64,000 nt of DNA. Source: a virus. The translations under genes were made by a program, and so were the position numbers. Under the pieces are notes generated by a model. The model was not told the origin of the DNA. It saw only the letters and a list, made by a program, of their open reading frames with translations, and ran no database searches. Location of the stretch: IMG/VR virus record IMGVR_UViG_3300024507_000442, positions 1 through 64,000 of that record; one strand, 5' to 3'. Below are positions 1 to 64,000 of the stretch, in pieces; the stretch's first letter is position 1, and each line of letters begins with the position of its first letter.

Positions 1-76
1 CTACATTGACTCCTTAGATGAGGTGGAACTTTGCGAACTTGAGGATTTTCTTGTCAACAACTTTGGAGATGATTGA
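1..76 (+). CDS. 3' end of a small hypothetical protein (partial)
   Basis: The last 24 codons of an open frame run from base 2 to a TGA at 74-76. The visible tail is acidic and ends ...FLVNNFGDD. It looks like the other short acidic early proteins that follow, and its stop overlaps the next ATG by one base (TGATG), so the two genes are probably translationally coupled. The start lies upstream of the window and no function can be assigned. Confidence 0.6.
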   Translation, partial: YIDSLDEVELCELEDFLVNNFGDD

Positions 77-270
77 TGACTGACGGTTACACTTTCAATC
101 GCGTTAATTTTACTCCTAATGAGGAAAGTTGTATTCTTAAGTTTCTCAATCAAGCACGAGAATGTGGGTATCCTAGTGCAAACGAAGAATGGTATCCTGT
201 GATCGATTCTATCTTCCAAAAATTCTTTAACTCTAACTTGAAAGAGGCACAAGAGTGGCAAACCCTGTGA
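76..270 (+). CDS. small hypothetical early protein, 64 aa
   Basis: The open frame starts at ATG 76, overlapping the previous stop by one base; GGAG at 65-68 gives a usable ribosome site 7 bases upstream. An in-frame TTG at 73 is not needed. The product has several aromatic residues and no recognisable domain, membrane segment or signal peptide. It belongs to the early-type run of tiny genes. The 137 bases after it, up to the next ATG at 408, hold two CTGCAG copies but no convincing promoter or terminator. Function unknown. Confidence 0.6.
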   Translation: MTDGYTFNRVNFTPNEESCILKFLNQARECGYPSANEEWYPVIDSIFQKFFNSNLKEAQEWQTL

Positions 271-407
271 TTCTCACTTGTGTCTCACTGAGAACCCAGT
301 CCACCACTGAAGCAAAAACCTGTTTTTTCTTCAATTCTACTGCAGCGGTGTCATAGGTCATTCACTGCAGGGAAATCCTCAATTTTTTCTAAAATACAAA
401 CAAACAC

Positions 408-551
408 ATGAAGTACATCGTTGAACTCTACGTTGGTGGCAAAGTCTTCAAAGAAGAAGTGCAAGCAACCAACCCAAAAGATGCCCGTGAGACTGCACTG
501 GCACGAAATCCTCACGCAAAAGTTGTTGCGGTCAATGTAAGTTTTCGTTGA
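408..551 (+). CDS. conserved small cyanophage protein, 47 aa
   Basis: ATG 408 opens a 47-residue frame (MKYIVELYVGGKVFKEE...) ending at TGA 549-551. The pattern of an N-terminal beta strand, a basic turn and then an NPKDARETALARNP helix matches small conserved hypothetical proteins I remember from cyanomyoviruses; this is recall, not a search. The leader is A/C-rich (tacaaacaaacac) with no Shine-Dalgarno. The first copy of the 32-bp repeat begins four bases after its stop. Confidence 0.65.
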   Translation: MKYIVELYVGGKVFKEEVQATNPKDARETALARNPHAKVVAVNVSFR

Positions 552-555
552 TTCT

Positions 556-587
556 AACTTGGATCCTCTAAAGTGTACCTATAGTAT
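556..587 (+). promoter_or_regulatory. 32-bp repeated early cassette, copy 1
   Basis: First of seven copies. The invariant parts are AACTTGGATCC, CTCTAAAG, GTGTACC and TATAGTAT. TTGGAT (559-564) and TATAGT (580-585) could be -35 and -10 boxes but are only 15 bp apart. The ATG of the next gene begins at 586, directly after TATAGT. The element starts four bases after the preceding stop codon. Early promoter is the favoured reading; an RNA-level signal is the alternative. Confidence 0.7.
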
Positions 588-756
588 GAGCAACACTTTC
601 ACCGTCCGTTTCGTATCCGATGCTCTGGATTCTCCCGAGTATATTGGACCTTTCTACACTGAAGATGACGCCCAAGACTATTGCGATGCCCGCAACGGTT
701 CGCTATCACTTTCTGGGATTCCTTCCTGGGTTGCCTGTTACTCTGTCGTTGACTGA
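586..756 (+). CDS. small hypothetical early protein, 56 aa
   Basis: ATG 586 is formed by the last two bases of the repeat plus G. The frame could extend upstream to a TTG at 559, but those codons are the repeat itself (DPLKCTYS) and would recur identically in other genes, so ATG is chosen. The product begins MSNTFTVRFVSDALDSPEYI and has the beta-rich, acidic look of small cyanophage proteins; no known domain. There is no Shine-Dalgarno, because the repeat fills that space. Six bases separate its stop from the next ATG. Confidence 0.65.
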   Translation: MSNTFTVRFVSDALDSPEYIGPFYTEDDAQDYCDARNGSLSLSGIPSWVACYSVVD

Positions 757-762
757 TTAGTA

Positions 763-897
763 ATGCGAATTGCTTTCCTGATTGCTACTATTGCACTTGG
801 TTTTAAAGTTGCAATTCCTGCTTATGCGACGGTGAATGAGTATCAAGAACGCCAAGCAGATCAGTTCTGCCAAATTGACCCTAACTACTGCAAATGA
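763..897 (+). CDS. small secreted or periplasmic protein with signal peptide, 44 aa
   Basis: A 44-residue frame (ATG 763, TGA 895-897) begins MRIAFLIATIALGFKVAIPAYA, which has a basic N-terminus, a hydrophobic core and an AYA cleavage motif: a clear Sec signal peptide. The mature part would be about 22 residues with two cysteines (QFCQIDPNYCK), compatible with one disulphide. The stop overlaps the next start (ATGATG). Its target is unknown. Export of a tiny cysteine-containing peptide by an early gene suggests action in the host membrane or periplasm, which is inference. Confidence 0.65.
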   Translation: MRIAFLIATIALGFKVAIPAYATVNEYQERQADQFCQIDPNYCK

Positions 898-1136
898 TGC
901 AATTCCAAGTTACTGAAATCGCTTTTGATTTTGATGATGAATGTCCGTATTGTGGCGAGAATCAATCTCCAGAACACGATGCAGAATGTGATGGATTCTT
1001 GGAGTTTGATTATGCCACTCAAGCAACAATCGGTCAAATCTGGGAGGCAGATGATGAAGAAGATTTAGTAGAAGAGATTACAACTGCCTACGGTTGGTGT
1101 ATCAAATCCATTGATTATCGCCACATCTTGAAATGA
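894..1136 (+). CDS. conserved acidic cyanophage protein with zinc-finger-like motif, 80 aa
   Basis: Starts at ATG 894 or the adjacent ATG 897, overlapping the upstream stop. Near the N-terminus Cys17, Cys20, His28 and Cys32 form a CxxC...HxxxC arrangement that could bind zinc. The C-terminal half (WEADDEEDLVEEITTAYGWC, then IKSIDYRHIL) resembles a small acidic family I recall from many cyanomyoviruses, whose other members in my memory lack the cysteines; the finger may be a variant insertion. The ATGA overlap with the next gene suggests coupling. Role unknown. Confidence 0.65.
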   Translation: MMQFQVTEIAFDFDDECPYCGENQSPEHDAECDGFLEFDYATQATIGQIWEADDEEDLVEEITTAYGWCIKSIDYRHILK

Positions 1137-1387
1137 TTTCCCTCCCTAACTTCACAAACAAAATGACACTTACTCAAGACCAATACGATAAACTGCTTGC
1201 ACTCTACATTGAGTCGATTGTTGATGGTATGGACCTCGACAGTTTGGTACAATTTGCAAGCGATACGATTGAAGAGAATCTCCGCGAAACTTGCTCACTT
1301 CCAGAAGAGTTAATCGAAGAGATTTCACGACTCTATGATGAGGATTATGTGAACGATTTGGTGGAAAGTGTAACACAAGAAAGTTGA
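1133..1387 (+). CDS. hypothetical acidic helical protein, 84 aa
   Basis: ATG 1133 overlaps the previous TGA (ATGA). The product is almost wholly predicted helix, rich in Glu, Asp and Leu (e.g. ESIVDGMDLDSLVQFASDTI), without cysteine motifs or membrane segments. It is the last gene of a four-gene block (586-1387) bounded by repeat copies 1 and 2. An internal start at 1163 (MTLTQDQYDKL) is possible and would give 74 residues. Function unknown. Confidence 0.6.
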   Translation: MISLPNFTNKMTLTQDQYDKLLALYIESIVDGMDLDSLVQFASDTIEENLRETCSLPEELIEEISRLYDEDYVNDLVESVTQES

Positions 1388-1391
1388 TAGC

Positions 1392-1423
1392 AACTTGGAT
1401 CCTCTAAAGTGTACCTATAGTAT
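1392..1423 (+). promoter_or_regulatory. 32-bp repeated early cassette, copy 2
   Basis: Identical over 32 bp to copy 1 and four bases after the upstream TGA. Here the ATG of the gene (1439) lies 15 bases beyond the element, so a transcript starting about 7 bases after TATAGT would carry a short A/C-rich leader without a Shine-Dalgarno. It precedes the MutH-like gene. Confidence 0.7.
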
Positions 1424-1438
1424 CACCGCAATTCCACA

Positions 1439-2029
1439 ATGTCCAAACTTACCACTTTGCAGGTATCTGCCAAACTGAATGTAACTGATTTCAGTGCATT
1501 TGATAAACCTGGCAAGAACAAAGGTGCTCGCGGGCAACTGTTAGAAATTGTCCTTGGAGTTCCTAACTCTTCTGACCTCAAAGATTTGGAGGATGGAGAG
1601 ATTAAGACTTTTACAGTTGGTGAATCTATTGCTGCCACACAGTTGAAGCATTGTCTATCTGAAATCATTGAAGATTCTGTGTCTTTTGATGATAGTAAGG
1701 TTGGACAGAAACTGAAGCAAACTGTATATGTTGGATTCACCCGTGAGAACGATTATGTAGGTTCTGTTGTACTGAATGAGGAAACTCATCCCGAACACTA
1801 TCAGGAACTGCGTGAGGATTATGAGTTCATTTGTGAGCAGATTCGCCGTGCATTTGATATTGAAAGCGAACTGAATACAATCACTGGACCTAACGGATTG
1901 CTGCAGATTCGCACCAAAGCATCTAAAACTAACGGTCGCTATGTTCCTCTCCGTTTCGCAGGTGTGACGCTTAAGGATAAAGGAATGGCATTTTATTTGT
2001 GTGGTTCATTCGGTCGCAATCTTTTCTGA
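1439..2029 (+). CDS. MutH/Sau3AI-family DNA endonuclease-like protein, 196 aa
   Basis: The protein aligns by eye along most of E. coli MutH: KGARGQLLEIVLG (28-40) matches KGWVGQLLEIWLG; the DGEIKTF segment (52-58) matches the catalytic D...ExK region (E54, K56, upstream Asp46 or Asp49, with Glu36 as the helix glutamate); then come KLKQTVYV, QELREDYEFI and LLQIRTKASK, matching the MutH KLKRVLWV, RQLREDWEEL and YLQIRPKA. MutH and Sau3AI act at GATC. In a phage this could be host-DNA nicking, mismatch repair or recombination; which one is inference. No methyltransferase or MutS/MutL is nearby. The gene stands alone between repeat copies 2 and 3, each of which contains GGATCC. Confidence 0.75.
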   Translation: MSKLTTLQVSAKLNVTDFSAFDKPGKNKGARGQLLEIVLGVPNSSDLKDLEDGEIKTFTVGESIAATQLKHCLSEIIEDSVSFDDSKVGQKLKQTVYVGFTRENDYVGSVVLNEETHPEHYQELREDYEFICEQIRRAFDIESELNTITGPNGLLQIRTKASKTNGRYVPLRFAGVTLKDKGMAFYLCGSFGRNLF

Positions 2030-2033
2030 TAGC

Positions 2034-2065
2034 AACTTGGATCCTCTAAAGTGTACCTATAGTAT
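2034..2065 (+). promoter_or_regulatory. 32-bp repeated early cassette, copy 3
   Basis: Identical 32-bp copy, four bases after the MutH-like gene's TGA. The next ATG (2064-2066) again begins directly after TATAGT, as in copy 1. Confidence 0.7.
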
Positions 2066-2246
2066 GACTAACACCTCTTTCGACTTCCAAACCGACATCA
2101 CTCCTGCACTTCTGGAGTTCATGTGCAACAATCACACAGATTTGAATGATTGTGTAGATTTCGTTTGCAATGTCTTTGACCTTGATGCAACTGACGAACT
2201 GATTGATTATGTTGCTGATGAGTTCGACGCTTTCTTCGGCAACTGA
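2064..2246 (+). CDS. small acidic hypothetical protein, 60 aa
   Basis: ATG 2064 uses the last two bases of the repeat. The product is strongly acidic with three cysteines and two short helical repeats (DLNDCVDFVCNVFDL, then DATDELIDYVADEFD). No domain recognised. Upstream in-frame TTG starts through the repeat are rejected for the reason given for copy 1. Thirty-one bases of A/C-rich leader separate it from the next gene, with which it forms a two-gene block. Confidence 0.6.
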   Translation: MTNTSFDFQTDITPALLEFMCNNHTDLNDCVDFVCNVFDLDATDELIDYVADEFDAFFGN

Positions 2247-2277
2247 TTCACACTCACTGTTTTACCACTAAATCACA

Positions 2278-2460
2278 ATGACACACTACAATCCTTACGT
2301 TCAAAATCTCATTGAAATGGGATATGATGCCCAAGATTGTTACGCTGTTGCTGCAGTAGGTGAATTGAACCCTACTTATCCGCGTAACATTCACGGTCGC
2401 ATCTTTGAGACTGAAGAAGAATATAAGCAAGCAGTTGCTGATTATATCAACGGTTTGTGA
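2278..2460 (+). CDS. small hypothetical protein, 60 aa
   Basis: ATG 2278 follows the A/C-rich leader (accactaaatcaca) with no Shine-Dalgarno. The product contains a UBA-like opening (YVQNLIEMGYDAQDCYAVAA) and a C-terminal acidic helix (FETEEEYKQAVADYINGL). The UBA resemblance is only a pattern match and may mean nothing. It ends 15 bases before repeat copy 4, the largest stop-to-repeat gap of the seven. Confidence 0.6.
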   Translation: MTHYNPYVQNLIEMGYDAQDCYAVAAVGELNPTYPRNIHGRIFETEEEYKQAVADYINGL

Positions 2461-2475
2461 TTCGTAAGAGTCACT

Positions 2476-2507
2476 AACTTGGATCCTCTAAAGTGTACCT
2501 ATAGTAT
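2476..2507 (+). promoter_or_regulatory. 32-bp repeated early cassette, copy 4
   Basis: Identical 32-bp copy. The ATG of the following gene is at 2506-2508, directly after TATAGT. This is the only copy separated from the preceding stop by more than four bases. Confidence 0.7.
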
Positions 2508-2736
2508 GAGCACTTACACTTCACCTCTCACCTCTAAAGTCTACGAAATCGTCAAGACTTCACACACACGAAACGCATGGGATTCTGAAGGCAATTTGAC
2601 TCCTTATGTGCAATCTGTCTTTGACATCTATCACGAAGGCAAAAAAGTTCAGTTTGCATTAACTGCTGAAGGTGTTGCTGAGAGTGTAGCACATCTTGAG
2701 AATCCTGGTCGTGATGTATCTTCCCGCTTTGACTGA
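2506..2736 (+). CDS. hypothetical early protein, 76 aa
   Basis: ATG 2506 lies at the end of repeat copy 4. The product starts MSTYTSPLTSKVYEIVKTSH and then has a predicted beta-hairpin (YVQSVFDIYHEGKKVQFALT) followed by a helix (AEGVAESVAHLEN). No family recognised. Its TGA is immediately followed by the ATG of a small membrane protein at 2737, so the two are almost certainly cotranslated. Confidence 0.6.
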   Translation: MSTYTSPLTSKVYEIVKTSHTRNAWDSEGNLTPYVQSVFDIYHEGKKVQFALTAEGVAESVAHLENPGRDVSSRFD

Positions 2737-2865
2737 ATGAGACGACAGAAAGTGAAAACAATTCTGTTAATCTTTATCGTTGCGAGTATCCTATCACCAG
2801 GAGTTCGTAACATCACTGCCACCACATTACACACTGTTGCTGACATTATTGCACCCCATGATTGA
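2737..2865 (+). CDS. small membrane or exported protein, 42 aa
   Basis: The frame opens with MRRQKVKTILLIFIVASILS: three basic residues and then a hydrophobic stretch at about 8-20, typical of a signal anchor or signal peptide. The rest (PGVRNITATTLHTVADIIAP) could be a second amphipathic segment. I recall similar short proteins in cyanomyoviruses but cannot name a family. It starts right after the previous stop and its 3' end overlaps the next start by 8 bases. A role at the host inner membrane is inferred only from topology. Confidence 0.6.
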   Translation: MRRQKVKTILLIFIVASILSPGVRNITATTLHTVADIIAPHD

Positions 2866-2995
2866 GACTGATTTCTACATTCTTTCCGAAGAACAATTTG
2901 CACAATTCTCACAACTTGCAGAGGAAATCAATGTGAGTATTGATTATTATTTGTGTGAGTTTTGTGATGTATCTGGACCTTTGATTGAAGTGTGA
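2858..2995 (+). CDS. small acidic hypothetical protein, 45 aa
   Basis: ATG 2858 overlaps the end of the small membrane-protein gene. The frame is open further upstream, but that part is the membrane-protein gene read out of frame, so the short start is preferred. The product is acidic and helical (FYILSEEQFAQFSQLAEEIN) with a CEFC pair near the C-terminus. Its TGA lies four bases before repeat copy 5. Function unknown. Confidence 0.5.
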   Translation: MIETDFYILSEEQFAQFSQLAEEINVSIDYYLCEFCDVSGPLIEV

Positions 2996-2999
2996 TACT

Positions 3000-3031
3000 A
3001 ACTTGGATCCTCTAAAGTGTACCTATAGTAT
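3000..3031 (+). promoter_or_regulatory. 32-bp repeated early cassette, copy 5
   Basis: Identical 32-bp copy, four bases after the upstream TGA. ATG 3030-3032 of the next gene begins directly after TATAGT. Confidence 0.7.
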
Positions 3032-3233
3032 GAGCACTTCCCAAATGTCCCAAATGTCTAAAGTCTACGCTGTGATTGGCGGTTTGGATTATGAAGGTGA
3101 AGACTTCAAATCTCTCCGCTTGTTTGATTGCTTCTCCGCTGCAGATGCTTACCTGAAGCATCTGGAAGCAAACTACGATTATGCTCTACTGGAAACCCGT
3201 GAGGTGAATGTAGAGTCTGCAATCGTTGCTTGA
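3030..3233 (+). CDS. conserved small cyanophage protein, 67 aa
   Basis: The product has a redundant start region (MSTSQMSQMSKVYAVIGG), so translation could also begin at Met6 or Met9. The core (GGLDYEGEDFKSLRLFDCFS, then AADAYLKHLEANYDYALLE) matches a small family I recall as widespread in T4-like cyanophages, of unknown function. It is a single-gene block between repeat copies 5 and 6. No Shine-Dalgarno is present in front of any of the three Met codons. Confidence 0.65.
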   Translation: MSTSQMSQMSKVYAVIGGLDYEGEDFKSLRLFDCFSAADAYLKHLEANYDYALLETREVNVESAIVA

Positions 3234-3237
3234 TTGC

Positions 3238-3269
3238 AACTTGGATCCTCTAAAGTGTACCTATAGTAT
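3238..3269 (+). promoter_or_regulatory. 32-bp repeated early cassette, copy 6
   Basis: Identical 32-bp copy, four bases after the upstream TGA. As in copy 2, the gene start (ATG 3287) is further away and is reached through an A/C-rich leader (accacaacttccaacc). Confidence 0.7.
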
Positions 3270-3286
3270 AACCACAACTTCCAACC

Positions 3287-3604
3287 ATGCGAAAGATTGA
3301 ACTCCAAATGAATAAAGCAATCATTGATTGCAAAGACTGGAAAAATGACAACACTGAAGTTCTCTATTCGCCCGAAAGAGATGCCTCTTATGTGTATCTT
3401 CACGGCAATCATATTGCAACGATTGGTGATACCTTCCTTGAACTTTACACCTGTGGTTATAGAACTGTAACCACCAAATCACGTCTCAATGCTATTCTGA
3501 AAGTTCATGGAAATGATGCTCGTATCTTTCAACGTGACTTTGAATGGTTTGTGATTGATAACGGCAACAAAGTTCCTTTCACTGAAGGTATGGTGCTTAA
3601 CTGA
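3287..3604 (+). CDS. conserved cyanophage protein of unknown function, 105 aa
   Basis: The sequence (MRKIELQMNKAIIDCKDWKN... SSP-like strand then YLHGNHIATIGDTFLELYTC, TTKSRLNAIL) corresponds to a family I recall from many cyanomyoviruses and their relatives, usually annotated only as hypothetical. It is beta-rich in the middle with a basic TKSRLN turn, and could bind nucleic acid, although nothing here proves that. An in-frame second Met (residue 8) is a possible alternative start. Its stop overlaps the following ATG (TGATG). It heads a four-gene block ending at the terminator at 4322. Confidence 0.7.
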   Translation: MRKIELQMNKAIIDCKDWKNDNTEVLYSPERDASYVYLHGNHIATIGDTFLELYTCGYRTVTTKSRLNAILKVHGNDARIFQRDFEWFVIDNGNKVPFTEGMVLN

Positions 3605-3630
3605 TGACTAACGAACAAAAGATTGAGGCA
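3602..3630 (+). repeat. 29-bp direct repeat, copy A
   Basis: Bases 3602-3630 are repeated exactly at 3762-3790 (it opens TGATGACTAACG and ends GATTGAGGCA). The repeat spans a stop/start junction and the first nine codons of a gene, so both downstream genes begin MTNEQKIEA. It is a scar of recombination or partial gene duplication. Confidence 0.85.
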
Positions 3631-3771
3631 TTACCCACAATCCGTACCTTCCCATATACGATTGGTCTCCGTACATACTTCTCGGAAGAAGAATATCAAA
3701 AAGCACTCCACGATTTCCTGACTTGGAGAAACCACCAACAGAGTAAAAGGAACCGCACTAATGATGACTAA
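3604..3771 (+). CDS. small hypothetical protein with duplicated N-terminus, 55 aa
   Basis: Frame from ATG 3604 to TAA 3769-3771. Residues 1-9 (MTNEQKIEA) are identical to the start of the next gene because of the 29-bp repeat. The remainder (TIRTFPYTIGLRTYFSEEEY, then QKALHDFL) resembles a short cyanophage protein I recall with its own N-terminus, so this looks like a chimeric front end stitched on by recombination. It overlaps the following gene by 8 or 11 bases. Confidence 0.6.
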   Translation: MTNEQKIEALPTIRTFPYTIGLRTYFSEEEYQKALHDFLTWRNHQQSKRNRTNDD

Positions 3772-3790
3772 CGAACAAAAGATTGAGGCA
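3762..3790 (+). repeat. 29-bp direct repeat, copy B
   Basis: Exact second copy of the block at 3602-3630. It covers the start of the gene beginning at 3761/3764. Confidence 0.85.
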
Positions 3791-4066
3791 CTGACTAATC
3801 TTCTGGACAACGTGATTCACTCTCTGAGTATGAAACAATACGAGATTGAAGATGCAACTGAATCTCATAAGTGTGAAGTAGAAGCAGACAACTATTACCA
3901 AAAGATGCTCACTCTAACTGAATCAAACAAAATGTTCACGATTCGCTACTTTACACCGTATCAACAACAGTGGAGAACGCAAACATTCTCTACACTAGAT
4001 GAAGCAAATCGTATGATTGAGTTCTACAAATCATGCGGAAGTCCTGCTGAACTCATTAACAACTAA
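3764..4066 (+). CDS. hypothetical protein, 100 aa, possibly two joined modules
   Basis: Two ATGs in a row (3761 and 3764); the second matches the start of the duplicated partner. The first half is helical and acidic (NLLDNVIHSLSMKQYEIEDA). The second half begins at an internal Met (MFTIRYFTPYQQQWRTQTFS, then EANRMIEFYKSCGSPAELI) and by itself looks like a complete small cyanophage protein I recall. The gene may therefore be a fusion, or the second half may have its own start at 3932. Function unknown. Confidence 0.6.
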   Translation: MTNEQKIEALTNLLDNVIHSLSMKQYEIEDATESHKCEVEADNYYQKMLTLTESNKMFTIRYFTPYQQQWRTQTFSTLDEANRMIEFYKSCGSPAELINN

Positions 4067-4073
4067 TCTTCCA

Positions 4074-4310
4074 ATGTTACTCTCCAAACAGTCATTCAAC
4101 AATCAACAAGTTCTCCCTTTCATAGTAAAGAAAGAGGATGAATATACTGAAGAAGGTAGTTACTCACTTCACCTATTCTCCCGAATCGTTATCACCAAGG
4201 AAGGAAAGAAATACCGATACTTACCTTTACGATTTGAAGGAGAAGAAGCACGATTCCGCAAACGTAGTGATGCAGAGGATTATGCAAGGTACAGATTAGC
4301 ACTTGATTGA
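4074..4310 (+). CDS. small hypothetical protein, 78 aa
   Basis: ATG 4074 lies 8 bases after the previous stop. The frame is open back to 4017, but that part overlaps the upstream gene, so ATG 4074 is chosen. The product has a beta-rich middle with basic patches (SRIVITKEGKKYRYLPLRFE) and a basic C-terminal helix (FRKRSDAEDYARYRLA). It is the last gene before the rho-independent terminator. Confidence 0.55.
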   Translation: MLLSKQSFNNQQVLPFIVKKEDEYTEEGSYSLHLFSRIVITKEGKKYRYLPLRFEGEEARFRKRSDAEDYARYRLALD

Positions 4311-4321
4311 TGATACACAGT

Positions 4322-4346
4322 GACCCCACATCAGGGGTCTTTTTTT
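4322..4346 (+). terminator. rho-independent terminator closing the first early block
   Basis: A GACCCC stem (4322-4327) pairs with GGGGTC (4334-4339) around the loop ACATCA, followed by a seven-T run (4340-4346). It lies 11 bases after the last plus-strand early gene and abuts the end of the convergent endonuclease gene. On the minus strand the stem has no U tract after it, so it should act mainly on plus-strand transcripts. Confidence 0.85.
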
Positions 4347-5358
4347 ATGCTTTTTCGTACCATCTATAACCATAAGCATTGCACCAAGTTTGCCCATTGT
4401 TTATACGTTGAATGTTGTTTTTGATATTAGCAACGCCACTATAATTACCATCACCTTTGATAAAGAATGACGCCTCACTCATACTACCAAATTCTACGAT
4501 TTCGTTGGTTTTAATACTTACACCATAGACAGGTTTCTTTCTTTTTTCGTTGCTAATTGCAGCAATTTTTTTATAGTGTTCTATTGAATTTGTTTTTGTT
4601 GCTGGTGTCCAATCTGTTGGTTTTGATCTAAAGAAATACCAACCTTTTACCTGTAATTTGCTATTGTCGGGACTGTTAAGTGAGTGATGAATAGCGTGAT
4701 TATTTGTACGATTTCCTTGTATTTCTTCTGCCGCATCTGCCATTGATTTCCACATCTTTTTACGCCCTAATGTTGGATTGATTCCATATACAGCACCACG
4801 AACATTTACTCTCTTTTCTATTACTTTAGGTGTTTCACCTTTCCAAGCCCATCTATATCCAAGTGCTTGAAATGTCACACCTTTAATGCAAGCAATTATC
4901 CCAGTTTTTCCCTTTTTATTTCCACAACTATCAGCAGCAATTCCTACACTCTCATAGTCTCTAACCCATTCACCTTCTAATGTATAACAACTCACTGCTT
5001 TGGAATGTGGATGATTTGCCCAATACTTTTTTGGTTTCTTTACACCATCACCACCTAATGTAATGTTATATCCATTCTTACCACAAGTATCAAGTTTGTT
5101 TATCCAAAAGGTTTCACGTTCATTAACATTATCATCGCTACATTCTTCCAATACTCTAAACTTAAAGTTATCTGCTCCGTACTTACATATGGCACGAACA
5201 ATAGGCATAGAGTGAGATGAATTGTTCTCTGCTAAATTATCCTTACTTCTTGCGTTCTGTAGGTGTTGCTTCCATCTATCATATGGGTTGGGTTGTGTAG
5301 TCTTTCCCACATAGAGTTTGCTATTCTCAAGGTTGGTGATTGAGTAGATGTATGCCAC
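4345..5358 (-). CDS. GIY-YIG homing endonuclease with NUMOD-like repeats, 337 aa
   Basis: The N-terminal GIY-YIG nuclease domain has YIY (3-5) and YVG (16-18) as the name motifs, Arg28 as the likely catalytic arginine, His32, and ERETFWI with Glu82 as the likely metal ligand. Behind it come three segments of about 55-60 residues (about 125-175, 187-245, 275-335) with the pattern (A/P)VY..., a SMADAAE/SMSEAS-type helix and GYRW or GWYF ends. These look like NUMOD1/IENR1-type DNA-binding modules. The start is GTG 5358. It is free-standing, not inside an intron, and is the only minus-strand gene. It probably spreads itself by cutting a related phage lacking the gene. A perfect TATAAATA lies upstream. 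Confidence 0.88.
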   Translation of the reverse strand: MAYIYSITNLENSKLYVGKTTQPNPYDRWKQHLQNARSKDNLAENNSSHSMPIVRAICKYGADNFKFRVLEECSDDNVNERETFWINKLDTCGKNGYNITLGGDGVKKPKKYWANHPHSKAVSCYTLEGEWVRDYESVGIAADSCGNKKGKTGIIACIKGVTFQALGYRWAWKGETPKVIEKRVNVRGAVYGINPTLGRKKMWKSMADAAEEIQGNRTNNHAIHHSLNSPDNSKLQVKGWYFFRSKPTDWTPATKTNSIEHYKKIAAISNEKRKKPVYGVSIKTNEIVEFGSMSEASFFIKGDGNYSGVANIKNNIQRINNGQTWCNAYGYRWYEKA

Positions 5359-5384
5359 TGAATTGATGAAAAATGTACTTGCGT

Positions 5385-5392
5385 TATTTATA
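5385..5392 (-). promoter_or_regulatory. T4-type late promoter for the homing endonuclease
   Basis: The minus strand reads TATAAATA exactly, the T4 gp55-dependent late promoter core, 26 bases upstream of the GTG start of the endonuclease. No Shine-Dalgarno is visible in the leader. Confidence 0.65.
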
Positions 5393-5418
5393 TTTAAGTG
5401 CTGAAATAATGATATTAG

Positions 5419-5482
5419 TTTTCCACAATGTTGTGGAAAAAGTATAATAAATGTGTGGAAAAACTGTTAGAATTGTGGAAAA
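5419..5482. promoter_or_regulatory. cluster of four DnaA-box-like TTTTCCACA sites
   Basis: TTTTCCACA occurs at 5419-5427 (plus) and as its complement TGTGGAAAA at 5432-5440, 5454-5462 and 5474-5482. The first two form a perfect 10-bp inverted repeat (TTTTCCACAA / TTGTGGAAAA) around TG, and the last three are direct repeats spaced 22 and 20 bp. TTTTCCACA is, as I recall, the DnaA-box form reported for cyanobacterial origins and is one base from the E. coli TTATCCACA. An AT-rich tract (about 5380-5420) lies alongside. Possible roles are an origin, DnaA capture or an operator. Confidence 0.6.
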
Positions 5483-5542
5483 CTTATAGTCATTTAAATG
5501 TCTCTGGGGGTCGTTATCTTACAGGTCATTCTATCACACTCG

Positions 5543-5624
5543 CCCCCAAAATGTCAATACCCCCGCGTTCTCAAATCCCCACAATCCCCCCGCATAAATC
5601 CACCGACCCCTGATAAATACCCCC
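5543..5624. other. array of six C-runs (G-quadruplex-capable on the minus strand)
   Basis: Runs of four to six C at 5543-5547, 5560-5564, 5577-5580, 5586-5591, 5607-5610 and 5620-5624 lie in 82 bases of an otherwise AT-rich genome; spacers are 5-15 bases. The complementary strand therefore has six G-runs. A GGGGG run in the opposite sense lies at 5506-5510. A GATAAATA motif at 5612-5619 may be a weak late promoter. No credible gene lies in 5359-5686. Confidence 0.55.
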
Positions 5625-5630
5625 AGACCA

Positions 5631-5659
5631 TTGACAAAAACCGCCCAGCATCTTATAGT
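5631..5659 (+). promoter_or_regulatory. sigma70-type promoter
   Basis: TTGACA (5631-5636), a 17-bp spacer and TATAGT (5654-5659) match the housekeeping sigma consensus at 11 of 12 bases. It is 27 bases upstream of the ATG at 5687, leaving a leader of about 20 bases with AGGAG. The -10 box has the same hexamer as the 32-bp cassettes. Confidence 0.8.
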
Positions 5660-5686
5660 AGTTTCATAACACACAGGAGCGAACTT

Positions 5687-5860
5687 ATGTCAGTTGCATA
5701 TCAGCAGGCACAGAAGCAGCGTTATAGGATTACTCTGGATCTATCAGTGTTCGGTGACTTCGACCCACACCAGATTGATTGGGAGAAGTTATTCAAGTTG
5801 GAACCTGCAGAGAAGTGTGATGCTTATGTTGAGGACCTAAGTACACCTGACCGATGGTAA
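5687..5860 (+). CDS. small early protein, 57 aa
   Basis: ATG 5687 has AGGAG at 5675-5679, 7 bases upstream, and a strong promoter at 5631. A longer open frame from 5498 is rejected because it would span the C-run array and the promoter. The product (MSVAYQQAQKQRYRITLDLS, then acidic DFDPHQIDWEKLFKLEPAEK) is a mixed-charge small protein with no recognised domain. Being driven directly by a host-type promoter, it is probably one of the first genes expressed after infection. Confidence 0.7.
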   Translation: MSVAYQQAQKQRYRITLDLSVFGDFDPHQIDWEKLFKLEPAEKCDAYVEDLSTPDRW

Positions 5861-5895
5861 TTTGGTATCAATTTATACCATATAAGGCGTTTTTA

Positions 5896-5942
5896 TTTTG
5901 TTAACATAAAGCATAAATAATCGGGTCTTTATGTTAACAAAA
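5896..5942. promoter_or_regulatory. perfect 16-bp inverted repeat with 15-nt loop
   Basis: TTTTGTTAACATAAAG (5896-5911) is the exact reverse complement of 5927-5942. The loop (5912-5926) contains CATAAATA, a late-promoter-like octamer. There is no T-run, so it is not an ordinary terminator. The right arm ends on the A of the ATG at 5942, so in RNA the hairpin would sit against the start codon; in DNA it could be a dimer operator. Confidence 0.7.
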
Positions 5943-6121
5943 TGAGAACACTAAAATATAAACATTTGGGCGACATGAGGATTATACGAGTCGCCCAAAT
6001 AACCACTGATATTCTACCTCAACTGCAAGAGGTTATGCAACAGTTAGAGGAGAACGGTGAGGATAGTCGTGAGGTGATATTGCGCGTCTTAAGTGATATC
6101 GAAGACCGTCTGGGTAACTGA
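5942..6121 (+). CDS. small hypothetical protein, 59 aa
   Basis: Frame from ATG 5942 to TGA 6119-6121. The 16-bp hairpin abuts this ATG, and a second hairpin (5964-6000) lies within the first codons with the internal ATG 5975 at the start of its loop, so the actual start may be 5942 or 5975 (48 aa, MRIIRVAQITTDILPQLQEV). The C-terminal part is an amphipathic helix rich in Glu. No family recognised. Its TGA directly abuts repeat copy 7. Confidence 0.55.
   Translation: MRTLKYKHLGDMRIIRVAQITTDILPQLQEVMQQLEENGEDSREVILRVLSDIEDRLGN
5964..6000. promoter_or_regulatory. perfect 11-bp inverted repeat with 15-nt loop
   Basis: ATTTGGGCGAC (5964-5974) and GTCGCCCAAAT (5990-6000) are exact reverse complements around a 15-base loop that opens with ATGAGG. 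It lies 21 bases after the 16-bp inverted repeat, has the same loop length, and falls inside the start of the gene at 5942. An operator or translational switch is possible. Confidence 0.6.
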
Positions 6122-6153
6122 AACTTGGATCCTCTAAAGTGTACCTATAGTGT
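6122..6153 (+). promoter_or_regulatory. 32-bp repeated early cassette, copy 7 (variant end)
   Basis: 31 of 32 bases match the other copies; the final TAT is TGT, which removes the adjacent ATG found in four copies. It begins at the base after the upstream TGA. The gene it serves starts with GTG at 6176 after an A/C-rich leader. Confidence 0.7.
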
Positions 6154-6175
6154 AAGGACAACCACAAACCACTAA

Positions 6176-6379
6176 GTGACTCAAATCGAACTGAACACCG
6201 CTATCGAGAATGCCTTCCAACTTTGTGCCGCTCAGAGTTGGGAACTGTTCGACGCCTGGTATGAGCGTCTGCACAATGTTCAGGTGATTGATAACATTGA
6301 GCACATCACAGAAATCGAAGCAGAGCATAACGAAACGAACCTCAATCTGATGCTCGCTGGTGTTATGCCTTCTGCCTGA
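6176..6379 (+). CDS. small helical hypothetical protein, 67 aa
   Basis: GTG 6176 opens a frame beginning (M)TQIELNTAIENAFQLCAAQS and is chosen because no ATG occurs near the front of the frame and the A/C-rich leader fits other early genes of the window. The product is acidic and almost entirely helical. It is the first gene after repeat copy 7 and is followed 34 bases later by the next gene, again with an A/C-rich leader. Function unknown. Confidence 0.55.
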   Translation: MTQIELNTAIENAFQLCAAQSWELFDAWYERLHNVQVIDNIEHITEIEAEHNETNLNLMLAGVMPSA

Positions 6380-6413
6380 TTTCGTCTCTTAATTAACACT
6401 CACAACACACACA

Positions 6414-6671
6414 ATGACTGTTACTTTCCAAGCAAATCTGACCGATACTGAGTATAACGGTTGGACGAATTATGAGACCTGGAATGTTGCTCTCTGGATT
6501 CAAAATGATGAGGGTTTCTATAGTCTTGCCCGTGAGGTAGGTAACTATGAAGACTTCGTAGATGCTCTGGAAGCGTGTTCTTTCAATTCCCTAAAAACGC
6601 CTGACGGAGTATCATTCAAAGACCCCAAGATTAACATCCTTGAGATTAACTCTGACGTGTTCGATTTCTGA
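6414..6671 (+). CDS. phage protein of the NGWTNYETWNVALWI type, 85 aa
   Basis: Residues about 15-30 read NGWTNYETWNVALWIQND, a signature I recall from a small conserved phage family of unknown function (possibly a numbered DUF of about 7200; not certain). The remaining residues are an acidic helix and a strand-rich end. The leader (aacactcacaacacacacaATG) has no Shine-Dalgarno. The family is common in cyanomyoviruses and other phages as a small accessory gene. Confidence 0.7.
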   Translation: MTVTFQANLTDTEYNGWTNYETWNVALWIQNDEGFYSLAREVGNYEDFVDALEACSFNSLKTPDGVSFKDPKINILEINSDVFDF

Positions 6672-6757
6672 CCTTAAGTAACAACAAGGGGGGAATAAGA
6701 TGCGCCCTATAAAGACACTTACTCAACACACACTGATTTACACTTTTCTTCTTCATT

Positions 6758-6928
6758 ATGTCCAAGCAAGTTCTTCTTTCTCTGCTGGCACAAGGTAACA
6801 ACGGCAGCGAAATTCTGTCCATTCTGGATGCAATCGTTGCTGATAATGTTGCTGGTTTCGATTATATCGAGTCGCCGCAACTTGAGTCGGCACTGGGTAT
6901 TCCTACTCTGGAAGAGATTGCCTTCTGA
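6758..6928 (+). CDS. small conserved cyanophage protein, 56 aa
   Basis: ATG 6758 to TGA 6926-6928. The product (MSKQVLLSLLAQGNNGSEIL, then SILDAIVADN and a C-terminal PTLEEIAF) resembles a short family found in cyanomyovirus early regions, usually ending in PTLEEIxF. It is mostly helix. The leader is pyrimidine-rich with no Shine-Dalgarno. It is the last of the early-type genes in this window. Confidence 0.6.
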   Translation: MSKQVLLSLLAQGNNGSEILSILDAIVADNVAGFDYIESPQLESALGIPTLEEIAF

Positions 6929-6977
6929 TTGTTAGTAACTGTATGCCCCTTGGTTGTTAGACAGAGCGTGAGCGATG

Positions 6978-7006
6978 TTGACACTGAGGGGCGTTTATGT
7001 TATGAT
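6978..7006 (+). promoter_or_regulatory. sigma70-type promoter
   Basis: TTGACA (6978-6983), a 17-bp spacer and TATGAT (7001-7006) match the consensus at 11 of 12 bases. Transcription would begin near 7013 and run into a structured, gene-free stretch of about 170 bases before the next gene at 7187. Confidence 0.7.
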
Positions 7007-7012
7007 TGGCAG

Positions 7013-7095
7013 TGATGCTTATCGGCAGTTAATTGCCGCCGATTTGTTATAGCGCCGCGCGGCGTTGTTATAAGCCCGCCGATGCCCCCCCCCCT
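7013..7095 (+). ncRNA. candidate structured RNA or leader downstream of the promoter
   Basis: No open frame fits here. The stretch has ATCGGC...GCCGAT (7021-7026 with 7038-7043), then TTATA-CGCC (7047-7056) pairing with GGCG-TATAA (7061-7073), and ends in a run of ten C (7085-7094). The GC content is far above its surroundings. There is no U-run terminator, so it may instead be the 5' leader of the genes from 7187. It is listed only as a candidate. Confidence 0.35.
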
Positions 7096-7143
7096 TATTA
7101 AAAAAAGCAAACTACCCTAACCTACAGAGGTGACAAATCGACC

Positions 7144-7151
7144 GATAAATA
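7144..7151 (+). promoter_or_regulatory. candidate late promoter GATAAATA
   Basis: GATAAATA fits the NATAAATA late-promoter form described for cyanomyoviruses. It is 35 bases upstream of the GTG at 7187, with a strong ribosome site (GGAGG) between them. Confidence 0.5.
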
Positions 7152-7186
7152 TCAATCTCATAAAAATTTTCCGGAGGTATTTCTAA

Positions 7187-7303
7187 GTGTTTGGATGGAT
7201 TCACAAGAACGGTAAGAGTCGCCCCAATAAAAATAAATCAAAAGGTGCAGCAAGAACTTGTGCTCAAAAGAATGCTGCGAGAAAGCGAAAGAAGAAAAAA
7301 TGA
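7187..7303 (+). CDS. very small basic protein, 38 aa
   Basis: GTG 7187 is preceded by GGAGG at 7173-7177, the best ribosome site in this region, and the frame ends at TGA 7301-7303. The product (MFGWIHKNGKSRPNKNKSKG, then a tail rich in Arg and Lys) is extremely basic and probably binds nucleic acid or another phage protein. Similar short basic proteins occur in cyanophage structural clusters, but I do not know a function. Its end overlaps the next gene (ATGA). Confidence 0.6.
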   Translation: MFGWIHKNGKSRPNKNKSKGAARTCAQKNAARKRKKKK

Positions 7304-7443
7304 GAAGGAGAACACCATATTGGAATTTTTGGAGAGTGATACTCGCAGGTTGGATAATCAGATATCCAAAAACAATGGGTAGAATTGTATTAATCCCCCT
7401 GGGGGTTTTTGTTGTATTGATATATAATGCGTTAGTAAAATAA
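7300..7443 (+). CDS. small membrane protein, 47 aa
   Basis: ATG 7300 overlaps the previous TGA (ATGA), and GGAGAA within the preceding bases allows coupling. The product (MRRRTPYWNFWRVILAGWII, then RYPKTMGRIV) has an aromatic, basic front and a hydrophobic C-terminal segment (about 28-45, LIPLGVFVVLIYNALV) long enough for one membrane helix. It might be a holin-like or spanin-like accessory, but no family is recognised. Confidence 0.55.
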   Translation: MRRRTPYWNFWRVILAGWIIRYPKTMGRIVLIPLGVFVVLIYNALVK

Positions 7444-7483
7444 GTTTTTACTAAAAAATTTTCCGGAAAAAGTTTAATAAAAA

Positions 7484-7675
7484 ATGGAAAAAATATACCA
7501 CATATACGCAGGGGATAAGTGTTTATTCCACTCTATTAAAGAAGATGAGTTCTCGACCACTTGGAATACTCTGAAGAATATGGTGGAAATTATGAAAACT
7601 GATTACAATGCAGAGGATTTATCCTATGAGGAACTTATTGTAAATAAGGAAATTATTTTGAACTCCTCTCATTGA
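7484..7675 (+). CDS. conserved cyanophage protein, 63 aa
   Basis: ATG 7484 opens MEKIYHIYAGDKCLFHSIKE, continuing with FSTTWNTLKNMVEIMKTDYN and EDLSYEEL. The YHIY...C.(F/Y)HS...W.TLKNMV pattern is one I remember in nearly every T4-like cyanophage at this place, always of unknown function. The upstream gap carries the second copy of an AAAATTTTCCGGA block also found at 7163. The Shine-Dalgarno is weak. Confidence 0.7.
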   Translation: MEKIYHIYAGDKCLFHSIKEDEFSTTWNTLKNMVEIMKTDYNAEDLSYEELIVNKEIILNSSH

Positions 7676-7701
7676 CAAAAGCATATATAGACTGTTAAAA
7701 T
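7672..7701 (+). promoter_or_regulatory. candidate sigma70-type promoter
   Basis: TTGACA (7672-7677), an 18-bp spacer and TAAAAT (7696-7701) lie 24 bases upstream of the glycosyltransferase ATG. TTGACA overlaps the end of the preceding gene. TATATA at 7684 is too close to serve as the -10. Confidence 0.5.
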
Positions 7702-7725
7702 TGATGTTGAAGGTTATTTTAACTT

Positions 7726-8493
7726 ATGGCAAAAGGATTCACTGTTAAAACTGTAGCACCAAAGAAGTCCACTGAAGAATGGGACTACGATGCGATTAAA
7801 GAAAGGATGAAGGGTAAGAGTATTGTATTCTGTCTTCCTGGACGAGGATGCTCTTATATCTTTTTGAAAGCATTTGTACAACTTTGTTTTGATATTGTAC
7901 AAAATGGAATGAGTATTCAAATTTCTCAAGATTATTCATCAATGGTTAACTTTGCACGATGCAAGTGTCTTGGAGCAAATGTTCTCCGTGGACCAAACCA
8001 AAAACCTTGGGATGGAAAACTTCAATATGATTATCAGCTCTGGATTGATAATGATATTGTTTTTGATTCTAACAAGTTCTGGCAGCTTTGTGATTTAGCT
8101 CTTTCTGCTGAAGGAGAAGAGAAAGAAGTTGTTGCAGGTTGGTACGCAACAGAAGATGGTCACACAACTTCTGTCGCACACTGGTTAGAAGAAGATGATT
8201 TCCGTAAGAATGGTGGTGTAATGAACCACGAAACTGTGGAATCAATCAGCAAGCGTCGTAAGCCATTCACTGTAGATTACACAGGTTTTGGATGGGTTAT
8301 GATTAAGAATGGAGTCTTTGAGAATCTTGAGTATCCTTGGTTTGCTCCGAAGATGCAAGTCTTTGAGTCTGGTAATGTTCAAGATATGTGTGGCGAAGAT
8401 GTTTCATTCTGTCTTGATGCCAAGGATGCGGGGTTTGATATCTGGTGCGATCCTCGCATTAGAGTTGGACATGAAAAAACTCGCATTATCTAA
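7726..8493 (+). CDS. GT-A-fold glycosyltransferase-like protein, 255 aa
   Basis: The protein has the features of a family 2-like GT-A transferase: after a short N-terminal extension, a strand with SIVFCLPGRG (32-41), a metal/sugar-nucleotide DND motif (D108-N109-D110 in LWIDNDIVFD), a GFGWVMIKNG acceptor-side block (187-196), and a C-terminal GEDVSFCLDAKDAGFDIW... with GH (248-249) before the basic end. The substrate is unknown; phage DNA, a virion protein or a host envelope sugar are all possible. It has its own likely promoter and is followed by a coupled small gene (TAATG overlap). The family assignment is good, the role uncertain. Confidence 0.75.
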   Translation: MAKGFTVKTVAPKKSTEEWDYDAIKERMKGKSIVFCLPGRGCSYIFLKAFVQLCFDIVQNGMSIQISQDYSSMVNFARCKCLGANVLRGPNQKPWDGKLQYDYQLWIDNDIVFDSNKFWQLCDLALSAEGEEKEVVAGWYATEDGHTTSVAHWLEEDDFRKNGGVMNHETVESISKRRKPFTVDYTGFGWVMIKNGVFENLEYPWFAPKMQVFESGNVQDMCGEDVSFCLDAKDAGFDIWCDPRIRVGHEKTRII

Positions 8494-8648
8494 TGAACTA
8501 TCACGTACTTTATAAAGGACGTAAAATTTATATGAACCTCACTACAGATGAATGTCTTGAGGTTCTTCAAGACTTATCTGAGCGTTTTTACTCGGGTGAT
8601 GATATTGATCCTAATTTAATTGAACTGGAGGAAATTAACAATGGCTAA
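8493..8648 (+). CDS. small hypothetical protein, 51 aa
   Basis: ATG 8493 overlaps the glycosyltransferase stop (TAATG) and the TAA is at 8646-8648. The product (MNYHVLYKGRKIYMNLTTDE, then CLEVLQDLSERFYSGDDIDP) is acidic with a beta-hairpin front and a helical middle. The 3' end overlaps the next gene by 8 bases and contains that gene's ribosome site (GGAGG). No function recognised. Confidence 0.6.
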   Translation: MNYHVLYKGRKIYMNLTTDECLEVLQDLSERFYSGDDIDPNLIELEEINNG

Positions 8649-8781
8649 AGGTGGAAGTAATAAAACCGTATTTGAACCAGGAGCACCTAAAAAGACTCGT
8701 CAAGGACGTTCTGCTCGAACACTTCTCAGTGCAACCTCTCGCAATGGACGTAAGAAAAGGTATCGTGGTCAAGGGAAGTAA
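8641..8781 (+). CDS. conserved small basic cyanophage protein (MAKGGSNKT type), 46 aa
   Basis: The sequence MAKGGSNKTVFEPGAPKKTR followed by QGRSARTLLSATSRN and a KKRYRGQGK end matches a very conserved short protein I remember from T4-like cyanophages. It is strongly basic and low in hydrophobics, so probably binds nucleic acid or assembles with other proteins. GGAGG at 8628-8632 serves as ribosome site. A strong terminator hairpin follows 24 bases after its stop. Confidence 0.7.
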   Translation: MAKGGSNKTVFEPGAPKKTRQGRSARTLLSATSRNGRKKRYRGQGK

Positions 8782-9009
8782 ATGCTTCAATTAAATCCAC
8801 AAATCCCAACCATTACCTTTTGGGGTAATGGTTGGGCTTTTTTTGTAATTGACCGTTCTCAAGAACACGATCTTGAATGGGTAGTTTTTCTAGATAGTAA
8901 TGGGGAATGTTGGACTTTTAAAAACTCTGATATTCGTATTCAGAAGAACTATACTCTTCATAGAAATAATCCAATCGGATTTTCTTCATGTACTACTCAG
9001 ATCCAATAG
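8782..9009 (+). CDS. conserved cyanophage protein, 75 aa, with a terminator inside its gene
   Basis: ATG 8782 follows the previous TAA with no gap. The product begins MLQLNPQIPTITFWGNGWAF and continues IDRSQEHDLEWVVFLDSNGE with CWTFKNSDIR, matching a family I recall from cyanomyoviruses (MLQLxPxxP...HDLxWVxFxDSxGECWT). Codons 9-20 also form the perfect hairpin plus T-run at 8805-8844, so many transcripts may stop inside the gene. An internal start after the hairpin is not obvious. The 3' end overlaps the next gene by 22 bases. Confidence 0.65.
   Translation: MLQLNPQIPTITFWGNGWAFFVIDRSQEHDLEWVVFLDSNGECWTFKNSDIRIQKNYTLHRNNPIGFSSCTTQIQ
8805..8844 (+). terminator. strong rho-independent terminator within a coding sequence
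   Basis: CCCAACCATTACC (8805-8817) pairs perfectly with 8824-8836 around TTTTGG, followed by C and seven T (8838-8844). It would end transcripts of the small basic gene at 8641-8781 just after its stop, yet lies wholly within the conserved 75-aa frame. Confidence 0.8.
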
Positions 9010-9284
9010 ATGAATGGAACTCAATTCACAAGGAAGATCTGTGGGTATATAATAAACTGTTTCTAGCACGCTCTCTGGGGCACCTATGTGGTCCTGTAGG
9101 CGCATCTGTACCATCTCCAGACTACTATATCGTCCGACCAAGTATTAATTTACTCGGTATGGGACGATTTTCTCGTATAGAGTGGATTGATAATTCTACA
9201 GATCATCTTCACCCAGCAGAATTTTGGTGTGAGATATTTCAAGGAGAACATATTAGTGTAGATTTCAGAGATAGAAAAGCATAA
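8988..9284 (+). CDS. N-terminal part of a conserved cyanophage protein cut by an in-frame TAA, 98 aa
   Basis: ATG 8988 opens MYYSDPIDEWNSIHKEDLWV and runs to TAA 9282-9284. The text continues in the same frame for another 114 codons. I recall cyanophage homologues as one chain of about 210 residues that begins SDPIDEWNSIHKEDLWVYNK, contains LHPAEFWCEIF and ends near YLREGF, so this gene appears split by one nonsense codon. No frameshift or deletion is visible at the break. The product may be truncated, read through, or made in two pieces. Confidence 0.65.
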   Translation: MYYSDPIDEWNSIHKEDLWVYNKLFLARSLGHLCGPVGASVPSPDYYIVRPSINLLGMGRFSRIEWIDNSTDHLHPAEFWCEIFQGEHISVDFRDRKA

Positions 9285-9626
9285 TTGGTTGTCTTAGGTG
9301 ATAGATATGATAATAAGTCATTGTATAAATGGAAGAAATGGACTAAAATTGACAAAGATATTGAATTTCCTTTGATTCTAAACAACTTAAAAGGTAATTA
9401 TGAGTGGATTAACTGTGAATTTATTGGCAATAAACTGATTGAAGTTCATTTTAGACGCAATCCAGACTTTCGTTATGGCAATTCAGTTGCAATTCCCGTT
9501 TGGAAAGGAGAAAAAATACAAAAAATAGAAGATTTTACCTTTGTTAAAGACGAAGACTATCTAAGAGAAGGGTTTTACATCGACACCCGGGATAGCAACC
9601 CCGTAAAAAGTTCTGATTTTAACTAA
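9285..9626 (+). pseudogene. C-terminal part of the same conserved protein, after the in-frame TAA
   Basis: The frame resumes directly after TAA with TTG, which could serve as a start (113 aa, (M)VVLGDRYDNKSLYKWKKWTK) but has no Shine-Dalgarno. The sequence retains strongly conserved-looking segments (NLKGNYEWINCEFIGNKLIE, VHFRRNPDFRYGNS, EDYLREGFYID), so it has not decayed and may still be made by reinitiation or stop-codon readthrough. A sequencing error is the simplest alternative. Confidence 0.55.
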
Positions 9627-9638
9627 TCAGGAGCAAAA

Positions 9639-9800
9639 ATGGACCAAAAAATGCTGAGGGAAATCGCAAACGACGATATGAATCCCAAAAAACACGATTT
9701 TTTCCACCAAAATGAAATTCATTCAAAAATTCGCAATGATGAAGACTATGATGATTGGGAATATGGAACAGAACCTCTTTATGAATCAAAAAATCGGTAA
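9639..9800 (+). CDS. small acidic hypothetical protein, 53 aa
   Basis: ATG 9639 has AGGAG at 9629-9633, 5 bases upstream. The product (MDQKMLREIANDDMNPKKHD, then FFHQNEIHSKIRNDEDYDDW) is charged, helical at the front and acidic at the back, without a known domain. It is the last gene before the gp25 late promoter, which overlaps its stop codon. Confidence 0.6.
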   Translation: MDQKMLREIANDDMNPKKHDFFHQNEIHSKIRNDEDYDDWEYGTEPLYESKNR

Positions 9801-9806
9801 TAAATA
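9799..9806 (+). promoter_or_regulatory. late promoter AATAAATA for the baseplate genes
   Basis: AATAAATA lies 19 bases upstream of the gp25 ATG and overlaps the stop of the small gene before it. It fits the NATAAATA cyanophage late motif and sits at the start of the long structural run. Confidence 0.6.
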
Positions 9807-9825
9807 AGATAGAATTATAACTAAA

Positions 9826-10227
9826 ATGCCTTTAGAAAGGGTAAGTAAAGGATTTAAAGACATTAGTATGTCATTTCAGAGCAATCCTCTGACTAATGAC
9901 TTGATTGCTATTAACAATGCAAATGCGATTGCTCGTTCCATTCGAAATATTGTCTTTACTTACCCTGGTGAAAAATTTTTTAATGAAGGTTTTGGTTCCA
10001 AAATTAATCGCTCTCTCTTTGAAAACCTAGATCAACTGACAGCTGAAAACATTAAGGATGAAATAGAGTATTCTATTTCAAACTATGAACCAAGAGTTTC
10101 TTTAAATCAAGTGGTCGTAATTCCAGATTATGATAACAATTCATTTGACGTATTAATTTCTTATAGAATTGTCGGTATTGATGTTACACCTCAACAGTTA
10201 CAGTTTGTTTTGCAACCTATTAGGTAA
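9826..10227 (+). CDS. 25: baseplate wedge subunit gp25
   Basis: 133 residues, the same size as T4 gp25 (132). The gp25/W family fold is visible: FSNPL-type start (SFQSNPLTNDLIAINNANAI), ARSIRNIVFTYPGEKFFNEG (37-56), FGSKINRSLFE, and the EPRVSL motif in the last third followed by beta strands. The protein joins gp6 and gp53 in the baseplate wedge around the hub. The leader has no Shine-Dalgarno. The stop is directly followed by the ATG of gp6, matching the common 25-6 pairing in T4-like phages. Confidence 0.92.
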   Translation: MPLERVSKGFKDISMSFQSNPLTNDLIAINNANAIARSIRNIVFTYPGEKFFNEGFGSKINRSLFENLDQLTAENIKDEIEYSISNYEPRVSLNQVVVIPDYDNNSFDVLISYRIVGIDVTPQQLQFVLQPIR

Positions 10228-12159
10228 ATGCCATTAACAAATTTTTCAAATCTGGATTTTAACCAGATAAAAGCTTCTTTAAGAGACTATTTAAAAGCAA
10301 ACTCAAATTTCACCGACTATGATTTTGAGGGATCTAATTTATCGTCTATACTTGATGTTTTAGCATATAACACATATATTACCTCATATAACGCAAACAT
10401 GGTTGCGAATGAGGTTTTTATTGATAGTGCTACTCTTAGAGAGAATGTTGTTGCCCTCGCTAGGAATATTGGATATGTTCCTAGGTCAAGAAAAGCAGCA
10501 AGAGCTACGGTAAGCTTTTTTATTGATACCTCAAATATCACTCCTGTTCCAGCATCAATAACTCTAAAAAAAGGAATTGTAGCAACATCATCAAGTTCTT
10601 TTGGAAATCAATCATTTGTTTTTTCAATATTAGATGATGTGACTGTACCAGTAATTAATAAAGTAGCAACATTTAATGATTTAAAAATATATGAGGGTGT
10701 ACTGCTAACAACATCTTTTACTTATTCTTCGAGAAATCCAAATCAAAGATTTATATTACCCAATCCTGGCGTAGATACTTCTTTAATCTCAGTATCAGTA
10801 AAAGATGACCAGAATTCAACCTCTTTGGTCAATTATTCTTTACAAAATAGTGTCTTTGATGTAGATAAGGATTCTACTGTCTATTATATCCAAGAAATTG
10901 AAGACGAAAGATATGAATTGCTTTTTGGTGATGGTATTTTATATGGCAAAAAACTTGAGAATGATAATTTTATAGAAGTTAATTATATTGTATCAAATGG
11001 TGATAGTGGAAATGGAGTAAATCAATTTGCTTTTTCCGGAAGATTAACATATACCAGAAATTCTGTAGAGTATACAGTAAACTCAGGAATTTCTTTGTTG
11101 GCAACTGGGTTAATTTCTTCTGGTGGAGAAAACATAGAAACTGTAGAATCTATTAAAAAATATTCAACAAGAATATATGCTTCCCAGAATAGAGCGTTGA
11201 CTGCTAGTGATTATGAATCATTAATACCTTCAAAGATTTATCCAGAAACGGAATCAATATCAGTTTTTGGTGGAGAAGAGTTGATTCCTCCCCAATATGG
11301 AAAAGTTTTCATAAGTATTAAACCAAGGACTGGAGATTTTATTCCCAATTTAATAAAAGAAAATATTAAAAGAGATTTAAAGAAATACGCAGTGGCAGGA
11401 ATTGTTCCTGAAATTTTAGATCTTAAGTATCTCTATATTGAGGTAGATTCTAAAATTTATTATAATACAAATTCCGCACAAGGATCTGATTATGTTTCGA
11501 GTATTGTTCAGTCAAATACCAATAAATATGCAGAATCAACCGAATTGAATAAGTATGGAGCAAGATTTAAATACAGTAAATTTCTTAAGATAATAGATGA
11601 TAGTCATCCAGCAATAACATCAAACATCACTAAGATTCAAATGAGAAGGGATTTAAGAGTAGTCTTAAATTCTATAGCAGAATATCAGATTGGATTCGGC
11701 AATGCATTCCATATTAAGAGTATGAATGGATACAATGTGAAATCTACAGCATTTACTATTTCCGGAATACAAGGTTCTGTTTACTTATCGGACATCCCAG
11801 ATACTAATGGAAATACTGGAAGCATGTTCCTTTTTACTGTACCAAGTGTTAATTCCAATGATGCAACTATAGTAAGAAGAAATGTTGGTAGAATTGATTA
11901 TGTCAAAGGAATAATTACACTCAATCCAATAAATGTTTTATCTACCGATAAAGTAAAAGATGGACAATCAATCATTGAAATTTCAACTATTCCAAAATCA
12001 AATGATGTTATCGGATTACAGGATTTATATTTGCAGCTAGATATTAATAACAGTATATTTGAAATGATTACTGATCAAATATCATCAGGACTTGATCCAT
12101 CTGCATCAAATTACATAGTAACTTCAAGCTACAGTAACGGGAATTTAGTAAGACAATAA
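10228..12159 (+). CDS. 6: baseplate wedge subunit gp6
   Basis: 643 residues (T4 gp6: 660). The N-terminus (NFSNLDFNQIKASLRDYLKA, then DYDFEGSNLSSILDVLAYNT and NMVANEVFIDSATLRENVV) is the conserved gp6/J-type wedge region. In the middle, the LTASDYESLIPSKI block and a FGGEE...PPQYGKVFISIKP segment are the usual baseplate J-family hallmarks. gp6 forms the ring that links wedges and controls sheath contraction. It starts on the base after the gp25 stop and ends one base before the next ATG. Confidence 0.92.
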   Translation: MPLTNFSNLDFNQIKASLRDYLKANSNFTDYDFEGSNLSSILDVLAYNTYITSYNANMVANEVFIDSATLRENVVALARNIGYVPRSRKAARATVSFFIDTSNITPVPASITLKKGIVATSSSSFGNQSFVFSILDDVTVPVINKVATFNDLKIYEGVLLTTSFTYSSRNPNQRFILPNPGVDTSLISVSVKDDQNSTSLVNYSLQNSVFDVDKDSTVYYIQEIEDERYELLFGDGILYGKKLENDNFIEVNYIVSNGDSGNGVNQFAFSGRLTYTRNSVEYTVNSGISLLATGLISSGGENIETVESIKKYSTRIYASQNRALTASDYESLIPSKIYPETESISVFGGEELIPPQYGKVFISIKPRTGDFIPNLIKENIKRDLKKYAVAGIVPEILDLKYLYIEVDSKIYYNTNSAQGSDYVSSIVQSNTNKYAESTELNKYGARFKYSKFLKIIDDSHPAITSNITKIQMRRDLRVVLNSIAEYQIGFGNAFHIKSMNGYNVKSTAFTISGIQGSVYLSDIPDTNGNTGSMFLFTVPSVNSNDATIVRRNVGRIDYVKGIITLNPINVLSTDKVKDGQSIIEISTIPKSNDVIGLQDLYLQLDINNSIFEMITDQISSGLDPSASNYIVTSSYSNGNLVRQ

Positions 12160-12160
12160 A

Positions 12161-15100
12161 ATGACAAAGAAAAGAGTAAAATTTAATACCATTTTAGAAA
12201 GACAGCTACCTTCTTATGTAAGGGAAGAATTTCCTTTAGTTGCTGAATTTTTAAAACAATATTATCTTTCTCAGGAATTTACTGGAGCTCCTTATGATTT
12301 GATACAAAATATTGATCAATATATTAAATTAGATGAAATTAAGAGCAATACAGACTTTGCGATTCTTTCAAATGATATTTCATTTGATGATGATGTTATT
12401 ACGGTCTCCTCAGAATCTGGAACTATTGGTTTTCCAGATTCCTATGGTTTGATTAAAATTGATGATGAAATTATAACCTACGAATATAAAACTTCAAATT
12501 CTTTTGTTAATTGTATCAGAGGTTTTAGTGGAATTTCTTCTTACTCAAATGTTGGAATAAGCACAAGTAGAACTAATTCTCTATCGGATTTATCTGATCA
12601 ACTCGTATTCGAATCAACAGAATCTAAAGAGCATTTATCTGGTTCAAAAATAACTAATTTAAGTTCGTTATTTTTAAAAGAGTTTTTAAAAAAGATAAAG
12701 TATCAATTAATTCCCGGATTTGAAGGGAGGGAATTATATAGTAATTTAGACCAATATCTATTTCTAAAACAATCAAAGGATTTTTATTCCTCAAAGGGAA
12801 CAGATATTTCATATAAGATTCTATTTAAAGTTTTATATGGAGAAGATGTTGATATTGTAAAACCACAAAATAGTCTAATTAGACCATCAAATGCTGGATT
12901 TAATGTCATCAATGCTTTAGTTGTAGAATCTATAGAAGGAGACCCATATAATTTAAGAAACTCTACTTTATTTCAAGATGAGTATGGCGATATAACCAAA
13001 TGTTATGCTTCAATATCTGATGTAGAAAAAATTTATTCTACGGAAGGAAAAGAGTATTATAGATTGGGATTTGATGGTGGGTATAATAGAGATATTGGTG
13101 TAAGTGGAGCACTATATGGAAACTTTTCCATACATCCCAAGACAAGAATAATAGGTGACGTAAATCCAGATGTATCAACAATTGATGTAGATTCTACAGT
13201 TGGATTCCCCTCTAGTGGTGATTTATTTGTAACTTATGAAGATGGTACAACAGGCGTAGTTTCATATGCATCAAAAAGTCTGACTCAGTTTTTTGGATGT
13301 GTAAATATAACTAAAAAAATATTCGATGCTTCTGATATTTCTTTAAATGTATTTGCATACGGATCCTCAAGTCAATCGGATAGTAATGAGACTATAAAAG
13401 TTAGAATTAATTCGGTACTAAATGAGGTGTCTCTTGTTGATGATGAAGCAGTTTATTATCAAATTTCGGGTGATAATGCAATAATTAGAACTTTAGGTGC
13501 TGATTCTATAGATCCAATTTCAAATAGTTGGATTTTTAACATCCAAACTACATACGAAGTTAAAGAAATATCCGTATTCAATTCTTCATCAAAAATTTAT
13601 AGTGTAAAAACAAGCGATAAACACAATTTTGCAACTGGAGACTCGGTTAATTTAATTTCAAATAATGGTTCTAAAACTGTATTGTCCATTATTGGAGTTG
13701 TTTCAGATACTGAGGTTTATATTGGAAGTAATATTGCTGTTCCGACAAATTTCAAATATACTATAGAGAAAGTACTGACTAAAGTTAGACATACTCTATA
13801 CAACGAACTATCAAATCAAAATGCAAATGTTCAAAATATTTACAAAATAAAAGAAAAAACTTTAGTTGCGTCTCCATCATTACCATTTTATAATGGACAG
13901 TCTCTCAATGCTTCTGATAGATCTTTATATATTAGTGGTACTTTTCCTGCCGGAGATACTTTTAGGATAACAAATCAAAAAGATCATGGATTCTATACGG
14001 GAGATTGTATTTACTACGAATCTTCGGGAGAAACTAGTGATATTCCAAGATCATTATTTGATAGTGGAGTTTATTATATAAAAAGAGTAGATGCAAATAA
14101 TGTACAATTTGCCAAAAGTAGTTCAGATATTCAGAATTCCAAATTCTTAAAAACAGAAGAAAACATAAATGTAGCATCTGATAAAATTATTCTCCAACAA
14201 TTCAAATCAAAATCATTAATATCACAAAAATTACTTAGAGAAATTTCTTTACCATATAATGATGGGAAGAATTATGAAACTTTTCCCGGACCTACCGGAA
14301 TTCTTATTAACGGAACAGAAATATTAAATTATAAATCTAAAGATATAATTTATTATGGACCCGTAGAAAGTATTGATGTTTCTTCAGGAGGTTCTGAATA
14401 TGATGTTATTAGTCCTCCTGTTTTAGATATAACTGATTCTATTGGAATTGGTGCTACTGGATATTGCGCCGTTTCTGGTGGTTTATTTGAAATTAGATTA
14501 TTAGATCCCGGTTTTGATTATGTTTCAAAACCAACAATAAGAATTACTGGGGGAAATGGAGTTGGAGCTGTAGCAGATGTATCAACTAAATTTATAGATC
14601 ATGAAGTATTTTTCAATTCTGAGCAAAAGTTTAATGAAGTTAATATAATTAACAACTCCATTGGTTTTTCTACTTATCATAAATTTAGAAATGCAGAAAA
14701 AATAACATATTATACAAATAATCAAAAAGGAGTTGGTGGAATTTCGACAAATGCGGAGTATTATGCCCGCGTTGTTGACTTAAAGACTTTAACAATCCAT
14801 AATAGTGCCGAAGATGCTCTTGTTGGGATTAATACCGTTTCTTTAACCACATATGGTATAGGTAATCATTCATTCAAATGCATCAATAAAAAACAAGTTA
14901 TTTCTACCATTAATGTTCTAAACCCAGGATTTGGATATCAAAATAAAATAAGAACTACCTCACCTTCGGGGATTAATACATCAACTAATAGTATTAATAT
15001 AAATGAACACGATTTTAATTCTGGAGAAATAGTCAGATATACTAGCAGTGGAACAGCAATAGGTGGATTAACTAAAAACTCTGATTATTATTTGACTAAG

Positions 15101-18100
15101 ATCGACGACAATAATTTTAAGCTATCAATTGTTGGGGTAAGTTCATCCAATCAAGATTTTTATTATACAACAAATCAATATGTAGATTTAACCTCTAGAG
15201 GAACTGGAGTACACTACTTTAACTATCAACCAATTTCTGTTGAAGTTGTGGGAGAAATTGGGGTTTCAACATCTGCCGGTGTGGATTTTGCGGCAAAAAT
15301 TCAACCAGTTTTTAGGGGAGAAATAACATCTTTCCATTTACAAAATGGAGGAAGATCATATGGAACACCTGAAGTATTGAATTACCTCAGAGAACCACTT
15401 TTGATTTTAAGACAAGGAAAAAGTTCAGAAATAGTACCAATTATCAATAATGGAAGAATAGTAGAAGTTTTAGTTAATAATTCTGGTTATGATTATAATA
15501 ATGCACCAACTATCAACATATCTGGAGATGGATTAGGCGCTGTTTTGGTGCCAATTGTTGAAAATGGTCAAATTAAACAAGTAAAAATAATAAATGGAGG
15601 AATTGGATATTCTCAAAAAAATACTTTTATTACAGTCCAAGATTCTGGTTCTGGGGCAACATTTAAATCAAAATTAAAATCATGGAATATAAATTTAGTG
15701 AGTAGGAATTTTAGCAATACAACTCCAGATGATGGATTCGTATTTTATAATTCATACACTAAAGGTGGTCTTCAGTACTCTCATTTATATGCACCAAGAA
15801 AACTTAGAGAATCAATATATTCTGTAGATCCTACAGGAAGACCATCTTATGGAAATTTTGATTTAAGTAGAGTAGGAGGAAGTGAAGTATCTTCGACTAA
15901 ACATTCTCCGATAATTGGTTGGGCATATGATGGGAATCCAATCTATGGTCCATATGGATACGCTAAAAAGGACGCTTCCGGTGGCGGTTCAATAACACAG
16001 ATGAAATCTGGGTATAAACTTGCACCAGTATCAAGTGATAGACCATCTGAAAAAATATACCCATTAGGGTTTTTTGTAGAAGATTACAAATATTATACTC
16101 GACTAAATCAAGATGATAGTGTTTTGGATGAGCATAATGGTAGATTTTGTGTTACTCCAGAATTTCCCAATGGAGTATACGCTTATTTTTGCACAATAGC
16201 AGCGACAACTACCAGAACATCTTCAAGTCCATTTCGAAATTACAGGATACCCGTATTTCCATATCTTATTGGAAATACTTTCAAGTCACGTCCAAATGAA
16301 TTCAATTTTAAAGCCTCTTCAAATCAAGATGATATTGACTTAAACAAAACTGATTGGATTAGGTATACAAAAAATTATAACTTACTTGGAGAAAAATCTT
16401 ACTACAAGTACTTAGATCTTCCAAATAGACTAAATCAAACATCTACTATAAAGTATGCATCTCCCGGAAATATACAAACAGTTGGTATATTGACTGGAGG
16501 TAATAACTATAGTATAAATGATTTATTAGTTTCTGATGAAACAGATACTAGAGGATATGGATTTTCTGCAAGAGTTTCTAAACTAAAAGGAAAGGAAGTA
16601 GAAACTATTAGCGTTGATAACATTGTTTCTTATAATGTAGAAATATATCCAGATTCTGGGAGGGTGAATAGTTTTAATATTTTAGCAGAGAATCCGCATG
16701 AATTTAATACCGGTGATATTGTCACTATTTCAGGTCTCACCACTTCTTTGACAATATTCAACGAATTGTATTCTGCAGAAGTTCCAAGGAAAAACACTCT
16801 TTCTTTAATTAATACAGTTGGTCTTGGTACAACTGGAGCAACAGGTATAGTAACCTTTATTTCTGTTGGAGGAAACTTATCAAATATTCGTGAAAATGAC
16901 ATTTTCACGATAGGAACAGAAAAGGTTAAAGTTTTAAATGTAGATAAAAATTCATCGAGATTAAAAATCCTTAGGGCAGTCAATAACACTGTTGGTTCGT
17001 CTCACAGTTATTCTGATATTTTATATGAAAATTCAAGAAGATTGGTAATAAGTGATAGACTGACTAATCCTTTTAATTATTCATCAAATAGACAAATATA
17101 TTTTAATCCTAGGGAATCTATTGGTGTCGGAACAGCGGTGGGAATAGGAACTACTATTTTTATTTCAAATCCGGGAGCAGGAGTTAGTTATGTTACGGTT
17201 CCAAGTAGATTAATTTACCTCCCAGATCATAAATTAGAAACTGGCGATCAGTTGATTTATGACTCAAATGGAGGAGATCCTATTGCAATTTCCACAAATG
17301 GTGAAGGAATTGGAGCAAATCTTGCGGATGGATCCTTAATTTATGCAACAAATGTATCTCCGAATTTTATAGGAATTTCTACAGTAAAAGTTGGAATTGG
17401 TTCAACAGGAACTATTGTTGGTATTGCATCAACACAAAGAAATCAGAGTATTCTTTACTTTACTTCTTTTGGAAGCGGTACTTATCATAGTTTTAAAACT
17501 AATTACAATTCATTGAGGGGGAATATTTCAAAGAATAAAACGATTGTTTCTACAGCAACAACTCATGGATTGTCTGATGGAGACATTGTTTTTGTTGATG
17601 TTAATCCTTCAATATCAACATCATTCGTAGTAGCATATAGTGATTATAATAGAAAATTAGTAATTAATCCAAAATCATTTTCTCCAGTTGGTGTTAACAC
17701 TTTAACTAATTCTATAACCATTGAAAACCATGGATTTACCACTGGTCAACAAGTAATCCAAACTTCTCCTTCTAAAGTATTGAAAAATGAAAAAGATTAT
17801 TATGTTATTGTCATTGATAAGGATACTATAAAGTTGTCCGATAATTATTATAATTCTATTCAATACGATCCTGTCGTCGTTGGATTGTCCTCACAATTCG
17901 GTGGAACTTTATCTTTGGTAAATCCTCCAATAAAATTATATAAGAATAGCACAGTATTTTTTGATGTATCAGATTCATCTTTATCATATACAAATTCTTC
18001 CCAAACTAAGTTTCCAGCGTTTAATTTTAATTTTTATACTAATTCTTCATTTGAAGAACTATTTGAATCGTCTAAAAATAGTAATTTCTTCAATATAAAA

Positions 18101-21100
18101 AGAGTTGGTACAGTTGGAATAAGTTCAAATGCGAGAATTTCATTAACTATAACTGATGATATTCCTAATAAACTTTACTACAGACTAGACCCTATTACTG
18201 CTTTCAACTTACCAAGTGTTAAATCCGAGATTTCAATAGATTCTTCAGTTTCTTCCCATAATGAAATTAGTATTGAAGATAGTCTTTATAATGGAAAATA
18301 TTCTATTGTTTCAACTTCAGGAACAACTTTTACTTACAGCTTAAGAAAAAAACCAGAATCTAATTTTTACGATAAAACTCAAGCAATTATAAATTATCAA
18401 ACCACTTCCAAAAATACAAAGGGATCTATCTCGGAAGTTGAAGTTGTATCAAATGGTCAAAATTATTATAATCTTCCAAAATTTTCCAAAATTTCATCTG
18501 GAATTGGATCTGGAGCAATATTAGATTACAATAGTAAAAATATTGGTAAAATTAAAAAAATAAAAATAAATGATATTGGATTTAATTATCCATCAGATTT
18601 TACTTTAAAACCAAATTTATCTTTACCACAAATTGCTAAAATTGAATTATTATCATCATTTGAATCAATACAAATACTTTCTTTGGGTAACGGATATAAT
18701 CATCCACCAAAATTAGTAGTTTTAGATGGAGTTACAAAAAATATAGTTCCTGAAGTTGATTTAGAATATTCTTTTGGTGATAGTTTTGTTACTATTTTAA
18801 AAAATACTTATGGTATTAATAATGTTGAACCAATTATAATTCCAACACAAAATTCAAATGGAGTTGGAATATCTTCATTGGTCTATGATTTAACAAAAAA
18901 TAGTGTTACTGCCACTTTATCAGTAGGATTCAGTACAGCAGATAGTTTCCCATTTGCTGTTAATGATAAAATTATGGTAGAAAATGTCAGTGTGGGTATT
19001 AATTCTACGGGTAGAGGATTCAATTCTAAGAATTATAATTATAAACTTTTCACAATTACTGCAGTTTCTGAGAATCTTGGAGGAATTGGAATTGTAACTT
19101 ATACGATGAATAATGTTTTACAACCTGGAGAAACTCCAGGTGTATACAATTCCACAAATTCTTCCGCCAGAATTATTCCTGAGAAATATTTTCCTAAATT
19201 TAAAACAATTTTTAAGAAGAATAATTATCTAAAAGATGAAAAGATAAGATATTTGGGGGATGCTAAAACTGTCGGTGAAGTTGAGGGGTGGAATTCTCAA
19301 GTAAATCAACTAAGAATTTCTTCAAGAGAAAGAATAGAATCTGGTAAAATTATACAAGGGGATACCTCAAAAACACAAGGATTAATTTCTTCAGTTATTT
19401 CTGGAGATGCGTTTATTAATTTGGCACCATATTCTAAGGTTGAAGATGGTTGGGAAACTCAAATAGGATTTTTAAGCAATAACTTACAAAGAATTCAAGA
19501 TAGTTTCTACTATCAGAATTTTTCATATTCATTAAAATCTAAAGTTCCATATGATACCTGGGAAGACGCAGTTGGATCATTAAATCATACATTAGGATTT
19601 AGAAAATTTGGCGATTATCAATGCGAACCCTCTTTAGATGAAGTTAAGAATAATCAGATTAATATTAGTCCAATAAGCTATGTCGATACTTTTACAGATA
19701 TTGTCGGAGTTGCTGATTTAAATTGTTTTTATGACTTTGATTTGGCTAGAGAAAACGTACTTATTGATGACTCTTATCCATTTTCAGATCAAATTTATTT
19801 TTCCAGCAGAGTTCTTACGGATTATTATGAGTCACTGAATAACAGAGTATTGTCAATTGATGATTTTAGTGGTTCTTTCTATAATTTACCAAGATTCTCT
19901 AGATATGTCGTTCTGGACACTATTGATACTAATCAAATTCAATCACAGAAGTATATAACTTTTGTAAAAGATAGAAGATATGTTGGGCAGAGGCAATTAA
20001 TGCTTGTTTCTGTTGTTTATGATGAAAAAGATGCATATTTAAATCAATATGGTAGAGTAGAAAGCGTCTATGATTTGGGTTCATTTGATTTTAAGAAAGA
20101 AGATAATCAAGGTTCTCTTCTTTTCTATCCAAATAGATCGCTTTGGAATGATTATGATGTATCAGTCTTATCTTATAATATAAAAGATGCTTTTGTTGGT
20201 ATTGCAAGTACAAGTTTTGGTAATGTTGTTTATATAGATTCAAAAGTCAATCAAGTTTCTTCTGGAACAACAAGCGTAATTGGAATAGGAACAACATTTA
20301 CTTCAGTGAAGGCAATAATAGAAATTTCTGCAGATAATGGGCAGCGCCAATTTGAAGAAATTACTGCTATTCACAATGGGACAAATATTGAATTTATTAA
20401 TTATGGACAGTTGGTAACAAATTCTTCAGACAACAATCCATTATTATCTTTGGGAGAGTTTGATGCATATCTTGCAAATTCAAAAATAAATGTCGATTTT
20501 ATTGCAACTCCCGGAATAGCTGTTACTATCAACTCTATTCAAATTTCTATTGCAAATACTGAATCATCTGGCATAGGAACCTACTATCTAAGACATTCTA
20601 CAATTGAAGGGAGATCAACATCTATTGCATCATCCCCAACCCCAACAGCAAATGTAATTTCAGAATATTCGAGTTTACATAACGGGGCATATTTTATTGT
20701 TCAAATTTCAGATACTACAAATAATATTCATCAAATATCTGAGGTTATTGTAATTAACGATTCAGATAATTCTTATATCAGCGAATTTGCTATTTTGCAA
20801 GCAGCAAATGAAACAGGAATTGGAACTATAACTTCTAATAAAACTCCAAATTCTACTCAACTTTTATTCACTCCCATTGCAAATATAAACGCAGAGGTAA
20901 AAGTTTATTCAAATGCAATGAGAGATTATAGAGATGCTAGTAAACCATTGAACTTCAATGATTCTACAATAACTAACCAATCTGCAGTTTATCTCGGAGC
21001 TGCAGTTGATGTTAAGAGAACATTTGATTTAAATCATCAAGGAGAACCAATTTTTGAAAGATATTTTGATGGAAGTTCTCCTGCAATTGTTGATATAGAT

Positions 21101-24100
21101 AGAGATTTAATTTATATCAAAAATCATTTCTTCGTTACTGGAGAAAAATTAACTTATTCTTCAGGAACTCTTGGTGAGATAAACCAACCAATAGGAATTA
21201 CAACCACAGATTTTGGAGTGGGAATAGGTACTACTGACAGGTTACCTTCTACAGTTTATGCAATTAAGTTAGACCAAAATAGAATTAGATTGGCGAAGAG
21301 TGCTAGTAGCGCACTTAAATTTATACCTGAAATATTAAATTTAACTTCTCTTGGTATTGGAACCAATCATACTTTCACTGCAGCAAATCAAAATTCTAAA
21401 GGATTAATTACTCTAGACAATCTTATTCAGTCTCCACTAGTTGCCACAGCAACTACAACAATTCTTTCTACCAAGAATCTTATATCTGAAGATGTTTTAT
21501 ATGTCCACAATACTACAAATATTTTTAGTGGAGATTTATTAAGGATTGATGATGAGGTTATGAGGGTCGAGTCTGTTGGTGTTGGGTCAACAAACGCAGT
21601 AAGAGTAAATAGACCTTGGTTGGGCACCAAAGTAGAAGAACATGAATCTTTAACAAAAGTTGTTAAAGTAACTGGGAATTATAATATTGTACAAAATCAA
21701 ATTCATTTCGTTGAAGCTCCATACGGAAGAGTTCCAATAGGAACACCAACAAATCCACCAGATGAAAGGGATTGGGAAAATATACAAACCAATTCCACTT
21801 TCTACGGAAGAATTTTTATGAGGTCTGGTGCAACAGGTTCAAATCAAGACACATACTATAAAAATTATCTTTACGATGATATTTCAAATCAGTTTGACGG
21901 CAAAAAAAATACATTTAGTTTAACATCGAATGCAGAGAATGTTTCTGGAGTTTCTGTAGAAAATGCTATAGTTATAATTAATGATATTTTCCAAGAACCT
22001 GGCGATATTGCTTCTTATGTCTTAGAAGAAGAAAATGTTGGATTTACTTCTATAAGATTTATTGGAGCAGGAACTTCATTGGCTTCTGATATTAATACAT
22101 CTGGATTGCCTGCGGGTGGTATTATAGTTTCTGTCGGTTCAACATCAGGATTTGGATATCAACCATTAGTTTCCGCTGGAGGAACAGCAATTGTTTCGGA
22201 TGCAGGAACTATCCAAGCAATTAGTATAGGAAACAGTGGGTCTGGATATAGACAAAAAATTCAAAATTCCTTTGGAACTAGAGATGTTCAGGTTAGAGTA
22301 GGGGTTTCAACATCTTCTTTAAATTCTAGAAGCATTCAATTTATTGGAACAGCTGCAGTAAGTAAAGGAAACATTGTTAGTGTTGCAATTACTAATCCGG
22401 GAATTGGATATACTCGTTCAAATCCCCCCTTTGTTATTTTTGATTCTCCACTTTCATACTCAGATTTACCTTTAGTTTATAGTCCATCTTCTTCTGGTGT
22501 TGGTACACAAGCAACGATTGATATTGTTGTTGGTCAGGGATCAAGTGTAGTTGATTTTGAGATAAAGAATCTGGGTTATGGATACAAATCTGGAGATATC
22601 TTAACAGTTTCAACTAATTCAATAGTTGGAATACCAACAGTACAAGGATCGCAATTTGAAGAGTTTCAAATAGAAGTTCAAAGAACTTTTACTGATAAAT
22701 TTACTGCTTGGTCTATTGGAGAATTGCAGTTATTAGATTCTATTGATATACTTTTTACAGGAGAAAGAACTGTTTTCCCATTAATATATCAAGGACAATC
22801 GATTTCAATTTTAGCAGGTAAAGGATCTCTTATCAATATAAGAGATAACTTATTGGTATTTTTAAATAATATTCTTCAAGTTCCACAGAAATCTTATATA
22901 TTTGATGGTGGAAGTGTAATTAGATTTGTTGAGCCCCCTAAAGAAGATGATGTTTGTAAAATTCTTTTCTATAAGGGAAGTGGGGAAATAGATGTTCCTT
23001 TTAGGAACATAATAGAAACAGTTAAAATGGGAGATGAGGTCAGACTTGAGTATGATTATTCTGCCGGACAAAACCCATTCTTACTTGAGGATAGAAGAAC
23101 AGTTTTAGACATTAAAACTGTTGATTTAATAGAAACTAATCCTTATTTTGGTCCAGGTAACACTAATATCGAAAATCTAAACAGACCGATATCTTGGTAT
23201 AAACAAACCAAGGACAAAATAATTAATCAAAAGCAAATTGGAAAGGATAGAATTCTATATGAGCCTTTGATACATCCATCGGCAAATATCATAAGTTCAG
23301 TTGGTGTTGGATCCACTCTTATTTTTGTTGACAATTGTAGACCATTTTTCAATCCAATAAATGAAAATGTATCTTCCTTAGAATTTCAAAAAGATATTTA
23401 CTTGATTTCCCAAGATCAAGTTGCTTCAGCTACTGCTACTGCAGTTGTATCGTCAGCAGGAACTGTTTCTTCAATTGTTATTACTGACGGTGGATTTGGG
23501 TACACTGAAGCACCATCAGTAGTTGTTCAAAGTCCGGTAGGAATTGCTTCCACAACTACTACTTGTGTTTCTTATATTAGTTCTGGAATAGTGACTTCTA
23601 TCATTGTAACTGGAGTTACTACAGGATATTCTCAAGAAAATCCACCATTAGTATTGATAGAACCACCAATTATTAAAATAGAATCTACTAAAGTTTTATC
23701 ATATGGAGGAGATTTTGGAGTAATAACTGGAATTGCGACTACTTCTGTCGGAGTTGCTTCAACTGGAATAATATTTGATTTTATGATTCCAATAAACTCA
23801 CCATTGAGAAACAGCAAAATAACAGGACTTACAACCGTGAGTCAAATAAAAACTGATTATTATTTCGTAGTTTCAAATTCAAATATTGGAAATGGACTTA
23901 CATCATTGGATGAGAGTTCAAATATTGTCGGAATAGCAACTACATTTTTGGATGGTGTTTATAAGGCAGTTGATGTTTCAATAGAGCAATCTTCTATAAT
24001 CGGAGTGGGAACAACATACATTGCAAGAGTTACTGTGAGTGTGGACAACTTAAACGGACTATCTGGAATTGGAATTAGTGATTATTATGGAGATTTTAGT

Positions 24101-24241
24101 TGGGGAAGAGTTATTCTAGATTACAGACAAAAGGAAAGTGCATTTAATGCATATACATTAAATGGATATTCGGGCATCTCTACTGGAACTATTTTAAAAA
24201 GAAAAAATCCATTAAAGTATTCTCAATATAAAAATCCATAG
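12161..24241 (+). CDS. giant baseplate wedge protein (gp7 position), 4026 aa
   Basis: By position (between gp6 and gp8) this corresponds to T4 gp7 (1032 aa) but is about four times as long. The N-terminal 75 residues (ILERQLPSYVREEFPLVAEF, then LKQYYLSQEF) look like the conserved attachment part in cyanophage homologues. Behind it follow dozens of beta modules: an IDDE...RG type module (about 97-124 and 3126-3157), many G(G/N)xGY...P...I modules, repeats of H(N/D)F..G(D/E) strands, and a YHYH-domain-like block (about 1248-1340: GWAYDGNPIYGPYG ... LDEHNGRFCVTPEFPNGVYA). No signal peptide or coiled coil. It is probably an arm around the tail tip that carries host-contact modules. The gp7 call is inference from synteny. 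Confidence 0.72.
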   Translation: MTKKRVKFNTILERQLPSYVREEFPLVAEFLKQYYLSQEFTGAPYDLIQNIDQYIKLDEIKSNTDFAILSNDISFDDDVITVSSESGTIGFPDSYGLIKIDDEIITYEYKTSNSFVNCIRGFSGISSYSNVGISTSRTNSLSDLSDQLVFESTESKEHLSGSKITNLSSLFLKEFLKKIKYQLIPGFEGRELYSNLDQYLFLKQSKDFYSSKGTDISYKILFKVLYGEDVDIVKPQNSLIRPSNAGFNVINALVVESIEGDPYNLRNSTLFQDEYGDITKCYASISDVEKIYSTEGKEYYRLGFDGGYNRDIGVSGALYGNFSIHPKTRIIGDVNPDVSTIDVDSTVGFPSSGDLFVTYEDGTTGVVSYASKSLTQFFGCVNITKKIFDASDISLNVFAYGSSSQSDSNETIKVRINSVLNEVSLVDDEAVYYQISGDNAIIRTLGADSIDPISNSWIFNIQTTYEVKEISVFNSSSKIYSVKTSDKHNFATGDSVNLISNNGSKTVLSIIGVVSDTEVYIGSNIAVPTNFKYTIEKVLTKVRHTLYNELSNQNANVQNIYKIKEKTLVASPSLPFYNGQSLNASDRSLYISGTFPAGDTFRITNQKDHGFYTGDCIYYESSGETSDIPRSLFDSGVYYIKRVDANNVQFAKSSSDIQNSKFLKTEENINVASDKIILQQFKSKSLISQKLLREISLPYNDGKNYETFPGPTGILINGTEILNYKSKDIIYYGPVESIDVSSGGSEYDVISPPVLDITDSIGIGATGYCAVSGGLFEIRLLDPGFDYVSKPTIRITGGNGVGAVADVSTKFIDHEVFFNSEQKFNEVNIINNSIGFSTYHKFRNAEKITYYTNNQKGVGGISTNAEYYARVVDLKTLTIHNSAEDALVGINTVSLTTYGIGNHSFKCINKKQVISTINVLNPGFGYQNKIRTTSPSGINTSTNSININEHDFNSGEIVRYTSSGTAIGGLTKNSDYYLTKIDDNNFKLSIVGVSSSNQDFYYTTNQYVDLTSRGTGVHYFNYQPISVEVVGEIGVSTSAGVDFAAKIQPVFRGEITSFHLQNGGRSYGTPEVLNYLREPLLILRQGKSSEIVPIINNGRIVEVLVNNSGYDYNNAPTINISGDGLGAVLVPIVENGQIKQVKIINGGIGYSQKNTFITVQDSGSGATFKSKLKSWNINLVSRNFSNTTPDDGFVFYNSYTKGGLQYSHLYAPRKLRESIYSVDPTGRPSYGNFDLSRVGGSEVSSTKHSPIIGWAYDGNPIYGPYGYAKKDASGGGSITQMKSGYKLAPVSSDRPSEKIYPLGFFVEDYKYYTRLNQDDSVLDEHNGRFCVTPEFPNGVYAYFCTIAATTTRTSSSPFRNYRIPVFPYLIGNTFKSRPNEFNFKASSNQDDIDLNKTDWIRYTKNYNLLGEKSYYKYLDLPNRLNQTSTIKYASPGNIQTVGILTGGNNYSINDLLVSDETDTRGYGFSARVSKLKGKEVETISVDNIVSYNVEIYPDSGRVNSFNILAENPHEFNTGDIVTISGLTTSLTIFNELYSAEVPRKNTLSLINTVGLGTTGATGIVTFISVGGNLSNIRENDIFTIGTEKVKVLNVDKNSSRLKILRAVNNTVGSSHSYSDILYENSRRLVISDRLTNPFNYSSNRQIYFNPRESIGVGTAVGIGTTIFISNPGAGVSYVTVPSRLIYLPDHKLETGDQLIYDSNGGDPIAISTNGEGIGANLADGSLIYATNVSPNFIGISTVKVGIGSTGTIVGIASTQRNQSILYFTSFGSGTYHSFKTNYNSLRGNISKNKTIVSTATTHGLSDGDIVFVDVNPSISTSFVVAYSDYNRKLVINPKSFSPVGVNTLTNSITIENHGFTTGQQVIQTSPSKVLKNEKDYYVIVIDKDTIKLSDNYYNSIQYDPVVVGLSSQFGGTLSLVNPPIKLYKNSTVFFDVSDSSLSYTNSSQTKFPAFNFNFYTNSSFEELFESSKNSNFFNIKRVGTVGISSNARISLTITDDIPNKLYYRLDPITAFNLPSVKSEISIDSSVSSHNEISIEDSLYNGKYSIVSTSGTTFTYSLRKKPESNFYDKTQAIINYQTTSKNTKGSISEVEVVSNGQNYYNLPKFSKISSGIGSGAILDYNSKNIGKIKKIKINDIGFNYPSDFTLKPNLSLPQIAKIELLSSFESIQILSLGNGYNHPPKLVVLDGVTKNIVPEVDLEYSFGDSFVTILKNTYGINNVEPIIIPTQNSNGVGISSLVYDLTKNSVTATLSVGFSTADSFPFAVNDKIMVENVSVGINSTGRGFNSKNYNYKLFTITAVSENLGGIGIVTYTMNNVLQPGETPGVYNSTNSSARIIPEKYFPKFKTIFKKNNYLKDEKIRYLGDAKTVGEVEGWNSQVNQLRISSRERIESGKIIQGDTSKTQGLISSVISGDAFINLAPYSKVEDGWETQIGFLSNNLQRIQDSFYYQNFSYSLKSKVPYDTWEDAVGSLNHTLGFRKFGDYQCEPSLDEVKNNQINISPISYVDTFTDIVGVADLNCFYDFDLARENVLIDDSYPFSDQIYFSSRVLTDYYESLNNRVLSIDDFSGSFYNLPRFSRYVVLDTIDTNQIQSQKYITFVKDRRYVGQRQLMLVSVVYDEKDAYLNQYGRVESVYDLGSFDFKKEDNQGSLLFYPNRSLWNDYDVSVLSYNIKDAFVGIASTSFGNVVYIDSKVNQVSSGTTSVIGIGTTFTSVKAIIEISADNGQRQFEEITAIHNGTNIEFINYGQLVTNSSDNNPLLSLGEFDAYLANSKINVDFIATPGIAVTINSIQISIANTESSGIGTYYLRHSTIEGRSTSIASSPTPTANVISEYSSLHNGAYFIVQISDTTNNIHQISEVIVINDSDNSYISEFAILQAANETGIGTITSNKTPNSTQLLFTPIANINAEVKVYSNAMRDYRDASKPLNFNDSTITNQSAVYLGAAVDVKRTFDLNHQGEPIFERYFDGSSPAIVDIDRDLIYIKNHFFVTGEKLTYSSGTLGEINQPIGITTTDFGVGIGTTDRLPSTVYAIKLDQNRIRLAKSASSALKFIPEILNLTSLGIGTNHTFTAANQNSKGLITLDNLIQSPLVATATTTILSTKNLISEDVLYVHNTTNIFSGDLLRIDDEVMRVESVGVGSTNAVRVNRPWLGTKVEEHESLTKVVKVTGNYNIVQNQIHFVEAPYGRVPIGTPTNPPDERDWENIQTNSTFYGRIFMRSGATGSNQDTYYKNYLYDDISNQFDGKKNTFSLTSNAENVSGVSVENAIVIINDIFQEPGDIASYVLEEENVGFTSIRFIGAGTSLASDINTSGLPAGGIIVSVGSTSGFGYQPLVSAGGTAIVSDAGTIQAISIGNSGSGYRQKIQNSFGTRDVQVRVGVSTSSLNSRSIQFIGTAAVSKGNIVSVAITNPGIGYTRSNPPFVIFDSPLSYSDLPLVYSPSSSGVGTQATIDIVVGQGSSVVDFEIKNLGYGYKSGDILTVSTNSIVGIPTVQGSQFEEFQIEVQRTFTDKFTAWSIGELQLLDSIDILFTGERTVFPLIYQGQSISILAGKGSLINIRDNLLVFLNNILQVPQKSYIFDGGSVIRFVEPPKEDDVCKILFYKGSGEIDVPFRNIIETVKMGDEVRLEYDYSAGQNPFLLEDRRTVLDIKTVDLIETNPYFGPGNTNIENLNRPISWYKQTKDKIINQKQIGKDRILYEPLIHPSANIISSVGVGSTLIFVDNCRPFFNPINENVSSLEFQKDIYLISQDQVASATATAVVSSAGTVSSIVITDGGFGYTEAPSVVVQSPVGIASTTTTCVSYISSGIVTSIIVTGVTTGYSQENPPLVLIEPPIIKIESTKVLSYGGDFGVITGIATTSVGVASTGIIFDFMIPINSPLRNSKITGLTTVSQIKTDYYFVVSNSNIGNGLTSLDESSNIVGIATTFLDGVYKAVDVSIEQSSIIGVGTTYIARVTVSVDNLNGLSGIGISDYYGDFSWGRVILDYRQKESAFNAYTLNGYSGISTGTILKRKNPLKYSQYKNP

Positions 24242-24249
24242 GAATCTAC

Positions 24250-24257
24250 CATAAATA
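24250..24257 (+). promoter_or_regulatory. late promoter CATAAATA for gp8
   Basis: CATAAATA begins 9 bases after the giant gene's stop and ends 20 bases before the gp8 ATG. It fits the cyanophage NATAAATA late motif. Confidence 0.55.
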
Positions 24258-24277
24258 AAATAAAAAATTTCTAAAAA

Positions 24278-25846
24278 ATGGCAGCAATTATAACTGATCA
24301 AATTAGAATACTCAATGCCAAAAATTTTGTTGCCGGAGTAACATCTTCAAATAATTCATATTACATATTCCTCGGACTACCAAACCCATATGAAGTCCAA
24401 AGTGATTGGGACTATAATCCACCATCACCAAAGGATAATTTCAATGAGGAAAATAGTTACTGGGATACTATCGTATCTCTAAAGAAGATACTCTCCACTG
24501 ACGTTTCTCATGTTATTCCTAAAAGAGTATGGTCTTCGGGAATATCATATGATTATTATAGACATGATTATAGTAGATCTAATACTGCTTCAGTTTCTGG
24601 ATCTACTAGTTTATATGCCGCTTCATATTATGTAATGAATAGTGATTATAGAGTATACATTTGTCTTCAGAATGGTACTGATCCAGAAAACCCCTCAGGG
24701 AAACCTTCATTAGATGAGCCTAGATTTACAGATTTAGAGCCTAGATCTGCAGGAACAAGTGGAGATGGATATGTTTGGAAATATTTGTATACAATAAAGC
24801 CAAGTGATATTATAAAATTTGAATCTACAGATTTTATTCCAGTACCTAAAGATTGGTCCACTAGCTCAGACAACTCTTTAGTTAGAGATAATGCTGTAGA
24901 TGGATCTATAAAAACGGTTATCATAAATCCAAGTAGTTTGGACAACAGAGGTGTTGGTGTCGGAACAGCAAATAAAACATACACAAGAGTTCCGATTAAA
25001 GGCGATGGTCAGGGGGCAGAATGCACAATAACGATTGATAATGACCAGAAAGTAAGATCTGTTGTTGTTTCCAGTCAAGGATCCGGATATACCTATGCAA
25101 ATGTTGATTTAAGGGGAGGAAATGTTCCTGAAGGAGTAATAAATCCAAAATTTGATGTTATTATTTCTCCAAAGGGAGGACATGGATACGATATTTACAA
25201 AGAACTTGGTGCGTATAATGTGCTCCTATATTCTAGAATAGAAAATGATTTCCAAAATCCAGACTTTATTACAGGAAATCAAATTGCTAGAGTTGGAATA
25301 GTAGCAAATCCGGAATCATTTGCTTCATCTGAGATATTAAGTACGAATAAAGCCAGTGGAGTTTATGCATTAAAACTAGCGGGAATAGGGTATAGTTCTG
25401 CAATTTTCTCACAAGATTCTTTTATTAAGCAAACTGTAGGGAATGGTGTAACTGCTATCGGTAGAGTAGTAAGTTATGATCAAACCACCGGTGTTCTTAA
25501 ATATTGGCAAGATAGAACTCTTTCCGGATTCAATACAAATGGCGAAACTCAAGAATATCCCAACTTTGGGTACGAATTGACAAGGTTTACCAGTTCTCCT
25601 CTTGTTGGAGGTGGTCTAACAGTTACTGGAAATAGTGGAAATACTTTAAGTATAGATTCAACTTTTTCTGGTATATCTACAGTAATAAATAATAGGACAT
25701 ACTACCTTGGACAGTCTTTTGCGAACGGTTTATCTAATCCTGAAGTCAAAAAATATTCGGGAAATATAATATATGTTGATAACAGACCAGCAATTACCCG
25801 TTCATTAAATCAAAAAGAAGATATTAAGGTCATTTTGCAGTTTTAA
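24278..25846 (+). CDS. 8: baseplate wedge subunit gp8
   Basis: 522 residues; T4 gp8 has 334, and cyanophage versions are longer. The start (AAIITDQIRILNAKNFVAGV, then YYIFLGLPNPYEVQSDWDYN and PSPKDNFNEENSYWDTIVSL) is the familiar gp8 N-terminal domain with YVWKYLYTIKPSDIIKFES further on. Around residues 230-290 lies an insertion of the GQGAECTI...GSGYTYANVDL module also seen in neighbouring proteins. gp8 forms the wedge heterotrimer with gp7/gp10 in T4. It is preceded by a late promoter and followed 6 bases later by the next structural gene. Confidence 0.85.
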   Translation: MAAIITDQIRILNAKNFVAGVTSSNNSYYIFLGLPNPYEVQSDWDYNPPSPKDNFNEENSYWDTIVSLKKILSTDVSHVIPKRVWSSGISYDYYRHDYSRSNTASVSGSTSLYAASYYVMNSDYRVYICLQNGTDPENPSGKPSLDEPRFTDLEPRSAGTSGDGYVWKYLYTIKPSDIIKFESTDFIPVPKDWSTSSDNSLVRDNAVDGSIKTVIINPSSLDNRGVGVGTANKTYTRVPIKGDGQGAECTITIDNDQKVRSVVVSSQGSGYTYANVDLRGGNVPEGVINPKFDVIISPKGGHGYDIYKELGAYNVLLYSRIENDFQNPDFITGNQIARVGIVANPESFASSEILSTNKASGVYALKLAGIGYSSAIFSQDSFIKQTVGNGVTAIGRVVSYDQTTGVLKYWQDRTLSGFNTNGETQEYPNFGYELTRFTSSPLVGGGLTVTGNSGNTLSIDSTFSGISTVINNRTYYLGQSFANGLSNPEVKKYSGNIIYVDNRPAITRSLNQKEDIKVILQF

Positions 25847-25852
25847 AGAATT

Positions 25853-28800
25853 ATGTCACAAGAAACAAATCTCAATGTTGCACCATATTTTGATGATTTT
25901 GATGCAAATAAAGATTATTATAAAGTTCTTTTTAAGCCAGGGTATCCTGTTCAAGCTAGAGAGTTAACAACTCTACAATCAACTTTACAAAATCAAATTG
26001 AAAAATTTGGACAACATTTTTTTAAAGAAGGTGCAAAAGTAATACCGGGAAATATTTCTTATAATCAGTCTTATTATGCTGTCCGACTAAACAATTCTTT
26101 TCTTGGAGTTCCCGTAGAAGCTTATATAGATCAATTAGTTGGAACAAAAATTATTGGAGAGACTTCTGGTATAACAGCAACAATTGATAAGGTTTTACCT
26201 TCAACTCAATCTGAAAGGGGAAATACAACATTATATGTAAATTATATCTCATCAAGTTTAATTAATAATTCTACTACAGAATTTTTAGATGGGGAAAATT
26301 TAATAACAACTACAACGATACAATCTGGATTACTGTCAAACAGTACAATTTCTGAAGGATCTCCTTTTGCATCAACGGTTTCTAGCGGAGCTAGCTCTGT
26401 GGGATCTTCATTTTCAATTAGTGAAGGAGTATACTTTATTCGTGGTCATTTTATCACAGTTAATACTGAGACATTAATATTAGATCAATATACAAACACT
26501 CCAAGTTATAGAGTTGGTTTGTATATTAATGAAGAAATTGTTACCTCAGATGTAGATGAATCTCTAAATGATAATTCTCAAGGTTATAATAATTACTCTT
26601 CTCCCGGAGCTGATAGATTAAAAATAACAGTATCTTTATTCAAAAAATCTTTAAACGATTATTCCGACAATAATTTCGTAGAACTAGCTTCAATCGAAAA
26701 TGGTATCTTAAAAACCAACAGGGTAACCAAGGAATATTCATTAATTGCAGATGAACTTGCAAGAAGAACTTATGCAGAATCTGGTGACTATTATGTAACT
26801 CCTTTTGATTTAAGTGTTAAAGAATCTTTGAATGACAATCTTGGAAATGGTGGAATATTTAATGCAGGTCAGTTTACTTATGGGGGATCAATTCCGTCAG
26901 AAAGTTTAGCTTTATATCAAATTTCTCCAGGTAAAGCTTTTGTCAAGGGATATGAAGTTGAGACTATTTCAACAACATTTTTAGATGTTCCTAAACCAAG
27001 AGATACAAAAACTTTAGAAAATATTGCTGTTAATTATAATACCGGATCAACTCTTTCGCTGAATAGAGTTTATGGTTCTCCAATAGTAGGAATTGGGAAT
27101 ACTTATATTGTAAGTCTAAGAGATAGTAGAATTGGGACTGCATCTACAGATGCTGCCGGAAAAGAAATTGGTGTAGCTAGAGTCTATGATTTTAAATTAG
27201 AATCTGGCTCATATGACAGCCTAAATCCAAATTTAAATCAATGGACAATATCACTATATGATGTACAGACAACAACAGAAATTACCCTAAACCAACCGAT
27301 TACACTTTCAACTCCCAATTTTATTACAGGGGCAAATAGCGGAGCAACAGCTTTTCTAAAAGATTCTGTTAATAATAGTAGGTCAATTGTACTTTATCAA
27401 AAGAATGGTGATTTTATACCCAATGAATCACTTATAATTGATGGAATAGAGGAGACAAGAACAGCTATAGCAGTAACATCATATTCAATTTCCGATGTTG
27501 AATCTATAAGAGGAACAGTAGGAACTGCTAAAACTTTCAATGCTAATGTTATCCAATCCCCATACTATAATATTGGTATAGCAACTATAAGTACGGCAAA
27601 TGTACTAGGAATTAGTACAATAATAAGCACAAATCCAAATTTCCCAGGAAAAGTAGTTAAACCAGGAAATTTAGTAGAATTTAGTAATTTTAGTTCTCCA
27701 TATCCAGTTTATGCAAGTGTAGTTAGTGTAGGAAAAACTTCAATATCAGTAACTGGAGTTACTACTGTTTTTGGAACTAATGAAGGAAAACTACCAAATT
27801 CAACACTAGAAGTAGTTGATCTTAAAGTACTTGGAGCTAAACTTTCAAGATCTAGCGATGATACTTTATTTACGGTATTACCAAGACCAAATGTTGCATC
27901 AATAAATTTATCAGAAACAACATTAACAATAAGAAAGGTATATGATGTAAACATAGTATCAAATCAGTTATCATCCACAGTTGCTGCTGGAGAAAATGAG
28001 ACATTTCTACCATTTGATGAAGAGCGTTATACTCTTGTCAGAGAGGATGGAACCTTTGAAGTTTTAACAGAAGATAAATTCGATTTTATAAATGGTTCAA
28101 AAGAACTTCAAATTTATAATTTGGGAACAAATTCGGCAGCAACTTTAGTCACAACTCTCAGAAAAATAAAGCCAAAATCAAAAAATAAGTTAAAAAATAG
28201 AGTTGGTGTATATATTGTAGATAAATCAAGGAACGCAGCTTCTGGAACAGGAACTACAACTTTAAATGATGGATTGATTTATGGAAATTATCCATATGGA
28301 ACAAGAGTTCAAGATGATGTAATATCATTAAATGTTCCCGATGTATTAAATGTTATTGCTGTTTATGAATCCAAGGATACCAGCGATCCAACTGCACCTA
28401 GGGCAACTTTATCATCAATTAATGGACCAACAACAAAAACAACAGATTTAATCATTGGCGAACAATTTGTTGGTCAAATTAGTGGTGCAATAGGTTTATA
28501 TACCGAAAGATTGACCGATTCTGAGATAACATTTGTACCAGAAAATGAAACTAATTTCAAAGAAGGGGAACCAATAATTTTTAGAGAATCAAATATACAA
28601 GCTGTTATTACAACTATAGATTCTCCAAGTTCGAATATCTCTTCAAGTTATAAGTTTGATAATGGGCAAAATGGTTCTTTCTATGGATATGGATATATTT
28701 CAAGGAATTCTTCGGCATCTGAACCCGTATATAAAATAAAAGTTTATTACTCTAGTGGTTACCATCAAGAGTCTGATATTGGAGATATTACAACTATAGA

Positions 28801-31800
28801 ATCCTATAGTGGATTTGATTATGTTAAAGATATCCAAACAACAAACTCCATAAGAAATTGTGATATGATTGACATTAGACCTAGAGTGTCTAATTATACA
28901 GTATCACAAAACTCAAGGTCTCCTCTTGAATTCTACGGAAGAGTATTTAATGCTGCAGGAAATTCTTCTGCTAATATTTTAGCATCAGATGAAGAAATTA
29001 TAACATCATTCTCTTATTACTTGGGAAGAATTGATAGAGTATATTTAAGAAAAGATGGGACTTTCCAAATACAGTATGGAGTTCCTTCAGAAAAACCAGA
29101 AAAACCAATTACAGTCGATGATTCATTAGAAATTGCAACAGTAACACATTCTCCATATCTATTTGCGGTTTCGCAATCAACTGTTCAACTTCTTGAGCAC
29201 AAAAGATATAGAATGGTTGATATTAAACAACTTGAGAATCGTATTAAGAATCTTGAGTATTACACCGCGCTTTCAATGCTAGAAACAAGCACGGCGAATT
29301 TATTTGTTGCAGATTCTGAAGGATTGGATCGTTTTAAATCAGGATTTTTTGTAGATAATTTTAGCACTCTACAATCACAAGAAAGTGGATTCCCATATCA
29401 AAATAGTATTGATATAAAAAATAAAGAACTAAGACCAAGACATTACACAACTGCAATTGATTTGGTTCAAGGTCCCGTAGAAGGATTAAATCCTTCTATC
29501 GATTATTCTGTTGAGCAACCAGAGGGTTCTAATATCATAAAAAATAGTGATTTAATTACTCTAAATTATTCTGAGGTTGAATATTTCAAACAACCATTTG
29601 CAACAAGAACTGAAAATGTAACTCCATTCGTAATTAGTTTTTGGCAAGGAACTACAGAATTAACACCAGCATCCGATACTTGGGTCGATACTGTTCGTTT
29701 AGATGCAAAAACAATTAATGTTGAAGGAAATTATGCCCAAACTATGGCTCTTGCTGCAGAGCAGTTTAATGTAGACCCTCAGACTGGATATTCTCCCACT
29801 GTTTGGAGCGCATGGGAAACAACATGGACTGGAAAGGAAGTTATTGAAACAGTACAAACCAGCAGTAAGACAACACAAAACTATGGACACTATGGGTATT
29901 ATTGGTATGGTTATCCTTATGGTTATTATTATGGATACTGGGGATACTACGGATACTGGGGATACTACGGATGGCATAATCGTGGATGGTATAGCCAAAC
30001 AACTACAGTCACTCAAGACAAATATAGAGAAGTAAAAGAAACTGGTGTTAAGAGCAGCACCGGTACAACAACCTTCGTTGTTGAGGAATTTGATAGACAG
30101 TCTATAGGTGATAAGGTAGTAAGTAGAAATCTTATTCAATACATGAGGTCTAGAAACATTCAGTTTGTTTCTAAGAACTTAAAACCATTAACACAACTAT
30201 ATGCTTTCTTCGATGGAATTGATGTAACAAAATATTGTGTACCTAAACTCCTTGAAATTAATATGATAAGCGGCGTCTTCCAAGTCGGAGAGGATGTTGT
30301 TGGTACTGTTATTAAAACTGGTATAAGTCCAACAGTTATAGCAGATAGTACTGCAAGTATTACATTTAGAGTTGCACAGTCTAATCATAAAGACGGTCAA
30401 TATGATGCACCATCTTCAGTTTTCCCATTAAATCCATATACAAGTCAGCCCCTACCATCAACTTATTCTTCAACTTCTACAGTTTTGAATGTTGATACAT
30501 TCTCTCTTTCTGCACAGTATCAAGGACAGTACTCCGGATATGTAGAAAGTGGTATGACACTGGTTGGAAAAACAAGTGGTGCTCAGGCAAGAATTACTAA
30601 TGTCAGATTGCTTACTGATGTATACACATGGATTATTGGTAGTTTCTATCTACCCAACCCAAATGTATCAGCAAATCCAAGATTTGAAAATGGCAATAAA
30701 ACTTTTACATTAATTAATAATAATTTAAACAATGCAGCTACTGCAGCTACATTAGCTGAAGAAGCATTTACTTCAAGTGGAACTTTGGAAACCGTTCAAG
30801 AAAATATCATTTCAACAAGAAATGGTAGAATTGAGCAAAAGCAACAAACCAAACAAGAGGCAGTATCCAAAACAACTGGGCCCCAATTGGTAGATACTCA
30901 AGTTACTTCCACAACAAATTATGGATACAGATGCTATTGGTGGGATCCTCTTGCACAATCATTCTTAGTTAATGAGAGTGGGGGAGTCTTTATTACTAAG
31001 TGTGATATCTTCTTTAAGACAAAAGAAGATGCTGAGACGCCAGTTTTTGTTCAGATTAGAACCATGCAAAATGGTTATCCTACAAGAGAAGTTCTACCAT
31101 TTTCTGAAGTATTCTTAAGCCCAGACGAAGTAAAAACTTCTAATGATGGTAGTGTTGCAACAACATTTACTTTTAAAGCTCCAGTTTACTTGACTGGACC
31201 AGCCGAATACGCTCTTGTTGTTGGTTCATCTTCTTCAAAATATAATGTCTTTATTTCAAGAGTTGGTGTTGGTGAGGTTGATATTTTAACTCAATCCGCA
31301 GTTTCCACTCAACCAACACTTGGTTCTCTATTCAAGTCCCAAAATGCATCAACTTGGGAAGCTAGCCAATGGGAAGATCTTAAGTTTTCTCTTTATAGGG
31401 CAGAATTTGTTCCGGAAGGAAGAGTAGAATTTTATAATCCAGAATTGAGCATAGGAAATTCCCAAATTCCAACATTAATGCCAAACTCAATTTCAATGAA
31501 TTCCAGAAAGATAAGAGTTTCTCTTTCTTCATCATTAACAGATGCTAATTTAGTTTTAGGTAATACAATTGTTCAAGGTGGAACAAATGCATCCGGAAAT
31601 TATGTAGGAAGTGCAGGAATAGCTACAGGACAACTAGAGGTTATCAATTCTGGAATCGGATATACTCCGTCAGCAGGATCACTCACTTTCAATGATGTAT
31701 CTTTAGTTACAATTACCGGAAGTGGGAGAAATGCTAAGGCTGATGTGACAATTAGTAGCGGAGTTGCTGTTGCAGCAACCATAAGTCAATCTGGAAATGG

Positions 31801-33424
31801 TTACAAAGTCGGAGATATCTTAGGAATTTCTACAATTGGAGGGAATTCGATAGGAAGAAATGCAACATTCTCTATAGTATCAATAGCAAGTACTAATGAA
31901 CTTATTTTAGATAATGTTCAGGGTAATTTTGAAGTTGCTGGAGTAGGAAAAACTGTCAGTTATATTAATAGTGCAGGAATAACTAGTGCATTAAATTACT
32001 CAAATGGTGGAAATGTTCAAATAAATGATATTAATGTTGAAACAGATGGTCTTCACTTCACTGTAAATCACAAAAATCATGGTATGTATTTTAAAAATAA
32101 CTATGTTAATATTTCAGGCGTTGAAAGTGATGTACCACCAACAAAATTATCAATACCATATCAAACTGGGGATAGTATTTTTATTGACGATCCATCTAAT
32201 TTTACAACTTTTGAAAATGTTGGTGTCGCATCAACAAATCCAGGATATGTATTGATAGATAATCAACTTTTAGAATACACTTCTGTTAGCAGTGGTGCTC
32301 TTCGTGGAATTACTTCTTTTGGATATATCGATCCAGTATATCAAAATGTATTGAATTCATATCCAGGTGGAAGCATAGAATATTTGGCAGGAACTCCAGT
32401 TTACAAATATGAACTTAATGGAGTGTCTCTAAGAAGAATTAATACTGAGCATTATCTGGGCAATGCTTCAGTAAAAGATCCAATAACTTTTGATTCATAT
32501 TCTATTAAAATTAGATCGAATCAAGAAGGTACAGATAGAAGTAACGGTCAATCTTTCCCAGCACTTTATTTCAATAATACAAAAAATGCGGGAGGATTTA
32601 ACATAAAGGCATCACAAAATATTCCTTATGAATTAATTACTACAAGTATTCAGAATACAACTGTACAGGGAACTAGTTTGGATGCCGAAATAAGAACAAT
32701 AAGTGGTTCTAGTATTAGTGGCAATGAAATTGCATATGTGGATCAAGGTTTTGAAACTATTCCGATTAATAAAACTCATTATTTTAATAGTCCAAGAATT
32801 ATTGCTTCCAAAACTAACGAAACACAAAATATTGTTGACTTACCTGGCAAAAAATCATTGAATATTAGATTTAATTTGAGTACCTCCGATCCAAAGGTCT
32901 CTCCAGTTATTGATACCCAAAGAATGACAGCCGTTTTAACTTCAAACAGAGTTAATAAAGTTATCGGAAATTATGCAACTGATAATAGAGTAAATACTGT
33001 TGGTGTTGATCCATCTGCATTCCAATATCTATCAAAGGAAATTACATTAGAAAATCCTGCATCATCAATTAAAATTCTATTAGATGCTCACATCAATTCT
33101 TATTGTGATATTCGTGCTTTCTATGCAATAAGTGAGACTTCTAATTTTACTCCAATATTTACACCATTCCCAGGATACAATAACATTGATGTTACAACAA
33201 AACAAGTAATTAATCTTGAAGACAGTGATGGATTACCTGATGTTTTTGTCCAACCATCCTTAGCATTGGCATTTGAATCTGCAAATGTTGATTTTAGAGA
33301 ATATACATTCACTGCAGATCAACTACCTTCATTTAGATTCTATAGAATTAAGTTAGTAATGACATCAACGAGTCAAGTGTATCCACCGAGAGTTAAAAAT
33401 CTAAGAGTTATTTCACTTGCATAA
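25853..33424 (+). CDS. giant virion structural protein with DUF4815-like N-terminus, 2523 aa
   Basis: The opening (NVAPYFDDFDANKDYYKVLF, then KPGYPVQARELTTLQSTLQN and FGQHFFKEGAKVIPG) matches the DUF4815-type N-terminal region of large cyanophage and cyanobacterial-phage tail proteins. Later parts include an LKNRVGVYIVD region, a central helical LEHKRYRMVDIKQLENRIKN segment, a Tyr/Gly/Trp-rich stretch (about 1342-1385), GxGY modules (about 1935-1990) and an ID...RG module (about 2133-2160). In the genome order it stands where T4 has gp9-gp12, so a baseplate-peripheral or fibre-attachment role is likely but inferred. The ATG lies 6 bases after the gp8 stop. Confidence 0.7.
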   Translation: MSQETNLNVAPYFDDFDANKDYYKVLFKPGYPVQARELTTLQSTLQNQIEKFGQHFFKEGAKVIPGNISYNQSYYAVRLNNSFLGVPVEAYIDQLVGTKIIGETSGITATIDKVLPSTQSERGNTTLYVNYISSSLINNSTTEFLDGENLITTTTIQSGLLSNSTISEGSPFASTVSSGASSVGSSFSISEGVYFIRGHFITVNTETLILDQYTNTPSYRVGLYINEEIVTSDVDESLNDNSQGYNNYSSPGADRLKITVSLFKKSLNDYSDNNFVELASIENGILKTNRVTKEYSLIADELARRTYAESGDYYVTPFDLSVKESLNDNLGNGGIFNAGQFTYGGSIPSESLALYQISPGKAFVKGYEVETISTTFLDVPKPRDTKTLENIAVNYNTGSTLSLNRVYGSPIVGIGNTYIVSLRDSRIGTASTDAAGKEIGVARVYDFKLESGSYDSLNPNLNQWTISLYDVQTTTEITLNQPITLSTPNFITGANSGATAFLKDSVNNSRSIVLYQKNGDFIPNESLIIDGIEETRTAIAVTSYSISDVESIRGTVGTAKTFNANVIQSPYYNIGIATISTANVLGISTIISTNPNFPGKVVKPGNLVEFSNFSSPYPVYASVVSVGKTSISVTGVTTVFGTNEGKLPNSTLEVVDLKVLGAKLSRSSDDTLFTVLPRPNVASINLSETTLTIRKVYDVNIVSNQLSSTVAAGENETFLPFDEERYTLVREDGTFEVLTEDKFDFINGSKELQIYNLGTNSAATLVTTLRKIKPKSKNKLKNRVGVYIVDKSRNAASGTGTTTLNDGLIYGNYPYGTRVQDDVISLNVPDVLNVIAVYESKDTSDPTAPRATLSSINGPTTKTTDLIIGEQFVGQISGAIGLYTERLTDSEITFVPENETNFKEGEPIIFRESNIQAVITTIDSPSSNISSSYKFDNGQNGSFYGYGYISRNSSASEPVYKIKVYYSSGYHQESDIGDITTIESYSGFDYVKDIQTTNSIRNCDMIDIRPRVSNYTVSQNSRSPLEFYGRVFNAAGNSSANILASDEEIITSFSYYLGRIDRVYLRKDGTFQIQYGVPSEKPEKPITVDDSLEIATVTHSPYLFAVSQSTVQLLEHKRYRMVDIKQLENRIKNLEYYTALSMLETSTANLFVADSEGLDRFKSGFFVDNFSTLQSQESGFPYQNSIDIKNKELRPRHYTTAIDLVQGPVEGLNPSIDYSVEQPEGSNIIKNSDLITLNYSEVEYFKQPFATRTENVTPFVISFWQGTTELTPASDTWVDTVRLDAKTINVEGNYAQTMALAAEQFNVDPQTGYSPTVWSAWETTWTGKEVIETVQTSSKTTQNYGHYGYYWYGYPYGYYYGYWGYYGYWGYYGWHNRGWYSQTTTVTQDKYREVKETGVKSSTGTTTFVVEEFDRQSIGDKVVSRNLIQYMRSRNIQFVSKNLKPLTQLYAFFDGIDVTKYCVPKLLEINMISGVFQVGEDVVGTVIKTGISPTVIADSTASITFRVAQSNHKDGQYDAPSSVFPLNPYTSQPLPSTYSSTSTVLNVDTFSLSAQYQGQYSGYVESGMTLVGKTSGAQARITNVRLLTDVYTWIIGSFYLPNPNVSANPRFENGNKTFTLINNNLNNAATAATLAEEAFTSSGTLETVQENIISTRNGRIEQKQQTKQEAVSKTTGPQLVDTQVTSTTNYGYRCYWWDPLAQSFLVNESGGVFITKCDIFFKTKEDAETPVFVQIRTMQNGYPTREVLPFSEVFLSPDEVKTSNDGSVATTFTFKAPVYLTGPAEYALVVGSSSSKYNVFISRVGVGEVDILTQSAVSTQPTLGSLFKSQNASTWEASQWEDLKFSLYRAEFVPEGRVEFYNPELSIGNSQIPTLMPNSISMNSRKIRVSLSSSLTDANLVLGNTIVQGGTNASGNYVGSAGIATGQLEVINSGIGYTPSAGSLTFNDVSLVTITGSGRNAKADVTISSGVAVAATISQSGNGYKVGDILGISTIGGNSIGRNATFSIVSIASTNELILDNVQGNFEVAGVGKTVSYINSAGITSALNYSNGGNVQINDINVETDGLHFTVNHKNHGMYFKNNYVNISGVESDVPPTKLSIPYQTGDSIFIDDPSNFTTFENVGVASTNPGYVLIDNQLLEYTSVSSGALRGITSFGYIDPVYQNVLNSYPGGSIEYLAGTPVYKYELNGVSLRRINTEHYLGNASVKDPITFDSYSIKIRSNQEGTDRSNGQSFPALYFNNTKNAGGFNIKASQNIPYELITTSIQNTTVQGTSLDAEIRTISGSSISGNEIAYVDQGFETIPINKTHYFNSPRIIASKTNETQNIVDLPGKKSLNIRFNLSTSDPKVSPVIDTQRMTAVLTSNRVNKVIGNYATDNRVNTVGVDPSAFQYLSKEITLENPASSIKILLDAHINSYCDIRAFYAISETSNFTPIFTPFPGYNNIDVTTKQVINLEDSDGLPDVFVQPSLALAFESANVDFREYTFTADQLPSFRFYRIKLVMTSTSQVYPPRVKNLRVISLA
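29933..29968 (+). repeat. 18-bp tandem duplication encoding GYWGYY twice
   Basis: The 18-base unit at 29933-29950 (starts GGATACTGGGG) is repeated exactly at 29951-29968. It lies within the Tyr/Gly/Trp-rich segment of the 2523-aa structural protein and indicates growth of that segment by slippage. Confidence 0.8.
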
Positions 33425-33432
33425 AAAAAATT

Positions 33433-33660
33433 ATGAATTACTTAAAAGTAGAAGGTCAAAACGACCTTTTTAGGGACCCAAAAACAAATTCGATTATTAA
33501 TGCTAATATGTCAGAATATCAACAGTATCTGTCTAGACGTAATGTAAAAAATGAAGAACAGAAAAAAATTAACAGTTTGGAGCATGAAGTATCGAGTATA
33601 AAAAATGATTTAGATGAAATTAAAATGCTACTTAGAGGTTTGATAAATGAATCCAGATAA
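33433..33660 (+). CDS. conserved small cyanophage protein with coiled coil, 75 aa
   Basis: Begins MNYLKVEGQNDLFRDPKTNS and continues with NMSEYQQYLSRRNVKNEE; residues about 42-70 (KKINSLEHEVSSIKNDLDEI, then KMLLRGL) show a heptad pattern. I recall this family just upstream of gp13 in cyanomyoviruses. A role in neck or fibre assembly is guesswork from position. It starts 8 bases after the giant gene and overlaps the next gene by 14 bases. Confidence 0.7.
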   Translation: MNYLKVEGQNDLFRDPKTNSIINANMSEYQQYLSRRNVKNEEQKKINSLEHEVSSIKNDLDEIKMLLRGLINESR

Positions 33661-33826
33661 TATAGAACTTGAAAATCTTAGTAAAAGCTTTGAATATTTT
33701 AAAGTTTGCTCAGAAATAGATAATATATCTAATATAGAAGATGCAAAAAACATTGCAAAATGCTATTTTAAATTATACTTAAAGCAGCAAGAAGTTGTAT
33801 CTCAACTTTTAACAACCAAATCATAA
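33647..33826 (+). CDS. conserved small cyanophage protein, 59 aa
   Basis: ATG 33647 lies inside the end of the preceding gene; TAA at 33824-33826. The product (MNPDNIELENLSKSFEYFKV, then DAKNIAKCYFKLYLKQQEVV) is all helix and matches a short family I recall next to gp13 in cyanomyoviruses. Its stop overlaps the CATAAATA promoter of gp13. Function unknown. Confidence 0.65.
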   Translation: MNPDNIELENLSKSFEYFKVCSEIDNISNIEDAKNIAKCYFKLYLKQQEVVSQLLTTKS

Positions 33827-33829
33827 ATA
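33822..33829 (+). promoter_or_regulatory. late promoter CATAAATA for gp13
   Basis: CATAAATA, 18 bases upstream of the gp13 ATG, overlapping the preceding stop codon. Confidence 0.55.
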
Positions 33830-33847
33830 TTTTAAAAGAGAAGATAA

Positions 33848-34693
33848 ATGGCGCAACCATCTACTAGACAAGAACTAATAGATTATTGTAAAAGAAAACT
33901 GGGTGCGCCAGTTTTGGAAATAAATGTTGCAGATGAACAAATTGAAGATTTAGTTGATGATGCCATCCAGTTTTTTCAAGAAAGACATTTTGATGGAGTC
34001 TATCCAACATTTTATAAGTATAAAGTAACTCAGAACGACATTGATAGAGGAAGAGCTAAAGGTCTTTCCGGAAATGTGGGCATAACGACTATTAGCGCCA
34101 CGACAAATATTGCTGGCACAACAACTACTTTTAATTATTATGAAAATAGCAATTATCTCCAAGTTCCCCCTAATATTATTGGTGTAAATAAAATCTTTAC
34201 TTTTGATGGGGCAAATACAATTACCCACAGTATGTTCAGCGTAAAATATCAATTATTCTTAAATGATGTTTACTACTGGGGGACCACTGAACTACTTTCT
34301 TATGCTATGGTCAAAACTTATTTGGAAGATTTGGATTTTCTTTTGAATACACAGAAACAAATTCGTTTTAATAAAAGGCAAGATAGATTATATTTGGATA
34401 TTGATTGGGGTTCAGTAAGTGAGGGGCAGTATTTTGTAATTGATTGCTATTCAACTCTCGATCCAAATGATTATTCTAGAGTTTGGAATGACTCTTTCCT
34501 TAAACCATATCTAACCTCCTTGATTAAAAAACAATGGGGTCAGAATATGATGAAATTCACTGGAGTTAAACTTCCCGGTGGTGTTGAGTTGAATGGCAGA
34601 CAAATGTATGATGATGCTCAAAGAGAAATAGATATTTTAATGGAAAAAATGTCAAATACATATGAGTTGCCACCTTTAGATATGATAGGTTAA
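33848..34693 (+). CDS. 13: neck protein gp13
   Basis: 281 residues (T4 gp13: 309). The N-terminus (QPSTRQELIDYCKRKLGAPV, then LEINVADEQIEDLVDDAIQF and FQERHFDGVYPTFYKYKVT) and the C-terminal region (LKPYLTSLIKKQWGQNMMKF, GVKLPGGVELNGRQMYDDA) are characteristic of cyanophage gp13. In T4 gp13 forms the decameric neck ring joining the filled head to the tail. The next gene (gp14) begins 4 bases after its stop, as in T4 (13-14-15). Confidence 0.87.
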   Translation: MAQPSTRQELIDYCKRKLGAPVLEINVADEQIEDLVDDAIQFFQERHFDGVYPTFYKYKVTQNDIDRGRAKGLSGNVGITTISATTNIAGTTTTFNYYENSNYLQVPPNIIGVNKIFTFDGANTITHSMFSVKYQLFLNDVYYWGTTELLSYAMVKTYLEDLDFLLNTQKQIRFNKRQDRLYLDIDWGSVSEGQYFVIDCYSTLDPNDYSRVWNDSFLKPYLTSLIKKQWGQNMMKFTGVKLPGGVELNGRQMYDDAQREIDILMEKMSNTYELPPLDMIG

Positions 34694-34697
34694 TCTC

Positions 34698-36107
34698 ATG
34701 CTTAATCCATTTTTTCTTCAAGGATCAAAATCTGAGCAGGGTCTTATACAAGATTTAATAAATGAACAACTTAGAATGTATGGAGTTGAAGTTTATTATA
34801 TACCTAGAAAGTATGTGACAGAAAGAACAATAATAAAAGAAGTAATAGAGTCTCTTTTCAATCAGGCTTTTCCTATAGAAGCTTATATTGAAAATTATGA
34901 TGGATATGGCAATAATCCAACTATACTTTCAAAATTTGGTATACAGGCACTAAATGAATTAACAATTACAATTTCAAAAGAAAGATATGAAAATTACATA
35001 TATCCACTAATAAAATCCAGACCCGGAATTAAATTAGCATCAAGACCGAAAGAAGGTGATTTAATTTATTTACCTTTGGGAGATAGATTATTTGAAATTA
35101 AATATGTTGAGCATGAAAAACCATTTTATCAATTACAAAAAAACTATACTTATGAATTAAGGTGCGAAATCTTTAGATATGAAGATGAAGTCATTGATAC
35201 AGGTATTGCGGAAATAGATGATAATATAAGTGGTACTGGTATTGATGGAGAAAATGCTTCAATTGGTTCTATTCAAAAGCTTACCATGGTTGGGTCTGCA
35301 GTAACTGCTACAGCAACAGCACATATAGTAAATGGTGGTATAAGATACATAACTGTAACAAATAGAGGTGGTGGGTATCTAACAGCGCCAAAAGTTGGAA
35401 TATCTTCAGCACCAATTGGAGGAAAAACTGGTATAGCAACAGCTATTATGATTGGCGGTATTGTTGTTTGCAATGACAATACAAATCCAAATTCAAAATC
35501 AGTTCAAAGTGTACAATTAATAAATTCTGGATTTGGATATACACAGTCTCCGGGAGTAAGATTTATTAGTGAAGAAGGTGGTGGTGCTACAGCAACAGCT
35601 ACAATTGGAAATGGTGTTGTTGGTATTATAACTCTAACTAATGGGGGATCTGGTTATACATCACCGCCGACTATTTCTTTCAGTGGAATTTCTTCAGTTT
35701 CTGCAGCCGCAACTGCTGTCGTAAGTTCTGCGGGAACAATCACATCGATAAGAATTACAAACGCCGGATTGGGATATACCGTTTCCCCAACCATAATAAT
35801 TGGAGCAGCGTCAACATCCTCTTATGGAAACTATATCTTTAACGAAGTAGTTGTTGGATCTGATAGTGGCACAAAAGGAAGAGTAAAATCTTGGAATTCT
35901 GTTACTAATGTTTTAGAATTATCAAATATTAACGGAGAATTTGTTGCGGGAGAAATGGTGACAGGAGAAGATTCTGGATCTTATCACGAATTGCGTTTTA
36001 TTGATCAGTATCCAATTGATGATGGATATGCACAAAATTCTGAAATTGAATTGGAATCTGATTTAATAATTGACTTTAGTGAGAGAAACCCATTTGGAAT
36101 GCCATAA
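34698..36107 (+). CDS. 14: neck protein gp14 with long C-terminal extension, 469 aa
   Basis: The first ~170 residues (NPFFLQGSKSEQGLIQDLIN, EQLRMYGVEVYYIPRKYVTE, then KSRPGIKLASRPKEGDLIYL) are gp14, which in T4 is 256 residues and forms the second neck ring. From about residue 190 comes an extension of five or more G(G/S/F/L)GYxxxPx(V/I) modules (about 225-380), alternating with ATAT-rich linkers, and a final gp14-like tail with FSERNPFG. The extension probably projects from the neck. The module type also occurs in the baseplate proteins. Confidence 0.82.
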   Translation: MLNPFFLQGSKSEQGLIQDLINEQLRMYGVEVYYIPRKYVTERTIIKEVIESLFNQAFPIEAYIENYDGYGNNPTILSKFGIQALNELTITISKERYENYIYPLIKSRPGIKLASRPKEGDLIYLPLGDRLFEIKYVEHEKPFYQLQKNYTYELRCEIFRYEDEVIDTGIAEIDDNISGTGIDGENASIGSIQKLTMVGSAVTATATAHIVNGGIRYITVTNRGGGYLTAPKVGISSAPIGGKTGIATAIMIGGIVVCNDNTNPNSKSVQSVQLINSGFGYTQSPGVRFISEEGGGATATATIGNGVVGIITLTNGGSGYTSPPTISFSGISSVSAAATAVVSSAGTITSIRITNAGLGYTVSPTIIIGAASTSSYGNYIFNEVVVGSDSGTKGRVKSWNSVTNVLELSNINGEFVAGEMVTGEDSGSYHELRFIDQYPIDDGYAQNSEIELESDLIIDFSERNPFGMP

Positions 36108-36110
36108 ATA
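36103..36110 (+). promoter_or_regulatory. late promoter CATAAATA for gp15
   Basis: CATAAATA overlaps the gp14 stop codon and ends 40 bases before the gp15 ATG. Confidence 0.5.
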
Positions 36111-36150
36111 TTAGTTATTAGTAATAATTATTTTATAATAGGTTTCTATC

Positions 36151-37152
36151 ATGTTTGAGTATTTCTATAACGAAATTTTAAGAAGAACTGTCATATCATT
36201 TGGTTCATTGTTTAATGATATAAAGATTAAGCATAAAAACACCGAAGATGATGTTGTAAGTATTATTAAGGTTCCTCTGGCATATGGACCTACTCAAAAA
36301 TTTCTTGCCCGATTAGAGCAATCTGCAAATTTAAATAAACCAGTTCAAATTACACTCCCAAGGATGTCTTTTGAATTTACTGGGTTGACATATGATCCAA
36401 CAAGAAAATCAACAACTACTCAAACATTTACAGCAAAAGATGTAAATGATACTAAGGAAACAAAAAAAGCATATTTACCTGTTCCATATAATATGCAATT
36501 TGAATTAAGCATCATGTCAAAATTAAATGATGATGCATTGCAAATTATTGAACAAATTCTTCCATATTTCCAACCAGCTTACACAATGACAGTGGAGTTA
36601 GTTGATAGTATTAATGAAAAAAGAGATATTCCTGTGGTATTAGAAAATATTACGATGCAGGATGACTATGAAGGAGATTTTACTACAAGAAGAGTTTTAA
36701 TTTATACATTAAGATTTACTGCAAAGGTTTATCTATTTGGTCCTATTTCTTCTGCAACGAAGGACATTATCAAGAAAACTACTATCAGTTATATTACAGG
36801 AGATACTACAAATTCTCCAACAAGAGAAGTTGTATATTCCGCTCAACCAAGAGCAATCAAAAATTACACTGGCACTGTTTTAACCAACTTAGCAAAGGAT
36901 GTTAATACTGAAGATACCCTAATTACCGTAAATAATGCAGCATCAATTGTCAAGAATTCTTATTTGGATATTGAGGGGGAAGAAGTTTATGTAAAACTTG
37001 TTTCTGGCAATGTTTTAACTGTAGAAAGAGGTAGAGATGAAACTCAGATTACATCTCATCTTTCCGGTGCTGAAGTTAAATCAATTACTCAGCAAGATAA
37101 TCTCTTGATTGAAGATGGTGATGATTTTGGATTTAGTGGAAGTGCTTTTTAA
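36151..37152 (+). CDS. 15: tail sheath stabilizer/completion protein gp15, 333 aa
   Basis: Aligns with T4 gp15 (272 aa) from the first residues: FEYFYNEILRRTVISFGSLF, IKVPLAYGPTQKFLARLEQS, then LPRMSFEFTGLTYDPTRKST, and the diagnostic YELS/FELSIMSKLNDDALQIIE, QILPYFQPAYTMTVEL. gp15 caps the tail and joins it to the neck. After about residue 235 comes a non-T4 extension containing a YLDIEGEEVYVKLVSGNVLT / VERGRDETQ module like those in the giant baseplate proteins. The gene starts after a late promoter and is followed 3 bases later by gp16. Confidence 0.88.
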   Translation: MFEYFYNEILRRTVISFGSLFNDIKIKHKNTEDDVVSIIKVPLAYGPTQKFLARLEQSANLNKPVQITLPRMSFEFTGLTYDPTRKSTTTQTFTAKDVNDTKETKKAYLPVPYNMQFELSIMSKLNDDALQIIEQILPYFQPAYTMTVELVDSINEKRDIPVVLENITMQDDYEGDFTTRRVLIYTLRFTAKVYLFGPISSATKDIIKKTTISYITGDTTNSPTREVVYSAQPRAIKNYTGTVLTNLAKDVNTEDTLITVNNAASIVKNSYLDIEGEEVYVKLVSGNVLTVERGRDETQITSHLSGAEVKSITQQDNLLIEDGDDFGFSGSAF

Positions 37153-37155
37153 ACT

Positions 37156-37593
37156 ATGGATAAAAAATTTAATTCTCTGAATGATGCTTTCAATTTAGAA
37201 AATAGTGGAAGTTTAGATATAGTTCCTACAGAAGTTGATTCTGTTGTAGAAAAAGTTGAAAAAATTTCTTCGGATTTTGATGATATAAAAAAAGATTACA
37301 ATTACACAAGAGGAAATTTATATTCCTTAATAGAAAAGGGACAAGAGGCAATAAATGGAATTTTAGAACTTGCTCAAGAAAGTGAAATGCCAAGGGCTTA
37401 TGAAGTTGCTGGTCAATTGATAAAAAGTGTTGCAGATGCAACTGACAAACTTATGGATTTGCAGAAGAAATTGAAAGATATTGAGGAACAAAAGCAATCT
37501 AAAAGCCCAACAACCGTCAATAATGCACTTTTTGTTGGTTCTACAGCTGATTTAGCTAAGTTATTGAAAAGTCAACTGAATCAAGAAGAATAA
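37156..37593 (+). CDS. 16: terminase small subunit gp16
   Basis: 145 residues (T4 gp16: 164). The helical core (DDIKKDYNYTRGNLYSLIEK, GQEAINGILELAQESEMPRA, YEVAGQLIKSVADATDKLMD) and the C-terminal NNALFVGSTADLAKLLK match T4 gp16 (NATVFMGSPTELMD). It forms rings that regulate gp17 during DNA packaging. In T4 gp17 follows directly; here a long tail-fibre region follows instead and gp17 is not found in the window. Confidence 0.85.
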   Translation: MDKKFNSLNDAFNLENSGSLDIVPTEVDSVVEKVEKISSDFDDIKKDYNYTRGNLYSLIEKGQEAINGILELAQESEMPRAYEVAGQLIKSVADATDKLMDLQKKLKDIEEQKQSKSPTTVNNALFVGSTADLAKLLKSQLNQEE

Positions 37594-37601
37594 ATAAATA
37601 A
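37590..37601 (+). promoter_or_regulatory. overlapping late promoters AATAAATA
   Basis: AATAAATA occurs twice, overlapping, at 37590-37597 and 37594-37601. They overlap the gp16 stop and end 16 bases before the next ATG. They head the tail-fibre region. Confidence 0.55.
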
Positions 37602-37617
37602 AATACTAAAATTATAA

Positions 37618-37953
37618 ATGGCGGTTCCAGCAGTCAATATAACAATTGAAAGAGGGACAGATTTTGAAAGTGTCTTCACTGTAACAAATCCAGATGGATC
37701 AGCACTTAATTTAAATAATTTTTCTTCAGTCTCTAAAATAAAGAAGTTTCCATCTTCAGGAACTTCAACGCCCTTTTCTGTTGGAATTGTTACTTCAAGG
37801 GGACAGGTAATTCTTTCTATGGGAAGTACAGTATCTTCAACTTTAGAAGATGGAAGACATTATTATGATGTTGTCATTATTAACAATTCCACCGGAAAGA
37901 AAAAGAAAATCATTGAAGGTATGGCAATTGTGACACCCTCTGCGTCAGTTTAA
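37618..37953 (+). CDS. small beta-sandwich virion protein, 111 aa
   Basis: MAVPAVNITIERGTDFESVF, TVTNPDGSALNLNNF, then SSTLEDGRHYYDVVIINNST give alternating strands of an Ig-like or fibre-attachment domain, ending KKIIEGMAIVTPSASV. Similar small proteins precede tail-fibre genes in many phages and may act as adaptor or as N-terminal attachment unit of the fibre. No exact family named. The next gene follows 10 bases later with a GGAG ribosome site. Confidence 0.6.
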   Translation: MAVPAVNITIERGTDFESVFTVTNPDGSALNLNNFSSVSKIKKFPSSGTSTPFSVGIVTSRGQVILSMGSTVSSTLEDGRHYYDVVIINNSTGKKKKIIEGMAIVTPSASV

Positions 37954-37963
37954 GGAGATATAA

Positions 37964-40900
37964 ATGACAGATTATAATGTCACTTTAGGATATACTTCAG
38001 ACTTCGTTGTAACGCAGGAAGGTTACGCAGCCCAAGGAGCCCAAGGAACTCAAGGTTCTCAGGGGATTCAGGGACTTGATGGTTCTCAAGGTTCTCAAGG
38101 ATTATCTGGAGAATTTGCTGGACAAGGTGTACAAGGAACTGAGGGTTCTCAGGGTCTACAAGGCACTGATGGAGCTCAGGGAGTACAGGGGTCTGATGGG
38201 GCACAGGGTGTACAAGGTGCTAATGGAACGCAAGGTTTACAAGGAACACAAGGTAGATCTGGACCACAAGGATTTGATGGAGCGCAGGGTCTACAAGGCG
38301 TCCAGGGTATTCAGGGAATTCAGGGTAATATAGGAACACAAGGTTCTATAGGTGTTCAAGGTCAAAGAGGTACTCAAGGAAATAATGGGTCTCAGGGATC
38401 TCAGGGATTACAGGGTCTCCAAGGTATTCAAGGTGATTATGGTTTTCAAGGAACTCAAGGTTTACAAGGTTCTCAAGGAAATTTAGGTTCTCAAGGTTTA
38501 AGGGGACCACTTGGTGACCAAGGAATTCAAGGTGTTCAAGGTTTACAGGGTCTTCAAGGTTTACAGGGTCTTCAGGGTCTTCAGGGTCTTCAGGGTTTAT
38601 TAGGTTCTCAGGGTATTCAAGGGTTACGAGGTCAGCAAGGATCCCAAGGAACTCAAGGAGAACAAGGTATTCAAGGTTTACAGGGTCTTCAAGGTTCTCA
38701 GGGTCTTCAGGGTTTATTAGGTTCTCAGGGTTTCCAAGGTTCTCAAGGAAGAACTGGAACTCAAGGTAGTTTGGGTGTTCAAGGTAATCTCGGATCTCAA
38801 GGTATTCAGGGAGATATAGGTTTTCAAGGTTTACAAGGTATTCAGGGTTCTGGTTCTCAGGGAATTTCGGGAACTCAAGGTCTTCAAGGACTATCTGGAG
38901 AATTTGCTGGTCAAGGAGCTCAAGGTTCTTTAGGTTATCAGGGTTCGCAGGGTATTCAGGGTGGATTGAGTGCTCAAGGTTCTCAAGGATTATTAGGAAC
39001 ACAAGGACTTCAAGGTTCGCAGGGTATTCAGGGTGGATTAAGTACTCAAGGTTCTCAAGGTTCAATAGGAACACAAGGATCTCAGGGATTAATTGGTGTT
39101 CAAGGAAGATTGGGAAGTAAAGGAGATCTTGGTTCCCAAGGTTCCCAAGGTTCTCAGGGTTCTCAAGGTATTCAGGGAGACGAAGGACCTCAAGGTTCTC
39201 AAGGAATTAGAGGATTTGGACCCCAAGGTGTTCAAGGTGTTCAAGGTAATACTGGATTTGGATTGCAAGGAATTCAGGGATCTTTTGGCGATAGAGGTCC
39301 TCAAGGTCTTCAGGGAATTTTTGGTCCTCAAGGAATACAAGGTCTGCAAGGAACTAGTGGTTCTCAAGGTAGTCAAGGTCTCCAAGGATTATCTGGAGAA
39401 TTTGCTGGACAAGGTGTTCAGGGGGCAGATGGTCCTCAAGGTATTCAAGGTATTCAAGGTATTCAAGGTATTCAAGGAGAAAATGGTCCTCAAGGTCCTC
39501 AAGGTCCTCAAGGTAGGTTTGGTGGAGTTGGTCCTCAAGGTTTCCAAGGAGCCCAAGGTATTCAGGGTGGTTTAAGTGCTCAAGGTTCTCAGGGATCTCA
39601 GGGAGATGTGGGTCTTCAAGGTCTTCAGGGACTATCCGGAGAATTTGCTGGGCAAGGAACTCAAGGTGCAATAGGAATTCAAGGATACGATGGTTCGCAA
39701 GGTTCTCAAGGTATTCAAGGATTACCTGGAGAATTTGCTGGACAAGGTGTTCAAGGGTCTCAGGGTGTTCAAGGAACTCAAGGTCTTCAAGGTCTTCAAG
39801 GTCTTCAGGGATTATCTGGACAATTTGCTGGACAGGGTGTACAGGGAAGTGTTGGTTCTCAAGGATTTCAAGGTGTTCAAGGTAATATAGGAGATCCTGG
39901 AAATGAAGGTCCACCGGGACCTGCAGGATCACAAGGAGTTCAGGGATCTATTGGTGAACAGGGCGAACAAGGTGAGCAAGGAGCTCAGGGTATCTCCGGA
40001 GAATTTGTTGCCCAAGGTGCCCAAGGTGCTCAAGGTTTAGGTGGAATTCAAGGTCTACAGGGTCTACAGGGTCTCCAAGGTCTCCAAGGATTATCCGGAG
40101 AATTTGCTGGACAAGGAACTCAAGGAACACAAGGTCTCCGAGGTGAACAAGGAGTTCAGGGCATTCAGGGTGTTCAAGGTATTCAAGGATTAGATGGAAC
40201 TCAAGGTGCCCAAGGTTCACAAGGTCTCCAAGGTCCCCAAGGTCTTCAAGGTCTTCAAGGAATATCTGGAGAATTTGCTGGACAAGGAACTCAGGGAACA
40301 CAAGGTAGAGTGGGAACTGGAGTTCAAGGTTCTTCTGGAAACCAAGGAATTCAGGGTCTTCAAGGTTCTCAAGGTTTTGAAGGTTCTCAAGGAGCTAGAG
40401 GTGAAAGAGGTCTTCAGGGTCTTCAAGGAATATCTGGAGAATTTGTTGGACAGGGGGCTCAAGGTTCTTCTGGATTATCGGGTTCTCAGGGTGCTCAAGG
40501 AATTCTTGGATCTACAGGTGTTCAGGGTTCTCAAGGTATCCCCGGAGAATTTGCTGGCCAAGGAGCCCAGGGGTCTGCTGGGTTTAGTGGTTCTCAGGGT
40601 TCTCAAGGTATCCCCGGAGAATTTGCGGGGCAAGGTACTCAAGGTTCTCAGGGGTTAATAGGTATTCAGGGTGAAATTGGAGCACAAGGAATTCAAGGTT
40701 TTGAGGGGCAAGGAATTCAAGGATCTGTCGGTGATATCGGTTCTATTGGACCTATAGGACCACAAGGAATTTCCGGACAATTTGCTGGACAAGGTGTACA
40801 GGGAAGTATTGGATCTCAAGGTATTATTGGATTTGGCATTCAAGGATCTCAAGGATTACCCGGAGAATTTGCTGGTCAAGGTGTCCAAGGTACTCAAGGC

Positions 40901-43231
40901 GTTCAAGGAAATACTGGATTTGGAATACAAGGTTCTCAAGGCATTCAAGGTTCTCAAGGTTCTCAGGGAAGATCTGGAAATGCAGGAGCTCAGGGAGCTC
41001 ATGGTATACAAGGTGCTCAGGGTATTTCGGGAATTCTTGGTACTCAAGTAACAAGTATTTTATATGTAACCTCAGATGGAAACGACACAAACACAGGACT
41101 CAAACTCGGAGATGCAAAAAGAACAATTGGAGCAGCTCTCACAGTAGCAACAACTGGAACAGTTATTAAGGTTACTTCTGGACATTATGTAGAAAATAAT
41201 CCACTAGTCCTTAAAAAACAAGTTTCAATTACTGGAGATAGTTTGAGAGAGGTATCAGTATCTCCACTAAATCCAGACCAAGATTTATTCCATGTTTCTG
41301 AAGGAAATTATGTGACTGAAATTTCATATACTGGTTCTTTAAATAAAGGAAAAGCAGTATTTGCATTTAATCCAAACCAGATAGGTTTTTCAAGCCAATC
41401 TCCTTATATTAGGAACTGTACTAATTTTATTGTCAACAGTATTGGAATGAAGATTGATGGTAACCATGTTCTTGGTCCATTTAAGAGTATGGTTACAGAT
41501 TCCTTTACACAATACAATCAAAATGGTATTGGAGTTTCTATTACTAATGGTGGATATGCCCAGTTGGTATCATTGTTTACTATATGCAATGACATAGCTG
41601 TCTATTGCGGATCTGGTGGAGCATGTGATTTAACAAACTCAAATGCTTCATTCGGTAATTATGGTCTTGTTGCTGATGGTGTAGGTAGTAAGAGTTATAC
41701 TGGAATTGTTACTGAACAATCTTCAGCAAATTCAAGTACATTCGTAGTTAATTTGAATTCTCCAATTTTAGGTATAGTTTCTGCAAGATATGATAATACC
41801 ACTGGAATATTAACTGCAACTACAAATATTCCCCATAAGTTTTCAGTTGGAATGGGAGTATCTTTACATGGTTTGGAATTTAATTGCCCTTCAGGTCCCG
41901 GAATAGTCACATATCCTTCTGGAAGAAATGGGTATACATTCAATACCGTTTCTGTTGCTCCCGGTAGATACTATGATGCATATAATTTGATTCAATCAAA
42001 TCGTCAAGAAATTGTTGATTTGGCATATAACGCCATAGGAGTTGCATATACTGACTTCACAAATCCAAGCCCAGATAAGTGCAAAAGAGATATTGGATAT
42101 ATTGTAGATGCAGTATCGATTGATGTTAGAGATTATACAAGTAAAAATACTTTAGATGCTACTAAAGCGTATTTTAAATTAGATGGATCAATTTTAACAC
42201 ATGGTGTTGATGGAGAAGTTCCTCAGACAATTGTTGGGTTTACTTCTGCAAGAGAATTAATGAAACTTGCGATTACTAATAATTTAACAAATAAGGATTT
42301 ATCAATCATTGCAGATCCTCTTACAGGCATCAATACAAGTCCATCATCATGTGCCGATGTACAGTCATTCATAGACAATCTTGTTGGTATTATCACAACT
42401 CGCCTAAATGCAGGAAATATAAATGGAGCAAACGCTTTGCCAGCGGTTTCTATGGCAAGCACCACATTTAGTGTTTATGTTGGAGTTTCTACTCTTCCAC
42501 ATGCTCATATTTCAAATACAGGAACAGTAAATATCAGTATTGTAAGACCATTCGATGGTCAAGTAATTTATTTTGATAGATTATATTATACAATAAAAGG
42601 TATTGGTATATCATCTGGAGGTAGTGGATATACTGGACCTGCAATAGTAACTATTGATCCACCAGAGTCTGACTGGGGCATACCAGCGACTGCATCTGTG
42701 CAAATTACAAATGGATCAATTTCTTCAGTTGATATTATTTCCGAAGGTAGGGGATATACTGTTGCACCAAAAGTTACTTTTAGCTCCCCAAATGCAGGAA
42801 TAAATACAGCCATAGGATCGGCAATTATTTCTCCTGTATATTATGCAGTATTGAGTTCGACTCCAATTTCAAGTGGAATCTGTACTATTACTGTTAATGA
42901 TACAATTCCTTATGTAGTTGGTGTTGGCAGTGAAGTTAATTTCTTCAAACAAAGTCGTGTTTTAGCTTCTGGTCATTCTCTAGAATATATTGGTTCTGGT
43001 GTTGACATTGCAACAGCTCTTCCTAGAAATGGTGGTGTTCCTATTCAACAAAATGAAACTGATTCTAGAAATGGCGGATTGGTTGTTTATACTACTACCG
43101 ATCAATCTGGCAATTTTAGAATTGGTGATGGAGTTGTTATTAATCAACAAACAGGAACAATCAGTGGTGCATCTTATACAAGAAGTTTATTTTCTACAAT
43201 GACACCATTCATACTCGCATTAGGAGGATAA
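37964..43231 (+). CDS. collagen-like (Gly-X-Gln) tail fibre protein, 1755 aa
   Basis: ATG 37964 has GGAG 6 bases upstream. After about 22 residues a collagen-like region runs to about 1025, mostly Gly-X-Gln triplets ([10 protein letters not shown] style) instead of the usual Gly-Pro-X. About 14 regular interruptions of the form (L/I)(S/P)GEFAGQG and four GIQGGLSAQ-type breaks divide it. The C-terminal 730 residues begin [20 protein letters not shown] and look like a right-handed beta-helix of pectate-lyase type, with GxGY modules (about 1548-1610). A homotrimeric shaft with an adhesive or enzymatic tip is likely. Confidence 0.8.
38031..41040 (+). repeat. collagen-like coding repeat tract
   Basis: About 3 kb of imperfect 9-bp units (GGT-NNN-CAA/CAG). 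Synonymous Gly and Gln codons vary, so most of it is old and diversified, but local identical stretches (e.g. 38570-38590, 39440-39475) point to recent slippage. The tract opens long spurious frames on the other strand. Confidence 0.85.
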
Positions 43232-43235
43232 TAAC

Positions 43236-43565
43236 ATGGCATTAGCACTTAATGTATTTCAGACAGTAACTTCAGTAGTTTCTACAAGTCCAGTAGAAGT
43301 TTACACTGCTCCAGTCGGATATACTGGCGTTGTTCTTTTGGCACAAGTCACAAATATCGGAGCATCTCCCTACGATATAACATTTATTCATAGAAGAAGC
43401 TCTACTGATACTGAATTGGTAAAAAATTATCCAATTTCGGGAAATGATACTGCAAATCTTCTCTCAGGAAAATTGGTTCTTGAGAGTGGAGATAAATTAG
43501 TTTTGTCGGGAAGTGATGCAACTAATTTAAAATTCATTGCAAGTATTTTAGAAACTCTTAACTAA
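43236..43565 (+). CDS. small virion protein, 109 aa
   Basis: ATG 43236 has GGAGG upstream within the end of the fibre gene. The product (LNVFQTVTSVVSTSPVEVYT, then APVGYTGVVLLAQVTNIGAS and SGNDTANLLSGKLVLESGDK) is a compact beta protein typical of small capsid/tail decoration or fibre-adaptor proteins in cyanophages. No named family. It ends 7 bases before the next gene. Confidence 0.6.
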   Translation: MALALNVFQTVTSVVSTSPVEVYTAPVGYTGVVLLAQVTNIGASPYDITFIHRRSSTDTELVKNYPISGNDTANLLSGKLVLESGDKLVLSGSDATNLKFIASILETLN

Positions 43566-43572
43566 TACGAAA

Positions 43573-46191
43573 ATGACAAAATATCTCAGTAACAGACAAA
43601 AAAATCTTAAGGTTGGTATCATATCATATACCGAAAGTAGTACGGTATTAGAAGTTACTGGGAAGGTTGGTATTGGTACAACAAATGCTTCATCAAAACT
43701 TCATGTAATTGATGATGTATTAATAACAGGTGTTGTTACCGCATCATCATTTTCTGGGACTGGTGGATATTTAACTCTAGGTTCTGCTGATGATGGAAGT
43801 TTAACATCATCAGGAGCATTGAATACATTCACAACCAATACAAAAATTGTCAATAGTATAGATGATTTAAACGAACTGGCATTTAATATTATTAGAAACA
43901 CTGCAGTTACTAATGTCGATTTTTCATCAAATGTGGTGACTGGAGGTTCTCCTTTATCAATTACTTTATCAGTTACAAGTTCCGGAAACGCAAATAGGTA
44001 TGATGTTGATTGGGGCGATGGAACTACAACTTCTAACTACGCTTCTGCTTCTATTCCACATACATATACCCAACCTGCGGGAGGATTATTCTCAATCTCT
44101 TTGGTCGCCAAAAATAACTCCGGAATTGGAGCAGGGAGTAGTTATTCTGCGGCAAAGAGTAATTATATTACAGTTTATACACCAGATCCAGTTGTTACTT
44201 TTGATTTATACAGAGCATCATCTGGAGGTACTGCTCTCTCAGGTAATGATTTATATGTTGTAGAAGGGCAATCTTTATACTTAGATAATAATACAACAAA
44301 TACTAATGGCGCAACAGTTAATTATACAATGAACTGGGGAGATGGATCAACTAATGATTCTATCCTAATTAATACTGCTAATGGAGGTGCTGATGCTTCT
44401 GCCGCTAGACTTCAGCATACTTGGAGTCAAGGTACAAATAGTTCTACAAGTAGAGATACACTTACACTAACTTTAAACGCACACAATACAGCAAACCCAT
44501 CTGTTATTCCTGCTACTGGAACATCACTATTAAAAGTTTATGATGATGCTCCAACTGCACCAGATGGACTAAGCAGCAAAACATTATCGAATGTTACTAG
44601 CACCGGGACTAGTCCAAGACTTGTTTCTGGATTTACTGATAATACTGGAGGTACAACACTAACAGCAGGTACTGATGTTAATCGCGTAACTAGTGGAACT
44701 GCTGAAGCAACAGCAATTTCTTCTTTTGCATATGATGCAAACAATGGAACTCTTACAGCACAGGTGAATGGTTCTTCAGATGGTTCCCGAGTATTAACTA
44801 GTGGAGATGATTCAGGAACTTATACGAGTTTGGTGATTACTGAAGAGAGTGATTATCAATTATTGAATTCTTCTGGTTCTACCACTACTTTCGCATCAAG
44901 CATATATTATCCAGGATTATATAAAGGATTCAAAGCAAAAGTTTCTAAATTAGTTTCTTCTTTAGCAACTGGTGTGAATAGTATGCAGTTGCTTCATAGT
45001 TCTACTGGAAATACTAATACAGTGCAGTTTGTGAAAGATGATATAACCGCTACACCCGTTGTCAGTATTTCTACAGCAACACTTACCGAAAATGTTGCCG
45101 GCACTTATCGATATGTTTCTGGTATTCCTTATTATAATACTGGTTCACCATCTCTTACTTTATCTGGACTGACAGTTACTAACCTTACTGGGCAGACATA
45201 TACTAATCAATCTAATATTGTTGAAGTTGATACTGGAACAAACCAAGAAGGAACTTCAAGTGCGGCTACAAATGATACTGATTACACTTATGCTCAGATT
45301 GATGGTCCTTCAAGTATGCTGAGTGGTGGGATACCGATTGCTAATGTTGGAGTGTCTTCACCATATGCTATTGCAAGTTTGACCGTTCCAATCACATCAT
45401 CAAGCGTAAGAACTGTTGATAGAGTTAGAGTTCGTGCTAAGAATGTAAATGGAACCAGTAGTTACACAAGTGATATTTCAACGAACATTCAAGTTCATAC
45501 TGCATCTCAATCTGGAATTTCCGAAATTTCTATAGCAGTTCCTTCTGGACTTGGTGATGGAACTTACACTGACAATGGTAAGAGAATATATGATTTTGGT
45601 CCCGGAATTACTACAAACACTCCATCATATAGTGGCGTAACTAATTTTTACACCAACAACCCATATTCAGAATCTTCTTCTCCTGCGGGAATTACTGCAA
45701 CAAGAGAAGCGGTTGTGAGATTGGGTAGCATCACTCATAATCAAGTGAACTACTCAACTGGATATCTCCCAGTTGGTCCAGATTTTTCATCTGGAAGAAG
45801 TGGAACTCAGTATTTCACTTTTGCATTTAGAAGAAAAGTTGTTGCTAACTTTGATATTAATATCACAAGTTCTACAGGTATTTCGGGTCTCTGGATTGCT
45901 GCACCCGGAACAAGTATAGATACTACAAGTGGATTAAATGGTTGGTTAAAAGCAGACACTGCTTATGCAGGTTCCGGTGTTCCGGGGAGTGGATCTGGTG
46001 GAAATGGTTCTGATGGTTGTGCTGTTACTAATGGAGATAGAATTATTGCTTCAACATCTTTAAGTGGTGGATATACTATGACCTTAGGTAGCGAAAATAT
46101 GAGTAATGCTACTGGCAATGTTGTTCTCGTAAGAATTGCTTTAACATCTGGACAATCTATAACGAGTCTTAGCATAGGAGCTGCTGCGTAA
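43573..46191 (+). CDS. PKD-domain tail protein, 872 aa (first paralog)
   Basis: The opening has the phage fibre motif VGIGTTNASSKLHVIDDVLI. Then come PKD/Ig-like domains: YDVDWGDGTTTSNY...IPHTYT (about 140-190) and MNWGDGSTNDS...LQHTW (about 250-300), followed by further beta domains and a GGYTMTLGSENMS C-terminus. It is homologous throughout to the gene at 52057, with long stretches of near identity. PKD domains usually mediate protein or sugar contacts. The next gene follows after one base. Confidence 0.72.
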   Translation: MTKYLSNRQKNLKVGIISYTESSTVLEVTGKVGIGTTNASSKLHVIDDVLITGVVTASSFSGTGGYLTLGSADDGSLTSSGALNTFTTNTKIVNSIDDLNELAFNIIRNTAVTNVDFSSNVVTGGSPLSITLSVTSSGNANRYDVDWGDGTTTSNYASASIPHTYTQPAGGLFSISLVAKNNSGIGAGSSYSAAKSNYITVYTPDPVVTFDLYRASSGGTALSGNDLYVVEGQSLYLDNNTTNTNGATVNYTMNWGDGSTNDSILINTANGGADASAARLQHTWSQGTNSSTSRDTLTLTLNAHNTANPSVIPATGTSLLKVYDDAPTAPDGLSSKTLSNVTSTGTSPRLVSGFTDNTGGTTLTAGTDVNRVTSGTAEATAISSFAYDANNGTLTAQVNGSSDGSRVLTSGDDSGTYTSLVITEESDYQLLNSSGSTTTFASSIYYPGLYKGFKAKVSKLVSSLATGVNSMQLLHSSTGNTNTVQFVKDDITATPVVSISTATLTENVAGTYRYVSGIPYYNTGSPSLTLSGLTVTNLTGQTYTNQSNIVEVDTGTNQEGTSSAATNDTDYTYAQIDGPSSMLSGGIPIANVGVSSPYAIASLTVPITSSSVRTVDRVRVRAKNVNGTSSYTSDISTNIQVHTASQSGISEISIAVPSGLGDGTYTDNGKRIYDFGPGITTNTPSYSGVTNFYTNNPYSESSSPAGITATREAVVRLGSITHNQVNYSTGYLPVGPDFSSGRSGTQYFTFAFRRKVVANFDINITSSTGISGLWIAAPGTSIDTTSGLNGWLKADTAYAGSGVPGSGSGGNGSDGCAVTNGDRIIASTSLSGGYTMTLGSENMSNATGNVVLVRIALTSGQSITSLSIGAAA

Positions 46192-46192
46192 A

Positions 46193-49100
46193 ATGGCCAT
46201 TTCAAACGATCAGAAGATTGATTATCTCTGGAAAAAACTTGGTTACGGTAGAACAAAAACCGATGTCTCGACAATCAAAGATGCGGTTAATGAATCTATT
46301 TCAAGTCCTCTACTAATAAGAGGGGATAATGTTTGGTCACAATCAAATCTAATTCCGGGAACAATTCCCGGCAGCAGCACATCAGTAGTTACTTTATATC
46401 CAACATCATTACCTGTAGAATGTATTGCTGATATTACATCATCAACAAATAGGACTTGGAAGACAAATATAACAGATTGGATTCCTCCCGAAATTGGTTC
46501 TACTTATCTTGTAAAAGTATATGTTCATACCTCAGGAAATGCAGCAACTGCCGCTTCATCAGGAACTCAATTAATTGCTGCTGGTTCTGGTAATAATGAC
46601 GAATGGTTCTTTGATTATCAATCTGGAACTTTAAACTTTATTGGAACTAATCTTCCAAGTGGAGTCAATTTTAGTGGGAAGAGTATCTATATTAGTGGAG
46701 CAGTTTATAGTGGAGTTAAAGGAGTAGCAGTTGCTGGAGCAGCATCATCCTTTTCTTCAATATATGTTTCTGGTATTGGTACTGTTACTACTCTGGATAG
46801 CACTACAGGGGCAGTAACTAATCTCAGTGGTACAAATATCAACTATACTGGTATTGGTACTATTACAACTTTAAACGGCACTACAGCAAATTTAACCAAT
46901 ATCAGTGGTACTAATATCAATTACAATGGTATTGGTACTATTGCGACTTTAAACAGCACTACAGGAACAGTAACTAACCTTAGCGGTACAAGTGCAAATT
47001 ATTCTGGAATCATAACTGCATCATCTTTCCACCCAAGTAGTGGATATATCCAAGCAGCGGATGGAACTAATTCATTCTACATCTATAGCGGAACTGGAAA
47101 TGTAGCATTTCAGGGAACTATTGGTGTAGGTACAATCAATAACACATCCGGACATAAGGCACTTGATTTCGGTTCAACAACCACACCATCAGTTAATATT
47201 ACAAATAGTTTAAATGTTGGTAGTGGAGTATCAGTTGTTGGTGTAGTAACGGCATCAAGTTTTAGCGGAACTGCAACATCTACAACTAATATTCCAAATT
47301 TAACTGGCGATGTAACTTCAGATAATACTGTAACTACTCTTGCAACAGTTAATAATAATGTTGGAACTTTTGGTTCCCAAACTTCAATTCCAAGCATCAC
47401 TGTCAATGCAAAAGGTTTAGTTACTGGAGTAACTACCAGTTCAATTATTGTTGGTGATGGAACGCTTACTCTACAAACATCTGGCATTGGGTTGTCTGGA
47501 TCACAAACTTTTACTGCTAATCAAAGTAATAATACAACATTTACGGTAACTTCTAATGCTACAAGCGATAACACTTCTTCATCAATAGTAGCAAGAGATT
47601 CGTCTGGCAATTTTAATGCGGGAATAATTACCGCTACAACATTTTCAGGATCTCTTCAAGGTAATGCATCTACAGCAACTGCTCTTCAAAACTCAAGAAC
47701 ATTTGAAATTACCGGAGATATTGTTGCATCTGCAATTAGTTTTGATGGAACCGGCAATGTATCATTAGCAGCAACAATTCAACCAAATAGTGTTGGATTA
47801 GGAACTGATACAACTGGGGATTATGTCCAAACAATTTCCGGAACTGCAAATCAAATTACAGTTACCAGCGGAACTGGAGAGAGTTCTTCACCAGTATTAA
47901 GCATCCCAAATCAATTTACTGCTCCACAAGATGTAACAGTTACGCGAGATTTATTTGTCAATCGCGATTTAAGTGTAACGGGTAATATTACAATTGGGGG
48001 AACATCTGCAGCAATCTTTTCACAATCATTAAATGTATTCGACCCAGACATTGTTCTTGGATTTAGAACTGATGCACTTGGCAATGATGTTTCAAATGAT
48101 AATACGGCAAATCATGGTGGCGTTGCAGTCGCATCAACAGAAGGAACTCCATTAGTTCAGTTATTCATCGCTGGTATCGAAACAAATCCTGCCACATATA
48201 AGAAAATTATGTGGTTCAAGGCAGGTGAGTTTGCTGGACTCGGAACTGATGCTTGGTTGATAAACTATGCTGTAGGTATTGGCAGTACACAATTCCCATA
48301 TGGAACCAGATTAGCGGCAGGTGCTGTTCAATTCACTGAAAGTGATTTAGCAGTCGTAAGAAATATTAATGCTTCTGGCATAAGCACCATTATAACTTTA
48401 AACAGCACCACAGGAACAGTAACTAATCTTAGTGGTACTGATATTAACTACAGTGGTGTTGGTACTATTGTCACTCTGAATAGTACCAACGGAACGGTAA
48501 CTAACCTCAATGGTACTAATATCAATTATAGTGGTATTGGTACTATTGCAACTCTTAATAGTACTACTGGAACAGTAACTGATCTTAGTGGTACTGATAT
48601 TAACTACAGCGGTGTCGGTACTGTAGTTAACCTAAATGGAACTAATATCAATTATACTGGTGTTGGCACTATTGCAACATTGAATAGTACTACTGGAGCA
48701 GTAACTAATCTCAGCGGCACTGATATTAACTACAGTGGTATTGGTACTATTACTACACTGAATAGCACTACTGGGACCGTAACTAACCTAAGTGGTACGA
48801 ATGTAAATTATAATGGCATTGGTACTATTGCAACTCTTAATAGTACTACAGGGGCAGTAACTAACCTTAGTGGCACAAATGTTAATTATACTGGTATTGG
48901 TACTATTGCAACACTGAATAGTACTACAGGAACAGTAACCAATCTCAATGGAACTAATATCAATTATAGTGGTATTGGTACTATTGCAACTCTTAATAGT
49001 ACTACTGGAACCGTAACTAACCTAAGTGGTACGAATGTAAATTATAATGGCATTGGTACTATAACCAATCTTGGTGGTATAAATGCCAATTATGCTGGTA

Positions 49101-52009
49101 TTGGTACGATTGCGACTTTAAACAGCACTACAGGAACAGTAACCAACCTTAGTGGTACAAATATTGATTATACTGGTATTGGTACTATAACCAATCTTGG
49201 TGGTATTGATATCAATTATACTGGTATTGGTACTATTGCAACTTTAAACAGTACTACTGGTTCTGTTACAACTTTAATAGGAACAGATATTAACTATAGT
49301 GGTATTGGTACTGTAACCAACTTAAATGGAACTAATATCAATTATACTGGTATTGGCACTGTTGTTACACTGAATAGTACTGCAGGAACAGTAACCAATC
49401 TCAATGGAACTAATATCAACTATAGTGGTATTGGTACTATTGCGACTTTCAATAGTACAAACTCTACGATTGATAATTTAAATTCGACTAATATCAATGT
49501 TTCTGGTCTCTCCACTTTTGCTGGTATTACAACAGTTGCTGGACCAACATTATTCACCAAACAATTAAGTGTTTCTGGTGTTTCCACATTCCATGGTGAT
49601 GTAAAAATTACTGATGGCAAGAGTGTTTACTTTGGTGACGGCAATGATTTAAGAATTTATCACGATGGGGGCAATAGTTTTATTCGCGATATTGGAGTTG
49701 GAAATCTCTTTATTGATGCTTCCAACACTTATCATAGAGCTAGCTCACATCTTTTCTATGATGATACGGGAAATAAAACTCTTGCTACTTTTACTGCGGA
49801 TGGTTCGATTTCACTTTATTATGACAATTTAAAAGTATTTGAAACCTCTGGAATTGGTGCAACTGTTTATGGTACTCTAAACACTCAAGATCTTAATGTA
49901 ACCGGAGTAGGTACTGTTACAACTTTGAACAGTACTACTGGATTCATCACAACTCTAACAGGAACAGATATTAATTATACTGGTATTAGTACTTTTACCA
50001 CTCTAAACAGCACCGAAGGAACGGTAACTAATCTTAGTGGTACTGATATTAACTACAGTGGTATTGGTACTGTAACCAACTTAAATGGAACTAATATCAA
50101 TTATACTGGTATTGGCACTGTTGTTACACTAAACAGCACTACAGGAACAGTAACTAATCTCAATGGTACTGATATTAACTATAGTGGTGTTGGTACTATT
50201 GCTACACTGAACAGTACTACTGGAACAGTAACTAATCTCAATGGTACTGATATTAACTATAGTGGTGTTGGTACTATTGCTACACTGAACAGTACTACTG
50301 GAACAGTAACTAATCTCAATGGTACTGATATTAACTATAGTGGTGTTGGTACTATTGCTACACTGAACAGTACTACTGGAACAGTAACTAATCTCAATGG
50401 TACGAATGTAAATTATAATGGCATTGGAACTGTTGCAACTTTAAGTGGAACTAATATAGATTACTCTGTAGGCAATTTATCAACTTTAAATGCAACTACA
50501 GGTAATATTGTTACTGGTGTGGTTACAACCTTAACAGGAACTAATATCAATTATAGTGGTATCGGTACTATTGTAACTCTGAACAGCACTACAGGAACTG
50601 TAACTAATCTTAGTGGAAGTAATATTAACTATAGTGGTATTATAACAGCATCGGAATTTACGACTGGGAATGGAAATCTTGGTTTTACTACAAATACCAT
50701 TAGTGGACCTTCAGAAATTATAATTGATCCACTCCCAGTAGGGGTAGGAGTAACCAGCGGAAGTGTAAGAATTAGGGGTGATTTATATGTAGATGGCACC
50801 AATTTTATTGTTAATTCTCAAACAATAACTCTTGCAGATTTTGTTGTCGGTATTGCAACAACGGTTCCTAACAATAATTTACTTGATGGTGCTGGCATTG
50901 GTATAGGAAGTGAAGTTACATTCCTTTATGACTACACAAATTCTTCATTGAAGTCAAGTGAGAATTTAAATCTTGCTGCAAACAAATCTTACAAGATTAA
51001 TGGGGTTGATTTACTAAATTCAAATCAACTCACAGTACCAAATATAAATTCAAGTGGTGTTGGTACTATTACAACATTAAACAGTACCACAGGAACAGTA
51101 ACTAATTTAAGTGGTACAAATATTAATTATACTGGTATTGGTACTATAGTCAATATTGATAGTACTACAGGAACTTTCCACAACTTAGTGGGTGCTGCAC
51201 TATCAATTTCTGGCATATCAACAATATCAGTTAATAGTTCTTCTAATGCATTAAGAATCACTCAAACTGGTTCTGGAAATGCTTTAGTTGTTGAAGATGA
51301 AACAAACCCAGATGCAACTCCATTTGTAGTTACTTCAACTGGTTCCGTTGGAATAGCAATTACAAACCCATCATCAAAACTTCATGTTATTGGTGATGCA
51401 ATAGTAACCGGAATTTTAACTGCAACTGATGGAATTCAGGGTATTGGTATTCAATCAGGTGGAGTTACCATAACGACTGGTATTTTAACAGCGTTTAATT
51501 TTGTTGGTGCAGGAAATACTTTCGCGTATAATCCAGCAACAAAAACAATTGATATTAATATAGATGGTGGGCAATGGACTTACTCAGATACATCAAATAT
51601 AGAAACAAGTAACATTTATCGATTAAATGGAAATATTGGGGTGGGGACTGCGATTCCAACATCAAAACTTCATATTATTGGAGACACATTTATATCTGGA
51701 GTAATTACTTCAACAGATTATAATTCAGCCTCTGACATTAACTTGAAGGAAAATGTAAAACTGATAGAAAATCCGGTTGATAAAGTACTCCAATTGAATG
51801 GCGTAACATTTGATTGGAAAGAAAATAAAAAGTCATCTATGGGTGTTATTGCACAAGATGTTGAAAAAGTTATTCCTGAACTTGTTAGCAATGGATCTAT
51901 AAAGACTGTTAATTATAATGGATTAATTGGATTATTGATTGAAGTTGTAAAAGAACAACAGAATGAAATAAATATTCTGAAAAATAGATTAAATAGTTTG
52001 GATGCATAA
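46193..52009 (+). CDS. giant repeat tail fibre with S74 chaperone C-terminus, 1938 aa (first paralog)
   Basis: Residues 1-50 (NDQKIDYLWKKLGYGRTKTD) define a module shared with the gene at 55097. The middle holds about 30 units of 26 residues (GIGTIATLNSTTGTVTNLSG, then TNINYS), with shorter 16-residue forms, in arrays near 46780-46990, 48370-49500 and 49900-50650. The C-terminus (from Ser1847: SDINLKENV ... MGVIAQDVEKVIPEL) is an S74 intramolecular chaperone; Ser1847 and Lys1852 fit the SDxxxK cleavage site. The chaperone helps trimerise the fibre and then cuts itself off. Confidence 0.78.
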   Translation: MAISNDQKIDYLWKKLGYGRTKTDVSTIKDAVNESISSPLLIRGDNVWSQSNLIPGTIPGSSTSVVTLYPTSLPVECIADITSSTNRTWKTNITDWIPPEIGSTYLVKVYVHTSGNAATAASSGTQLIAAGSGNNDEWFFDYQSGTLNFIGTNLPSGVNFSGKSIYISGAVYSGVKGVAVAGAASSFSSIYVSGIGTVTTLDSTTGAVTNLSGTNINYTGIGTITTLNGTTANLTNISGTNINYNGIGTIATLNSTTGTVTNLSGTSANYSGIITASSFHPSSGYIQAADGTNSFYIYSGTGNVAFQGTIGVGTINNTSGHKALDFGSTTTPSVNITNSLNVGSGVSVVGVVTASSFSGTATSTTNIPNLTGDVTSDNTVTTLATVNNNVGTFGSQTSIPSITVNAKGLVTGVTTSSIIVGDGTLTLQTSGIGLSGSQTFTANQSNNTTFTVTSNATSDNTSSSIVARDSSGNFNAGIITATTFSGSLQGNASTATALQNSRTFEITGDIVASAISFDGTGNVSLAATIQPNSVGLGTDTTGDYVQTISGTANQITVTSGTGESSSPVLSIPNQFTAPQDVTVTRDLFVNRDLSVTGNITIGGTSAAIFSQSLNVFDPDIVLGFRTDALGNDVSNDNTANHGGVAVASTEGTPLVQLFIAGIETNPATYKKIMWFKAGEFAGLGTDAWLINYAVGIGSTQFPYGTRLAAGAVQFTESDLAVVRNINASGISTIITLNSTTGTVTNLSGTDINYSGVGTIVTLNSTNGTVTNLNGTNINYSGIGTIATLNSTTGTVTDLSGTDINYSGVGTVVNLNGTNINYTGVGTIATLNSTTGAVTNLSGTDINYSGIGTITTLNSTTGTVTNLSGTNVNYNGIGTIATLNSTTGAVTNLSGTNVNYTGIGTIATLNSTTGTVTNLNGTNINYSGIGTIATLNSTTGTVTNLSGTNVNYNGIGTITNLGGINANYAGIGTIATLNSTTGTVTNLSGTNIDYTGIGTITNLGGIDINYTGIGTIATLNSTTGSVTTLIGTDINYSGIGTVTNLNGTNINYTGIGTVVTLNSTAGTVTNLNGTNINYSGIGTIATFNSTNSTIDNLNSTNINVSGLSTFAGITTVAGPTLFTKQLSVSGVSTFHGDVKITDGKSVYFGDGNDLRIYHDGGNSFIRDIGVGNLFIDASNTYHRASSHLFYDDTGNKTLATFTADGSISLYYDNLKVFETSGIGATVYGTLNTQDLNVTGVGTVTTLNSTTGFITTLTGTDINYTGISTFTTLNSTEGTVTNLSGTDINYSGIGTVTNLNGTNINYTGIGTVVTLNSTTGTVTNLNGTDINYSGVGTIATLNSTTGTVTNLNGTDINYSGVGTIATLNSTTGTVTNLNGTDINYSGVGTIATLNSTTGTVTNLNGTNVNYNGIGTVATLSGTNIDYSVGNLSTLNATTGNIVTGVVTTLTGTNINYSGIGTIVTLNSTTGTVTNLSGSNINYSGIITASEFTTGNGNLGFTTNTISGPSEIIIDPLPVGVGVTSGSVRIRGDLYVDGTNFIVNSQTITLADFVVGIATTVPNNNLLDGAGIGIGSEVTFLYDYTNSSLKSSENLNLAANKSYKINGVDLLNSNQLTVPNINSSGVGTITTLNSTTGTVTNLSGTNINYTGIGTIVNIDSTTGTFHNLVGAALSISGISTISVNSSSNALRITQTGSGNALVVEDETNPDATPFVVTSTGSVGIAITNPSSKLHVIGDAIVTGILTATDGIQGIGIQSGGVTITTGILTAFNFVGAGNTFAYNPATKTIDINIDGGQWTYSDTSNIETSNIYRLNGNIGVGTAIPTSKLHIIGDTFISGVITSTDYNSASDINLKENVKLIENPVDKVLQLNGVTFDWKENKKSSMGVIAQDVEKVIPELVSNGSIKTVNYNGLIGLLIEVVKEQQNEINILKNRLNSLDA
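50165..50398 (+). repeat. three identical 78-bp tandem repeats
   Basis: Units 50165-50242, 50243-50320 and 50321-50398 are identical in all 78 bases, whereas other units of the same fibre differ at many synonymous sites. Each encodes the 26-residue fibre repeat, so the array changes length without breaking the frame. Confidence 0.88.
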
Positions 52010-52056
52010 TTATAAACTAAATAATAAAAACTACCCAGTGTATACGAGGACGGTAG

Positions 52057-55000
52057 ATGGCAATTAAGATTCAAGGTTCTACTATCATTGATGATAGTAG
52101 AAATATTACAGATGCTGGGATAACTACGGTAAGTTCTATAAGTATTGGGAATACCCAAGTTATTAGTTCTGGTAGAGAACTTCAGAATATTGTTTCTTTA
52201 GACTCTACAACAACAGCGACGATTGAATCTGCAATCTCAAATTCACCAAATGTATTCAGTGATTTAACTGTAACTGGCGTTACTACAATATCAGTCAATA
52301 GCTCTTCTGACGCATTAAGAGTAACTCAGACTGGTTCTGGTAACGCCTTTATAGTAGAGGATGAAGCGAATCCAGATGCAACTCCTTTTGTAATAACTTC
52401 AACAGGTTCTGTTGGAGTAGGTACAATAAATCCGAATAATAGAGTTACTTCGGAAAATACAGCAGTCCTTGCTGCGGGTATTGTCACTGCATATAAATTT
52501 TATGGAGATGGATCAGGATTATTAGGAGTTTCTGGTTCAAACTGGGTTACTAGTGATGTTGGAATTAACACTCTTTCTAATGTCGGAATTGGAACCACAA
52601 ATCCAACAGAAAAATTAGATGTTCTTGGAAATGCAAAAATTTCAGGAATTGTTACTGCATCATCATTTTCAGGAACTGGTGGGTATTTAACTTTAGGCAC
52701 ATCTGATGATGGGAGTCTGACATCATCAGGAGCATTAAACACATTCACTACAAGCACTAAGATAGTTAATGGTATAGATGATCTAAATGAACTGGCATTT
52801 AATATTATTAGAAATACGGCAGTTACTAATGTTGACTTTTCTTCCAATTTAGTTGCGGGAGGTTCTCCACTCTCAGTTACTTTATCTGTTACAAGTTCCG
52901 GAAACGCCAATCGTTATGATGTTGATTGGGGCGATGGAAATACAACTTCTAATTATGCTTCTTCATCTATTCCACACACATATACTAACTCAAGTGGCGG
53001 ATTATATTCAATCACATTAACCGCAAAAAATAATACTGGAGTTGGAGCAGGAAGTTCATTTACAACTTCTAAGACAGATTACATTACTCTTTATACACCA
53101 AATCCAGTAGTTGGATTTGCCCTTTACAGAGCTTCTAGTGGAGGAACTGCTCTTTCAGGCAATGACTTATATGTTATAGAAGGACAATCTTTATACTTAG
53201 ATAACAATACAACAAATACTAGTGGTGCAACCGTCAACTATACAATGAATTGGGGTGATGGATCATCTAATGATTCTATCGCAAGTGACTCAGCAGATGG
53301 TGGAGCTGGAGTTAGTGCCAATAGATTACAGCACACTTGGGGTCAAGGAACGAATAGTTCAACTACTACAGATACACTTACATTAACTTTAAACGCACAT
53401 AATACTGCAAACCCAGCAGTTATTCCCGCTACTGGTACTGTAGCACTTAAAGTTTATGATGATGCCCCAGTTCCTCCAGATGGATTAAGTAGCAAAACAT
53501 TATCGAATGTTACTAGTACTGGAACAAGTCCAAAACTTGCCTCAGGATTTACTGATAATACTGGAGGAACCACTTTATCTGCAGGAAATGATGTCAATCG
53601 TGTAATTAATGGAACTCCAGAAGCAACAGCAACTGCATCATTTGCTTACAATGCAAGTAGTGGAACTCTTACGGCAAACATAAATGGTTCTGCAGATGGT
53701 TCTAAAGCATTTACAAATGCTGATGACTCTGGAACTTATACGAGCTTGGTAATTACCGAAGAAAGCGACTATCAACTATTAAATTCTTCTGGATCTTCCG
53801 TTACTTTTGCAGCAAGTACTTTTTATCCTGGGGCTTATAAAGGATTCAAGGCAAAGGTTTCCAAATCCGCTTCAAGTTTAAGCACTGGCGTTAATAGTAT
53901 GCAGTTGCTTCATAGCTCCACTGGAAATACAAATATTGTTGAATTTGTAAAAGATGATATGACTGCATCACCAACGGTGAGTATTGCTGGTGCGACTTTA
54001 TCGGAAGGAACTGGAGGAACAAAACGCTATATTTCTGGTATTCCTTATTACAATACAGGTTCACCAACTCTTACATTATCCGGAGTAACTGTTACAAATC
54101 TTGTCGGACAAGCATACACCAATCAATCAAATATCGTAGAGGTTGACACTGGAACAAACCAAGAAGGAACTTCAAGTGCGGCTACAAATGATACTGATTA
54201 TACTTATGCTCAGATTGACGGTGCAGTAACAATGTTAAGCGGAGGAATACCTTTAGTAAACACGGGTACTTCTTCTCCATATGCAATTGGCAATCTAACA
54301 GTTCCCATCACATCTTCAAGTGTAAGAACTGTTGATAGAGTTAAAGTTCGAGCAAGAAATGTAAATGGAGTTGCCAGTTACACAAGTGATATTTCAACTA
54401 ATATTCAAGTTCATACTGCAGCTCAATCTGGGATATCTGAAATTTCTATAGCAGTTCCTTCAGGACTTGGAGATGGAACTTATACAGATAATGGTAAGAG
54501 AATATTTGATTTTAATGCTGCAACTACAAACACTCCATCTTATAGTGGTGCCACTAATTTTTATACAAATAGTCCATATAGTGAATCATCAGATCCAGGA
54601 GTTGCTGGAACAAAAGAAGCAACAGTAAGATTGGGCGTATTAAAATATGATGTAACAGATTATTCGACAGGATATCTACCTACTGGTCCAAACAGAAGTG
54701 GCGATACTGGAACTCAGTATTTCACTTTTGCTTTCAGGAGAAAATCTGTAGCTAACTTTGATATTAATATTACATCATCTGGAATTTCGGGTCTCTGGAT
54801 TGCTGCACCCGGAACAAGTATAGATACTACAAGTGGATTAAATGGTTGGTTAAGAGCAGATACAACTTATGCAGGTTCTGGCGTTCCTGGAAGTGGATCT
54901 GGTGGAAATGGTTCTGATGGATGTGCTTTCACCAGTGGGGATAGAATTCTCACATCAACTTCTCTCAGTGGTGGATATACAATGACTTTGGGAAGTGAAA

Positions 55001-55095
55001 ATATGAGTAATGCTACTGGTAATGTTGTTCTTGTTCGAATTGCCTTAACATCTGGACAATCAGTATCAAGTCTTAGTATAGGAGCTGCTGCATAA
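52057..55095 (+). CDS. PKD-domain tail protein, 1012 aa (second paralog)
   Basis: Has GAGG at 52046-52049. The N-terminal ~190 residues are extra relative to the paralog (IQGSTIIDDSRNITDAGITT, then GIGTTNPTEKLDVLGNAKIS). From there on it repeats the architecture of the gene at 43573: two PKD domains (YDVDWGDGNTTSNY; MNWGDGSSNDS), the NQEGTSSAATNDTDYTYAQI block, and the GGYTMTLGSENMS end. Nucleotide identity is patchy, with tracts of 50-70 bases identical. It forms the first half of the duplicated pair. Confidence 0.72.
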   Translation: MAIKIQGSTIIDDSRNITDAGITTVSSISIGNTQVISSGRELQNIVSLDSTTTATIESAISNSPNVFSDLTVTGVTTISVNSSSDALRVTQTGSGNAFIVEDEANPDATPFVITSTGSVGVGTINPNNRVTSENTAVLAAGIVTAYKFYGDGSGLLGVSGSNWVTSDVGINTLSNVGIGTTNPTEKLDVLGNAKISGIVTASSFSGTGGYLTLGTSDDGSLTSSGALNTFTTSTKIVNGIDDLNELAFNIIRNTAVTNVDFSSNLVAGGSPLSVTLSVTSSGNANRYDVDWGDGNTTSNYASSSIPHTYTNSSGGLYSITLTAKNNTGVGAGSSFTTSKTDYITLYTPNPVVGFALYRASSGGTALSGNDLYVIEGQSLYLDNNTTNTSGATVNYTMNWGDGSSNDSIASDSADGGAGVSANRLQHTWGQGTNSSTTTDTLTLTLNAHNTANPAVIPATGTVALKVYDDAPVPPDGLSSKTLSNVTSTGTSPKLASGFTDNTGGTTLSAGNDVNRVINGTPEATATASFAYNASSGTLTANINGSADGSKAFTNADDSGTYTSLVITEESDYQLLNSSGSSVTFAASTFYPGAYKGFKAKVSKSASSLSTGVNSMQLLHSSTGNTNIVEFVKDDMTASPTVSIAGATLSEGTGGTKRYISGIPYYNTGSPTLTLSGVTVTNLVGQAYTNQSNIVEVDTGTNQEGTSSAATNDTDYTYAQIDGAVTMLSGGIPLVNTGTSSPYAIGNLTVPITSSSVRTVDRVKVRARNVNGVASYTSDISTNIQVHTAAQSGISEISIAVPSGLGDGTYTDNGKRIFDFNAATTNTPSYSGATNFYTNSPYSESSDPGVAGTKEATVRLGVLKYDVTDYSTGYLPTGPNRSGDTGTQYFTFAFRRKSVANFDINITSSGISGLWIAAPGTSIDTTSGLNGWLRADTTYAGSGVPGSGSGGNGSDGCAFTSGDRILTSTSLSGGYTMTLGSENMSNATGNVVLVRIALTSGQSVSSLSIGAAA

Positions 55096-55096
55096 G

Positions 55097-58000
55097 ATGA
55101 CTATCTCAAACGATCAGAAGATTGATTATCTCTGGAAAAAACTTGGTTACGGTAGAACTAAAACGGATACTTCTTCCGTAAAGGACGCCGTAAACGAATC
55201 TATTTCAAGTCCTCTATTAATAAGGGGAGATACTGTTTGGACCCAGGCAAATTTAATCCCAACAACTATTCCAGGTAGCAGCACATCTATAGTTACCTTA
55301 TATCCAACATCCTTACCCGTTGAATGCACTGTAGATATTACAGCATCTTCTAATAGGACTTGGAAGACAAATATAACAGATTGGATTCCACCAGAAATTG
55401 GTTCAACATATCTTATAAAAGTTTACATTCATACCTCTGGAAATGCAGCTACTGCTGCCGCTTCAGGTACTCAAGTATTTGCTACTGGTTCTGGTAATAA
55501 CGACGAATGGTTCTTTGATTATCAGTCGGGAGTTTTAAATTTCATTGGAACAAATCTTCCCAATGGAGTTAGTTTTACCGGAAAGAGTGTTTATATCAGT
55601 GGGGCAGTTTATAGTGGGCAAAAAGGAGTAACTGCAACAGGAACAGCGGTTAGTTTCTCAAACATTTATGCAAGTGGAATCATAACTGCATCCCAATTTT
55701 ATGGAGATGGTTCTGGATTATCCGGAGTATCTGCTTCAAAATGGTCCACAACAAATGCTGGTATTCATACTCTCTCAAATGTTGGTATAGGAACCACAAA
55801 TCCCACCCAAAACTTAGATGTTAAGGGTTCAGTAAAAATTAGTGAAAGAATTTATGATTTTAATAATAATCCCGGAGGTGCTAATTATGTTTTATCTTCC
55901 GGAGGTCCATCTGGTTCATGGACTTGGTTACCTGTAACTGATGTTGGGGCAGGAACACTCGATGCTGTTTTTATAAGACAGGATGGTAGTAATGTTGGAA
56001 ATGGAACTGCAACAACATTTGATTTTTATGAGAATTTTTCAGTTACCCAACCATCTGCAGGAATAGCATCGATAAGAATCAATAGCGTAAATTTAATTGA
56101 TGCATCATCAATATCAGCTAATAGTTCCTCAAATGCATTAAGAATCACTCAAACAGGTTCTGGCAATGCTTTAGTTGTTGAAGATGAAGCAAATCCAGAT
56201 GCAACTCCTTTTGTTGTTAGTGCCACTGGTAATGTTGGAATCGGAACTTCAAGTTCGACATCAAAATTAGATGTAAGGGGTGATATAATAATAGCTGGCG
56301 TATCTACTTTTATTGGTTTAGTAGAACTTGATGGTTCTTTAAGAGACATTTATGGAAATGTAGGTGCTGCTGGGTCTATTCTTGTCTCCACTGGTGCTGG
56401 AGTAAGTTGGACTGCTCCATTTGCTGCAGGTATTCAAGGTGTCCAAGGACTTCAGGGTACTCAGGGATTACAAGGTTTAGGAGGTTCTCAAGGAACCCAA
56501 GGACTTCAGGGATTACAAGGTTTAGGAGGTTCTCAAGGAACTCAAGGTACTCAAGGACTTCAGGGATTACAAGGTTTAGGAGGTTCTCAAGGAACTCAAG
56601 GTACTCAAGGACTTCAGGGATTACAAGGTTTAGGAGGTTCTCAAGGAACTCAAGGACTTCAGGGTACTCAGGGATTACAAGGGACAACAGGATCGCAAGG
56701 TATTTCCGGTCCAGTAGCAGGATCTGCAAATCAAGTTGTTTATAAAGATGGTTCAAATAATCCAACAGGTTCTGCTAATCTCACTTTTAATGGAACAGAA
56801 TTAGTTACTCATACACTAACTGTTCTCAACAATACTGATATCAACGGCAATTTAAATGTTGATGGAAGTATTACAATTGGCGGAACATCAGCACAACTCA
56901 ACACTCAACAACTTACAGTAGTTGATGCTGACATTGTTCTTGGTATTGGTACTTCATTCTCACCAAGCGATGCAACAGCGAGTCATGGTGGTATTGCAAT
57001 TGCATCAACTGAAGGAACTCCACTTGTAAGTCTTGCGATTGGTGGAGAAACCAACCCAGACACATATAAGAAAATTATGTGGTTTAGGGGTGGTGATATT
57101 GGCGCTGGTATTACTGATGCTTGGTTGTTTAACTATGGCGTTGGTATTGGTTCTACTCAAGTTCCTAATGGAGTAAGACTTGCTGCTGGTGCAATTCAAG
57201 TTAGCGATAATAAACTTGATGTTAGTGGTGATATTGATTTTAGTGGAACTTTCTATCAAAACGGAAGTCCATTTGTAGCATCAAGGTGGACTGCTGGAAC
57301 TGGTGATAATATCTATAGATTAAATGGAAATGTTGGTATAGGAACTACAAATCCACAAACAAAACTTGAACTTAATGGTGTTCTTGGATTTACAGGTAGT
57401 AATATAAAAATTGGTAATAATATAACTGGTGAAAATATTTCAGGTGGGACCGATAATATTCTTATAGGAACAGAAGCAGGACGTTATTTAACTGATGGTA
57501 CTGGTAATGTTCTTATTGGACCATCAGGACCATCAGGAACACCTGGTGTAGTTCCTGCCTTGGTTGGTTATAGTGACAATAATAGGTTAGTTATTGGTTC
57601 AGGAAATACTGCTTGGATTTATGGTGATAGTTCTTATCATCTTAATATTAATGAAGTATTAAAATTTAATGATGATGTTTCTGCAAAATATAATATATTC
57701 CTTACCGGAGCGGATAAAACTACATTATATGACACATCTAATAGAGGTAATAAAAATATATTTTTGGGGTATGAAGTAGGACTTAATGACAGTGGCGGTG
57801 ATTACAATACCTTTATTGGTGAGCGTGCAGGATATAATAACTATGGTGGAAATGGCAATATCTTTATGGGGGGTTCTGCAGGATTTTCTAATACTGGTGG
57901 ATATAGCAATACCGTTATTGGCCCTGGTGCAGGATATGATAACACTGATGGATTTTACAATATCATTATAGGTAGATGGGCGGGAGTTTATAATAATGGT

Positions 58001-61000
58001 GGATTTAACAATACCTTTATTGGTGAGCGTGCAGGATATAATAACTATGGCGGTGATTACAATACCTTTATTGGACCTTCTGCAGGATATGCTAATACTG
58101 GTGGTTCTTACAATGCATTTATGGGTTATGAAGTAGGATATAATAATACTGGTGGTTATTACAATACCTTTATTGGACCTTCTGCAGGAAATGCTAATAA
58201 TGGTGGTGATTACAGTACATTTATTGGCCCTAATGCGGGATATAATAATGCTGGAGGAACTTCTAATATCTTTATAGGTCCTCAATCAGGATATAATAAT
58301 ACTGATGGTTCTTACAATACCTTTATTGGTGAGAGTGCAGGAAGTAATAATCAAGGATCTAATAATATCTTCTTTGGAAATAATGCAGGAGCTGCTAATA
58401 CCTCTGGAACTAATAATGTTGCTATTGGCAAATTTGCAGGAGTTTATCTATCTAGTGGTAGTAATAATGTTCTTATTGGTCCATCAGATAGTTATGGTCC
58501 AACTTCTAGTCCTCCTATTCCCGATGGAAGTAATCAGTTAGTTATTGGTTCAGGAAGTACTGCTTGGATTTATGGTAATAGTTCTTATAATGTCGGTATA
58601 GGAACCACAAATCCAACAACAGCACTTCAAATTAATGGAGTATTAGGATTTGGCATCGATCAATATGGAAATACTAACATAAGAATAGGTGATAATACTA
58701 CTGGTTCCTCCATTACTGATGGATTTAATAACATTTTTATGGGCATTGGTGCTGGTAATTATACTACTTCTGGATATTCGAACCAATTCTTAGGTGGTTT
58801 TGCAGGAAATAATAATATTGATGGAGGTACTAATATCTTCATAGGAGAATCTGCAGGATATAATAACACTAGTGGAAGTAGTAATATCTTTTTGAATGCT
58901 TTTGCAGGATATAATAATATTAATGGAAATGCTAATAATTTCCTCGGTGTTTTTGCAGGAGAGGATAATATTGATGGATACCACAACAACTTCTTTGGCA
59001 ATCGTGCAGGAAACAGCAACAAAAGTGGAAATTATAATATCTACCTTGGACCACTAAGTGGAATTTCCACAGCAGCATCTAGAAAAATTATAATTGGTTC
59101 GGGTGGTCCTGGTCCTGATTTATTTGATTCACCAAACACCACCAAAGACACTCAATTTGCTGTTGGTGTAAGAACTGATGAAAACCCAAGTAAATATTGG
59201 TTAGTTGGTGATGAAAACTTTAATATTGGTATAGGAACCACAAATCCAACTGAAAAATTAGATGTTGGTGGAAACTTAAGAATTCGTTCTGGTCTTAATG
59301 ATTTTTATAATAATGTAGGTGCTGCTGGGTCTATTCTTGTATCAACTGGTGCTGGAGTAAGTTGGACTACTCCATTTGCTGCTGGTATTCAGGGAACCCA
59401 AGGTCTTCAGGGACTTCAAGGATTACAAGGTTTAGGAGGTTCTCAAGGAACTCAAGGTCTTCAGGGATTACAAGGTTTAGGAGGTTCTCAAGGAACTCAA
59501 GGTCTTCAGGGATTACAAGGTTTAGGAGGTTCTCAAGGAACCCAAGGACTTCAGGGATTACAAGGTTTAGGAGGTTCTCAAGGAACTCAAGGACTTCAGG
59601 GTACTCAGGGATTACAGGGCACTCAAGGAACCGCTGGTCCAGTAGCAGGATCTGCAAATCAAGTTGTTTATAAAGATGGATCTAATGATCCAACAGGATC
59701 TGCAAATCTTACTTTTAATGGTACATCTTTATTTACGAATCAATTAAGTGTCTCCGGAGTTTCTACATTCACTAATGGACCAGTATTAGTTGGAACAGCA
59801 ACATCAACAGGAACAGCATCACAAAGATTACAAGTAACTGGTGGTGCTTATGTTTCTGGTAATACTGGTATCGGAACCACAAATCCACTACAAAACCTTC
59901 ATGTTCTTGGAAATCTTCTTGTTGCTGCTGGTTCTTCAACAGGACAACACATTACTCAAAAGGCATATGAGTTAAATTCAGGTACTCTTTCTTGGGAAGG
60001 TTCCGCAGGTCAGTTATTCAGTATTACAAATAACCTAACATCAGGTTCCATATTCTCAGTTAATGATGTTTCTGGTATTCCAAGTATTGATGTAAACGCA
60101 AATGGTACAGTTTTACTTGGTCCTTATGGTGGCAACATTGGTGTAGGAACGACAAGTACAACATCAAAACTCCAAGTTACTGGTGATACTAATATTACAG
60201 GAGTAACAACATCACTAAGATTTGTATCAACGGTAGCAACAGGAACTGCACCACTCACAGTTTCTTCTACTACAGTAGTAACTAATCTTAACGCAGATTT
60301 ACTTGATGGAAAGAACACCGGAACATCTGGAAACACAATTCCTTTATTAGATGGTGCAAATACTTGGTCCGCAAATCAAACTTTTAGTTCCCAAATTATA
60401 TCAACTCAAGCAAACTCCACAACAACTGGTGGTGGTCAAATTTATTTGAATGGCAATACCGGAAATAGAATTGATTTTAATTCAAATGGTGTTGCTGCTC
60501 CTACATTTACTACAAGAAGTGCTGGTACAAAAATACTTTTATATTCGGGTATAGGTGGAGCAACTGTTGATTATGCGTTTGGTATTGAATCTAATACTTT
60601 ATGGTCTTCTGTTCCCGATTCATCATCTCAATTCAAATGGTATGCTGGAACTACCAGTATTGCTACTTTATCTGGTGCTGGAGTTTTCACTGCCACTAGT
60701 TTTAGTGGTTCTGGAGCATCCTTAACTTCTTTAAATGCATCAAACCTTTCTACGGGAACGGTTCCTACTGGAGTTCTTGCTTCAGGAACTGCCAACGCGA
60801 CAACATATTTGAGAGGAGACCAGACTTGGGCTACGATTAGTGGTGGTGCAACTCTTTCAAATGATACAACAACAAACGCAACTTATTATCCAACATTTGC
60901 CAATGCAACTTCTGGTACTTATTCGACAGCATATGTATCAAGTACAAAATGCACTTTTAATCCATCAACAGGAACATTATCCGCAACAGTATTTACGTCA

Positions 61001-61303
61001 CTATCTGATAGGACACAAAAAACTGATATTCAACCAATTAAAAATGCACTATCTTTAGTAACTCAACTTGAGGGTGTAAGATATAAGTGGAAAGATGAAA
61101 ATAGTCAACCTTCAATTGGTGTGATTGCACAAGATATTGAGAAGGTACTTCCAGAAGTTGTTGCAGAAAACGAAGATGGTCTTAAGTCAGTATCTTATGG
61201 AAATATTGTTGGCGTATTGATTGAAGCAATCAAAGAACAGCAAGAACAAATAAATATCCTTAAGGAAGAAATTAAGAGTTTGAAGGAAAAGGATTTTTCA
61301 TAA
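55097..61303 (+). CDS. giant mosaic tail fibre with S74 chaperone C-terminus, 2068 aa (second paralog)
   Basis: Shares its first ~200 residues with the 1938-aa fibre (NDQKIDYLWKKLGYGRTKTD) and its C-terminus is another S74 chaperone (Ser1970, Lys1975 in SDRTQK; IGVIAQDIEKVLPEV). In between are two short collagen-like tracts (around 56430-56690 and 59390-59640), each followed by the same AGSANQVVYKDGSN block, and a beta-roll region of about 16-residue units (NTFIGPSAGYANTGGSY type, about 57760-59050). The order suggests a shaft with inserted knobs. It follows its PKD partner after one base. Confidence 0.78.
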   Translation: MTISNDQKIDYLWKKLGYGRTKTDTSSVKDAVNESISSPLLIRGDTVWTQANLIPTTIPGSSTSIVTLYPTSLPVECTVDITASSNRTWKTNITDWIPPEIGSTYLIKVYIHTSGNAATAAASGTQVFATGSGNNDEWFFDYQSGVLNFIGTNLPNGVSFTGKSVYISGAVYSGQKGVTATGTAVSFSNIYASGIITASQFYGDGSGLSGVSASKWSTTNAGIHTLSNVGIGTTNPTQNLDVKGSVKISERIYDFNNNPGGANYVLSSGGPSGSWTWLPVTDVGAGTLDAVFIRQDGSNVGNGTATTFDFYENFSVTQPSAGIASIRINSVNLIDASSISANSSSNALRITQTGSGNALVVEDEANPDATPFVVSATGNVGIGTSSSTSKLDVRGDIIIAGVSTFIGLVELDGSLRDIYGNVGAAGSILVSTGAGVSWTAPFAAGIQGVQGLQGTQGLQGLGGSQGTQGLQGLQGLGGSQGTQGTQGLQGLQGLGGSQGTQGTQGLQGLQGLGGSQGTQGLQGTQGLQGTTGSQGISGPVAGSANQVVYKDGSNNPTGSANLTFNGTELVTHTLTVLNNTDINGNLNVDGSITIGGTSAQLNTQQLTVVDADIVLGIGTSFSPSDATASHGGIAIASTEGTPLVSLAIGGETNPDTYKKIMWFRGGDIGAGITDAWLFNYGVGIGSTQVPNGVRLAAGAIQVSDNKLDVSGDIDFSGTFYQNGSPFVASRWTAGTGDNIYRLNGNVGIGTTNPQTKLELNGVLGFTGSNIKIGNNITGENISGGTDNILIGTEAGRYLTDGTGNVLIGPSGPSGTPGVVPALVGYSDNNRLVIGSGNTAWIYGDSSYHLNINEVLKFNDDVSAKYNIFLTGADKTTLYDTSNRGNKNIFLGYEVGLNDSGGDYNTFIGERAGYNNYGGNGNIFMGGSAGFSNTGGYSNTVIGPGAGYDNTDGFYNIIIGRWAGVYNNGGFNNTFIGERAGYNNYGGDYNTFIGPSAGYANTGGSYNAFMGYEVGYNNTGGYYNTFIGPSAGNANNGGDYSTFIGPNAGYNNAGGTSNIFIGPQSGYNNTDGSYNTFIGESAGSNNQGSNNIFFGNNAGAANTSGTNNVAIGKFAGVYLSSGSNNVLIGPSDSYGPTSSPPIPDGSNQLVIGSGSTAWIYGNSSYNVGIGTTNPTTALQINGVLGFGIDQYGNTNIRIGDNTTGSSITDGFNNIFMGIGAGNYTTSGYSNQFLGGFAGNNNIDGGTNIFIGESAGYNNTSGSSNIFLNAFAGYNNINGNANNFLGVFAGEDNIDGYHNNFFGNRAGNSNKSGNYNIYLGPLSGISTAASRKIIIGSGGPGPDLFDSPNTTKDTQFAVGVRTDENPSKYWLVGDENFNIGIGTTNPTEKLDVGGNLRIRSGLNDFYNNVGAAGSILVSTGAGVSWTTPFAAGIQGTQGLQGLQGLQGLGGSQGTQGLQGLQGLGGSQGTQGLQGLQGLGGSQGTQGLQGLQGLGGSQGTQGLQGTQGLQGTQGTAGPVAGSANQVVYKDGSNDPTGSANLTFNGTSLFTNQLSVSGVSTFTNGPVLVGTATSTGTASQRLQVTGGAYVSGNTGIGTTNPLQNLHVLGNLLVAAGSSTGQHITQKAYELNSGTLSWEGSAGQLFSITNNLTSGSIFSVNDVSGIPSIDVNANGTVLLGPYGGNIGVGTTSTTSKLQVTGDTNITGVTTSLRFVSTVATGTAPLTVSSTTVVTNLNADLLDGKNTGTSGNTIPLLDGANTWSANQTFSSQIISTQANSTTTGGGQIYLNGNTGNRIDFNSNGVAAPTFTTRSAGTKILLYSGIGGATVDYAFGIESNTLWSSVPDSSSQFKWYAGTTSIATLSGAGVFTATSFSGSGASLTSLNASNLSTGTVPTGVLASGTANATTYLRGDQTWATISGGATLSNDTTTNATYYPTFANATSGTYSTAYVSSTKCTFNPSTGTLSATVFTSLSDRTQKTDIQPIKNALSLVTQLEGVRYKWKDENSQPSIGVIAQDIEKVLPEVVAENEDGLKSVSYGNIVGVLIEAIKEQQEQINILKEEIKSLKEKDFS
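56522..56629 (+). repeat. two identical 54-bp tandem repeats in a collagen-like tract
   Basis: The 54-base unit at 56522-56575 recurs exactly at 56576-56629, and shorter variants flank it. It encodes [18 protein letters not shown]. Confidence 0.75.
59431..59590 (+). repeat. four near-identical 45-bp tandem repeats in the second collagen-like tract
   Basis: Units of 45 bases encoding [15 protein letters not shown] follow each other with one or two synonymous changes. The tract is a second copy of the one near 56500 within the same gene. Confidence 0.7.
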
Positions 61304-62073
61304 TGGCAGTTGCTTATAATCCCGGCACAGTTACAAATGGTCTTGTATTAGCACTTGATGCTGGAAATACAAAGAGTTATCCCGGAAGTGGAGCGACTTG
61401 GACCGATTTGAGTGGTAATAGTAATACTGGAACTTTAACTAATGGTCCTACTTACAATAGTTCTAATGGTGGATCTATTGTTTTTGATGGAGTTGATGAT
61501 TATGTAACAAATGGCAATTCCAGTTTTACAATTGCTAATAATCTTTTTGCAGATACAAATGGATCTTGGAGTGTTTCTGCTTGGTTTAAATTTCCAGTTT
61601 CTCCAACACAATCAAGAAGTGATGCATTGAATGGTGGAAATTGTTCTTATCATATTTTCGGAAGAAGTGGCGGTATTGCAACTGGAGCGACATTTGGAAT
61701 ATTTGTTGCTGGAACATCTACTGTTTATGGCACAAATACAAATAAATGTGTTGCTGCTATTAGGGGCACAAATACCCCAATATCAAACACATTAGTAAAT
61801 ACAAACACTTGGTATAATGCAGTAGTAACTTGGAATGGTTCTGTTGCTTATGGGTATCTAAATGCATCTTCACCAACAACTTTAACAGTTGGAACTGCTA
61901 CAGTGCAAATATACAATATTGATATTGGTAATACTGCATCATTAAATACACCATCTACAGGGTATCATAATTTTGAGGGATCAATAAGTAATGTTCAAGT
62001 TTATAATAGAGCTCTAACAACAGCAGAAATTTCACAAAACTTTAATGCACTTAGAGGGAGGTTTGAAATCTAA
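61303..62073 (+). CDS. LamG/concanavalin-like adhesin, 256 aa
   Basis: A LamG-type jellyroll: GLVLALDAGNTKSYPGSGAT, WTDLSGNSNTGTL, IVFDGVDDYV, SWSVSAWFKFP, YNAVVTWNGSVAYGYLN and the closing SNVQVYNRALTTAEISQNFN. Such domains bind sugars, so the protein is probably a receptor-binding tip or a fibre decoration. The ATG overlaps the preceding stop (TAATG) and the gene's stop overlaps the next ATG in the same way, so three LamG genes are coupled. Confidence 0.75.
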   Translation: MAVAYNPGTVTNGLVLALDAGNTKSYPGSGATWTDLSGNSNTGTLTNGPTYNSSNGGSIVFDGVDDYVTNGNSSFTIANNLFADTNGSWSVSAWFKFPVSPTQSRSDALNGGNCSYHIFGRSGGIATGATFGIFVAGTSTVYGTNTNKCVAAIRGTNTPISNTLVNTNTWYNAVVTWNGSVAYGYLNASSPTTLTVGTATVQIYNIDIGNTASLNTPSTGYHNFEGSISNVQVYNRALTTAEISQNFNALRGRFEI

Positions 62074-63602
62074 TGGGACTCTCTCATTCGCCACAGATAG
62101 TAACACGAAATTTGTTACTCAACTTGGACTTCGGAAACATTCAGAAATGCTATAATGGCAGTGAAAATTTAATAACTTACAGTGAAGACATATCGCAGAA
62201 TAGTTTCTCAAGTGACGTATCAATAACAACAAATAGCATTGTTTCTCCTAACGGAACATTAACTGCAGATACTTTAACTTCAACCACAAATGGAGGTTCA
62301 AATACTTGCAATGTCGATAAAAACTTAGTAGTAACTACAAATACAAACTATACATTTTCAGTTTTTCTTAAGTCTGGAACTAGTCCAAAAAGTACAATAA
62401 ATTTATATTTTACTGTAGGAACTTTTAGGCAGGCAGTTTTAGAGATTACTTGGGGTTCCAGTCCAACAACATATTTAACCACAACTGCGGGAACAACTGC
62501 AACTTCACAACTAATTCAATATCCAGATGGTTGGTATAGAGCAATTGTTACCTATAATAGTGGAGATAATACTGGAGCGGTTTCTAGAGTTTATGTAAGA
62601 GATCAAGGAACTTCCAATGTCTCTGGACACAATGTTTATGTGTGGGGATGGCAAGTCGAAAGGGGGTCGCAAGCATCAGCATCACCATATGTTCAAACAG
62701 TAGCATCAACAGTCACAAGACCAACAACAGCAACATCAACAATCTCAAACTATTCTCATACAATTAATCAACCACAATATATCTCTTACGATGCAACAAC
62801 TAACTCTATAAGATTTGATCGCAATGAAACCTTTGCAGACTTTACTGGATCTATTTCAGGAACAGTTCTTACAGTATCTGCAGTTTCAAGTGGAACCATT
62901 ACAAATGGAATGGCACTATCATACACCGGATTAACACCAGCTCTTACAATTTCATCGTTTGGAACGGGAACTGGTGGAGCAGGAACTTATAACTTAAGTG
63001 CCAATATGGGAACCGTAACTTCTAGGGCAATGACTGGTGCATATAAGATTGGTGGTAATATGAGTGTAACTGCTTCTGGTGCTCTTGCTTCCAATACATA
63101 TCTGTATAATGACCATACGACAGAAGTGTGGGCAAGAATTAATGATAGAAATCCAACACTATACGATACTTGTGAGGGAGAAAGTGTTTTAGTCACTTAT
63201 CGAGGATACCACAGTATGTTTTTATATAATGCCAGTTCTTTGTTGTATTATATTTGGGATAATACCGGACCAACAATAAAAAATCTAACGAGTTTATCTT
63301 TAGGAACATCCGGAACTGACATTATTGAAGGTCAATGGTTTCATGTTGCAGTAACAAAATCTGGGACTACTTTTAAGACATATTTAAATGGAGTTCTTAA
63401 GAAAACTGATACCTTAACATCTACTGCTTTTTCTGGAACTAGTGATGATTTAAGATTAGGTGGTGCGGGAGATGGAAATACTGGTGCCTTTTATTACTAT
63501 TCAGAAAACAATGTTGGATGCGTAAAAATGTATAATGCTGCATTGAGTGCTGATGAAATTTCACAAAATTTTAACGCATTAAGAGGGAGGTTTGGAATCT
63601 AA
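62073..63602 (+). CDS. two-domain LamG-like adhesin, 509 aa
   Basis: The N-terminal half is a carbohydrate-binding-like beta domain (NLITYSEDISQNSFSSDVSI, TFSVFLKSGTSPKSTINLYF, VYVWGWQVERGSQASASPYV). It is followed by a small GSISGTVLTVSAVSSGTITN module widespread in bacterial and phage surface proteins, and then a LamG domain ending VGCVKMYNAALSADEISQNF / NALRGRFGI, the same C-terminus as its neighbour. Probably a receptor-binding protein of the fibre region. Confidence 0.72.
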   Translation: MGLSHSPQIVTRNLLLNLDFGNIQKCYNGSENLITYSEDISQNSFSSDVSITTNSIVSPNGTLTADTLTSTTNGGSNTCNVDKNLVVTTNTNYTFSVFLKSGTSPKSTINLYFTVGTFRQAVLEITWGSSPTTYLTTTAGTTATSQLIQYPDGWYRAIVTYNSGDNTGAVSRVYVRDQGTSNVSGHNVYVWGWQVERGSQASASPYVQTVASTVTRPTTATSTISNYSHTINQPQYISYDATTNSIRFDRNETFADFTGSISGTVLTVSAVSSGTITNGMALSYTGLTPALTISSFGTGTGGAGTYNLSANMGTVTSRAMTGAYKIGGNMSVTASGALASNTYLYNDHTTEVWARINDRNPTLYDTCEGESVLVTYRGYHSMFLYNASSLLYYIWDNTGPTIKNLTSLSLGTSGTDIIEGQWFHVAVTKSGTTFKTYLNGVLKKTDTLTSTAFSGTSDDLRLGGAGDGNTGAFYYYSENNVGCVKMYNAALSADEISQNFNALRGRFGI

Positions 63603-64000
63603 TGGGAGTTTATAGCGGTCCAGATACATCAGAGACGGGGTTGGTTCTTGCACTTGATCCAGCAAATAAGAAATCTTATTCTCAAAATGAGTTTCAATAT
63701 TCTACTGATATTTTTACTTGGTGCTCAACCGCTGGTTTAAATGCTTGTACAATTTCAAGAGATACAATAAGTTCTCCAGTTGGCAATACTCCACTGAAAA
63801 TGGCAGTAACTGGAAATGACCCACATATAGGAACTTACAATAGTTCTACTTGGAATATTGCACCAGCAGCAAATGGACAGACTTGGGTTGTAAGTGTTTA
63901 TGTCAAAGCAGATGTTGCAACAACTGGACAAATTTTTATATTTGGTGCCAATAGTTCAGGTACAGGATTTGTTAATGGTGCATGGTTAACAATAACATCA
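63602..64000 (+). CDS. third LamG-type adhesin, partial (5' end only)
   Basis: ATG 63602 overlaps the previous stop (TAATG). The visible 133 residues (GVYSGPDTSETGLVLALDPA, then YSTDIFTWCSTAGLNACTIS and WVVSVYVKADVATTGQIFIF) resemble the N-terminal carbohydrate-binding-like half of the gene before it. The gene continues beyond the window. Confidence 0.7.
   Translation, partial: MGVYSGPDTSETGLVLALDPANKKSYSQNEFQYSTDIFTWCSTAGLNACTISRDTISSPVGNTPLKMAVTGNDPHIGTYNSSTWNIAPAANGQTWVVSVYVKADVATTGQIFIFGANSSGTGFVNGAWLTITS

Follow-up and report, generated by a model that had tools for sequence, protein, structure and literature searches.

A short cassette recurs between the small genes of a T4-like cyanophage and of its relatives, and it is composed of a core that is common to many phages and a barcode, directly upstream of the core, that differs from genome to genome. 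Within a genome the barcodes are homogeneous, but from one genome to another they have been replaced at orthologous sites, and this genome specificity of the barcode is what is new. We read the copies as compact early-promoter cassettes lying between genes, which act as sites where gene blocks are gained, lost, or moved and whose barcodes are homogenized in each genome. We give this reading a probability of about 0.6. Seawater commonly contains T4-like cyanophages, and many small, uncharacterized genes lie in the variable regions of these phages. An alignable cassette flags the sites at which such genes are inserted or swapped, predicts for each block where transcription starts, and allows rule-based excision of gene modules from metagenomes.

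Cassette copies in the window

The window (the whole stretch of DNA analyzed, 64,000 nucleotides of IMG/VR record IMGVR_UViG_3300024507_000442) contains exactly seven matches to the cassette pattern on the + strand (Table 1), and 100 dinucleotide-preserving shuffles of the window contained 0. A sequence-only reading of the same DNA had described seven copies, six of them identical over 32 bp and one carrying a single change, and the pattern match bore this out; the odd copy, at 6122, has GT for AT at its 3' end. The same reading placed each copy 0 to 4 bases after a stop codon, with one exception of 15, and the distances for copies 1 to 7 are indeed 4, 4, 4, 15, 4, 4, and 0 bases. Its description of one to four tiny genes per block failed for the last block, 3238 to 6122, which holds about six small open reading frames (ORFs) and, on the opposite strand, a gene for a 337-amino-acid GIY-YIG homing-endonuclease-like protein. 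The flanks of the copies are unrelated, as had been claimed, except on the 3' side, where similarity sometimes continues (ATGAGCA...). A second record, G001, is the same as the window over the first 50,403 bases of the window and is longer upstream. It carries 14 copies over 18 kb, and because 7 of these lie ahead of the first base of the window, the window cuts through the cassette array.

Table 1. Positions of the cassettes and neighboring features in the window
Feature	Position	Strand	Details
Cassette copy 1	556-587	+	Barcode 557-565 (ACTTGGATC); core 569-587; TATAGT 580-585; ATG 586-588 opens 56-codon ORF 586-756; predicted transcription start near 592
Cassette copy 2	1392-1423	+	Core T 1405; non-ATG type (TATAGTATC); gene start 1439 (core +34)
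Cassette copy 3	2034-2065	+	Core T 2047; ATG type; ORF 2064-2246
Cassette copy 4	2476-2507	+	Core T 2489; ATG type; ORF 2506-2736
Cassette copy 5	3000-3031	+	Core T 3013; ATG type; ORF 3030-3233; second in-frame ATG 3045
Cassette copy 6	3238-3269	+	Core T 3251; non-ATG type (TATAGTATA); gene start 3287 (core +36)
Cassette copy 7	6122-6153	+	One base different (TATAGTGTA); core T 6135; likely GTG start 6176 (core +41)
Small-gene blocks bounded by cassettes	586-6121	+	
Canonical TTGACA-17-TATAGT promoter-like site	5631-5659	+	Before ORF 5687-5860; TATAGT hexamer common to the cassette
Terminator-like hairpin	4322-4339	+	Within the last block, away from cassettes

A shared core and a genome-specific barcode

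Equivalent cassettes were found in S-SM2, SynMITS9220M01, P-TIM68, and S-B05 and in at least about 100 uncultured loci, with the common core TAAAGTGTnCCTATAGTRTRAGCA. The core-only pattern gave at least 441 matches, compared with 4 for the reversed pattern, and matches on both strands occurred at no locus listed. An exact search with the core supplied the loci, which biases the census as well as core conservation, and locus counts are counts of the matches listed. Near-copies of the window phage record, L105 (treated as a copy of S-SM2), and duplicates with identical context were dropped before counting. The main cassette set also admitted weak-core matches whose barcode resembled that of a stronger one, and this set underlies the start-codon, orthologous-site, gene-order, and folding statistics; cassettes near contig ends were dropped from the folding and gene-start statistics.

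The barcode test was run without the barcode-resemblance criterion. Among the loci listed, barcode identity was 0.922 within genomes and 0.367 between genomes, whereas identity at core positions 1 to 7 was 0.967 within and 0.956 between genomes, a figure that is inflated because the loci were gathered by the exact core pattern, outside which the barcode lies. Among the same loci, the barcode was homogeneous in 48 of 62, 31 consensus barcodes were present, and 22 copies were two or more positions off the consensus of their own locus. Orthologous cassettes, defined by the same downstream gene, were no exception: their barcode identity was 0.429, versus 0.430 for other between-genome pairs. All nine orthologous cassettes differed between the window phage and L088, at 3 of 9 barcode positions, and all seven differed between the window phage and L126, at 5 of 9, while the neighboring blocks match at roughly 70 to 90% between relatives whose orthologous barcodes are replaced. 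This is a clean case of concerted change in a dispersed, regulatory-looking element in viruses. Recombination among the copies of a genome is the most likely cause of the homogenization, a mechanism we infer from the pattern; a factor that reads the barcodes could instead account for it.

Gene order at cassettes

Relatives retain cassettes, and the genes between the cassettes differ, which is the outcome that the sequence-only reading had proposed to look for in related cyanophages. Within the cassette span, 159 of 403 comparisons with another genome showed genes that flank a cassette to be still adjacent, versus 308 of 551 comparisons for neighbors with no cassette between them, and a difference of this size was reached by 1 of 2,000 shuffles. 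ORFs 2064-2246 and 2278-2460 (families 43 and 44) illustrate the pattern, since their homologues in L088, L126, and other loci sit in other blocks and have different upstream neighbors. In addition, seven cassettes with a foreign barcode, taken from the most divergent of the 22 off-consensus copies, were traced, and three of them (in L160, L121, and L086) lay in DNA nearest to a phage that uses that barcode. Cassettes that still bear a donor barcode are a way to spot recent exchange between phages. Together, the broken neighborhoods and the donor-like DNA support the proposal that gene blocks are shuffled at cassettes.

The suggestion that identity over the full 32 bp is the handle for this exchange did not hold between phages. 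The barcode, which is identical within a genome, differs between phages and leaves full-length identity unavailable for that purpose. Between phages, the handle could be the core alone, about 20 bases.

Up to about window position 200 to 270, one further record, G005, agrees with the window phage at 99.7%, and it then becomes a phage with Syn9-type sites. Natural recombination or a chimeric assembly may explain this record, which was excluded as evidence for that reason.

Association with a basic protein

Family 18 is a conserved, very basic protein with a head-targeting-like N terminus and is found almost only in cassette phages. In a panel chosen nonrandomly from search matches, repeated cassettes were present in 7 of 7 phages with family 18, each with one 12-mer in 8 to 14 copies, and in 0 of 8 phages without it. 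For S-B05, the family 18 gene lies in the complete record, outside the piece used for the repeat count, and the panel left out RN05-S, which has family 18, and AG-345-E15. S-B43 is an exception, with four barcode copies in a 42-kb piece and family 18 not found at an E value of 1e-5; its record is arranged unlike that of S-B05 near the expected gene site, and the region may be broken or misassembled. The association is also confounded by phylogeny. Cassette phages cluster in a gp6 tree (in which the S-SCSM2R row is a wrong pick), with two low supports (0.64 and 0.755), and Bellamy, which has neither cassette nor family 18, falls inside the cluster. This position argues for joint loss but represents one event only.

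Family 18 was considered as a barcode reader with a variable surface, and this was rejected: an alignment of 27 copies shows a conserved rather than a hypervariable protein. Family 18 could therefore be at most a reader of the core, and we keep it as an association only. Other candidates for cassette-phage-exclusive proteins fared no better. A 59-amino-acid protein and a glycosyltransferase were both found in Bellamy by tblastn, so the list of exclusive proteins is partly an artifact of simple ORF calling, and a 90-amino-acid protein is present in 19 records, including phages without cassettes.

A tentative and rather doubtful extension of the promoter reading is a private promoter code. Each genome would carry its own barcode at the -35 position, a phage-specific factor would read it, and all cassettes would switch barcode together; family 18, as a candidate partner injected together with the DNA, would belong to the machinery. 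If this were true, phages that share modules would still keep separate transcription signatures. The effect of the barcode on activity and the role of the associated basic protein become directly testable. As a separate observation, AG-345-E15 has family 18, but a 16.8-kb fragment yielded only a single, weak candidate for a cassette.

Promoter-like features

The cassettes are intergenic and oriented along the genes. The barcode, of about 8 to 9 bases, lies where a -35 element would be expected, and after it come the conserved AAAGTGT block, the -10-like hexamer TATAGT, and RTRAGCA, a conserved start region. Transcription would probably begin near the A that lies 23 bases past the first T of the core. 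Homogenized barcodes may reflect something that reads them. As the copies are nearly alike within a genome and the core is common to many phages, the cassettes would also be the sites of block gain, loss, and movement.

Among the 14 copies of the window phage, the -10-like hexamer is TATAGT in 12 and TATAAT in 2. TATAGT is present in only 6 of 12 S-SM2 copies, and among the matches listed it is replaced elsewhere, for example by AGTAGT or ATTAGT. Such replacements would be ill tolerated by a plain sigma-70 -10 element, and a better conserved candidate, TARTRT, lies two bases farther along. No TTGACA-like -35 element is present at 16 to 18 bases, the position being occupied by the genome-specific barcode. 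In S-SRM01, TTGCAG-18-TATACT-GTAAGCA (read by eye) stands in front of the homologue of a gene that is preceded by a cassette, an arrangement that resembles the 3' part of the cassette placed behind a canonical -35. A simple promoter scan of the window returned 28 sites (23.7 in shuffles), with no + strand cassette copy among them and two - strand matches overlapping copies 2 and 6. A promoter on the opposite strand was set aside, since the matches were at about shuffle level overall and the genes of this region in S-SM2 and SynMITS9220M01 are annotated in the cassette direction.

The sequence-only reading had called the cassette stemless, and the folding data agree. The mean folding z score was -0.35 in 80 cassettes sampled from 448, which shows no stable fold and led us to reject an RNA hairpin. 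Terminator function was likewise rejected: none of 10 terminator-like sites in window positions 1 to 9000 overlaps a cassette. A search of window positions 1 to 8000 against Rfam gave two weak matches far below the gathering scores, which were considered spurious. The cassette would leave upstream transcription unterminated, so messages from earlier cassettes would read through.

Start codons and the predicted transcription start

An ATG directly follows TATAGT (RTR = ATG) in approximately 40% of copies, and core positions 17 and 19 are linked (Fisher P = 1.7e-42). In 168 of 181 cases, the ATG of such an ATG-type cassette begins an ORF of 35 codons or more (11 close early and 2 run off the contig), and it is in frame in 26 of 31 gene families. 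Among 247 non-ATG cassettes, the gene start falls at core +18 to +30 in 8 and at +31 to +43 in 140; counted by gene family, the values are 1 of 52 and 34 of 52. A second in-frame ATG occurs at +15 in 60 of the 168 ATG-type cassettes and at +18 in 18, and 51 of the 168 have none within 60 bases. A message starting at +23 could not translate these last genes, which require read-through or transcription that begins no later than position 17. From these statistics, the ATG at position 17 is evidently read in translated messages, and in ATG-type copies it would serve as the start codon on read-through messages.

If the cassette is a promoter but transcription begins at the purine (A or G) that occupies core position 17, ATG-type messages would be leaderless and other messages would have leaders of at least 14 bases. 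We consider this unlikely. It fits the exact placement of the ATG at position 17, seen in 161 of the 172 ATG-type cassettes that have room downstream, the near absence of starts at 18 to 30, and the leaderless-looking sigma-70 geometry, read by eye, at a homologous gene in Bellamy, P-SSM2, S-SCSM2R, and S-CREM1. However, a -10 at the right distance is absent, TATAGT would touch the start site and demand an unusual polymerase geometry, and the second in-frame ATGs at +15 and +18 are left unexplained. T7/SP6-like promoters end like the cassette core (CCTATAG), and a single-subunit polymerase was considered; PF00940 matched 0 of 4 records (G001, G002, S-SM2, and SynMITS9220M01), in a search whose positive controls also gave no match. 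This and the near-invariant T after TATAG, which misfits such promoters, led us to set a T7/SP6-like promoter aside.

A translation-initiation, processing, or regulatory site acting at the RNA level within long polycistronic messages is improbable. The start codon that ends about 40% of copies, and is evidently read, would suit such a site, but most of the remaining copies have their start 31 or more bases on, at a variable distance, neither a stable fold nor a credible Rfam match was found in the samples given above, and the gap at 18 to 30 and the TATAGT/TATAAT hexamer are left unexplained. If the element had no promoter activity and were only a selfish repeat or a handle for recombination, the excess breaks in gene order at cassettes and the near identity of copies in one genome would be accounted for, but a core kept across diverse phages, a single orientation, and a start-codon gap would not be needed; this reading is very improbable. 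Promoter activity, early timing, and the start site of the preferred promoter cassette are what we infer from these sequence patterns.

Comparison with known systems

T4-type phages reportedly carry promoter-early stem-loop (PeSL) cassettes. The cyanophage cassettes are like PeSLs in being short, intergenic, and repeated many times, almost unchanged, within the variable region of a T4-like genome, in bounding small genes that differ among relatives, and in the gene exchange at the copies. They differ in that the stem-loop/terminator part is missing, a genome-specific barcode precedes the core, and about 40% of copies carry a start codon at the 3' end.

Host-type sigma-70 promoters of cyanophages share the TATAGT/TATAAT -10-like hexamer, whereas the cassette has the barcode and AAAGTGT in place of a conserved TTGACA. 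T4 middle promoters combine a MotA box at -30 with a -10. The cassette resembles them in placing a box other than a -35 ahead of the -10 but differs in that its box varies from genome to genome. The genes motA and asi are absent from cyanomyoviruses (PMC2984593).

The cassette core gave 0 matches in the record of cyanophage Syn9, with a pattern that also misses the diverged cassettes of S-B05, and a repeat test of Syn9 found no 12-mer above 4 copies. An early regulatory element has reportedly been described for Syn9, and the likeness lies in its belonging to the presumed early region of a T4-like cyanophage. Syn9 has A(C/G)TGTCCAC directly after three stop codons, together with TATTCTATAAGAGTCAAAG sites, and Bellamy has similar ones. 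Since A(C/G)TGTCC resembles part of the cassette core, a distant relation between the cassettes and the Syn9 sites is possible.

Cassettes in the window and in related phages

Seven copies of AACTTGGATCCTCTAAAGTGTACCTATAGTRT had been claimed for the window, and all seven were found on the + strand (see the table), compared with 0 in 100 shuffles. As also claimed, each lies 0, 4 or 15 bases after a stop codon. A motif search of the 106,787-base record holding the window, with as many as 3 mismatches tolerated across the inner 26 bases, gave zero further copies. The long virus record G001 (IMG/VR 3300027541_000009, 284 kb) shows identity with the window's first 50,403 bases and carries 14 copies in a single orientation over 18 kb. 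The region precedes gp25/gp6-type baseplate genes, as does its counterpart in three Kyanoviridae, S-SM2, Bellamy and SynMITS9220M01. Judged by this position, the virus of the window (the window phage) looks like a T4-like cyanophage.

Positions of cassettes and other features
Record	Position	Strand	Feature
Window	556	+	cassette
Window	1392	+	cassette
Window	2034	+	cassette
Window	2476	+	cassette
Window	3000	+	cassette
Window	3238	+	cassette
Window	6122	+	cassette
Window	3602-3630, 3762-3790		29-base perfect direct repeat
Window	4322-4339		terminator-like hairpin
Window	4345-5358	-	GIY-YIG homing-endonuclease-like gene
Window	5631-5659		TTGACA, 17 bases, TATAGT
L052	5642-6250		basic protein family

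Further features lie in the block between the cassettes at 3238 and 6122. The homing-endonuclease-like gene is inserted opposite to the block direction and is adjoined by the hairpin. The direct repeat, possibly a local duplication, spans the starts of two adjacent ORFs (MTNEQKIEA).

An assumption-free repeat search recovered 12 copies of an equivalent cassette in S-SM2. When the stretch common to the window phage and S-SM2 served as the search pattern, SynMITS9220M01 yielded 11 copies. These three phages share the 3' half, or core, TAAAG(C/T)GTnCCTATAGTRTRAGCA, and differ in the 5' half (GGGGGGTCG in S-SM2, TTACTCACC in SynMITS9220M01 and ACTTGGATC in the window phage). The shared part by itself matched at least 119 stretches of viral contigs; in each of P-TIM68, RB11-B and S-B05 the cassette takes a form of its own, with the core more altered. 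With the core as the sole criterion, the matches listed comprised 441 sites on 107 locus-strands, compared with 4 for the reversed pattern, and in every locus listed the sites lay on a single strand.

The barcode tracks the genome

Identity was compared across 62 loci with at least three cassettes (349 cassettes), counting positions from the first T of the core. Mean identity at -12 to -5, in the barcode just upstream of the core, was 0.922 within loci (1,025 pairs) and 0.367 between loci (59,701 pairs), whereas core positions 1 to 7 gave 0.967 and 0.956. Outside the cassette, the within- and between-locus values were 0.326 and 0.285 (-30 to -22) and 0.272 and 0.279 (+40 to +48). Immediately 5' of the barcode (-21 to -13) they were 0.554 and 0.373, indicating that homogenization tapers over some bases. 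All barcodes were within 1 mismatch of the local consensus in 48 of the 62 loci, which together have 31 distinct consensus barcodes.

Across 17 mapped genomes, barcode identity was 0.951 for cassettes from one genome (843 pairs). For cassettes from different genomes it was 0.429 when both preceded the same gene family (349 pairs) and 0.430 otherwise (13,343 pairs). Since same-gene pairs are no more alike than other between-genome pairs, the barcode tracks the genome rather than gene or location. Between the window phage and two other genomes, every same-gene cassette differed, at 3/9 barcode positions for L088 (9/9 cassettes) and at 5/9 for L126 (7/7). Despite the changed barcodes, the L088 flanking blocks match those of the window phage at 69-91%.

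Gene order breaks more often at cassettes

According to the sequence-only reading, shuffling would be supported if relatives kept the cassettes and carried different genes between them. This held in the 17 genome maps and among the neighbors of orthologous cassettes, where the same small genes occupy different cassette-bounded blocks. Gene adjacency was kept in another genome in 427/687 comparisons without an intervening cassette versus 159/403 with one (0/2,000 shuffles as extreme), in 308/551 versus 159/403 within the cassette-bearing span only (1/2,000) and in 156/269 versus 143/376 when the genes had to be separated by 20 or more intergenic bases (1/2,000); these comparisons are not independent because the genomes are related. 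Seven foreign-barcode cassettes were traced, and three have flanking DNA best matching a locus that uses that barcode, on both sides for L160 to L080 and L121 to L101 and on the downstream side only for L086 to L089. The flank origin of the other four is ambiguous.

Predicted promoter function

Core positions 17 to 19 read ATG in 181 of 448 cassettes, GTA in 164, ATA in 53 and GTG in 13, with positions 17 and 19 linked (Fisher P = 1.7e-42). Of these 181 ATGs, 168 open an ORF of 35 codons or longer, 11 close early and 2 run off the contig. Counted per family in the 17 mapped genomes, the cassette ATG is in frame in 26/31. Because these ATGs are mostly in frame, an out-of-frame ATG is avoided there, and therefore translated messages include the cassette. 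In non-ATG cassettes, genes start at +18 to +30 in 8/247 and at +31 to +43 in 140/247 (1 versus 34 of 52 by family); where no cassette precedes the gene and the distance is counted from the preceding stop codon, these ranges hold 29 and 27.

This gap is compatible with a transcription start at about +23, six bases past TATAGT, and a short leader. TATAGT also stands behind a canonical TTGACA in the window. By eye, TTGCAG-18-TATACT-GTAAGCA precedes, in S-SRM01, the homologue of a gene that elsewhere follows a cassette; here the cassette 3' part comes after a canonical -35. These three observations argue for the cassette as a predicted promoter, in which an ordinary -10-like part would follow a noncanonical -35 region specific to the genome, the whole lying within read-through messages. 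Against a promoter, a second in-frame ATG within 60 bases is missing in 51 of the 168 ATG-type cassettes, TATAGT occurs in only 6/12 S-SM2 copies, and none of the window copies is among the + strand hits of a simple promoter scan, whose total barely exceeds shuffles (28 sites versus 23.7; standard deviation, 4.8).

In S-CREM1, Bellamy, S-SCSM2R and P-SSM2 (L059, L061, L244 and L247), a -10-like hexamer apparently lies exactly six bases 5' of the ATG of the DUF6267 gene, by eye; this spacing suggests leaderless messages.

A linked basic protein family

Phages with the cassette (S-SM2, SynMITS9220M01, G001 and a further record, G009) were compared with phages without it (Syn9, Bellamy and S-CREM1). 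A small, very basic family and a 90-aa protein were left after tblastn. The basic family has about 25-30% Lys+Arg and begins MKTFxxF (MKTL in S-SM2), which resembles the N terminus that targets T4 internal proteins to the head. It is found at L052 and 26 further loci and is almost confined to cassette phages. Among 50,697 phage records, it occurs in 10, the 90-aa protein in 19 and a control gene from the same genome region in 337. Panel phages with the family had 8-14 early-region copies of one 12-mer (7/7); none of the eight without it reached this level (2-4 copies), and shuffles gave 2-3. S-B43 is an exception. No Pfam or PHROG family matched the two members tested. The link is an association in phages partly clustered in the gp6 tree, not proof of partnership.

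Known systems and other early-region styles

Promoter-early stem-loop cassettes (PeSLs) of T4-type phages were considered for cyanophage S-PM2 and judged too sparse there, according to the available portion of PMC4503421. The available portions of PMC2984593 and PMC3037559 describe sigma-70-like and late cyanophage promoters and no such cassette. Searches of the literature on short cassette strings and on concerted evolution gave only unrelated papers among the matches listed. A folding test found no stem-loop in the 80 cassettes sampled, bearing out their earlier description as stem-less, and a terminator scan found none at the window copies. From their sequence, the cassettes would be a new form of mobile early-promoter cassettes; an earlier description of the core in Doron 2016 or two PeSL papers is possible.

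The core is missing from the Syn9 record. Early-region control in Kyanoviridae appears in two styles, barcoded cassettes (S-SM2, L060) or A(C/G)TGTCCAC (Syn9, Bellamy and S-CREM1; L170, L061 and L059). The latter stands directly after three stop codons in Syn9 and is accompanied by TATTCTATAAGAGTCAAAG-like sites in Syn9 and Bellamy; its A(C/G)TGTCC is similar to a portion of the cassette core. Record G005 (L006, L249 and L250) agrees with the window phage at 99.7% as far as roughly window position 200-270 and then continues as a phage with Syn9-type sites, being either a natural recombinant or an assembly chimera.
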